Notes under the pieces: generated by a model
Seen by the model: the letters and a program-made list of their open reading frames with translations, nothing else
What the model was told of the DNA's origin: nothing
Databases searched by the model: none
Part shown: piece by piece, positions 1-64,000 of the stretch
How positions within the stretch are numbered: the first letter of the stretch is position 1
How the letters are laid out: each line of letters begins with the position of its first letter
Source: Aphrocallistes beatrix
Taxonomy: Eukaryota > Porifera > Hexactinellida > Sceptrulophora > Aphrocallistidae
Assembly (NCBI GenBank): GCA_963281255.1
Contig: OY725505.1
Span: forward strand, 1,984,001-2,048,000
Length of the DNA stretch: 64,000 nt
Reading direction: 5' to 3'
Program-made: the position numbers and the translations under genes

Positions 1-858
1 ATATTGCCCACGCTGCAGCGGCCGACCCAAATCGTGGTGTAACTCCCAAAATTCGTGGTGTAATTTTTACACCACGATCGCCCTTAAAAAAACTCTGGCT
101 TAGATGCTCTTCCTATTCATCACAGAAAATGAAATAGAGCTAAGAGAAGTCCATATGACACCTGAGGCCAAGGGATAGTGTGGCGGATCTAAGAAGGGAG
201 ACTGCACCTCACCGATCTATTTTTGCCTGAAGGTTGACATTTTTGACAGAATAATTGCCTAGAAAATCCGGTGCTGCAGTGTCGAGCTCCTATCATTTTC
301 AGGTCTGCCTAAAATATTGGCAGTCCTGAAAATAATAGCAATGTCGATCGACAGGCCGATAGGTCAGCTCCAGTAAGTGACTAGAGAGATGGAAAGAGTA
401 AAGATATAGATCTATCGAGACATACTCATGATAGAAATTTACAACTTACATGGAATATTCTATGTTAACTGTTGAAATTTCATTCATATCTTAAACACAG
501 CTTTGCGGTGAAAGTGATAAAATATGAATATAAACTTATACAAACCAGAAGTAATGGAATTTTCGACAAAAAATATTGACAGTGCACAGTTAGATTTCGT
601 AGGAGAGCGCACGGACTACATATATAGTACATATGTCTACTTACATACTATATACGCACGGGGTGTAGAACTCCGTCCATGCCATTAGGAAATCTCCCTA
701 TAGGAGCTACTAATAATAAAAACTGCTGTCTCATAGTAATTACTTGCATAATTCATTAAATTCTCTTCGTTTATCAAACCAGAGTATAATAGAACATAAA
801 CCGGCCCCTCCTTCAAATGAAAGCTAGATACAACAAAACAAAGTGGACATAGCATTAC
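1..858. other. Intron of MBTPS1, running off the left edge
   Basis: No coding exon recognised. Positions 30-110 hold a repeated CGTGGTGTAA motif with its reverse complement (TTACACCACGAT), a small inverted repeat. The rest is AT-rich without recognisable structure. Confidence 0.5.
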
Positions 859-14248
<13,390 letters not shown>

Positions 14249-15292
14249 CGTGTAGAGATAGTGTCTGAGTTGTCTTACTATCTGATGCTAGTGTGCATGA
14301 TGCAGCCCAGACAGCAGTCAGACTGTAAATTAGTAGAGTTTAATAAATACCAACACTCCTGTATCAACAATTCGGATGGATCAGAAATAGAAGTTCCGAA
14401 TAGTTTATAATGAAACTCGGTGTATAAATGTGTTGTGATAGAATTGCTGTGATTCCAAAGTGGAAGGCAATGCAATCATAGGCGCAGATTATCAGTTGGG
14501 GACCTGGGGTTGGCTGAGGCTGGGAGGATTCGATGTTTATATAATTTTAGATACCTTTGGCTATTAGTACTTTTTGAGTAAACTTTATCAAAACTGCCAA
14601 AGGAATGGAATAAATTTACTCGTCATTTGCATAATTTATGACTTCAAACGCAGACAAAATCAGGGAAAGATCGACGTTTAATTAAGAATGCATTGTCCAC
14701 TAAAAAAATCAGAACATGCTGAGGGTCACATAGTCGCTTTGAAATTGGGGCCTGTGGCAGTCAGACACACTGAGGGAGCCCACCACTCTAGTGGTCTCGA
14801 ACTAATACACTACTGGTACTGTAAGATGCTATATGATATGATACAATCAGACGATGCAAGTAAATATTGATTCTTCAGATTGTCTGAGTCAGCAGTGTCA
14901 AATATTCGGTATCACTAAAAGTGATAAACGTATTTGTAACAGCTATCCGTAAAACTTCTGTTAGCTAACCAATATGTGCTGACTAGAGAAATGTGCATGT
15001 AATGTAATGCAGAATTTTGCTAACTCAATTCTGGTTAAGCCATTTTGGACGGGGAAACCCTAAATGTGTGGGGTATATCCTATAAATAGAAAATACCCTA
15101 AGGATAAATAGGGTACTGGTACAGGGACCCTAGTCACTAGGTAGGACCAGAACCATAAAATTGAGGATTTTGGGTCCTTCAGCCACAGGTTTGGTATTAT
15201 TTTTTTTAAAATTTCACTTATATATTAGGAATTACCCGCGTCGGAGATGTGAATTGCTAGAGCAGTGGTTCTCACCCTCGGGGTCGCCATTA
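14249..15292. other. Upstream region of MBTPS1 and intergenic DNA
   Basis: The ~100 bp next to the MBTPS1 start also occur, diverged and split, at 20.9-21.9 kb. At 15262 a CAGTGGTTCTCACCC word matches a Charlie/Buster-type hAT end, truncated by the Helitron-like sequence that follows. No gene seen. Confidence 0.4.
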
Positions 15293-15380
15293 GCTTTCTG
15301 CGCCTGGCAGTTTCTTCAATCAATTCGTTACAGATAGATATATAAATATGTACACATTAATCAAGTTTTAATAGTAAGGA
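15293..15380 (-). mobile_element. Helitron-like family A, 5' fragment
   Basis: Minus-strand head ending exactly with TCC (read on minus) at 15380, directly abutting the 3' CTTG of the next copy. Only about 88 bp remain before hAT-like sequence. Confidence 0.6.
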
Positions 15381-15850
15381 CAAGCGCGTTCGCTTGTTGC
15401 GCTGCGCGGCTGGCGGACACTTTGTGTCCGCCGGAGGCGCCCTTTGGGCGCCTGGGTTCACATTGATTAATTATAAAGGAGATAACATCTCTAAATACGT
15501 CCGTCCTACTGTTATAATCGATATCACTCGAAAAATCATCAAATTTGTCAGTTGTTTTTTTATGCGTAATGATGACGTCATAACAATGAGTCATCATTTT
15601 TTGATGATAGTTGTATCACATGTGAGGAATATTAAGATACACATTCTATTAAATTTCAGCCTTCTATCACCTGAAATGGCTGAGTGAGGTATAGTCGAAA
15701 AACTGAAATTTCTAATTATTAAAAAGGTGGCAATGACGTCATAATTTCATGATGAGTCGACATTTTCGTCTGAACTAAGAACTTAGTGGAGCCATAGCCA
15801 AAAAACAGCTTTCTGTACCTGGCAGTTTCTTAAATCAATTCGTTACATGT
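15381..15850 (-). mobile_element. Helitron-like family A element
   Basis: Minus strand, from GTAACGAATTGATT at about 15850 to the tail ending CTTG at 15381. Subterminal hairpin GGCGGACAC-AAA-GTGTCCGCC. Its 3' end is joined without spacer to the head of another copy. Confidence 0.65.
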
Positions 15851-17274
15851 GCCACTGTACTAGAGGATCCTGGCTATGCAGCAAACAATTTCATTCTCAC
15901 TGAGACGCAATTTCATAATTCTGAAGCAAATTGGTCGGTCCCCTTCTTAAAATGAGTTATGAAGAACCAGAAAATAGTTTAAATTTAATTATCAGCTTAT
16001 GACGGCCAAATTCAATAGATTTGCTAGGAAATGCAGATTTCTGCGCGATCCTGGTTTTACTAGCCCTAAGGGAGGCTCAATGGGTTTCGACCTTCAAATG
16101 AGCCTCAGCAGCGCCGGCGCCACTGGTCCGGTTGGTCCGGTTTTAACCGGACCACTTTTCAAAAGTGCCCCAGGTTGGTCATGATAAACCGGACAACTTT
16201 TCAAAAGTAGTAAGGTCGGTAAAGTAAAAACCGGACCACTTCTAAAACCGTGGCACCGGCGCTGTGAGGGTCTACTGGCGGGTCACTTGGGCCATATGTA
16301 CACAAGTCCAAAGATAGAAGCACGTAAGCACAACGAAGTCTCCCCCTCCCTATTCTTAATGGAACATCAATTATCCGAACCCCTCGGTGAATCTAACTAG
16401 TATGTATATAAAATTTGGAAATGATCCTACTTAAACGGTATCGTAGTACCAGCAGTCCCTCTAGAATTGTAAATGTAGTTACGCCCCTGAACTCCCAAGG
16501 TTGTTTCGAAAATTTCGACAGTAAGGGGCTGCTACTTTTCAAACCTGAAGGAAGCGCTGTTCACACAGCAGTGTGATTGCGCTGCACAAACACACTGCTG
16601 CGAACAGAGCTTCCAAACATTGATTTTACATCTTGTATTAGCAAATCGTTATCAGTAGATAGATAGTCGGAGAAGAGTACTTATCCTAAAGGGGACTGGA
16701 TCTAGGGCCACAAGTCAGACATTCCTAATTTATGGAATATTCCATTCCAGATTATCTCAGTCAGCATATAGTGAAAAGTCGGCAAACTAAAAAGCAACAA
16801 GTCTGCTAAACATTTCTACACTGCAAAGTTCTTTGTAACGATTCCACTTTACTCATGCTAGTGTGGGAAATCGGCATCTGCTCTCAGACGCTCGAACAAT
16901 AATACTTGCGGGGTGCACGCAGACTGAAGACTGGCTTAGTTATGCCTTGGCTTTGATTCATATGAATTAGAAAACAAACAAAGTAAGTAACAGTATTTGT
17001 AAATTATTATTCGCAAAAAAAACTAGGAAAATGAGAGAAAGCAAGTTTACTACTTTGATATAAATCTTTGTTTTTCTGGATCATATTATTTAGAAAAAAG
17101 AAAATACTAAAATAAATGTAGTATTAGTAATATAATGCATTTAATCACAAAATTTTAATAAACACAAAGTTCAAAGCAAATAATGAATAAAAGTAGAAAT
17201 AAATAGTTTAGAAAGAATTATTAATACTTCTAAAGAATGTAGCCTAACAATACAATAAATAAACGAAACTAGAG
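15851..17274. other. Intergenic DNA between MBTPS1 and the NHL gene
   Basis: Apart from the MITE at 16107-16264, I recognise nothing. 16545-16610 has a small inverted repeat around 'cacacagcagtgtg...cacactgctg'. Confidence 0.35.
16107..16264. mobile_element. Short GC-rich MITE
   Basis: Inverted ends CAGCGCCGGCGCCAC and GTGGCACCGGCGCTG around repeats of 'ccggaccactttt'. Flanks TGAGCCTC and TGAGGGTC match at six of eight bases, suggesting an old 8-bp duplication. Confidence 0.5.
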
Positions 17275-18508
17275 TCAGAATAGTTGGATGCAATGATTGG
17301 GATTCTGAGAAGCTACTATTATTCTATCTTCAGAGTCTAGAGCTAATCCTGTAACATCAATGAACTCTCTTCCATCTTCTCCTCTCTGACCGAATTTGTG
17401 TATCAATTCTCCTGTGCTAGAGAAGATTAACACACAATTAGTAGCTATATCCGTCATTATAATGTTTCTAGCTTTATCTATATAGAAGTAGCATGGATCT
17501 ATCACTAGGCTCCTTTCTCCATGAGGTATTATCTGTCTGATAAGCTGGTGAGAATAATTATAGTAACGAACACACGGATCTCCTAACGTCAACACTATAA
17601 CTTCATCCAAACTCAGCTTAACATCTCTGGGAGAGGGAATATCCTCAATCAATGAATGGAACGTAAGATCCAAGTTTAAACATTGAATTCTAGCATTACT
17701 CATGTGACAAATGTAAATTATTTTCTTCTCGTTTGATACAGCAACTCCCCTAGAACCATTAAATTCTAGTTTTCTTTTCCCTCCCTTTCCAACAGAGTTT
17801 AAGAATTTCCCTTCAGTACTATGCACATTCAGGGAATTGTTCCTGAACTGCGTAACATAGACTTTGTTATGATTGATACATATGCCAGCTGGCCAATCCA
17901 TCTTCTCTTTGAAATCAAATATGAATTCCAGATTTTTAGTAAACACTTGTACACGACAGTTCCCTGAATCACAGATGTAAACATTGTCAGTTTCTGAATC
18001 TATTGCGATTGATCCCGGATTGTAGAACACTCTGGGTGATGTACATATACTAGATTTGTGTTTACAATCAATCATGAGAGGTTCTCCTTTAGATTCATAG
18101 AGGGACAGCACTCACTTCAATCGCTCCTATCTTGCTAAGTTTATTGAATACATTCTCATCCCACTTCAACACTATTCTCTGCATGCTATCGAGATCTCTC
18201 TCAGACTTAGTTGCTATCTCTCTCATGTGTGCTTCCAACACAGACACACACTTCTTCACAATTTTATTATTTTCATTTTCCTTCACAGAGGATAGTTGCA
18301 ACTCTATCAGATGGTTTAGCTCCTCAATCTGTTGGTTGACCCCTTCCCCCTTGTACCTAACCACCAGCTCATCCAGCTCTGACAATAGAGTGGCTTCCCT
18401 CTCCACTAACACCTGATTAGATCTCTGGAACTTTGTGGCTATTTCCCTCCTCACTTTCTCCACCTGAGAGAGGAATGAATCACTTCTCAACAAATTAGCA
18501 CTAGCCAT
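17275..18508 (-). pseudogene. TRIM-like coiled-coil/NHL-repeat protein with one frame break
   Basis: An N-terminal segment (start 18508) forms a charged coiled coil of about 125 residues (e.g. FLSQVEKVRREIATKFQRS). It is followed in another frame by a six-bladed NHL-type propeller (from about 18100 to the stop at 17275) with repeats such as GSIAIDSETDNVYICDSGN and GLALDSEDRIIVASQN. No RING or B-box precedes it. Such proteins often act as ubiquitin-ligase scaffolds or RNA/protein binders. The two segments overlap by 17 bases at 18095-18111; one base must be skipped (+1) to join them. No in-phase splice pair bridges it, although GTGAGT occurs there. It may be a single-base assembly error or a recent disabling insertion; the rest is intact, so the locus may be functional. 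Confidence 0.75.
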
Positions 18509-19120
18509 TTCCTAATGGTGTTGGATTTTATTATAATCAACTAGAGTTATTAATAGAGACGTAGTATCTAATATATGCAAATTGATTGACGAACTGGGGG
18601 GGATGTTAGAAATGTAAAATTTAGCACACAGGTAAATAATAATTAGTCTACAAGGGAGTTCGAAGATCTAAGCGAAATATTCACACCTCGCTGAGATAAG
18701 TGACAAATTCTGTTGACCAATCAAATTCGATTATTTTATAATTCAAATATATTGCGATCTAAACAATATTCTTACATTTACAATGTATACAATCAAAGGG
18801 ACTATTTGTGATTGAAATGCATTGGTTCATGTGAGAACTATTCAACTGTCGGGATTATATCAATGAATGACAAATTTTTACAAAGTTTTAGATATGGGAT
18901 TGGTAGCGCCATTTCGGACAATTTGATCCTGGCTCTACCAAATCTAGAAGAGCCTGTGTTTAACATGACTACTAATCAGTATTAGTTTCAGTAAAATTAA
19001 ACATCATAAGACTAAACTTCATATATAAATTGCTAGTTAAGTTAATAACATTGTATGCAAATGCACTAGACTCATAAGCGATATCTATCACAGATCTATT
19101 CCGGAAAGAGCGTCCAATCT
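18509..19120. other. Short intergenic region with a family B Helitron-like remnant
   Basis: 18655-18860 matches, in the opposite orientation, the interior of the element at 37512-38265 (shared words ATTGCATTGGTT-like, TTCGAAGATCTAAGCGAAAT and GACCAATCAAATTCGATT). It lies just upstream of the NHL gene, so it may overlap its promoter. Confidence 0.4.
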
Positions 19121-20207
19121 CTACTTGAGAGAAGCTAGCCTCTGAACGGCTGATTCCAGTGTCTATCTTGCTTAGCGAAGCAGAGTCTTATGAACCTGTC
19201 AGGTATCCCGGGGGGCTGCGTACAGAAAGAGGACACGGGGATGGTAGAAAGTCCGAACTCCCGACACATCCAGAGCGAGAAAGTCACATCGTAAGCCTGA
19301 TCCAGTGGATCGGCGGTGTCTGCAATCTCCTGGATTATTGGCACCTCCAGCAGCAGGAAGTAGGTAGCGGTGCACCTAATAGGAGAGAGACCCAAATCCT
19401 TCATAGCTGAGTACAGCCTGTCCCTCTTCACCTCCAGCTCAGCTCTCAGCTGGCAGAGGTAGCTGTCTGCGGTTCCTGACAGCTTCGCCTCGCGTCTAAG
19501 CACCTCCGCCACCGCGTGCTGCACAGGAGTACATCCAGTCATGCCCGCACCGAGGAGAACCTCCTCCAGACGACCAATCAGTTCCGAGGGTCCCACGCCC
19601 CACCCCAGCCTCCACCCGGTGGCAGAGAACAGCTTCCCGGCAGAGAAGATGGACAGCGTGCGCTCCCACATTCCTTCCAATGCGGCTATTCGCACATGCG
19701 CTCTACCGTCGAACACCATCCACTCGTAGACCTCGTCCGAGAGGACCAGGAGCTTGTGTTCACGACAGAGCCTGGCCACCATCTCCACCTCTTCTCGACT
19801 CAGCGACTCCGTGTCTCATAGCATTCAAACGCCGGTTCTAGCAGAATTACCTCGTCACCCGTTCCGACGAGAGCTCGAATCGCTAGGTAGAGAACTCCCT
19901 GAGCTCCCAGCCACGTGATCACTTGGTCTGGAGTTATGCGACGGTCCATAAGCGGCGAGTACGTATCGCTAATGGCGTCTAATAACGGAGGAATTCCTCT
20001 GGGCGGGGGCGGCTGGTGGTACGAAGGGTCTCGAGCAATGTTAGCAAGTTCCTCGAGTAAAATGCTGGGCGTGGGGAAGCTAGGGAAGCCCATCCCGAGG
20101 TCCACCATGTCTTCTCTACCTTGGATCGCTTCGGAAAACTTGATCCAAACATTCGGGCGGTCTTCTTTATAATGATCGGAAACATATCGCTTCTTGTTAC
20201 CCAACAT
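19121..20207 (-). pseudogene. Kynurenine/cysteine-conjugate aminotransferase-like gene, damaged
   Basis: PLP-dependent class I/II aminotransferase of the KYAT1/KYAT3 type, which transaminates kynurenine and glutamine-type amino acids. N-terminal part (20207-19800): VDLGMGFPSFPTP, then GDEVILLEPAFECYE. C-terminal part (19788-19135): LVLSDEVYEWMVFDGRAHV, SAGKLFSATGWRLGW with the PLP lysine, and TIPVSSF. Between them about 60 residues are missing, including the conserved N-x-P-x-N-P-x-G segment with the PLP-contact Asn, and the frame changes there. A second frame break after CFAKQD hides the normal tail TLESAVQRLASLK, which ends at a TAG at 19121. No introns. Two lesions suggest a pseudogene (perhaps a retrocopy); collapse in assembly is the alternative. 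Confidence 0.75.
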
Positions 20208-20889
20208 TTGAGTCCTATGATTTTACAAGTATTTTCAATAATTGACTTTGTAAAATTTGTTAGCAATCGCTAGAATAGAAATTCGGTTAAAGTAGACTGA
20301 TCAAATTACAATGAGTTCTCTCTAATAGTCCGCTTGTATGTACAACTTGACCACTGTTCCAATATTCTATGAATCGAGTTCAATAAATCATATTCCTAGC
20401 TGTCAGGATCCATCGCAAGTCTATTTTGTGCAATAATGCATCAGTTAGAAGGTGAGTACATCTACAAACTACAATAGACAAATTGGAATAGAAGTGGCAA
20501 GGGATTTCAAACAAAAATCTGCAGTAGGTTAGACAGGATAAAGGTCGCATTTGGGAGTTTTCGAAGGCGATTAAAGACAAATTTGTGAAGTTTTTACTTT
20601 GAAGCACAAATTGATTTGATTACCCACCCAATCAGCTACTATGATATTCCCTACTTGATCGATAGTAACGAAAGATTCAATCTTTTGGTATCAAAAATAT
20701 CTGGAAATTGAAAGCAGGACAACGACCAAACATTTCATACATATTGTTCTGACAGAGTTTCATACTTTTAGTCGAGTTTTATTTGATTATTCTAAGGAAT
20801 TTCAGATTCATGTCGAAAACAATTGTTGATTGGATGCCAAGCTCACATCCATAAATGTCTGGCTGTTCATCAACCTCAATTCCCCAAAT
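20208..20889. other. Intergenic, nothing recognised
   Basis: AT-rich; no coding signature or clear transposon ends. Confidence 0.35.
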
Positions 20890-20967
20890 AAGAGTAGGAA
20901 TGCTATGATAAGTAAGCTATGCCGTATCGTGTAGAGAGAGTGCCGAGTTATCTTGCTATGATGCTGG

Positions 20968-21835
20968 CAGGGCCTACGAGAGGGGCCCATCCTGAGATAG
21001 GGCGGATTAGCTAGACTAAAGTCAGAAGGAGGCATAAACTGGATGCAAAAACAAATCCTAGTATATGAGTAATTAAACCTACTTCCAAACTAAATAAATA
21101 ATCAACATATCTATCGTACATATCATTAACAGGCGCCGTTCGCAGTTTAGACTATTTGCGAAAAATATTTTGTGCTAAGTTTGTGGTTCGCGAGAAAGTC
21201 TCAGTCATTACATTTTAGTCTAGCCCCGGTTTCCTTTGGTCTCGCCGTTCGCGGATTTGCTATTCGCGCTAATTCTCAGGCAAAACACTCACGAAGTCAA
21301 GCATAGTTCCAACCATCCTGGGATCAGAGTGGACCATGGGTCAATGGGTCAAGGGTCACATTAATCGATGGGTCAGATGGGACTTAGCCGTAGCCTAATT
21401 GAAATTATGATGAATGTAAAAGCTTTAAACTGAAATACAACTCGAAAGCTTCATACAGCATTGTTCTTTATAATTAAATCTTGTTTATAGCCTCAACTAA
21501 TTAATGTGATTGAGTATTTAATTAATAGAGTTGGCCTGTTGTATGTTCTTCACACGATGGGTCACCAGGTCATGTGATGGGTCAATGGGTCATGGGTCAA
21601 AGTAAGTGACCGATGGTCCACTCTCCTGGGATTCCGGGATATTACACTGAATCTAGGGATTTTTTTAGCCAAATCCAGTGATTTTGAGATAATTTAATAA
21701 CGTGATCATTATTTGTATACGTAGCATTCTGTTGTAAACATTCAATATTACTTAGTATCCAAAATTATCTATGCATTTGATGGAGCCCATCCATACGTGC
21801 TGCCCCGGGTCTTTTTAATTTTATCGGCGGCCCTG
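20968..21835. mobile_element. hAT-type non-autonomous element
   Basis: Ends CAGGGCCTACGAGA and (inverted) TATCGGCGGCCCTG; flanked by GATGCTGG (20960-20967) and GATGCTAG (21836-21843), an 8-bp duplication with one mismatch. It interrupts the MBTPS1 5' duplicate and itself contains another MITE. Confidence 0.65.
21325..21624. mobile_element. hAT-type MITE nested in another hAT element
   Basis: Inverted ends CAGAGTGGACCATGG and CGATGGTCCACTCT with perfect 8-bp flanks CCTGGGAT (21317-21324, 21625-21632). Subterminal GGGTCAATGGGTCA words are repeated at both ends. Confidence 0.65.
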
Positions 21836-22214
21836 GATGCTAGTGTGCATGATGTAGCCCAGACGATAGTTGAAAATCCCAATTAACCACAATTTAAGAC
21901 TAAATTTGACTAGATTCGAGTAATTCGCTTAATTTATACCAGAAATCACAAAATATTTGTCTTAAATATAGCCCGCAGTCTCCGTTTCTCAATCCCATAA
22001 AGAGGGAGAAAAATAAATATGCAGGTTCTAGCCCTTATAACAAAATAGAAATATTATCTACAATGCACTATAGAATACAGACAAAATATAGTAAATCGAT
22101 AAGCAATTAAAGAATTAACACAGAATGAGAAGTTTAGCAATAATTTAAGAATACATTCTCAGATTAAATGGACATAGTAGTTTGAAGTAAAATATTTTAG
22201 ACAAAACTAGGTAT

Positions 22215-22992
22215 CTATTTATGAATAAATGTGAATAACTTTCTATATTTAAGTTCATCAGATATCTTTTCTAAACTCTTCCCTTTCGTTTCTGGTACCA
22301 TAACAAACAAACAAACAAGTCCCAACACACAGAACAATCCGTATATGATGTAGGTGTATCCCAGCAGTGCGTGGTAGATGCTGAGGAGAGTAACGGATAT
22401 GATGAGGTTCATACTCCAGTTGACTGTCGTGGATAGAGAGACTGCTTGTCCTCTCACTGAGGGAGGGAACAGCTCTGTCAAGAGTAGCCACGAAATGCTA
22501 CCGAAGCTAATCTCATAAGCTCCTACATACGCCATGAGAAGTATCAGAGACATCCACTTGGTGGCAGTGAGAGAAGAGGTGAGAGTAGTGTTAGCAGGAA
22601 ATGTGTACTCAGACTGAGATACGATTGTATAGTTGTTGCACTCCCTTGCTTGCGAGGTGGAGAGTAGCAAGTGCGGATCTACAAATGCAATGGAGAGAGA
22701 GCCGAGGAGTAGCATCGAGAAAGCAAGAATGGAGATTCCGATGAGTAGTAGGGGACGGCGGCCGAATTTGTCAAGTGAGTACAAATTGAAAATAGAGCAG
22801 AGAAACTTGACAAGACCAACACCGACAGTAGCGAGTGTAGCAGCAATCCCAGAAGAGAATCCCAAGAGTTTGAAAAGGGTGGGTGCATAGTAGAGGAGAC
22901 TGTTCTGTCCACTCAGCTGCTGGAACAGCACTACTGTGCATCCAATCAGTAATCGGTGCAGCATGTGATCCCTCAAACGAAACAAGTCCCAC
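22215..22992 (-). CDS. SLC2A12: SLC2A12-like exon 4 (C-terminal half)
   Basis: Starts WDLFRLRDHM after a GACTGTAG acceptor and holds TM7-TM12 with an extracellular loop rich in N-glycosylation sites (NNYT, NTT). Ends FTFIHK at TAG 22215-22217. Confidence 0.9.
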
Positions 22993-25900
22993 CTACAGTC
23001 ATAATGAGAAGTGTAATTTGACATGAAAGTATGTACTTATGTGTAGTATTTTAGAGACAAACTGGTTATTATTTTGATTGTATAAATCTGATGAGTCACT
23101 TAAAGACAGGGCCGTGTGGATGGGGATCCGCGGGCATTAAATAGGATATTTCGTCATGAGCTATTAGCTATTAAACAACTGTAAATAGATGCAAAAGTAT
23201 TTCACTCACAGTGAAACACTTGTTGGCTTGACAAATATCATAAATTCGTTTTGTACAGTGGCGTAGCATGCCTTCCCAAAGTAGGAATAATATAATTGTC
23301 CTATTAAGGCAACCCTATATGCAAATCGAAAGGTCCCTGAGCTATACAATGAACAAATCGAAAATATTATATTTCCACTAACTCCTGAATACAGATAACG
23401 GCTCAATACTTATGAAATGACCTAAGTAAGTATTCTCCTCCTCAATTTTGTCCAACAGTCTAACAGTGTTGACCTTTGGCAGAGAAATAACTGGGTGATC
23501 TATAGCCATTACACCGATATACGTAGTTCAGTTAGCACATAATGCTGAGCCCACAAAACGAGTTAGTACCCCGCAACTAATAAAATTAACGATTTGGCCC
23601 AAAAAGCGATCACACCACTCGATTTACTGTAGCGAAGTGACCAGTGCCCTGGATAATTTAATGTAAGCATTTGATCGACTTTATAAGGGTTGCGATTGAG
23701 CATCTCAAGGTCTATGACAATCCATTTACTTTCAAAGGTTTGCAATTATTTAACTTCAATAATAGATCAATATACGTACGTATGTATTTGTGATTGTATA
23801 GAAAAAATGTGTTACACGATAAATTCTTGTCTCCTCAGGGTTTCACATATCTCAAACATATAAACATTTTATTGAGTATATGAATATAAAATTATTGAAC
23901 TAGATGCTTTTAAAAAGTAATGAAATTCCGACATTTTTCGCTGCAGTGACATGTACAATTGGAGGTTTCGGAACATTTTTGTGTCTAGCAATGGTAAATC
24001 TGATTTCTGTATTTTTCGTACATTTTTATAAAAAACTGTCTAATTGATATATCTCGGTAAGAATGAGCATGTTAGATCATATTGCTAAGTCAACAAACAA
24101 ATAGTGGAACTTTGGAAAAGGGATTGAGAAGTTTGAACGCTTCAGAGCAATGAGTGATATAATTAAATGTTTAACACCTGCTAATCCTCACATGCTATAT
24201 TTGTTGCTTGCTTTTCGGTTTCATTAGTTTCAACCTCTTCTCATTAGTTTCAACCTCTGTCAGAATTAGTCAAAAGATTCAAAACTATATCCACTGGATT
24301 TAGTTTCAGTTTGCACCGCTACTTACTCTCAAGTCCAATCGACTAAAATCCTTCAAATACTGTAGAATAGAGTAGGAGTATATAAAATAACAGAATCACC
24401 AGTGGTAGCGCCTCTGTTCAGTAATCGCTGCCTTCATCTCATTGAACTCGTCAATCACGTCTGTGTCCCTCCTGATCTTCTGTAGAATCTTGAGTGCGGC
24501 CTCTTCTCTGCCTTTCAGCAGCAGGTAGCGAGGTGTTTTAGGAAGTAACAACATTCCGAATCCTTGGACCAAAGCAGGGATCACACTCAGACCGAACATG
24601 TATCTCCATCCTTCTGGCACATCTAAATAAATGGAGTGTTCAGCAGACTGTAGTATCTGTTACTTTCTATGATATTCTCTTTTTACGATGTTAGAAGAAA
24701 ATACATATCATAGAAAGGGACAGATTATAACGATTGTAGACCATGGATAAGAGAGAATTGTTTTTAATTTATCATACTGCTGACTGGTTAACATTTAAAC
24801 CTCACATCTTGTTCTGATTAAATCATCGAATTCCTAAATACTCGAAAATATGTTACTAAACATGGTCCCGTATGGAAGGAATGAGAATTAATATATTTAA
24901 AAAATTGATTTTTGTTTGTTCAATCTGATAATGAAATTGAATACGCACGGCGGTAGCCATCGATACTGTCCACATCAAACAGGTGAGTCTGTCCCTGCAA
25001 TTCAATAGATATTCTGGACTTAGCATTACTGATTTATTCGTATTCAAACATTGATACATCATCATTCTTACTGGATAAGTACCTCCTAAGGTTAAATCTC
25101 GGTGTAAAAGTCCAAATTGGAAAATTGCAAATTTACCCTTGAGGTAGTTATAACGCTTTAACTCAAATCCCAGTTTGGTGTAACTTTTTTGGTCTCTACG
25201 CCATAATTTAACCTAAATAAGAAATTCCTTGGACGATTATACTCGTGCTGAAAGTTACGAATATGCCGAATATTCAGATATTCGTTCGTTTTAAAACGAA
25301 TCTTTGTTTGCGATAAGAGATATTGCAATTAATTGTTGCAGTTCTTCACGCAAAAAAAAAGAAATATTTGTGCTTATTGTGAAGATGGATTTAATAATGT
25401 TACTATATATTTTCTTAAAAATAGATTTAATGATTATCTCTTATTGCTTGAAAACTAAGATTGGTTCAGTTAAGCCAGTGTTTCTTAACCTTTTTAGACT
25501 TCCGCACCCCTTCAGCTTTCGAAATCAAATCTCGCACCCCTTTTTAATATAAAGGTATCGTCATTACGTCTATTCAATAAAATGCATTGACTTCCACATT
25601 TTATGATTTGGGCATGCCTAATTTCCGGGATGGGACGGGACCGTCCCAGAAAATCTAGATACCTAATTTCCGGGACGGGACGAGTCAAGATGCCTAATCT
25701 CGGGGACGGGACAGAAAAGGTACCTAATTTCCGGGACGGATCCCGTCCCGTCCTGGAAATTAAGTATCTAGATTTTCCGGGACGGTCCCGTCCCGTTTCG
25801 GAAATTAGGCATGCCCATATGATTTTGAAAAAGCACTTCCAAGAATACAATAAAATGTGCTAAAGCTAAACAATGCACTTCATTGAGTAGGGAAAATGGA

Positions 25901-28019
25901 ACAAATTTGTTATTACTTAGTAAATATTTATCAAGTGGTTATACTTTCTCGCACCCCCCAGAATCGTCCCTCGCACCCCCGGTTGAGAACCACTGAGTTA
26001 AGCGATGTAGGCTGAAAACATCTAAACGAAGTTAACGAACAGATATTCGAATATTCGTTTCAACCTAGATTATACCATATTTCATGGTTTCTACTCCAGG
26101 AATGTGAAAACACATTCCCATACCGGAACGGGCATACCTAATTTACGGGACGGGACAGAAAAGGTGCCTAATTTACGGGATGGGACGAGTTAAGATGCCT
26201 AATTTACGGGATGCCGTCCCGTCCCGTAAATTAGGCATGCCCTACCGGAACAACCAAAGCGATTACACCTTTTCCGATATTTTCTCCGTATTCTATAATT
26301 GCGCTTGCATTTATAGATATGAAAAGTAGAGGGCATTCCCCCCTACATACGGCTGTACCACTGGTCGGGAATTAGGTTGAACTAATACCCCATGAGTTCA
26401 GCTCATCGCATCACCGTTACCCCACCTACAGGAATTCGCCTTGAAGACACACTTTCTTGAAAGTATCATGCTGAAATATTAGAAGTTAAAAATTAGAGAA
26501 ACATATCAATACACAAACGCATTTTTATATAAAATTCATTGTTACAGTAGAACCTCCATAAGTGGGGGAGCTCGGGACGGCTAAATGTGCCTACTTCCCC
26601 GCTCTCACTTATGATTGTGTACAATAATCTAATATATTTAGCAAAAATGTTTATTCCCCACTTCCCCACTTATGCAGGTTCACTTGTATGGAAATGAATA
26701 TGGCCCAAATTTGCCCCACAAAACGAGGTTCTCCAAATATAGAGACCCCACTTATAGAGGTTCTACTGTACTATTATTGTAGCATTAATTATAGCTATTT
26801 GAAATTGGCTGCACTCATTTTAAAGTTGTGTTCATACTATTTTAATCCTGGCGGGTCTCGCAACCCCAGAAAACCTGAAATTATCCTCGATGGGGTAGTT
26901 TACCCTAACTCCCGACCACTGGCCTATGCCAACTTCCATGATGAACTTACTAAAGAAAATGAAGCTGACAATGTATGCGATGAGTATCCCCAGAGAGATG
27001 CCGAACTCATTCAAAGACACCAGCATTCCTCTCCTGTGCGCGGGAGCGATCTCACTCACGTAGACGCACTCAGCAGTAGCAGATAGGGACACAGCATAGC
27101 CCACTATCAGCCTCCCCACCACCAGCATGTACACGTCCTCTGAGAGAATCAGGACCAGTCCGCCCACTGTGAATATAGCAGCGTCCAGAATGATGGACAG
27201 CTTCCTCCCGACCAAGTCTACCAGGAAGCCTCCAGTCAGTGAGCCCACGATGGCTCCTGCTGTCAGAGAGCTAACCACCACCTATGAGAAGAAACCAGTC
27301 ACTGTAATAACAAACTTGTGTCAGCTTAAAATGGAATCTTTTAATGATGCTGGCGGGATGAATTACATTATCTTTAACTCATTTTTAGTAAATGAGATCC
27401 CAAATAGCTTAGCATAGACATTTATACTGAGTACAACGGCGCATAAAATTGCTGATTTTATTGTAAAAAATGTGTTGCGTACCACTTTTAGGCGGCACGC
27501 GACATAATTTAGTGGGAATGTCCAGATGGAGAATGGATGGAAGTTTTCAAAATTGCGTATTTGAATTTTAAGAGTCGTTTCTAGGATAACCTTTTGCGTA
27601 GAATCAGAATTTCGGAGTCTTTTTACTTAACATACTACATTTTGGGTTAGCATGAACTTAAAATACTAGATGGTTTTTAAGGGTACAAGAGACCAATTAA
27701 TTAATTAATATGGGATAGTTGGATTAAAAAGTATATAGATTACCTCCATTTCCACGAGTCCTAAACAGAACTCATCCCTCAGCTGCAGAATAGCTCCTGA
27801 TATGATCCCCAAGTCATATCCGAACAGAACTCCTCCAGCAGTAGCGAGCAAGGCGGCAGCAATTATGTACACATCTGCACGCAATCTCGAAACAACTCTG
27901 TATGCGAGGCTATTCACTGGTGCGCCCTTCTCTTCCTCTGAGTTGATGACTAATGGAGTAATCACAGAAATATCAAGTTCGTTATGAGCCAGGCTATCCT
28001 CTTCATTAGACTTGTCCAT
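22215..28019 (-). CDS. SLC2A12: Facilitative sugar transporter, SLC2A12 (GLUT12)-like, four exons
   Basis: Major-facilitator hexose transporter of the plasma or internal membrane. Exons: 28019-27744, 27281-26951, 24622-24400, 22992-22215; spliced length 1608 bases, 535 residues, in frame throughout. Hallmarks in order: GGVLFGYDLGIISGA in TM1; VVSSLTAGAIVGSLTGG; DLVGRK; CVYVSEIAPAHRRGMLVSLN; GWRYMFG; LLPKTPRYLLLKGREEA (PESPR-type motif); WDLFRLRDH; QQLSGQNSLLYYAPTLF; DKFGRRP; WLLLTELFPPSVRGQA; and VPETKGKSLEKISDEL near the end. The order and the VVSSL...SLNE block match vertebrate GLUT12 best, but GLUT10/12 and SLC2A13 are close, so the symbol denotes family. Intron 2 (24623-26950) carries several MITEs. 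Confidence 0.9.
22993..24399. other. SLC2A12-like intron 3
   Basis: 1.4 kb with no recognised transposon end or exon; a direct repeat 'tcattagtttcaacctct' occurs twice near 24222-24260. Confidence 0.4.
24400..24622 (-). CDS. SLC2A12: SLC2A12-like exon 3
   Basis: NVPEGWRYMFG to TEQRRYHW; acceptor TATTTAG, donor GTGATT, phase 1 to phase 2. Confidence 0.87.
24623..25475. other. SLC2A12-like intron 2, proximal part
   Basis: AT-rich, nothing recognised before the MITE at 25476. Confidence 0.35.
25476..25995. mobile_element. hAT (Buster/Charlie-type) MITE
   Basis: Ends CAGTGTTTCTTAACC and GGTTGAGAACCACTG, perfect flanks AGTTAAGC (25468-25475, 25996-26003). 'cgcacccc' words at both sides of the interior. 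Contains a nested palindromic element at 25610-25816. Confidence 0.75.
25610..25816. mobile_element. Palindromic MITE with 9-bp duplication
   Basis: Almost entirely one hairpin: ends GGGCATGCCTAATTTCCGG and its inverse, interior of repeated TAATTTCCGGGACGGGACG units. Flanks TTATGATTT and ATATGATTT (eight of nine). 9-bp duplications are typical of Mutator-like elements. Confidence 0.65.
26130..26242. mobile_element. Second palindromic MITE with perfect 9-bp duplication
   Basis: Same family as 25610-25816: ends GGGCATACCTAATTTACGGG / inverse, flanked by TACCGGAAC on both sides (26121-26129, 26243-26251). Confidence 0.7.
26545..26768. mobile_element. Pogo/Tc1-mariner-like MITE
   Basis: Inverted ends CAGTAGAACCTCCATAAG and CTTATAGAGGTTCTACTG flanked by TA at 26543-26544 and 26769-26770. 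Interior repeats of 'cccacttat'. About 180 bp from the donor end of the transporter's exon 2. Confidence 0.7.
26951..27281 (-). CDS. SLC2A12: SLC2A12-like exon 2
   Basis: From VVVSSLTAG to IVSFIFF plus one base, with CTCATAG acceptor and a perfect GTAAGT donor. Confidence 0.88.
27744..28019 (-). CDS. SLC2A12: SLC2A12-like exon 1
   Basis: Cytosolic N terminus (MDKSNEEDSLAHNEL) and TM1; ends LVEME before a GTAATC donor, phase 0. Confidence 0.88.
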
Positions 28020-28069
28020 GTTTCATGATGTGGAGAATAGATGTACTTTATTAATATCTCAAATAAGTC

Positions 28070-28078
28070 TCTTTATAG
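28070..28078 (-). promoter_or_regulatory. Possible TATA box of the sugar transporter
   Basis: On the minus strand CTATAAAGA, about 55 bp before the start codon at 28019, similar in spacing to the methyltransferase TATA box. Confidence 0.4.
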
Positions 28079-28159
28079 GATTTCATATTCAGAAAACTAG
28101 CTAAAAAAAACCTAAAATAAATCTAACTCATATAAGGACAACTAATATAATATCCATAG

Positions 28160-29369
28160 ATCTGTCACGAAAATTTTGGTCCGGGGGACCAATTTTTTCA
28201 TGGAAAATTGGTCCTCCCCTGAAAATTTTGGTCCTACTATGGACCAATTTTCCATGGAATTTTGGTCCGGGGAGACCATTTTTTTCAGGGAAAATTGGTC
28301 CGGGGAGACCATTTTTTTCAGGAAAAATTGGTCCGGGGAGGGACCATTTTTTTCAGGGAAAATTGGTCCGGGGGGACCATTTTTTTCAGGGAATTTTGGT
28401 CCGGGGGACCATTTTTTTCAGGGAATATTGGTCCTGGGGGACCATTTTTTTCAGGGAATATTGGTCCGGGGACCATTTTCTTTCAGAAAAAAATTGTCTG
28501 GGAGACTAATTATTTCATGAAAATTAGATTCTATCAATCATTTGACATCCTCGATTTTTTGATACTTTTCAATTGTCGAACAACCAAGTTGTTTGACCCC
28601 GACTGACAATTCATATTTTATTATTCAATACATTAGATGGACAATACTCAGGCGTTCAAAATTCCTGAATATATTTATCCCCAATTGCATACTAATACTG
28701 TATTGTTATGGATTTGTTATATCACAGTATGATACTAAGAAGTAACTCATTCTAGTCTTACCAACACTTAATTAATTAAACAATGGTTGTTACTAATATC
28801 CAGGACAGGACGGGACAGCTGCAGGATATCCCCGGTTTTAACTAAAATACTGGACATGTCCCAATAGACCAGGGTTGCTGTGGGAATGGGAATGATTTTT
28901 CCCCCGGTGCGGATCCTCATAGGATTCCTATGGGGATTCCCACAGGAATTCTATGGGAATGGGATGGGAATGTGAATTGAAATTTAATTCCCACGGAAAC
29001 CCTGATACATACTTAGCTAATCTCTAATCTAAGAAGTGTATTTTATTTCTTCTGCTCTCTAAAATCTGAACTCTCTTCCTATTGAGTGCCTATCTATTCC
29101 AACTATAATAACTAGACCTAATAACAGCTACCGCAGCGCCACTGGGGCTTGACATCCTTTCCAAATGGTGATGCATTTTTCATTGAAATATTGGTTAGGG
29201 CGGACCAAAATTCCTTATGGAAAATTGGTCCCCCGGACCAAAATTCCCTGAAAAAAATGGTCTCCCGGACCAATTTTCGCTGAAAAAAATGGTCCCCCCG
29301 GACCAAAATTCCATGGAAAATTGGTCCCCCGGACCAAAATTTTCGCGGACCATTTTTCCAGTGACAGAT
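28160..29369. mobile_element. Fold-back element with GGTCC tandem arrays, in the transporter's promoter region
   Basis: Ends ATCTGTCAC and GTGACAGAT flanked by CCATAG (28154-28159, 29370-29375). Each end holds tandem copies of a 35-50 bp unit (TTTTGGTCCGGGGGACCATTTTTTTCAGGG-like), at 28176-28520 and, inverted, at 29190-29350. GGTCCGGGGGACC is itself a palindrome. The centre (28530-29180) is unrelated and has no coding capacity. It lies 140 bp upstream of the transporter start codon. Confidence 0.65.
28196..28500. repeat. Tandem array of a ~35-50 bp GGTCC unit
   Basis: About eight copies of 'ggaccatttttttcaggga(a)aattggtccgggg'. The open frames through it are products of the repeat. Confidence 0.75.
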
Positions 29370-29736
29370 CCATAGAAAATCAATAGAAGTACGACGGTTC
29401 TTATTTTAGGAAAACAAGTCTCCATTTCACTTTCAGTGTATCATATGCCAAAGTTAGTCACATTAACATATATTTTTTCGGGAAAGTTCCTGAAATGGCT
29501 CAGTGAAGAAATATATCTAAGAATATCATATATTAGAATGTCCTCAGTGCATGCGCTACTCTTCCCTTATATTTAAAAGAAGATATCAGAATCAGCTACA
29601 ATTGCATAGTCACTGCCCTCCAGTTGAGATATTCGAGAATTTTCTGCCAACATTCTGTTGTACTGATTAATTTGGGAAATTTCTACTTCCCTGATTAATT
29701 CAGGGTCATTGAATTAAAGTTCTTCTTTTATATATA

Positions 29737-30952
29737 TCCTTACTATTAAAACTCGATTAATGTTTATATATGGAAAATTCCATGTCAAAAAACCATCATT
29801 TCACCACCATCAACCGATTGGTCTGAAATTTGCTGTGCGACAGGGCACTGATAAGTCTTTACTTTTGTAAAATTTCAGATCAATCGATTATGTGGTTTTT
29901 GAGTTATGACGTCACAAATTTTTGAATTTTTGCTGTTTGACCAAGGATTTTCACAATGGTAAAATCACCATCCCATTTTAAACTCGAATAACTCGAAAAA
30001 TATTCATCAAAATCTTTCATAAATTGCCGTACTTATGTTTTTACATATGGAGAATACGAAAAACATGAGTAAATTAAGTTTTGAGTTCCTTTTCTTTGTG
30101 AAAACTGGAACTGAAACCAACTCCCGAAGCAAACCGGAACTATGACGTAACAAAAATGCATATTTTGGAAACTTTTATTTTTGGGTATTTACTGTTTATA
30201 TTCATAATTCATTGTATAAAAAAAATTATTTAGTTTCCATATGTTCTCTTCGAGTCATTCACATTTTTGTACCTGTAAACGCTTTCTATATAGTATACTA
30301 GTAACTCAAAATTTTATGCCTTTTGTAAAAATATAAAATTGACCTGACAACTCTCAATTTCTCCCATTTTGAAAATGCTTTTATGTCTTCCTCTATAATA
30401 TCACTCATTCTTACAACATTTTGCTATTGATATGTGCATTCGGAATTATAAGTCTGTTGTATATTTGACCGCAGACAGACTAAACATAAACAGTGCAATG
30501 CTGTTGTTGCTATGTAATAGGAATGCAATAAATGTCACTAATGAGTTGAAAAGTTAATTTTAGAGGACTAATATTTGCTAAACAATCCGATATTTAGTCC
30601 GACCATAGCACTCTGTATATAAGGCCTTCCATCAAAATCTCAAAAATGGACCAGAGATGCGGTCGAAGATGTTTGATCAAATACATGATCTGCCAAAAAT
30701 CATGAAAGATGAATGCATAGTTATTGCGGTTTTCAAGATATGACCTCAACTGATCAAAATGCGTTTCCATAGCAACGCTGGAATGTAGCAACATTCCATG
30801 AAAAATATTCACTTTTCGCATCAACCCATTCATAGCTCAGTTCTATACAAAGAAACTACGTATAATAAAACAACCACTTAGAAGTTTTTAACAACCTCTG
30901 AAATTCACTAAATGTGTCCCAAATATAACCTATTGTGCAATCATATGATGAT
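29737..30952 (+). mobile_element. Helitron-like family A head joined to one arm of a fold-back element
   Basis: 29737-29771 is a family A 5' end (TCCTTACTATTAAAACTCG after A). From 29772 it matches 39874-41098: AATTCCATGTCAAA, ACCACCATCAACCGATTGG and so on. The match stops at about 30952, where 28S rRNA sequence begins; the second arm and a Helitron tail are absent. Confidence 0.6.
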
Positions 30953-31309
30953 GGGTACGGCCAGACACGAGACTAGCATGGTCCAGTACTAACTCAGCTT
31001 TTCAAGGGCTCTCGACAGCGCACTGGACGCACTGAACGCTTGAGCGCCATCTATTTTCATTCCAACTTCCATGGCCACCGTCCTGCTGTCTGTATCAACC
31101 AACACCTTTCCTGGGATCTCATGAGCGTTGACTTGGGCACCTTAACCCAGCGTTCGGTTCATCCCGCATTCGAACATAACTTGTAACTTCACACAAGTAA
31201 GCTGCACTTCTTACCCATTTAAAGTTTGAGAATAGGTTGAGACCATTTCAACCCCAATACCTATATATAATCATTCGCTTTACCTGATAAAACTACACAC
31301 ATAGCACAG

Positions 31310-31365
<56 letters not shown>

Positions 31366-31387
31366 AGTCTTTCGCCCCTATACCCAA
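30953..31387 (-). pseudogene. 28S ribosomal RNA fragment (rRNA pseudogene)
   Basis: On the minus strand it reads as conserved large-subunit rRNA: GGGGCGAAAGACTAATCGAA, CCATCTAGTAGCTGGTTCCC, TCTCAAACTTTAAATGGGTA, GCGGGATGAACCGAACG and ACAGCAGGACGGTGGCCATG. Order and orientation are those of 28S, but a block of roughly 45 bases is lost after GGAAGTTGGAAT (the part that includes AACAACTCACC), and the segment before GCGGGATGAACC is also shortened. It is isolated, without 18S/5.8S, so it is a decayed copy rather than a working rDNA unit. Confidence 0.8.
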
Positions 31388-31991
31388 ATTGAACCTGGGA
31401 GAAAGATCCTTAAACTTAGTTCAAAATAGTGTGTGTATGTATTTTCAGAGAAATTTTGAAATAAACAAATTACTATTATATATAGAATAGTAGTTTCTAT
31501 TAGTTGATTATGATGTACTAATAAAAAATATTGTACTCATTTGACAATTGAATGAATCGAAAATACCCATTTTTATGCTATGTTAAATTATAGAAAACTC
31601 GACTTCCTGTTATCCCTGGAGTAGTGATCAGGCCTTATCTTTAGTAGGCTATGGCTATGGCTACTAGTATTTCAAATTTTGCCTGGCTGGATAAAATGGA
31701 TCTTTTGAAATATATACCTTCAGCATAACAACGGTATTCATTTCATCACTATTAGGCAGTAATTCTATATCATTCGTATATAGTACACATATATTGCATT
31801 ATGATTCTTAGTACTCTGCTTGCTTGTCTAATTAAATTCAGTAAAATAAAATATTGTTTTGATACAGATCTTGATACAGATATAGCAGATTCAAAAGGTA
31901 AGCCAAATTAGAACTTGTTGTACTACGTACACTCAGTTGTTTGGGAGGTATGGCGGCATATATACTCTAGGGGTCCAAATAAACGGACCCC
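31388..31991. other. Intergenic, nothing recognised
   Basis: AT-rich; ends at the duplication that flanks the next MITE. Confidence 0.35.
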
Positions 31992-32619
31992 CAGTGGCGT
32001 ACCGTGACTAAATGCCGCCCGGGGCGGGAATTTTAGAATGCCGCGTTGCCGCCCCTAAGTGTGAATTATTTAAATTATAACTTCGCGATTCACTTTCCTA
32101 TTTGCTTTATTTTGCTTAACAATATTCTAATAACTCGCTACAAATGGTTAACAAATAGTTCTTCTCGCTTTCAATGCTGCTCATTATTTGAAATTGCATG
32201 ATGAAATCTGAATAGTTAATATATTAAAACACGCAAGAAATCTATAAATGCGACTTAATATTGTCATTTATATCTTACAGTTAATAATATCACTTCTACA
32301 AGTATTATGACTATTATGTTATTACAGTAAGGTTGTGGTTTGTATACTAATATATGTTTTCATTATTTCAGAAATTGAAATCATTACAATTGATTTAGAA
32401 GGATTCTTAATTATAGAAGTGCAGTTATCAATTGTTATTTGTGAATTGGCAATAGTGCAAATTGTCAACAGACAATAAACTTTGATCAATTTAATTCAAC
32501 ACTGGATTTCTACATGCATTAGGAGAATTTAATTTAAAGTTGTAAATGCAATTTGCCGCCCCCTTGAAGTGCCGCCCGGGGCGGGCCGCCCCCCCCGCCC
32601 CCCCCACGGTACGCCACTG
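31992..32619. mobile_element. hAT-type MITE
   Basis: Inverted ends CAGTGGCGTACCGTG and CACGGTACGCCACTG; perfect 8-bp flanks CGGACCCC (31984-31991, 32620-32627). Subterminal TGCCGCCCGGGGCGG words occur at both ends; the interior is AT-rich and non-coding. Confidence 0.8.
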
Positions 32620-33942
32620 CGGACCCCCGCTTATTAATTTATGGATTTTCTTCCGATTCCCCACTATTATTCCAATCCCCCCGTTTTTTAATTTCGTAAA
32701 TTCATTAATGCTTTGAAGTTCCAATGCATTAATTAAAAGTTCATAGACAATCAAATTACCGCCTCTGATTATTTGGTTTTCACATAATCATTTTTCTCTT
32801 ACTATCTTATTCTGTTACAAATACGTAGTAATAAAAGCAGTTCGACTGATTCCGTTAAGGTATTGCCACAGTAGCATATTTGGGCCCTTCATAGGGAATT
32901 GGTATTTCCTGACCAGATAGACCTATAAAATGTATTATTTACCTATGGGTTATCCATACCTAGTAATTTCTTAGTGAACTCAAAATACTTGTATGGTTTC
33001 AGAGTTTTGAGTTATGAAGTCATTTTATTATTTTACACACCCATAATTTAATTTTCACTTTTGCAAAACTCTTTATTACTTTACACGCATATTTATAGAT
33101 GATTAAAGTAAGCTTCTAAATACTACATAGACATAACCTAAATAACTAAATAACGACTTTTAAGTGCCATACTAAGGTTTTACGTATACTAATTTAAATA
33201 TTAAGATTTTGAAGCATGAGAGAGTCAACTAGTTTTTCCTGTTCTAAAGATGGCACTCGGCTACCTTTACATTGCATATTCCTGATATGCCCTTATTTGA
33301 CCACAATGCTTACAAAACTAAAGTTCTTCGGTAATTGAGAGAAGCGGGTCGCTCTGGCTAAGAAGACGTATGAATACATCTTTGATGTTAGACGTGAATG
33401 AATTTTTCGGAAGAAGTGCTCTCTGAACCGTCGAATTAGCTTATGACAAGCCTCTACCGCTTCTTCTCAACATCCTTTAAACCGTAACCATCGTTACAAT
33501 CCCGTATCAATTCAGCACAGTGGGCTAATAGTTTGTGTAGAGAAGGTGTTATGTTGGCTCATGGAAAGGTGGTAAGAATGATTTCGTAAGTTTCTACAAG
33601 CGTATTAAAACCCACCAATGACACCCTGGGGTCCAAGTGGACCCCAGGCAATCCAAAAAGACCCCACTGCGACTAGGACGTCATATTCACTGGGGTCCAT
33701 TTGTACCCCACTGCGACTAGGACGTTATATTACTGGGGTCCATTTGTACCCTACTGCGACTATGATGACATTTTGAACTGTAAATACAGTTACCTAGGAT
33801 CTTGAGTATGCTGACGCGATAAAAACGTTTTTAAGGAGATCAGAAGAGATTAAAAAATGTCCAACTCCCTGTCAATAAACCACTGATATATTGCTTCAAC
33901 TAAATTGTCAGCTTTTACGCATGAGTTGGTCTATGTCCTATG
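32620..33942. other. Intergenic DNA with a short tandem repeat
   Basis: 33661-33765 is a ~43-bp unit in about 2.5 copies (ACCCCACTGCGACTAGGACG followed by TGGGGTCCATTTGT). No gene recognised in the remainder. Confidence 0.45.
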
Positions 33943-34190
33943 CAGTGTTCCCTCTAAGGCCGGCCATCGGCCGGCCGATAAACAAATGTAAAAAATATGA
34001 AAAAAGTCGATTCCTTAAACAAGTGCCCCTCCAGACATGCCATTGATCAAATGACGTACATTGGGGCTGAACCTAGTTACGCCCCTACATTTGTCGGCCG
34101 ATATAATTTGTTTTTGAAAACGGTGTGGCCGATGCCCTGCCGGCGCCAGCCGGTCGGCCCGAAATTTTTGGATCCTTAGAGGGAACCCTG
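33943..34190. mobile_element. hAT-type MITE
   Basis: Ends CAGTGTTCCCTCTAAGG and CCTTAGAGGGAACCCTG; perfect flanks GTCCTATG (33935-33942, 34191-34198). CAGTGTTCCCTCTAA is a widespread hAT terminus. Subterminal 'cggccg' palindromes. Confidence 0.8.
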
Positions 34191-34198
34191 GTCCTATG

Positions 34199-34609
34199 AC
34201 GACCAGATCTTATATTGTTGGTTAAACATTAGATACGAAAAGAATCCTTATATGAAGGTTATATTTATTTGTATATCCGATATAAAAGTAATCCGATTAC
34301 GAAAATATATTTGATTGTCAATTCACCAAAATTATACAATCCTTACTTTGATATTAAAAATCTGTTTTGCTAACACATCAATAAATCTCCAATCGGAATG
34401 ACATTCGAAATGCACCAAATATGCAGACTTCTGTTTTTCAGCATCCTATATTGCAAGTTTACTCCAATGCTAATAATGAACAAGTGTACTTAATAATTAT
34501 AAGAATCTTTTTGGGGATCGTGATCGGATCGAAGATCCTTTTATAAGTTAAGATCGGGGTCTGGATCTAGATCCTTTTTTTGAGGATCGACTAATGCCCT
34601 ATATATATA
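34199..34609. other. Intergenic, low complexity
   Basis: 34505-34590 has repeated GATCGG/GGATC words; otherwise nothing recognised. Confidence 0.35.
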
Positions 34610-35279
34610 TCTTATATATTAAAATGCTAGGATTTTTTTGTTTGTTTGTTTGTCCGAATTGATTGAAGAATTGGCAAGTCGTACATATACGAAAATTGGC
34701 ATGTAGGTGTCAAATGATGAATCTAGGATTAAGTTCGAAAAGCTAAGCGAAATTTTCACACCTCTGCAAAAAAAATGGAAAACAATTTTTCACACCTTTT
34801 CTATACAATACTATGTACGGCTTCACTCTCACAATAGAAATCATTATGAGACACTATTGTAGGCTGTCATTGTTATTAATACTTCAAAGCAATAACTTAT
34901 ATAAATGTCTCAATTATATACTATAGTGTATGGCAGAGGCGTAGCCAGGGTGCGGCACATGCCGCCATGGCCGTACCCTTAAAGGGCGGTGCCCACCAGA
35001 ATTTCACAAATTAACATTGTGTGCCGCATCCTCTTCATGAAAATTCCGGAAATTGCCGCACCATAAGATTGGGCTGGCTATGCCTCTGGTGTATGGCAGT
35101 AAAAAAGGTTATTTTTATATTTTCACACCTTTATATACATTTTTTCACACGATTTGACGAATTTTGAAAATTATGCTAGAGACTAGCTTCCAAAGGTTGA
35201 CATGGGGTTTTTAGGGGTGTAGATTTCGAATATCATATTTTCGGATCCATATGAAAAATTATTCGTTGATCTTTTGTTT

Positions 35280-35314
<35 letters not shown>

Positions 35315-35399
35315 GAAAAAAATTCCAAAAATAGTTTAGATTGACTAACTCCAGGCGCTCGCAGCAAGCCGCGCAGCGCGAGCAAGCGAAGCGCGCTTG
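34610..35399 (+). mobile_element. Helitron-like family B element with a nested hAT MITE
   Basis: Starts TCTTATATATTAAAATGC after A; ends GCGCGCTTG before T. Carries one copy of the family B ~140-bp internal unit (CATGGGGTTTTTAGGGGTG). (AT)n at 35283-35310 lies inside. Confidence 0.7.
34934..35088. mobile_element. hAT-type MITE nested in the Helitron-like element
   Basis: Ends CAGAGGCGTAGCCAGGG and GGCTGGCTATGCCTCTG, perfect flanks GTGTATGG (34926-34933, 35089-35096). The duplicated word is part of family B (GTGTATGGCA...), so this insertion is younger than the host element. Confidence 0.8.
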
Positions 35400-35570
35400 T
35401 ATATATATATAACAGTAGAACTCGGTTAGTACGTACTCGGGATAAGACCTACTTCGGCTTAGTACGTACTCATTTCTCTTAACCAATATTCATTGTTATA
35501 GCTTGTTATAGCTACTGCTTTATTACTTGACTATACAGCTCGATTTCAAATTTCTATTTTTTACTATTAT

Positions 35571-36115
35571 GCAATTATCTAAAGAAGAAAAGCGCGAATT
35601 GATTTGGTACAAATGGATAGATCGATTCGAGAGTGGCTGGGATGACTTAGAACAGGCGTGTCAAACTAGTGGCCCGTAGGTTACTCAGAGGTGGCCCGCC
35701 AGCCAATTGCGAAAAAATGTTATAATTGAATGAATCAGTAGTTAAAATTTATTCATTTCTATCATGGCCCGGGGAATAGCTGGGGTTCTGAAATTGGCCC
35801 ACTATCCGATTCGAGTTTGGCACACCTGACTTAGAAGATGCTCCCCATGGATCCCGTCCGAAATCGCCAAAAACTGAGACGAACATTGAACTGATTCAAA
35901 GAATTTTGGATGAGGACAGAAGAATCACTGTCGACAATTAGAAGACAAGGTTGGCATCTCAAAATCAAGCATTCATTCAATTCTGACCGAAGATCTGTCA
36001 AATGTTGTTGCTCGTTGGGTTCCAAAACTTTTATCAGACGATCAAAAGCGCCAGAGGGTGAAGGTCAGTCGAGAATTACTTAATATGCCATATTTTGAAG
36101 AGTTAGGTACTACAA
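35571..36115 (+). pseudogene. Mariner transposase remnant, split by a MITE
   Basis: Starts MQLSKEEKRELIWYKWIDRF-like and continues after the MITE with DAPHGSRPKSPKTETNIELI, then DEDRRITVDN, a stop, and in another frame KSSIHSILTEDLS and ARWVPKLLSDDQKRQRVKV. These are the helix-turn-helix and linker (WVPKLL) of mariner transposases. The catalytic DDD region is not present. Stops, frame shifts and the MITE show it is dead. Confidence 0.75.
35653..35828. mobile_element. hAT MITE inserted in the mariner remnant
   Basis: Ends CAGGCGTGTCAAACT and AGTTTGGCACACCTG, perfect flanks ACTTAGAA (35645-35652, 35829-35836). Removing it with one flank restores a continuous mariner-like reading. Confidence 0.8.
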
Positions 36116-36572
36116 TAAGTTGTTGATTTAGGATATTTGGATGTTATTTAATACTAGGATACAGTAAAAACTAAAGGAAATCAAGCCTTTCCGAAGAAAA
36201 TGCTTTGTAGCCTGCACTTAAAAATCAATTTTACAAAGGAAGAATCTTTAGTTACAAAGGTCGTAGAGTAAAAATCTCGACGGTTTTGGAAAGATCTCGT
36301 CACGTAAAATAAAATGATAGAGACAGACTTTCGATATTCTACTTTGGAAAAACGTTAAAATATTTTTCCTTACGAAAATCTGCTTCTAAATATTGTAGTA
36401 GCGAAATTGGAAAGAAAAAAAAAGGGTTAAAGTTGAAAATTATATTCCTATTATTTTCTTTATTCAACCATTTCGTGCAAGAATAATTGAGTAAAAGAGG
36501 TATAAGCCATTGAAGTTTTCTTGAATGTCCTCTATAAATTAGGTGATTTGGTAAAAAGTGATTTAGTATATA
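36116..36572. other. Intergenic, nothing recognised
   Basis: AT-rich flank between the mariner remnant and a Helitron-like element. Confidence 0.3.
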
Positions 36573-37491
36573 CAAGCACGCTTCGCTTGCTTGCGCTGCG
36601 CGGCTTGCGGACACTGCGTGTCCGCAGAGTCGCCCTGCGGGCGCCTGGAGTTACTTAATCTAACATATTTGGGAATTCTTTTTCTTTATATAAATATTGT
36701 AAACAAAGGTCAACGAATAATTTCTCATATGGATCTGAAAATATAATATTTGAAATCTATAGCACTAAAAACCCCATGCCAACCGTTGGAAGCTAGTCGC
36801 TAGCCTATTTTTGTAATTTGTTTACTTTATGTATCCAATGTAAACAAAAGTAAACAAATAAATTATCAAATTTGCTCGAAATCTACACCCCTGAAAACCC
36901 CATGTCAACCGTTTAATTCAAGTTTCTGGCATATTTTTGAGATTTGTTTACTTTATGTATCTAATGTAAACAAATAATTCATTATATCGATCTGAAAATA
37001 TGATATTCGAAAACTACACCCCTGAAAACCCCATGTCACCCGTTGGAAGCTAGTCTCTAGCATACTTTCAAAATTAATCAAATGGTGTAAAAATATGTAT
37101 GATAAAGGTGTGAAAATATGTATATAAAGATGTGAAAATATGCAGATAATCTTTTTTATAGCCATATACTATAATACATTTAAGATATCAAACATAAGTT
37201 GTGGCTTTGAAGTATTAATAACAATGACGATCTATTTATTGTCGTGTCGTACTTGTACAATGATTTCTATTGTAATAGTGTAGTCATTTATTTTGTATAG
37301 AAAAGGTGCGAAAAATTGTTTTCCATTTTTTTTGCAGAGATGTGAAAATTTCGCTTAGATCTTAGAACTTAATCGTAGACATATCATTTGACACCTACAT
37401 GCAAATTTTCGCACCTCTACGACTTCCCAATTTCTTCAATCAATTCGGACAAACACACAAAAAAAAAATCCTAGCATTTTAATATATAAGA
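36573..37491 (-). mobile_element. Helitron-like family B element, full length
   Basis: Minus strand: starts (37491) TCTTATATATTAAAATGC after A, ends (36573) with ...AAGCGTGCTTG before T. Hairpin GCGGACAC-GCA-GTGTCCGC near the 3' end. Three internal ~130-bp units with CATGGGGTTTTCAGGGGTG-type words. Confidence 0.75.
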
Positions 37492-37511
37492 TATATATAC
37501 GTATATATATA

Positions 37512-38265
37512 CAAGCCCTCTTCGCTTGCTTGCGCTGCGCGGCTTGCAGACACTGCGTGTCCGCAGATTTACCCAGTGGGCGCTTGGGGATATTAGAGAA
37601 ACAATATGACGCTTTCTTGTTTTATACTAAGTCCGCTGGATTGTCATTTGTCTACGGTTACATTAATGAAATCAGAACTAAATTTTGTTTCGTAATAAAT
37701 ATAATTTACTTCGTATTAAGTCAACTAATCCTGAATGTAAGCTCAATTTGAATACACAAAGTTCACATTGCTAAATATTATTATACTTAAATAATTAATT
37801 CCAGTCCATGTCGTTAAAAGTTATTTTATGATCGAATTGATTGATCGTAGCATATAACACACTTTAATTGTTGTTAACAATCAAATTATAGACTCAAAAT
37901 AGCATTATTCAATCATTTATATGAAATAGAATCGTATGAATGGCATTATAAAAGGCTGATCATTGATTGGTTCTCACATAAACCAATGAATTTCAATCAC
38001 AAATAGTTCTTTTGATAGTATGCATAAGTCACTACTATTTTATTCCAATGTATTTGCATTATAAAATAATCAAATTTGATTGGTCAGCACATTTTATCAC
38101 CTATCTCGGCGAGGTGTAAACATTTCGCTTAGATCTTCGATCTTAATCCTAGATTCATCATTTTTGACACGTACATGCCAAGTATCTCTACGACTTGCCA
38201 ATTCTTCAATCAATTCGGACAAACAAACAAACAAACAAAAAATCCTAGAGTTTTAATATATAAGA
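37512..38265 (-). mobile_element. Helitron-like family B variant with a different interior
   Basis: Minus strand, 5' end at 38265, 3' end at 37512. The ends are family B, but 37600-38100 lacks the usual units and instead matches the fragment at 18655-18860. Confidence 0.6.
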
Positions 38266-38278
38266 TACGTATACCTCA

Positions 38279-38531
38279 CATATATTACAACTATAATAAA
38301 AAATGATGACTCATCACTTTGTTATAATGTCATCATTTATCATCAAAATTTTAAAAATTGACAAATTTGGTGATTTTTCGAGTGATATCGATTTTAATTA
38401 ACACTAAGACATATTTAGAGATGCTATCTCCCTTATAATTAACCAATGTGCCCCCCAGGCGACCGAAGGAAGCCTCCGGCGGACACTTTGTGTCCGCCAG
38501 CCGCACAGCGCAAGCAAGCGAAGCGAGCTTG
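38279..38531 (+). mobile_element. Helitron-like family A, 3' half
   Basis: From AACTATAATAAAAAATGATG to the tail ending GCGAGCTTG; hairpin loop TTT. The 5' half is missing. Confidence 0.6.
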
Positions 38532-38583
<52 letters not shown>

Positions 38584-38618
38584 CGTATATAGAGATATAG
38601 ATATAAATATATAGATAT
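38532..38618. repeat. (AT)n-(AG)n microsatellite
   Basis: About 16 bases of AT repeats, about 30 of AG repeats, then imperfect ATAG/ATATAG repeats. Open frames crossing it are artefacts. Confidence 0.85.
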
Positions 38619-38850
38619 ATGTAACGAATTGATTGAAGAAACTGCCAGGCACAGAAAGCTGATTATTGGCATGTGGAAGTATTTTGGCTATGGCCCCACT
38701 AAGTTCTGACCTCAGGCAAAACTGTCGACGCATCATGTAATTATTACGTCATTGTCTCCTTTCTTATAATTTGAAATTTAGTTTTTCGACTAAAAAGGCG
38801 GACACTTTGTGTCCGCCAGTCTCGCAGCGCAAGCAAGCGAAGCGCGCTTG
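38619..38850 (+). mobile_element. Helitron-like family A with internal deletion
   Basis: Head GTAACGAATTGATTGAAGAA joined to the tail hairpin after TTTCGACTAAAAAG; ends GCGCGCTTG before T. Confidence 0.6.
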
Positions 38851-39822
38851 TGTAGTTTAAACGGCGTTGTATTTTGACTAATACGTGTACCATAGGCGTA
38901 GTACTAGCTAGCTAACTACATTATATTGCCCTTGTACAGTTTTGGATTTTATTGTTATATCATACACAAGATAATTGAATTTAATATTTCTAGTTTTCAT
39001 TCTCTCTCTCAAAAATCATCAAATTTGTCAATTTTAAATTTTTTTTGATGCGTAATGATGACGACGTCATAACAGAGTGATGAGTCATTATTTTTTTATG
39101 ATAGTTGTTTCGCATGTAAATAATATTAATATACACATTCTATTAAAATTTCAGCCTTATATACCTATTTTACGGAATGGAATGTTCCGTAAAATAGGTA
39201 TTTAAAATTCCGGAACCGTTTCGTCAAATTCCGTAAATTAGGCATTCAGATTTCCCGGAATGGTTCCGTTCCATTCCGTAAATTGGAAAATATTCAAAAA
39301 TTAGCACTTTTGGCTGCTACTATTTAATGACTCGAAATCGTGAGATTTCATAAATCTCACTATTCTGTCGTGAGACAATAAAATAGTCTCACGATCTTGG
39401 CATGAGACAATAAATAATCTCACGATTCTGTCGTGAGACATTATATAAATGATTCTTTGTAAGAAGACAATAGTGTCAGTTCAGGGCTCAACCTGAGATA
39501 ATTCGCAAATCGTGAGATTTTATGGAAGCATCTTGATATTTTAGACAAATCGTGAGATTTAGGGGTCTGTCGTGATATCGTGACATTTTACCCGAAATCA
39601 TGTGAGAATTAAAAGGCCTAACTATTTATGTTTACGGCATTTTCGATAATGGTGTTTGTGTTCACTGATAGAGATAAAATTTCAGGAATATTTATTCATA
39701 GTAAAAAATGCTTAAGTAACGGAGCATATAAATATTAATTTTCTCGCTTGTTAGTTTGAAATTTATTTAACAAAGATTATCTTATGTACCCCATTCCACA
39801 CTTCCTCGCTTATAGAGATACA
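38851..39822. other. Repeat debris
   Basis: 39004-39155 is an interior piece of family A (minus). 39163-39290 is a hairpin-forming block of TTCCGTAAAATAGG/CCTATTTTACGG words, similar in design to the 9-bp-duplication MITEs. 39340-39610 repeats 'cgtgaga' words (TCGTGAGAC). Confidence 0.45.
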
Positions 39823-39873
39823 TCCTTACTATTAAAACTCGATTAATGTATATTTATATATTTATTTATATAT

Positions 39874-41972
39874 GGGGAATTCCATGTCAAATAACCAATA
39901 ATTTCACCACCATCAACCGATTGGTCTGAAATTTGCTGTGTGATAGGGCACTGATATGTCTTTACTTTGTGAAAATTTCAGATCAATCGGTCATGTGGTT
40001 TTTGAGTTATGACGTCACAAATTTTTGAATTTTTGCTGTTTGACCAAGGATTTTCACAATGGTAAAATCACCATCCCATTTTAAACTCGAATAACTCGAA
40101 AAATATTCATCAAATTCTTTCATAAATTGCAATACTTATGTTTTTACATATGGAGAAAACGAAAAACTTGAGGTAAATTAAGTTTTGAGTTCCTTTTCTT
40201 CGTGAAAACTGGAACTGAAACCAACTCCCGAAGCAAACCGGAACTATGACGTAACAAAAATGCATATTTTTGAAACTGTTTATTTTGGGTATTTTACTGG
40301 TTATATTCATAATTCATTGTATAAAAAAATTCATTTGGTTTCCATATGTTCTCTTTGAGTTATTCACATTTTTGTACCTGTAAACGCTTTCTATATATAT
40401 AACTCAAAATTTATCCCTTTTGTGAAAATATAAAATTGACCTGACAACTCTCAATTCTACCATTTGAAAATGCTTTTTTGTCCTTCCTCTATAATATCAC
40501 TAATTCTTACAACATTCTGCAATGATATGTGCATTTGGAATTATAAGTCTGTTGTATATTTGACCACAGACAGACTAAACATAACCAGTGTGTAATGCTA
40601 TTGTTGCTATGTAATAGGAATGCAATAAATGTCACTAATGAGTTGAAAAGCTAATTTTAGAGGGCTAATATTTGCTAAACAACTGATATTTAGTCCGAAC
40701 ATAGCACTTTGTATATAAGGCCACCCATCTAAATCTCAAAAATTGACCAGGGATGCGGTCGAAGATGGTTGATNNNNNNNNNNNNNNNNNNNNNNNNNNN
40801 NNNNNNNNNNNNNNNNNNNNNNNNNNNNNNNNNNNNNNNNNNNNNNNNNNNNNNNNNNNNNNNNNNNNNNNNNNNNNNNNNNNNNNNNNNNNNNNNNNNN
40901 NNNNNNNNNNNNNNNNNNNNNNNNNNNNNNNNNNNNNNNNNNNNNNNNNNNNNNNNNNNNNNNNNNNNNNNNNCAACCCATTCACAGCTCAGTTCTATAC
41001 AAAGAAACTATAATAAAACAACCACTTAGAAGTGCCCTTAAACAACCTCTGAAATTCACAAAATGTGTCGCAAATAAAACCTATTGTGCAATCATATGAT
41101 GACTAATCGAAATTTTAACAACGGATATGGATACTCTGGCGTCATATTTATGTATGCTGGTAATACATTTCGAAGCTCTATTCTGCGTCGTTCATGATTT
41201 TTGGCAGATCATGTATTTGATCAACCATCTTCGACCGCATCCCTGGTCAATTTTTGAGATTTAGATGGGTGGCCTTATATACAGAGTGCTATGTTCGGAC
41301 TAAATATCAGTTGTTTAGCAAATATTAGCCCTCTAGCAAATATTAGCCCTCATATTAGCTCACAAAAAAGCATTTCAAAATGGTAGAATTGAGAGTTGTC
41401 CGGTCAATTTTATATTTTCACAAAAGGGATAAAATTTTGAGTTATATATATAGAAAGCGTTTACAGGTACAAAAATGTGAATAACTCAAAGAGAACATAT
41501 GGAAACCAAATGAATTTTTTTATACAATGAATTATGAATATAACCAGTAAAATACCCAAAAATAAAACAGTTTCAAAAATATGCACTTTTGTTACGTCAT
41601 AGTTCCGGTTTGCTTCGGGAGTTGGTTTCAGTTCCAGTTTTCACGAAGAAAAGGAACTCAAAACTTAATTTACTCAAGTTTTTCGTTTTCTCCATATGTA
41701 AAAACATAAGTATTGCAATTTATGAAAGAATTTGATGAATATTTTTCGAGTTATTCGAGTTTAAAATGGGATGGTGATTTTACCTTTGTGAAAATCCTTG
41801 GTCAAACAGCAAAAATTCAAAAATTTGTGACGTCATAACTCAAAAACCACATGACCGATTGATCTGAAATTTTCACAAAAGTAAAGACATATCAGTGCCC
41901 TGTCACACAGCAAATTTCAGACCAATCGGTTGATGGTGGTTAAATTATTGGTTTTTTGACATGGAATTCCCC
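39874..41972. mobile_element. Fold-back element with ~900-bp inverted arms
   Basis: Ends GGGGAATTCCATGTCAAA and TTTGACATGGAATTCCCC in (TA)n context. Arms about 39874-40773 and 41200-41972; the centre contains the assembly gap. No coding capacity seen. Confidence 0.65.
40774..40973. other. Assembly gap of exactly 200 N
   Basis: A round-number run of N in the middle of a long inverted repeat; the homologous single copy (29772-30952) shows roughly the same distance of real sequence there. Confidence 0.95.
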
Positions 41973-42461
41973 ATATATATATCTCTGTAACGAATTGATT
42001 GAAGAAACTGGCGGGCACAGAAAGCTAATTTTTGCCATGTGGGAGTCTTTTGGCTATGGCTACAGTAATTTCTGAGCTCAGACCAAAATGTCGACTCATC
42101 ATGGAATTATGACGTCATTGTCACATTTTTAAAAGTTAAGCAACACAGTTATTCGGGCATAACTCAGCCATTATAGGAGATAGAAGGCTGAAATTTTAAT
42201 AGAATCTGTATACTAACACGTCTCACATATGATGCAACTATCATCAAAAAATGATGACTCATCACTTTGCTATGACGTCATCATTACTCATCAAAATTTT
42301 AAAAATTGACAAATTTGGTGATTTTTCGATTGATAACGATTTTAAAACTAAGATGGACATTTTTAGAGATGATATCTCCCTTATAATTAACCAATGTCTC
42401 CTCCAGGCGACCGAAGGGAGTGTCTGCCAGCCGCGCAGCGCAAGCAAGCGAAGCGCGCTTG

Positions 42462-43437
42462 TCTTTATGAAATGAGCAAAAATACCACCAAATGCCCCAT
42501 TTATAAATATCTAACATATTGAGGTTGTGCTATTATACTACAACAAATATAGAGATTGCTCATTTATTTATAAACCGCAAACTGCAAGCTAATATTTCGG
42601 AGAAAATACTACAAAATCCTGTGAATTTTAGTTATATCATATCCGTATATTTATGTAAAGGAAAGACCGGGCCAAGCATTGGAGGAACGAAAAAAATTGG
42701 GTTGATTCTCACGGATTTTTGTTTCAAAGGTTTACATCTCTGCATTATCCCCATTCCCACCAATTAGGGCTTAGATGCTGGAGGTAAAGGGGGGGCAATT
42801 TAACCCCCCCCCCCCAGTTTCCCAGCGTATACTTTTGCGATAAACAGAGCGGCACAATTGACTATATGATTACAATAATTAAATATTTTTAACATACCCG
42901 TGTGATTGTTACTACAAGTAGGCTACATACTGGAGAACTCATTGACTTAACTTGCTGGTTCGTGATTGTTCCTATCAGCCAAGTACCTGTTGCACGAAAG
43001 AGACTCGATTTTTAGCCCTAGGACAGAATCCGATTGAGAGAAAGGCTACTCAGCAGGCAGCCAATTGCGTATTCTAACAGCAGAACGTCATGATAACACA
43101 TCAATAAACATGAATCCTTTTTTTCCTGAAAAGGTGCCTATTTCGCGAATGGTAAGAAATAAGATAGAACTTATGTGTGATAAAATCTTTAGTATGGATG
43201 TCTCTACAATATTATGTTGACAACACGATGATGTCATGACGACTCAGCAATAAATCGAAAACCCCCACGTCATCATTTTCTATTTTTTAATTTTTTGGTA
43301 GGGCAATAGTAGGAAGGTCTTAATCACAAAAGCATTCCTCCGTTGCTATGGAAGCATAAATTTGAATGTTTAAGCCATTACTCAAAAAGTATAGATTGTA
43401 GACACTGATAAATTATAAGAAAACTGAATTTTTGCAA
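42462..43437. other. Intergenic DNA with a dispersed repeat
   Basis: 43280-43420 is the inverse of a repeat at 5255-5530. A run of 14 C at 42806-42819. No gene recognised; an open frame at 42519-42767 has no recognisable features. Confidence 0.35.
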
Positions 43438-43599
43438 CGTGGAGTCTTGGCTATGGCTCCACTAAGTTCTGACCTAATCTAAATGTCGACTCATCATGGA
43501 ATTATGACGTATTTATTGCTTTTATATAATTATAAATTTCAGTTTTTTTACTATAGCGCAGCCATTTTATGATAGAAGGCTGAAATTTTAATAGAATAT
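43438..43599 (+). mobile_element. Helitron-like family A fragment
   Basis: GGCTATGGCTCCACTAAGTT to CTGAAATTTTAATAGAATA, cut by the family B copy that follows. Confidence 0.5.
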
Positions 43600-44602
43600 A
43601 AGCGCGCTTCGCTTGCTTGCGAACACGCAGTGTCCGCAGAGTCACCCTGCGGGCGTCTGGAGTTACTCAATCTAACCTATTTTGGGAAATTTTTCCTTTA
43701 TATAAATATTGTAAACAAAAATTAACGAATAATTTATCACATGGATCCGAAAATATAATATTCTAAATCTACACCACTAAAAACCCCATGTCAACCATTG
43801 GAAGCAAGTATCTAGCCTATTTTTGTAATTTATTTACTTTATGTACCTATTGCAAACAAAAGTAAACAAATTGATCATCAAATTTACTCGAAAATATGAT
43901 ATTCGAAATCTACAACCCTAAAAACCCCATGTTACCCGTTGGAAGCTAGTCTCTAGTATATTTTTCAAAATTCTTCAAATGGTGTGAAAATATGCACAAA
44001 ATCTTTTTTATTGCTATACACTATAATACATTTAAGATATCAAATATTGTGGCTTTGAAGTATTAATAACAATGACGATCTCATACCTACCAACCCACCC
44101 CTCTTGAAAATTTCCCTGGATTTTGGGAGTGAAATCCCTGCCAGCAGGATGTTATCATATTTTTAATTTTAATGACTAAATTAGCATGAATCAATAGACA
44201 GGTTAAATTTCGAAATTCGCGATCCTGGGATATCCCTGGATATTTAGGGAATTTCCTGGATTTTAAATAAAGGCCGAAATTGTGTAATTAAAGATTTCGA
44301 AAAGGACAAGTAAACTTTTTAAAGAAAGGTACATCGTATATAATGTTATCTTACGCGTTCGAAATTCATGAGTCCAGGAAATTTTCCAGGATCCTTGAAG
44401 ACTTGCTAAATAATGAGTAATATTACAATAAATACCATAAACTATATTCCATTAATGGAAATTATTATAGGCTGGTTGAAAGCTCAAAATCCCTGGATCA
44501 TAAATCATTTCCCTGGATAATCCAGGGATCCCTGGAGGGTTGGTAAGTATGCGATCTATTGTAGTGTCGTACAATTATTTCTATAGTGTCGTATAATTAT
44601 TT
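43600..44602 (-). mobile_element. Helitron-like family B, 3' part, interrupted by another element
   Basis: Minus-strand tail at 43600 and two internal units; continuous with 44558-44600 once the element at 44082-44551 is removed. The 5' end is missing and sequence of a ZBED5-like transposase begins at about 44603. Confidence 0.6.
44082..44551. mobile_element. DNA transposon/MITE with 6-bp duplication
   Basis: Inverted ends CATACCTACCAACCC and GGGTTGGTAAGTATG; flanks CGATCT (44076-44081, 44552-44557). Subterminal 'ccctgga' words at both ends. I cannot assign the superfamily. Confidence 0.65.
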
Positions 44603-45935
44603 CTAAAGTTCAATAGGTACCTGTTGCAGATCGCAAGAATACGGATGGATAATCCATCCCGGTATCTCCAAATTGATAACATCGGCGAAACGTTCTACAA
44701 AATCTCTCTTAAGATTCTCAAGATGACCAGAGTATCTCAGAAGTTCTTCGGTTGAGACCTGATTTTGTATAAGGTTTGGAAACTGTCGGAGTTCGCCGCG
44801 ACTTACATTGGATTTGTATAGTTCCAGTTTAGTAATGAATGAAGTAATAACGTTATTACATTTTACCATAGTCATATTATTTCCCTGCAATTGTTTGTTA
44901 GACTCATTCAGCATGAAGAATATGTCGGAAAGATATGCCCCCCGTTTTTCAGGATTATCAGTTTCTCTGTCGTCTCCTTATCTTTCAGTATCTCCTCGAA
45001 AAACTCCATAACAGTGTCGTACAGTATGTAAAACCTTGTCAGACAGGCTCCTTTAGATAGCCAACGAACCTCTGTATGGAGCAACAGCCGCTCGAAGTCT
45101 TCATCGTTATCCTGGCATAAAAGGCGGAAAAGACGATCATTCAAGGACTTAGCTTTGATTCTGTTGATGCATTTGACTATGAAGTCCAGAGTGTCATGCA
45201 GCTCACCACTGACGTGTTTAGCCGCGAGATGGTGTCTGTGGATCAAACAATGAATCGCTATGACACCAGGAATATCGCGTTTCATGAGGGCAATGAATCC
45301 TATCGTTATTTGAGGCTGTCAAGGATTTCTACGAAGTTAAAAGGATACCAATGCAGAACATTATACAGTGCGCCACTGACGGAGCCCATCAGTAATGCTT
45401 CGTTGTCTCTGACCGTGGACTCATCAATCTGAAGGGCATGATCTGTCCTAGACAAAATCTGAACCAGCTGCGACTCGACGTCATCTCCCATCTCATCGAT
45501 GCACCGCTGTACCGTATCGTTGCTGAGCGGTACTGTACTCAATACCGGAGTAGAACTTTGACACATGACCGTCTCTATTACTTCCTTGACACACGGCAAT
45601 ATAAGTTTTTCACCAATAGTGTGCGGCGAACCAGTTTTTGCAATCATTAACGAGATATTGTAAGAAGCTGTCAATCCATTTTCCAGGCGTATGTCTCTCT
45701 TAGCGAAGAGAGTTTTTATGTTTCCCTGCTTTTCCCAGTCTGCTTTAATTTTCTTGAAATCTGCGTTAAGTTATCTAGGATGCAGTCTAGTAAGATGATC
45801 TTTCAGTCTACTCGGTTTCATTGCTTCATTAGAGAAGAGGCTGCCGCAAATAAGACACATCGGTTTGGTTTTATCGTTCGGACTGGGAATAAATCCAAAT
45901 TCTAGGTAACTCAGGTCGTTTCTTTACCTTTTTAC
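44603..45935 (-). pseudogene. hAT transposase of the ZBED5/FAM200 (Buster) type, inactivated
   Basis: From the 5' side: BED-type zinc finger (YLEFGFIPSPNDKTKPMCLI, CGSLFSNEAMKPSRLKDHL) at 45935-45774, an in-frame TAA at 45771-45773, then FAKRDIRLENGLTASYNISL and VIETVMCQSS, ELHDTLDFIVKCINRIKAK, LLLHTEVRWLSKGACLTRFY (the conserved hAT/ZBED5 motif) and ILYDTVMEFFEEIL. Two further frame shifts split the body (near 45290 and 44910). This lineage includes domesticated vertebrate genes, but the stops make this copy dead. Confidence 0.85.
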
Positions 45936-46673
45936 TAGGCGGAGGATTACTAATACATAATAATAAGGATGCACATTGTACGTATTTATAATTTTATCAA
46001 TATAACTGACCTATGCTGTTAGAACAAACTCCTGAAGACGTTAGGAGTTCAAACAAATACGGAGTTGGCTGCTGGCTGTGAATAGCTTTTATCTCAATCT
46101 GATTTTATCTAATTAGAAGTAAAAATCGAGGATATTTTGTGCAGTAGGCACTAGGTTGGATCAATCGCGAACAGCAAGCTAAAAAGTAAAAAGTTAGTAT
46201 GTAGTCTACATGTATTACGTACATACATATACAGGTAAAATATATTAATGAATGAACTAGTTTTAATTACCTCAGTTTTCGCATGCCTTACCATATTGAT
46301 AATTATTTGAGCTGAAGACGTTAATTGAAGGGGTCGTTCGATCTCAAAGTCTCAGGCCAGGAAGTACAAGGTATCATTATATACGTCTTCATGCAAATTT
46401 TAATTAGTGATAAGCTATATACATATTCAGGAATATTTTTTTATGTCGTTTCCGTCCTTCCTTTTTTAGAGATATTTTAAACTAAATAACAGCATTGGCA
46501 GCAGGTCACTTCCGATTGAAATTCAGTGGTTCCCGTTTCTCGGAGGTTGCTTGTCTATTTTGTAATGGTATTCCATCCCTTTCATGTGGTATACGTATAT
46601 TATTAATAAATTTCACAATTGCCGAAGTAACTATTTAAATTATTATCTTATTTTGTTAATTAGAAACATTGTA
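45936..46673. other. Region upstream of the RNF213-like gene
   Basis: No transposon end recognised. An ATG at 46584 lies in frame with the gene but the preceding residues are not acidic or conserved-looking; I prefer the ATG at 46674. Confidence 0.4.
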
Positions 46674-48077
46674 ATGTCAGATGCCGCAAACTCAGATAGT
46701 ATTTCTGAGTCTGTTACAGGATCATTTGATGGACAGTTACTAACTAAGCATGATGACTCTTCTTCTGAATTATCAGATGAAAAATATTTTTCTGCTGATT
46801 CTCTAAATTCCGATTCTGAGGATATTTCATTTAAGAGTCATTCTGACAAAGTTGTTTCTGTTCCTTCAGATGAGAAATATTCTGTTGAGTCCTTCCACGA
46901 TACTTTTGAAGATGAAGAGCAGATTGCAACAGATATAAATCCTATTATTCCATGTATGACAGACAACACTGCAAATGAATCCATAATTGCTAAACCTCCA
47001 ATTATAGTGAATGAACCTCTAACCAACTTTCAAGAAGAAGCTAGTCTTGTGAATAAGGATTCTCAAAACTCTGGTTCTTTCATTCATGTCAAAACCTCTA
47101 AATTTGAGACTGATAGAGAAATTAAAATTCCCCAATCCATTCACTCACAAAAGAGGAACATAAAGTATGATTTTTCTTGGGAAGAACATTTTACTTTCAT
47201 TAATAATATGAGTCGAGTTACTCCTAGAATTAACAGTGAAGTTAAGAATTTACCTACTGATTATGTAGAAAAAGAACTGCCTGGCTTAAGGTCAAGTCTT
47301 GTAACTGGTTTTGATTCCTTTTCTATCCATTTTTATACTTTTATTCAAGATAACATTTGGTTAGAGCTTGAAAATATTTCATTACGGTCTGATTCTTGGG
47401 ATAATTTTCAATCAAGCTATGGCTCATTTTGTCCCATTCATTCTGTTGATATTGATCAAGAAGTATTTATCATTTTATTTGCGAAATTTCAAATTCCTAT
47501 TTATCCCAAAATTTCAAGACATTTTTCTTTCCATTACAAATACTACTTACAACAAGAAAAGGATTCGAAATTTGAAGGGTTATATTATTATACATTTAAT
47601 GATCTCTATAATAGATACCTAAATTTAGATCTATCTCCAACTACAGATTTGAAAGATAGGATATATACTCAGTATGATTTACTCATTTTGCCGAGTCAAG
47701 AAGCTCACGGACTTTTTGCTAAGATTAAGTTTACCGTAAAAATAACCAAACAAATTGTTCTTCATCAGTCATTCGCAGAGCGGATATACCTTTCTTTGGT
47801 GGTATTCCTACCAAATTTTTTTGATATGGGGAAAAGTTTAGTTACCTGTGATACTATTGATGCTTTTTTTGGAAAAATTTGTTTCTATATTAAAATATTC
47901 GTTCAAAAGACGTCATATTCAGGTAGTGTCAATATGTGGATATACAATCCTATTTTCGATTACAATTTAAATACCTATTATATGTCTCAATATTGGTTGG
48001 AAAATTTTCTATTTCCACTTCTCAAACGAACAAGTGAGAGCTTAAACATATATATTTATGTTTCTGTAGCTCTCTAA
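46674..48077 (+). CDS. RNF213: RNF213-like, reading segment 1 (N terminus)
   Basis: ATG at 46674 to TAA at 48075-48077; 467 residues. First ~130 residues acidic and probably disordered; afterwards a folded-looking region. The stop falls 10-40 bases after the point where the next frame opens (48038). Confidence 0.7.
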   Translation: MSDAANSDSISESVTGSFDGQLLTKHDDSSSELSDEKYFSADSLNSDSEDISFKSHSDKVVSVPSDEKYSVESFHDTFEDEEQIATDINPIIPCMTDNTANESIIAKPPIIVNEPLTNFQEEASLVNKDSQNSGSFIHVKTSKFETDREIKIPQSIHSQKRNIKYDFSWEEHFTFINNMSRVTPRINSEVKNLPTDYVEKELPGLRSSLVTGFDSFSIHFYTFIQDNIWLELENISLRSDSWDNFQSSYGSFCPIHSVDIDQEVFIILFAKFQIPIYPKISRHFSFHYKYYLQQEKDSKFEGLYYYTFNDLYNRYLNLDLSPTTDLKDRIYTQYDLLILPSQEAHGLFAKIKFTVKITKQIVLHQSFAERIYLSLVVFLPNFFDMGKSLVTCDTIDAFFGKICFYIKIFVQKTSYSGSVNMWIYNPIFDYNLNTYYMSQYWLENFLFPLLKRTSESLNIYIYVSVAL

Positions 48078-51000
48078 TTATTAATGAGTATAGTTTACAA
48101 AATACCACTTCGTTATTGGATGGATTTATCAAAATATTGCTTGATTGTGTTGATAGAGGTATTTCAGTTGCTCCATTTCAGATTTACTTTTCTGACTCAA
48201 ATACTCTTAAAAATGTGCATAATTTCTTCGTCGATTATATTATGAAAAAAGGTAAATATCCAAGTGAAAATTTCCTCAATCTTTTTCCCTTCTATCAGAC
48301 CATGTTTTACATTTGTAATGATTTTACGAAATTTCACATTGAATGCAATTATTGTCATCCTTATCATTGGGGAATACCTCAAAATTGTTTATATCCAAAC
48401 TCGTTTAAAAGATCTGAATTAAAAAAATTGTTAGATTTGCACTCCAAACAACCCATTTATCCACTATTGCCATATACTATTATTTTCTTTTCCCTCTCAA
48501 AGGATTACGTTGATTTGATAGAGATTTTAAATATACCTTATTCATATTTTTTGAAATTATTTCTTTATTTTAATAATCTCGATCACAAAAATATTTTCAA
48601 TACCCAGTTTGACATTGAATCCAGGTTACTTACAATAACCCAAATCACATCTGCTCTTTATCAAGAAAAAAATGAAATTCCTATTTCTGAATTTGATCTC
48701 ATTTTCAATCTAACATTGAGACTACTTCAGGAATACAAGTCTGTGAAAAAATTTCCGCCTCAAAATTATAGTATCTCTCTTTTCAATTTGATCGCTACTT
48801 CTGTTAGAATCTTCTATCATTATCATCATGATCGAAATTATGTTGATGATAATCACATTATGTTCAAGGAGAAAAATAAAATAATTGATTATACACTTAT
48901 CTTTTGTAAACAGGATCATACATGTCCCTCAGTGCTAAAGAAATTGGAAGAAGAACTTCACAGATGGAATATGATCATTTCCTTAGATTTTCCTGTTGAA
49001 TATGAATGGATTCAGTCAATATTTAATCATCTCTGTGAGAGACTGTCTCCTTTGCCTACTGATGCATTAATTAATATAACATGTAAGATCTTCCCTGATG
49101 AGCAATACAAATCTTCACTGAAAAATTCTCTCATCGATGAAGTGAGTATGCGGATTTCTCAAAGTACTGATCAGCAAATGGGAAGAATTCTGCAGATAAT
49201 ATGTGGTGCTAAATTATTAAAAAGTGATAGTGCTTCGCGAATTTTTAGTAAAATCCTATTAACTCAACGAGCTAAATTTTCACTCAATCACTTGACCTCT
49301 TGGAAGTCATGGAAATTATTCTTTACTTTGTATTTTTCTGATAGATTACACCTATTTACCCAGGATGCCATATCTTTTTTTGAATCTATCGTACTATTTC
49401 AATTTCGCAATATTCTAGATAGAATTTTGACATTTTCCATATTAGAGTCAGAATTGCAGTATTACCTGCAAAATAAAGATGCATTCCATACTTTATTAAA
49501 CATATCACTCAATAAATTAACTGAACCCAGTTATTCTCAAGAAGTTATAAGAAACAATTTTTCGATTTGTTCGATGTGTATGAATTTTTTTAACGAACAA
49601 CTTAAATATCTAAAAATATTTGAACATTTTCCAACATTAGTCCCATTTTCAGGATTTACAGGGAAAGATATTCCAATTAAAAATATTTGCTTAAAAGATG
49701 GCGATACATTTACAATTACCATTAATCCTGACTTCAATGCTTTAGTCCATTCGGAATCTTTTATTCAAGTTACACAAAGTGGTCCTATCTTCCTAAAATC
49801 TAGTATTTTTAATATTATTATGGAAAGATATTCTCTTCATTTCCGCATACAAAAGCCAGAATATCATAAATTCATTGAGAGTATTTGGAATCCTACAATT
49901 GAAGAAATAGATTCTCTCCTCAAGCAAATTTCAGATTTGTCAATCCCTCTAAAAGTGATCATTGAATTATTTGATAAGGCAACTAAAGAAGATATTTTGA
50001 TGGAGCTGCAAATCTTATCTAGAGGTATGCATTATTTAGGTTATAAACATGAAATTAATCGAGCTGCTGATTTGATTCCGAAGTTTTTTACTCACATTTC
50101 TTTAATACAAACCGCGCAAATTATTAATTCTATAAGAAATGGCTATGGTTTCATTGGAAATTTCGACTTGATACAAAGTATTGAAGATACGAAGGGTAAC
50201 TATGAAACTATGTCTTTGAGGGATATACCTCCTGAAATGCTAGGTGTTAATAAAATATTAACCGTGTTAGATGATCATCATCTTGATTTACTTATTCAAT
50301 TCAATCATGCACAAGAGTTCGTTTTATGGATTAAGGCTAATCTGCCAGAAATAAAAGACGTCAAATCATTTGTAGATCTAGCTAGCACTACTTGTGGAGA
50401 AAATCACACTGACATAGATCGAATTACTTGTTTACTCACAGTCTGTACAGAACTTCAACCTTTAATCTACCTGGATACTAATATCAGCCTTGAAACATTT
50501 GTATCTACACTCGAAAAATTATCTGGCGTGTTAAAAACAAAAAAGAAATTGCCTCAAATGCTCCGTGATGTCTCAGACAATCTCAGTCTTTGGAAAGATA
50601 TCATTAATGCTCGATGTTCAGTTGAAGAAAAGACTTTGTTGATTGTTGAAAAAATAGTAGGACATGGCTATTTTATTCTTCAAATATCTAATCAATTTCC
50701 AGAACTGAGCAAAATGGTCAAATTAAAAATAATAGAAGATAAAGAAGGTAGCAAATTCAAAATATATAATTATGATCAAATAAATGAATATTTGAGTAAA
50801 TTTATGCTTCTTTTTCGAGAATTTGACTCTAAAAATTCAGAATATAACCTAGTTCTTTTTCCAGAAATGTTTGAAAAAATTAGCATATTTTCAAAACTAC
50901 TTCAAAATCTATACAAACTAGACCAATCAGATTTTACTTCATTTTACTTAGAAATCAGCTTAAACCAAGGTTCTTTTCTTGATATGAAGATTGCAGAAGC

Positions 51001-54000
51001 CCAATCCAAATATGCTAAGATTAATGAGACCATTTCAAAATATAGATTAGATGAATATTTTCTGAGCTATTACACTAACTCTCAACTAGTTTACTTAAAA
51101 AATGTTTTAAATTCAATCATTTTAAATCCTGAATTGGTTAACGAAGAACAAATATTTCATTTACTTTCTCTAGTAAATCCTGATATCTCTAAACAATTAA
51201 TTTTCAATTCTATCAAGTTGCTGATAGATTTACCAACAGACACAGAAAGTTTAAATATACATGCTGTTGATAAAAGTATTATTGATGAAACATCTGCTGA
51301 ACTTACTGAGGAAAATTATAAGCTTGCGAAAATCATAGAAAGCAAGTATGGTTGTACTGAAACTCACGCACTTGAAGCCATCCGCCACTTAATGATTAAG
51401 AAGGAAAATATCTCGGAAAAGAAAATATTTACGTGGTGTAATACGCATCCCGAATCTGGTCTATCTGATGAAGATGATACGAATACGAATATTGATGATT
51501 CCACTCAATCGAATGTTCCCGAACTTTTTAACTATAAAGATGTGTCACATTTTACTTTTGATACATTTGCACAAATCGGGAAATTATTGAATTTATTGAA
51601 CAGAAAGAGTAAATTTTTGCTTAAAGGCGAACGAAAATTTCTTCAGCATTTAGTTCTAAAAGACCCTAACTTTATTTTGCTTCCTTCACAAGAGTTATTC
51701 AGATATGTCATTTTTCTCTATAGTCTGAGTGGAAACTTGCCCATGCCATATCCTTATGAAGTGTTGGTCTGTGAAGAGTCCACCACGTCTGAAGAATTGG
51801 ATATATTTTGGAGAAGATCATTGTCTGATCATCAACGTAATTACTATCACATCTATTGTCTTATTCATGTTGAGAAACTTACATTTGAAACGTCTAAAGC
51901 TGCGTGTCAGAGTTTGAGTAAGTACTTAGTTGAAATTAAAACTCATTCTAAATACAAATTAGTTATTTTGTGTTCAGAAGAGCAAGAGCAGAATTGTTAT
52001 ATGGCTTCTGCTTTAGATAAATTTAAGAGGATTGCAATAGACTACAACCTATCAGAAGATTTATCTGCTTATCTATCAAAGAAACTGCGTATAAACACTG
52101 TCGATGCATTGCCCCGTCTAGTAGATCCTGATCACATGACATCCAGATTAGTTATTTCTGATACTTTTGGCGCTGGAAAATCTTTATATATTGATCACAT
52201 GATATCAAAACTCGATTCTATTGAAAAAATTGAAACGAAATCTTTCTCGATTAGTCTGTTTGGAAACCGAATATCTCAGGATAGTATTTTGAGTCAGTTA
52301 GTTAACACTAGAAATTGGAATTCTTGTCAAATGAACTTCTACCATATAGACATTGCATCTACAATACAACATGGTATTGAATCTCTACTTTTCAAGCTAA
52401 TTGTATTGGGCTGTATTACTAATTCGGATGGTGTCATTTGGACTAGAAAGAGTTCAGACTTTTATGCATTTGAAATCACAATGAGTCTTCTGCAGCCATC
52501 AACCCGCCAATTAGTCCAACAATTCCCATATTTCCACTGTTTACAACCAAACGATATCTTAAACCAACAAAAGTGTTTGAATCCATATTTTGTTGGGTTT
52601 AATGAATCCATATTATCTAACACAGAATTTCAGAGAGTATTTTCTTATTTAAGTAATCTTCAATCAATAGACAGCAAAACTGATCTGGATAGTTTTGTAT
52701 ATACTCCAGATTTAGTTTCTAAAGATTATGCTTTGATTGTTAAAGAAATCATCAGACAATGCGGGATTCGTGATCCATCTTGGACAGAGATTTCCTACTT
52801 TGTAAAGTTCTTAAATAAACAGTTAGCAGACTGCGAAAAGTCTAGTTTTTGTCAAATGGCTGCGATGGGAAGAGAATGGAGAGGATTCAAATCATTTGTT
52901 CTTCGCTTAATGATTCACATGTCTCGAGACTTTGCTACTCCATCACTAGAAAGGCCAGCTGATTCAGAGGGTCCGAGATATGAGATCATTGAGCGTAGGA
53001 AATGGGAGAATAGCTCCCATCCCTACATCTTCTTCAATCCCGATGGACATACAATGACATTCCTTGGATTTTGTGTTGACGGTCGAACTACAAATCTACT
53101 AAACTCAGATGATACTTCTATTGTTATTGAGGAGAGAATTATGCCTAAAAATTTATTTCTTCATCTTCAAGATAATGGTGTCAATCTTAACGAAAAATTT
53201 CAAAAACTTTCGAAAAAAGAACTAATTCTGAAGCTCACTCGTGCAATGGGATGCGAGCACGATTTCGATCCTGATCCTAACTATGTGATTACGTTAGACA
53301 ATGCGAGGAAGATATTAGGCATTCATATGCGATTCAGGTGCAACATTCCTGTCATTATAATGGGAGAAACTGGATGTGGTAAAACTTATCTGATTGAGTT
53401 TATGTGTGCACTACAGGCCTATGATAAAACAAAAAATAACTTGCTGATAATGAAAATGCATGGCGGTACAACACAAAGAGAAATTATTGATACCGTAGAG
53501 AGAGCACAAATTATTGCTAAGAACAACAAGGAAAAGTTTGATATTGATACTGTTGTATTCTTTGATGAAGCTAACACAAGTTCAAATATCTCATTTGTCA
53601 AAGGGATAATGTGCGATCATCGCCTTGGTGGAAAACCCATATCTCGCGAAAATCGTTTACAGTTTATCGCTGCCTGCAATCCTTATAGACGCCATAATCA
53701 AGAAATGATTGTGAAGTTAGATCAAGCAGGGTTAGGGTACTTCAAGAATAAATTAGAAACGTCTGATCGTATCGGAAACACACCTTTGCGAGAGTTGGTG
53801 TATAGAGTTATGGATTTACCTGAAAGCCTGGGATCTTTGGTTTGGGATTTTGGTCGTCTGAATGCTCAATCTGAGAAAAAGTATATATTAGAAATAGTGA
53901 CTAAATATCTAAACTCAGTTGAAGGTATCGAAGATCGAAAGTTTGTGATTGCTGATATTCTTTGTACAGCACAAAATCATATGCGTCATCGAGAAGACGA

Positions 54001-57000
54001 GTGTAGTTATGTCAGTTTGCGTGATGTTGTTAGAACTATGCAAGTCTTGCTCTGGTTCTATAGAAATTTAAAAATTTTAAACCCATCTGCTTCTTTGATA
54101 CCTGCTGAATCCAGCGATACAATGCGATACTCTTCAATAGATGATACTATTTATGATATGTCAGATGTTGGCTCTTGGTCTAGTTCTCTAACGGGAGAAG
54201 AGGATTTTGACGATTTTGATATTTTAACATCAAGCGTTATCCTCGCACTGTCTGTTTGCTACAGGTCTAGATTGCAAGAGAGAGAAGCTTTCGATGTTGA
54301 AATTTCGCCCTGTTTTCTACCACCCCTAAAAAGAATAGCGAAATGTAAATATATTTCGCGAGAGGTAGAAAAGTACTATAAACTTCTTTTCGGGGATATG
54401 ACGGTTGGTCAGAACATAGCTGGCAAAATCACTCCTTGAAAGAGAACATATTTATGATGTTTATCTGTACTGAACTGAAGATTCCTTTATTTATAGTTGG
54501 GAAGCCAGGTAGTTCAAAGTCACTTTCCAAATCCATTATTTCAGATTCTATGCAGGGCGCTCGCTCTATTGATGGGAGTATCTTGAAAAATTTTAAGCAA
54601 GTCCATATGATATCTTACCAATGTAGTCAATTATCAACCTCTGAAGGGATAATTGATGTATTTAATAAGTGCTCTGCATTTCAAAGAGGTAGGAATCCTA
54701 CTGAATTTGTATCTTGTGTAGTCCTCGATGAAGTAGGACTAGCTGAAGATTCTCCGAAGCTTCCTTTAAAGGTACTTCATCCTCTCTTGGATGATTCTCT
54801 TTATATTCACCTGAATATCATCCAAAATGATGTTGAAAAAGTGAAGGATTTACAGGTAAATCGTCGCTCAGAAGAAGATCGTGTAGGATTTATTGGGATT
54901 TCAAACTGGGCCCTTGATCCAGCTAAAATGAATAGAGGGATAATGTTGATAAGAGGAGAACCTACCAAAGAGGATCTGATTTCAAGCGCCAAGGGGATAA
55001 TGAAAAGGGGGGAGAGTAAGTTCTTTAAAAAGGATTTTATCAATAGAATAAATAACTTAGCTGATTCATACCTGTGTCTTATTAATGAAGTAAGACAAAG
55101 TAATGATATTTCTAGAGATTTCTATGGACTCCGGGACTTTTACAGCTTAATTAAAATGATTGTCTTCCTCTGCAAACATTATCAAACTAAACTTAGTCAA
55201 AAAATACTGAGACATGCTGTTTTAAGAAATTTTAGCGGAATAGGTGCTATAGATCCTTTTAATTCATTTGATGTCGATAAAATTGTTTACCCTACTGAGG
55301 AAAACAAAGGACCAGAAGATGATCCTTTATCATTAATTCAAGCGAATCTTGATAATTACAAATATGAAAAAACGTTCTATAGCGAGAATAGATACCTGCT
55401 CTTACTAACGGAAAATCTCGCAGCTTTGGATATTGTTCTTTCTTCGCCGAATATCTGGCCTAAAGATGCAGAGCAAAATCGCAGAATATTGTTTGGTTCT
55501 AGCTTTCCTGATGATCAGGAGTATTCTATGATTTGTAGGAATATCAACAAAATTAAAATATATATGGAAACGGGTAAAATTGTTATTCTCATCAATCTCG
55601 ACAATTTATATGAAAGTCTCTACGATGCTCTGAACCAGTATTACATGCATATTTATGGACATCGTTACATAGATCTAGGTCTAGGTACTCATCGAGTTAA
55701 ATGCAGAGTACATGATGATTTTAAGTTGATTATTATAGCTGATAAACAAACTGTGTTCCAGAGCTTCCCACCTCCACTCATCAACAGGCTTGAAAAGCAT
55801 ACTCTTCTGATGTCGACTATCCTACCTGATCAGGGTAAACAACTTGCCGAATTATTAACTCAATGGGCGTTGGAATTTTCTACTCCGATAGATAGATCTC
55901 TACGTAGAATGTCAGAGATCCAAATCGGAGATTGTTTTATTGGTTATCATTCTGACACACCTGCACATATCATCTATACTGTAGCTAAACAAATGAACGA
56001 TGATTTTTCAGACGAGGATTCGATTCTTACACAAAGTCAATCTTTGCTTCTAAAATTAGCATCGGTAGATTCTGTATTTAGATTAAAATATACAAAATTA
56101 GAACAATATGCTCCCTCTATAATTCAAGAATATTTTGAGAAAACTTGTACAACAACCCTTGAGGGTTATTTATTCAAGATTTTGAATGAGTGTATCTTTA
56201 ATGATATTTATCTAATCCAAGCAACGACACACTCTCGTCTTATGAATGAAAATGACTCAACTTGTATGAAGACTAGTTTAAGATCTATTATTTCCTTAAT
56301 CAATCTTCAGCAATTTCGAACAAAACAAGAATTTGATAAAGAATTTGTAAATCACTTACATTTGTCTCAACCCGATTCTGTACATATAATAGTAATTCAA
56401 TCGGAAAATGGGGATTTATACAAGGATCTCATATCGTCAGTTAGGTATGCGGCTCTCGAAATGGTCAATGGATGGCTAGAGGTAACCAAGTATAAGGTAG
56501 TTCTAGTATTTTTGGTTCAACTACCGAGAAAAGCGAACGGATCCGATTTTTTTTGTTTTCATGGTAGAAGTGTTAACTCTATACATGTAGACGATATTCT
56601 AGAAAAGAATGATATTCTTCCTCCATTGCAAGAATTAAACGAAATGCCTTTTCACGGTATATTCTCCTCTGATGGAAAGGTACGTTGTAGTATATGGTTT
56701 AGTGCTCGACAGAATCAAACTTTAGTAGTGTCTATCTTAACCATCATATTATTTTTTTGGTGGTAAATAGCCATCAAATTCTAAATACATTATATAAATA
56801 GACTAGCAGTTCTGTTCACCATGTGTTTACCATAGAGAAACTTCATAATGAGCGATCTTAATCCAAATCGAATCTTATAGTCCAGGAGTAATCGACAAAA
56901 ACCCAAAACAAATTCCGACCAAGACCAAAATAGCAGTGAAGTTAGTCAAAAGCATCCTTGGAAAATATCAAAAGTCCAAGTTTCGGAAGACAAAATTTTG

Positions 57001-60000
57001 ACCCCCGATGTCCGAAAATCCGATTCTTGATACAATTCTCTTTGGAATTGTTTAGAATTGGTGATATTAATTAATTTGAGATATTCTATGCTAATAGAAT
57101 GTCATGTAGGACTCGATATATACATAGAAGAAAAATCCAAATCGGACAATCCGTTGAAATCCCATAACTTTAAAACTATAACTGTTAGAGCTTAGCTTTA
57201 GTGATCAAAAACTGCAAGGACAGTAGTTTCCTATACCTTGATAATACTATATCTAGAGCTAAAACCTATGGAATATGAGATAGCACATGCCAAAAGCAGA
57301 AAATCGCCGAAATTAGGGAGATTCTGTTGAGATTTCTCGAAGAAATTTCAGAATCGATTCAAAATAAACGTCTAAAGTTCGAAGATGTACTGTGGCGTTT
57401 TATTATTGATGTTAAAGCTCAATATTATTAATTTTAAAATTAATATCCATACTTTTTGTTCAATATAAGATGTCATTTTGTTCAATATGAATACTAAGTA
57501 GGAATAGTTCGTGATACTTTCTAAGCTGCAGTTTATGCTGCTCATAGCGTAATTACTATATAACAACCAGATATATAGTACTTTCGCTTTCAGTTTATGG
57601 TTTATGTTTGTTATATTGGCAGCCCTCGCTGTTCACGTATTTACCGTTTCCTCGATTATTTTCAGTTATAATTGGGGTTATTTAGCAATAACATTACAGT
57701 TATTTCCAATCCGTACTTTAAATTATGATCATTCATACGCTAATAATCACATAATGTAGATGGGTCTTAAACCTAGGAAATTAATCCCTCTGGTTTCCAT
57801 TAACTATTAGTTTCGAAGCTCTTGTTAATTCTCCTAATCGAAATTACTGACAGTATACTGTCAGTAAAAAAATCATGCTTACTAGCTAGTAGGCATGATT
57901 GTAAACGACAGCTTCCTCCCCTCAGCGGCAAGAATTTGGACCGCAGAATTTCCAAAGTTTTATACTGAGTATATTTGGCACCGTCCCTCTCAACTCCTTA
58001 GAGGTCATCATGCGCGCAGCAACCTTGTTGAATGCAACAAAGTTGTATTGGTATGTACGTCGAAATGTTGAAAGAAATTTAGTACATCTTGTGTGTTGAA
58101 TTACTCCATGCGGCTGTGTTTGCAACGTGTATGACGACCGTTACATTCAGAGTAATGTTATATGTTGATAATTTTAATTTGTTCATGCATCCTAATGAAT
58201 AAGCTGTAGTGCATCTTATTGTAATATTAAGGGAAGATGGGGGAACGGATAAATCTCATGGAAACAGGGGGAAATCCCACCCTACATTACTCAACCATAA
58301 ATGCATATCCTCAATCAAATTATCATATCAAAAGTTTGTAACATCACTTAGTGGTCCGAACAAACGGAGCCCGCGATTTACTTTTGTAATTTGACTTTAA
58401 AAGTTTTATCCAATGCTTATAAAGTATCGCGAACTATTCCTACTTAGTATTCATATTGAACAAAATGACATCTTATATTGAACAAAAAGTATGGATATTA
58501 ATTTTTAAAATTAATAATATTGAGCTTTAACATCTTACAAGCGCGCTTCGCTTGCTTGTGCTGCGCGGCTGGCAGACACTTCGTGTCCGCCGGAGGCTCC
58601 CTTCGGTCGCCTGAAAGTGACATTGGTTAATTATAAGGGAGATATCATCTCTAAATATGTCCATCTTAGTTTTAAAATCGATATCACTCGAAAAAACACC
58701 AAATTTGTCAATTTTTAAAATTTTGATGAGTAATGATGACGTCATAGCAAAGTGATGAGTCATCATTTTTTGATGATAGTTGCATCATATGTGAGACGTG
58801 TTAGTATACAGATTCTAGTAAAATTTCAGCCTTCTATCTCCTATAATGGCTGAGTTATGCCCGAATAACTGTGTTGCTTAACTTTTAAAAATGTGACAAT
58901 GACGTCATAATTCCATGATGAGTCGACATTTTGGTCTGAGCTCAGAACTTACTGTAGCCATAGCCAAAAGACTCCCACATGGCAAAAATTAGCTTTCTGT
59001 GCCCGCCAGTTTCTTCAATCAATTCGTTACAGAGATATATATATATATATATAAATAAATATATAAATAAATATACATTAATCGAGTTTTAATAGTAAGG
59101 ATATATTAAAATGCTAGGATTTGTTTGTTTGTTCGAATTGATTGAAGAATTGGCAAGTCGTAGAGATACGAAAATTGGCATGTAGGTTTCAAATGATGAA
59201 TCTACGATTAAGTTCTAAGATCTAAGCGAAATTTTCACACCTCTGCAAAAAAAATGGAAAACAATTTTTCACACCTTTTCTATACTAAATAAATGACCTA
59301 CACTATCACAATAGAAATCATTATACAAGTACAACACTACAATATATCGTCATTGTTATTAATACTTCAAAGCCACAACTTATGTTTGATCGCTTAAATG
59401 TATTATAGTGTATGGCAATAAAAAAATTATCTATATATTTTCACACCTTTATATACATATTTTCACACCATTTGATGAATTTTGAAAATAATGCTAGAGA
59501 CTAGCTTCCAACGGCTGACATGGGGTTTTCAGGGGTGTAGATTTCGAATATCATATTTTCAGATTTATATGATAAATTATTTGTTTACTTTTGTTTACAA
59601 TAGATACATAAAGTAAACAAATTGCAAAAATATGCTATAAACTTGCTTTCAACGGTTGACATGGGGTTTTCAGGGGTGTGGATTTCGAATATCATATTTT
59701 CAGATTTATATGATAAATTATTTGTTTACTTTTGTTTACATTAGATACATAAAGTAAACAAATCTCAAAAATATGCCAGAAACTTACTTTAAACGGTTGA
59801 CATGGGGTTTTCAGGGGTGTAGATTTCGAATATCATATTTTCGAGTATATTTGATGATCAATGTTTACTTTTGTTTACAATAGATACATAAAGTAAACAA
59901 ATTACAAAATAGGCTAGAGACTAGCTTCCAATGGTTGACATTGGGTTTTCAGGGGTGTAGATTTCGAATATCATATTTTCAGATCCATATGAGAAATTAT

Positions 60001-61803
60001 TTGTCGACCTTTGTTTACAATAGTTATATAAAGGAAAGAATTCCAAAATATGTTAGATTGAGTGACTCCAGGCGTTCGCAGGGCGACTCTGCGGACACGC
60101 AGTGTCCGTAAGCCGCGCAGCGCAAGCAAGCGAAGCGTGCTTGTCAATAATAAAACGCCACAGTACATCTTCGAACTTTAGACGTTTATTTTGAATCGAT
60201 TCTGAAATTTCTTTGAGAAATCTCAACAGAATCTCCCTAATTTCGGCGATTTTCTGCTTTTGGCATGTGCTATCTCATATTCCATAGGTTTTAGCTCTAG
60301 ATATAGTATTATCAAGGTATAGGAAACTACTGTCCTTGCAGTTTTTGATCACTAAAGCTAAGCTCTAACAGTTATAGTTTTAAAGTTATGGGATTTCAAC
60401 GGATTGTCCGATTTGGATTTTTCTTCTATGTATATATCGAGTCCTACATGACATTCTATTAGCATAGAATATCTCAAATTAATTAATATCACCAATTCTA
60501 AACAATTCCAAAGAGAATTGTATCAAGAATCGGATTTTCGGACATCGGGGGTCAAAATTTTGTCTTCCGAAACTTGGACTTTCTTGAACTTTTGATATTT
60601 TCCAAGGATGCTTTTGACTAACTTCACTGCTATTTTGGTCTTGTTCGATTTTTTTTGCGTTTTAATGTAATTTTTTCGATTGATCCTGGACTATTAAGTA
60701 ATTTATAAATGTAATTACGATGTTTTCTGTCGAGATTGAACTCCAATTTTGCTTCATCTTATTCCCTATTTTTATTAGTGTGCTTCCTATAGTATTAGTA
60801 TAGTAGCATAGCTACTATACTAATAGTATAGGATGCACACTTCATCCCGTCTGTGGGTTTTTTTTTTCGCTACATAATAAATATTTTTACAATATTTTTA
60901 AGTTGTACATGGCCTACAAAAGGTTGGGAAACTCTGCTTCTTATATAGATATCTCAATTTTATTATAGTGTATAGCAATATGAAAGGGTATGTATATATT
61001 TTCACACTTTTATATCATATTTTCACATTCGACGAATTTTAAAAAATATGCTAGAGACTAGCTCCCAACTATTGACATGGGGTTTTTAGTGGTGAGATGT
61101 CGAATATCATATTCTGAATAAATGTGATAATTTACTTGTTTACTTTTGTTTACAATAGATACATAAAGTAAACAAATCCTAAAAATAAGCTAGAGACTGA
61201 CTTTCAATTGTTGACCTGGGGATTTAGGAGTGTAGATTCCAAATACCGTATTTTCGATCTTATATGAATTTTTTTTTTGTTTCAATACATTCATATAGTA
61301 ATCAAATTTGAAATGGATTAGTGAAAGTATTTTTTCACTCTAATTTTTTCACCCTGGTCTCTGAATTCGTTTACATTCCCAGCCGCACGCAGGGCGGCTC
61401 TGCGAACGTGAAGTGTTCGCTAGCCGCGCTCCACAAGTCCGCGAAGTGCGCTTGTAGGTTTAATATTATTTAGAGTTATAATTAAATATATATGTGTACG
61501 TATAGAAGTTTCATATTGTTGGGATGTTTCAGATCAAAAGATAGCCAATAGGGTTATATTTGAAACATATTTTTCATTTTTGTAATATACCATTTGAGAA
61601 ACAGAAATTCCAACCATTTGTTATGTAACGCGATTGTAGTATTTTTATAAATCAAACTCTATTTTAGATGGTCAACAGAAAGCTGGTCTTAGAAAATTGC
61701 ATTCAACAAGCTGTATCTTGCTTAGAAGATTGTTGTGGAAGTGAGATCCGTTCTACTTCTCGGATAAAAGATATAACAAGCATATTTCAAAACAAAAAGC
61801 ATC
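46674..61803 (+). CDS. RNF213: RNF213/mysterin-like giant AAA+ ATPase gene, 3' end beyond the window, two frame breaks
   Basis: RNF213 is a dynein-like AAA ATPase and E3 ubiquitin ligase. Exon 1 (46674-56679) is about 10 kb. Segment 1 (to 48075): acidic, Ser-rich N terminus (SSSELSDEKYFSADSLNSDS). Segment 2 (about 48040-54436): stalk-like helical region, a degenerate P-loop SDTFGAGKSLY (~52160), then AAA3 with Walker A IIMGETGCGKTYLIEF (~53355) and Walker B VVFFDEANTSSN, plus AACNPYRRHN. Segment 3 (54424-56679): AAA4 with FIVGKPGSSKSLSKSI, VVLDEVGLAEDSPKLPL and GISNWALDPAKMNRGI. The frame slips by one base near 48070 and near 54430. A donor AAG|GTACGT follows at 56680; the next visible exon is 61668-61803. 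RING and C-terminal parts are not in the window. Confidence 0.85.
48038..54439 (+). CDS. RNF213: RNF213-like, reading segment 2 (stalk and AAA3)
   Basis: Open from 48038; the natural continuation of segment 1 is about SLIINEYSLQNTTSLLDGF. A TTG at 48116 is not a credible start. Ends at TGA 54437-54439 within ITP, just before the next segment. Confidence 0.75.
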   Translation, partial: ELKHIYLCFCSSLIINEYSLQNTTSLLDGFIKILLDCVDRGISVAPFQIYFSDSNTLKNVHNFFVDYIMKKGKYPSENFLNLFPFYQTMFYICNDFTKFHIECNYCHPYHWGIPQNCLYPNSFKRSELKKLLDLHSKQPIYPLLPYTIIFFSLSKDYVDLIEILNIPYSYFLKLFLYFNNLDHKNIFNTQFDIESRLLTITQITSALYQEKNEIPISEFDLIFNLTLRLLQEYKSVKKFPPQNYSISLFNLIATSVRIFYHYHHDRNYVDDNHIMFKEKNKIIDYTLIFCKQDHTCPSVLKKLEEELHRWNMIISLDFPVEYEWIQSIFNHLCERLSPLPTDALINITCKIFPDEQYKSSLKNSLIDEVSMRISQSTDQQMGRILQIICGAKLLKSDSASRIFSKILLTQRAKFSLNHLTSWKSWKLFFTLYFSDRLHLFTQDAISFFESIVLFQFRNILDRILTFSILESELQYYLQNKDAFHTLLNISLNKLTEPSYSQEVIRNNFSICSMCMNFFNEQLKYLKIFEHFPTLVPFSGFTGKDIPIKNICLKDGDTFTITINPDFNALVHSESFIQVTQSGPIFLKSSIFNIIMERYSLHFRIQKPEYHKFIESIWNPTIEEIDSLLKQISDLSIPLKVIIELFDKATKEDILMELQILSRGMHYLGYKHEINRAADLIPKFFTHISLIQTAQIINSIRNGYGFIGNFDLIQSIEDTKGNYETMSLRDIPPEMLGVNKILTVLDDHHLDLLIQFNHAQEFVLWIKANLPEIKDVKSFVDLASTTCGENHTDIDRITCLLTVCTELQPLIYLDTNISLETFVSTLEKLSGVLKTKKKLPQMLRDVSDNLSLWKDIINARCSVEEKTLLIVEKIVGHGYFILQISNQFPELSKMVKLKIIEDKEGSKFKIYNYDQINEYLSKFMLLFREFDSKNSEYNLVLFPEMFEKISIFSKLLQNLYKLDQSDFTSFYLEISLNQGSFLDMKIAEAQSKYAKINETISKYRLDEYFLSYYTNSQLVYLKNVLNSIILNPELVNEEQIFHLLSLVNPDISKQLIFNSIKLLIDLPTDTESLNIHAVDKSIIDETSAELTEENYKLAKIIESKYGCTETHALEAIRHLMIKKENISEKKIFTWCNTHPESGLSDEDDTNTNIDDSTQSNVPELFNYKDVSHFTFDTFAQIGKLLNLLNRKSKFLLKGERKFLQHLVLKDPNFILLPSQELFRYVIFLYSLSGNLPMPYPYEVLVCEESTTSEELDIFWRRSLSDHQRNYYHIYCLIHVEKLTFETSKAACQSLSKYLVEIKTHSKYKLVILCSEEQEQNCYMASALDKFKRIAIDYNLSEDLSAYLSKKLRINTVDALPRLVDPDHMTSRLVISDTFGAGKSLYIDHMISKLDSIEKIETKSFSISLFGNRISQDSILSQLVNTRNWNSCQMNFYHIDIASTIQHGIESLLFKLIVLGCITNSDGVIWTRKSSDFYAFEITMSLLQPSTRQLVQQFPYFHCLQPNDILNQQKCLNPYFVGFNESILSNTEFQRVFSYLSNLQSIDSKTDLDSFVYTPDLVSKDYALIVKEIIRQCGIRDPSWTEISYFVKFLNKQLADCEKSSFCQMAAMGREWRGFKSFVLRLMIHMSRDFATPSLERPADSEGPRYEIIERRKWENSSHPYIFFNPDGHTMTFLGFCVDGRTTNLLNSDDTSIVIEERIMPKNLFLHLQDNGVNLNEKFQKLSKKELILKLTRAMGCEHDFDPDPNYVITLDNARKILGIHMRFRCNIPVIIMGETGCGKTYLIEFMCALQAYDKTKNNLLIMKMHGGTTQREIIDTVERAQIIAKNNKEKFDIDTVVFFDEANTSSNISFVKGIMCDHRLGGKPISRENRLQFIAACNPYRRHNQEMIVKLDQAGLGYFKNKLETSDRIGNTPLRELVYRVMDLPESLGSLVWDFGRLNAQSEKKYILEIVTKYLNSVEGIEDRKFVIADILCTAQNHMRHREDECSYVSLRDVVRTMQVLLWFYRNLKILNPSASLIPAESSDTMRYSSIDDTIYDMSDVGSWSSSLTGEEDFDDFDILTSSVILALSVCYRSRLQEREAFDVEISPCFLPPLKRIAKCKYISREVEKYYKLLFGDMTVGQNIAGKITP
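54421..56679 (+). CDS. RNF213: RNF213-like, reading segment 3 (AAA4)
   Basis: SLKENIFMMFICTELKIPLF leads straight into the P-loop GKPGSSKS, as in other RNF213 proteins, so no new start is expected here. Continues to FSSDGK before the GTACGT donor; the extra open frame to 56766 is intron read-through. Confidence 0.8.
58538..59101 (-). mobile_element. Helitron-like family A element nested in family B
   Basis: Minus strand: TCCTTACTATTAAAACTCG at 59101 downwards, to ...GCGCGCTTG at 58538. Inserted between A and T of the host's TCTTA|TATATTAAAA start. 564 bp. Confidence 0.85.
59490..60060 (+). repeat. Four internal tandem units of family B (~140 bp each)
   Basis: Units marked by GACATGGGGTTTTCAGGGGTG at about 59517, 59659, 59800 and 59937. 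Each also carries TTTGTTTAC ... GTAAACAAA, a small inverted repeat. Confidence 0.75.
60950..61454 (+). mobile_element. Helitron-like family B, 3' part
   Basis: Two internal units and a diverged tail (GCGAAGTGCGCTTG before T). The hairpin has changed on both arms together: GCGAACGT...GTTCGC-like instead of GCGGACAC...GTGTCCGC. Confidence 0.6.
61668..61803 (+). CDS. RNF213: Probable further exon of the RNF213-like gene
   Basis: 136 bases between CTATTTTAG and GTAAGT, open in phase 0: MVNRKLVLENCIQQAVSCLE followed by DCCGSEIRSTSRIKDITSIF and QNKKH, ending in phase 1. The phase fits the donor at 56680. The (L)xxCIQ.AV pattern resembles the RNF213 region after AAA4 (xxSCIQSAVGMLRD in human, from memory). 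Its codon use fits the AT-rich style of the large exon. Confidence 0.6.
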
Positions 61804-61935
61804 GTAAGTTAGATACTTATATTTTTGATTGACTAATAAAACTGCCGAATGTAGAAATATATCATTTATATTTTATCTCTTCTAAAGAAGAAATAAATTG
61901 TGCTAGCCAATGAAATTTTAATGATCTAATTCCTA

Positions 61936-62650
61936 CAAGCGTGCTTCGTTTGCTTGCGCTGCGCGGCTTGCGGACACTTTGTGTGCACAGAGTCGCCCTA
62001 CGGGCGCCTTGAGTTACACAAACTAGCGTATTGTGGGAATTTGTTTACTTTATATAAATATTTTAAACAAAAGTAAGCAAATAATTTTCATATCGATCTG
62101 AAAATATGATATTCGAAATCTACACCCCTAAAAATCCTATGTCAACCGTTGGAAGCTCGTCTCTAGCCTATTTTTGTAATTGTTTACTTTCTGTATCTAT
62201 CAAGAAATTATCTAGGAGCGCGAGACGCTCCTTTAGGCGTATGATTTTAAGCTGCAAAGTGTTTAGGAGCGTAAAAATTCATAAAAATACCCAATTTACC
62301 CTATATTACAATGTTATTTAGCGATTTAGGCGTATGAAAATTTCGAAATTTTAGATTAGGAGCGTATCTCTGGAAGGCTGTATAATACCTTGGTATCTAT
62401 TGTATACAAAAGTAAACAAATAATTATTCATATCGATCTGAAAATAAGATATTCGAAATCTGCATCCCTAAAAATCCTATGTCAAACGTTGGAAGCTAGT
62501 CTCTTGCATATTTTTGAAAATTCGTCAAATGGTGTTAAAATATGTATATAAAGGTGTGAAAATATACACAAAACCTTTTTTATTGCTATACACTGTAATA
62601 TAATTGAGACATCCATATAAAAATTGACTTCTATCTTTTTTGCAGAGGTA
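61936..62650 (-). mobile_element. Helitron-like family B, 5' truncated, with a nested MITE
   Basis: Minus-strand 3' end at 61936 (...GCACGCTTG). Two internal units. Interrupted at 62201-62392. Confidence 0.6.
62201..62392. mobile_element. hAT-type MITE nested in family B
   Basis: Starts CAAGAAATTAT, ends ATAATACCTTG; perfect flanks GTATCTAT (62193-62200, 62393-62400), a word that belongs to family B. Interior GGCGTATGATTTTAAG relates it to 7854-8058. Confidence 0.7.
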
Positions 62651-62664
62651 TGAAATTTTTTTTG

Positions 62665-62775
62665 ACGTATTTAGAGATGTTATTCACATATAATTAATCA
62701 ATGGTCTCCACAGGCACCCGCGGGGCGCCTTCGGCGGGCACAAAGTGTCCGCCAGCCGCGGAACGCAAGCAAGTC
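62665..62775 (+). mobile_element. Helitron-like family A, 3' tail fragment
   Basis: GACGTATTTAGAGATGTTAT to CCGCCAGCCGCGGAACGCAA; the final CTTG is lost. Confidence 0.5.
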
Positions 62776-63641
62776 TCATACTCGGGTCCTGTAACTTGAG
62801 TATATTGCCTATCACTATAACTAGTCGTTATTTCGGTGAGAAATGTATTATTGTTGAATAGGAAGTCGCATATGGTGAATTCATTGGTCACATTGGCATA
62901 CTTGAAATATTTTTGATCTTGAGTTTTGCGGTTTTCACACCTTTCCATATATGGTAATAATGTTGATTACTTTGAATTGGTTAGCGTTAGACATGGGAAA
63001 TGTATTATTATTGAATAGGAAGTCATATATATAGAATCAATTGAGCATATCGACTTATCCTAAATGCTTCTAGTTTTTGTTTTTTTGCGGTTTTCACACC
63101 TCCATATATGGTCATATTATAGACTTCTTTAGAGAAGGACTGAAGGATTAACTTGAGTCCTGGGCTAAAATGACTTCTAGAAGGGCTAGAGACACGATCT
63201 CGGATCCATATAGGGGATTTTGAGGATGGCGAGTTCAATAGCCCCATTTCAACACCGCCTGGTGTCATCTTAAAGGTCCAAAGGTCATATTTCAAGGTTA
63301 AATGGGTGAATTTTGGTAATGTTTGCCCATTTTTTCTGTCTAACTAATAAACGGTGAGAGATGGCTGATTGTAATGAGATGCAGTAGTGTATAAGAGCCC
63401 AAATTTGATATTTATTGTCCTATATATAATTACATGAACAATATATGCATATCACAACACTATGTCTATTACAACGTTGTATATGCCTATCATTAGTTGG
63501 AGAGCTTGTTTTGCCTCCTGAGGCATCCCAAAGACTTTTCTTTGTCACTTACATTGAAGACATGAGCTTTCAATGCAATGTTAGCTAAAGTAGTACATGC
63601 AACCTTACTACCTACTAAAGGTACATCTACAGGATAATAGC
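62776..63641. other. Intergenic or intronic DNA, partly duplicated
   Basis: 62830-62950 and 62990-63120 are related to each other: both have ATGTATTATT(A/G)TTGAATAGGAAGTC and later GCGGTTTTCACACCT. No gene recognised. Confidence 0.4.
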
Positions 63642-64000
63642 TCAGCAAAATGAAAGCGGCAACGCATTTAGTTGGTCATGCAAATTATAGGCATTGTGTA
63701 CAAAAAAGACGGTTGACATAGTCGGCACACTCAGTCCACCTCTATTCAAATTATCTAGGAACTCAGATGACACCTCGTTACCATCTTCATCGCCAATGAT
63801 CTCCTCCATACTAGTGCTATCACCATATTTATAAACAAGGTATCAGACCAAATAAACAACTTTATGCTTAAGGGTATCATCAGACCTCATGAGTTCTTGA
63901 GTGTCTTGAGGAGTGATCTCGTCAATGAGTTCACTTCGCTCAGCTGGATTTTCGGAAGTTGTACAATTCTTGTCGCAATCAAGCACACGAGAACTAGATT
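63642..64000 (-). pseudogene. Degraded transposase-like fragment (possibly THAP9/P-element type)
   Basis: One minus-strand frame reads through with a single internal TGA: ...NPAERSELIDEITPQDTQEL, stop, YLVYKYGDSTSMEEI, SSEFLDNLNRGGLSVPTMST. The (N)RGGLSVPT pattern after an acidic loop resembles the C-terminal part of P-element-like transposases, from memory. It runs off the right edge. Confidence 0.35.

Follow-up and report, generated by a model that had tools for sequence, protein, structure and literature searches.

Nested Helitron-like insertions in an inverted-repeat element of the sponge Aphrocallistes beatrix, their RepHel-coding relatives and their head-to-tail neighbours

An interrupted palindrome and the two elements it holds

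The window, a 64,000-nt stretch of DNA from Aphrocallistes beatrix (assembly GCA_963281255.1, 100.5 Mb in 28 contigs), covers C19:1984001-2048000 of contig OY725505.1. Long open frames occupy positions 48038-56766, the second of which (54382-56763) resembles RNF213 (6tay, E 3.4e-161) with a similarity that stops near 56676, shortly before a long palindrome. Next to this RNF213-like frame, the palindrome may lie within an intron. It is formed by a host element with long inverted repeats, interrupted in its right arm, and the following features were delineated (window coordinates):

56880-57526: left arm of the host element, with terminus GTCCAGGA; TA at 56878-56879
57398-57420, minus strand: left-arm copy of the target site, without insertion, CTTTAACA^TCAATAATAAAA
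58415-58532: right arm of the host element, inner part
58533-60143, plus strand: complete insertion (B containing A) in the right arm, with no counterpart in the left arm
58533-58537, plus strand: first five bases of element B, TCTTA, which rejoin position 59102 onwards
58538-59101, minus strand: element A, 564 bp, within the 5' end of B; 5' TCCTTACTATTAAAACTCGATT, 3' GCGAAGCGCGCTTG
59102-60143, plus strand: remainder of element B, with 3' end ...GCGAAGCGTGCTTG and similar copies at loci L002-L008
59478-60038, plus strand: four tandem copies of about 141 bp within B
60091-60143, plus strand: 3' terminal block of B, with hairpins predicted by single-sequence DNA folding
60144-60691: right arm of the host element, outer part; TA at 60692-60693

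The host element begins with GTCCAGGA, and TA precedes all nine termini recovered from 12 fetched stretches (three of which yielded none), as it also flanks both termini inside the window. These TA flanks would be compatible with a TA target duplication, like that of Tc1/mariner-like elements. The arms measure about 650 bp and are 100% complementary over 439 nt adjoining the insertion point, where the left arm (57398-57420, reverse complement) reads through without insert as GAGCTTTAACATCAATAATAAAA and the right arm holds 1611 extra bases that start with TCTTACAAGC and end with GTGCTTG. The initial annotation had described a right arm interrupted opposite an empty site, and alignment of 56880-57526 with 58415-58532 plus 60144-60691 confirmed the interruption; the four further host-element copies fetched (L053-L056) are all uninterrupted at this site, L056 with substitutions in the last bases before it.

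That A had entered the first bases of B was equally borne out. Joining TCTTA to TATATTAAAATGC restores TCTTATATATTAAAATGC, with which intact B copies begin, and A splits B between TCTTA and TATATT. Once rejoined, B is a plus-strand element of 1047 bp running from TCTTATATATTAAAATGC to GTGCTTG, while the 3' end of A reads GCGCTTG. Full or nearly full copies of B at 93-98% identity were found in L002-L008, the intact ones representing the empty site for A. Sequence related to the 141-bp tandem repeats of B recurs at 61026-61202.

Because A and B face each other, a 54-nt inverted repeat, 89% complementary, lies at the edges of the insertion (58537-58590 and 60091-60144), which could pass for one terminal-inverted-repeat DNA transposon, a 2-base TC duplication being formally possible at this locus. 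This repeat consists, however, of the 3' ends of the two elements, A and B lying on opposite strands. Elsewhere, B has an intact 5' end and lacks the repeat (L002, L004, L005, L007), and other insertions, with right flanks TG, TA or TT, show no 2-base duplication. With neither inverted repeats on solitary copies nor a target duplication, the single-transposon reading is highly improbable and was rejected. The locus was rather built in three steps: insertion of the TA-flanked element with its inverted repeats of about 650 bp, entry of B at an A/T of the right arm, and entry of A, on the opposite strand, at an A/T among the first bases of B.

RepHel-coding relatives and the placement of A and B

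A total of 106 Helitron_like_N matches, many of them pieces, were found in the genome, and ten loci were fetched (H1-H10). Two lineages can be distinguished among them. Type I, to which the relatives of B belong, is characterized by the 5' end TCTTATATATTAAAAC, common to H1, H2, H4, H5 and H6 (the last with one change); these five elements measure 9144-10201 bp from TC to CTTG and end with ...GAAGCGCACTTG (H1, H2, H4, H6) or ...GAATCGCGCTTG (H5). The 5' end of B is common to type I elements as far as TTAAAA. Type II, to which the relatives of A belong, has the 5' end TCCTTACTATTAAAACTCGAT; the 9505-bp H3 carries both the 5' and 3' blocks of A, and H10 also matches its 5' end. The two types are about 68-69% identical across about 3.5-4 kb. 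The last 121 bp of A are 88% identical to type I H1 and the last 83 bp of B 84%; the 3' block thus sorts the lineages poorly, and it is chiefly the 5' end that connects B with type I.

H2, H3 and H4 each contain a single open frame, of 1947, 1959 and 1970 aa, respectively. A domain scan of the H3 and H4 frames identified Helitron_like_N, PIF1, Pif1_2B and a C-terminal OTU match, the latter scoring under the curated cut-off in H3. The type II RepHel (H3; L025:6224-9400) also displays STPR repeats (PF21107) ahead of the Rep domain. The motifs PHAH and KYxYKGHD are catalytic. Both are aligned between a piece of H4 and its best solved match, Helraiser (7lcc, E 4.6e-284). As the 19 sequences listed include no other Helitron, this match alone assigns no branch. 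Full-length elements with the same ends as A and B therefore encode a HUH/Tyr Rep joined to a PIF1-like helicase, in agreement with the Helitron-like nature first proposed for the insertions. On these grounds of sequence, A and B are assigned as two non-autonomous Helitrons tied to RepHel-coding elements through their ends alone, and as new families of a known kind of element.

In the 3' block of B, single-sequence DNA folding gave a CGGACAC/GTGTCCG stem and a hairpin reaching the last base; in A, hairpins were predicted at the 3' terminus itself and some 33 nt before it, as compared with 10-12 nt for the canonical position. Consensus folding of 52 3' ends returned the terminal hairpin only, with mostly invariant pairs, and we claim no covariation since changes are few in this fold. 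The upstream stem is based on the single-sequence folds of A and B and on the 42 of 53 ends in which matching arms enclose a variable loop. The GCGAAGC mini-hairpin is an unusually stable DNA fold.

Among described systems, the bat Helitron Helraiser shares a homologous RepHel over about 1200 residues (H4 piece) with HUH and two-Tyr motifs (PDB 7lcc) and, as far as its published description goes, the 5' TC, the A/T target, AT-rich surroundings and a 3' hairpin, which is predicted for the sponge elements (PMC4778049). It differs by ending with CTAG instead of CTTG; the sponge RepHel has an extra C-terminal OTU match past the aligned part, and the predicted hairpins are placed elsewhere. HELPO2 of Pleurotus ostreatus is described as having a T[C/G] start, a CTTG 3' end, insertion at A/T and a RepHel (PMC4289320), but belongs to another organism and is likened here by description rather than by sequence.

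The OTU match raises the question of whether A and B belong to the Helitron2/Helentron branch instead of the canonical one. Helentrons are described as carrying this domain (PMC4067079, PMC5148889), and the 3' end reads CTTG instead of the CTRR of canonical Helitron1. Helentron/DINE-1 elements, by their published account, also resemble the present ones in the great abundance of their short non-autonomous copies, some of which contain internal tandem repeats (PMC4067079). OTU domains are described in some other Helitrons as well as in Helentrons (PMC4067079, PMC5148889, PMC9741609). The remaining Helentron/DINE-1 features of that account, a T-rich target, an endonuclease domain and subterminal inverted repeats (PMC4067079), were absent in what was tested here. 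The 5' end is the TC of canonical Helitron1 and the target is A/T, with none of the T-rich or TT preference of Helitron2/Helentrons. No endonuclease domain was detected at E 0.001 in the H3 and H4 frames, the two that were scanned, and no asymmetric terminal inverted repeat stood clearly above shuffles (p 0.06 for A and p 0.23 for B). Membership in the Helentron branch is thus quite unlikely. We make no claim that the combination of an OTU match, the lack of an endonuclease and insertion at A/T is unreported. Overall, and as judged from the shared ends, A and B were very probably moved in trans by RepHel proteins that related full-length lineages of this genome encode, with type I elements (5' TCTTATATATTAAAAC) as relatives of B and type II elements (5' TCCTTACTATTAAAACTCGAT) as relatives of A.

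Element ends, target rule and order of insertion

The exact 3' end GCAAGCGAAGCGNGCTTG occurs 4863 times in the genome (2417 + 2446) and its reversed control not once; like the uninterrupted host-element copies, this shows that the insertion did not arise by chance. Genome-wide, it is followed by T in 4774 of the 4863 cases (98.2%). The type I 5' end TCTTATATATTAAAAYKC is preceded by A in 1113 of 1168 cases (95.3%) and by another base in 55, with similar values for the type II 5' end TCCTTACTATTAAAACTCGAT (3807/3988, 95.5%, and another base in 181). Within the window, T follows all 12 3' ends, and looser 3'-end matches in 288 kb gave 70 of 71. The exception, H5, has an A after its 3' end; since its two flanks match different repeats and do not pair, this locus may be rearranged. 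Insertion between A and T, a mark of Helitrons in the broad sense, was thus found at about 95-98% of exact ends. The proposal that every junction falls at A/T holds to that extent and fails for the remainder, the expected neighbour being missing from 1.8% (3' ends) and 4.5-4.7% (5' ends) of the exact matches.

The claim that this single locus fixes the ends exactly had to be abandoned. Insert and right flank both start with TC, leaving a 2-base ambiguity, with A^T, T^C and C^A as possible breakpoints and a 2-base duplication formally possible; the A-in-B junction has a one-base ambiguity. At other copies the right flanks start with TG, TA or TT, which reduces the ambiguity to one base, as the element starts with T and inserts before T.

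Paralogous empty sites were aligned for H3 (9.5 kb) with L057 and L060, for H4 with L058 and for H6 with L059. The empty site of H1 was found in H7, H8 and H9, that of the L002 insertion in H10 and H9, and that of a window insertion at 39823-42461 in L006, at about 80% identity. The empty site of L004 in H8 is weak (about 77% identity, with a gap that starts 2 bases past the junction). Of the ten insertion events compared, nine (window B, A in B, H1, H3, H4, H6, L002, L004 and window 39823-42461) neither gained nor lost bases where element and flank meet. In the tenth, H9, a type II element has entered a type I 5' end, and four bases that intact copies lack, TACG, stand next to the junction, so the predicted absence of gain or loss at empty sites stood in all events but this one. 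No target site duplication was found, a 1-base T duplication being indistinguishable from insertion at A/T. Together with the genome-wide counts, these other empty sites support the ends TC...CTTG, the A/T target and the lack of duplication initially proposed.

Joined sites were also searched for (21 screened, with alignments inspected for six). With 40 of 675 candidates scored, three of eight sites were matched across the junction, by 29 rows for H3, one for H6 and 30 for H4, two of the latter ending before they reach it; the other five had no match among the candidates scored. Two tandem arrays with units of about 152 bp, at C4:4411407-4412455 and C4:4925697-4926293, are related to the repeat that holds the H4 insertion.

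The order of insertion, A after B, is supported by the sequence for these two copies. The initial annotation had extended it to the relative age of the two families, an extension that we reject because nesting is seen in both directions: in L002, a B copy (97% identical to B) has an A-type element around it, which is degenerate at its 5' end and is represented without insertion in H10 and H9, and in H7 a type I element starts 28 bp past a type II 5' end. The order of these copies therefore says nothing on the families. Two targets recur at the loci examined: in A-type elements, a TA-rich stretch 25-60 bp from the 5' end, and in type I elements, the first bases. What can be read directly from the DNA comprises the structure of the locus, the order of these copies, the ends to within 1-2 bases, the A/T target, the lack of duplication, and the matching ends of RepHel-coding copies.

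A separate arrangement occurs at L061:966-1186 (C1:1718064-1718305), where eight type II 5' stubs follow one another at distances of 28, 32 or 40 bp. An A precedes every stub, and the first part of the row has a 60-bp period. Only the last stub enters a full element, and the 467 bp fetched beyond contain no matching remainder; nested insertion alone is thus insufficient as an explanation.

Head-to-tail neighbours and repeated use of a site

Exact CTTG/TC joints between head-to-tail neighbours were seen 38 times, and include the following:

Window position 15380, minus strand: exact CTTG/TC joint
L062, L064-L068, L070, L071, L073-L077 and L079: exact CTTG/TC joints

Genome-wide, CTTG lies directly ahead of 24 of the 1168 type I 5' ends (2.1%). 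For type II, G precedes 72 of the 100 non-A cases listed (181 in total); 18 of these G cases were fetched, of which 14 read CTTG/TCC and four another ...TG (TATG or GATG), and the number of type II head-to-tail pairs can be estimated at roughly 100.

Such neighbours might be rolling-circle concatemers inserted in one event. The exact CTTG/TC joints themselves are in line with this reading, as is the description of joined Helraiser ends as circles in cultured cells (PMC4778049). Among the nine complete pairs, the mates of one (L071) are mutually most similar and those of L070 nearly so (ranks 2 and 1). However, mean mate identity over the nine pairs (93.84%) hardly differs from that of random upstream-downstream pairing (93.60%, permutation p 0.23), although concatemer mates too would resemble random pairs if all copies arose in a single burst. 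The 3' variant GCGCGAAGC also argues against one event: five of the nine upstream mates carry it and none of the nine downstream mates does. When every pair whose 3' end could be seen is counted, the variant was found in 5/14 upstream and 0/12 downstream units (p 0.042), and in a separate set of 53 ends in 3/10 upstream units and 1/43 others (Fisher, p 0.018). This skew fits a younger upstream unit, as if a new element had entered the 5' A/T of an older one. Upstream units are also slightly more alike among themselves (94.2 vs 93.7%), with a weak swap test (40 of 512). Insertion of concatemers is therefore unlikely, and the nine pairs favour a second insertion at the A/T left by the first.

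Composite mobility of the dimers was considered as well and is unsupported: upstream mates from different loci may reach 98% identity (L065a/L068a, L070a/L077a), but their downstream partners are closer to other units. In maize, a head-to-tail pair of dissimilar adjacent Helitrons with an exact 3'/5' joint was argued to result from consecutive insertions (PMC2267711). As presented there, that paper gives both readings for its one pair, cites the bat concatemer argument and leaves the insertion order open (PMC2267711); nine complete pairs could be compared here.

A second insertion at the A/T left by the first is compatible with a mechanism modelled on the biochemistry of Helraiser, for which A/T preference and circles with joined ends are described (PMC4778049); A/T preference and circles are also described for wheat Helitrons (PMC13286980). 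The HUH/Tyr nuclease would nick at the 5' TC, the helicase would peel off one strand until it stops at the 3' hairpin and CTTG, and the resulting circle would insert between A and T. Since insertion would leave an A/T at the new 5' end, the same site could be used again, giving rise to head-to-tail pairs.

A bolder and rather doubtful possibility is that Helitron 5' ends, including the A/T steps in their next tens of bases, are preferred landing sites for further Helitrons, hit far above random A/T sites; RepHel would perhaps bind or open these ends, producing same-orientation rows and nests. The exact joints at 2.1% of type I 5' ends compare with about 0.02-0.1% expected for 5,000-20,000 elements at random A/T sites, an expectation that assumes uniform choice among A/T steps and takes their rate from the window. 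AT-rich context could account for part of this enrichment.

The locus represents a clean, self-documenting Helitron insertion that leads to RepHel-coding relatives, thousands of copies and many empty sites. CTTG ends were already known from the description of HELPO2 (PMC4289320), and A/T preference and joined-end circles from that of Helraiser (PMC4778049). The assembly makes testable not only whether head-to-tail pairs are concatemers or the product of repeated site use, but also how strict the CTRR and A/T rules are. These elements are ordinary in kind, but their abundance allows old arguments on Helitron site choice and reuse to be put to the test.
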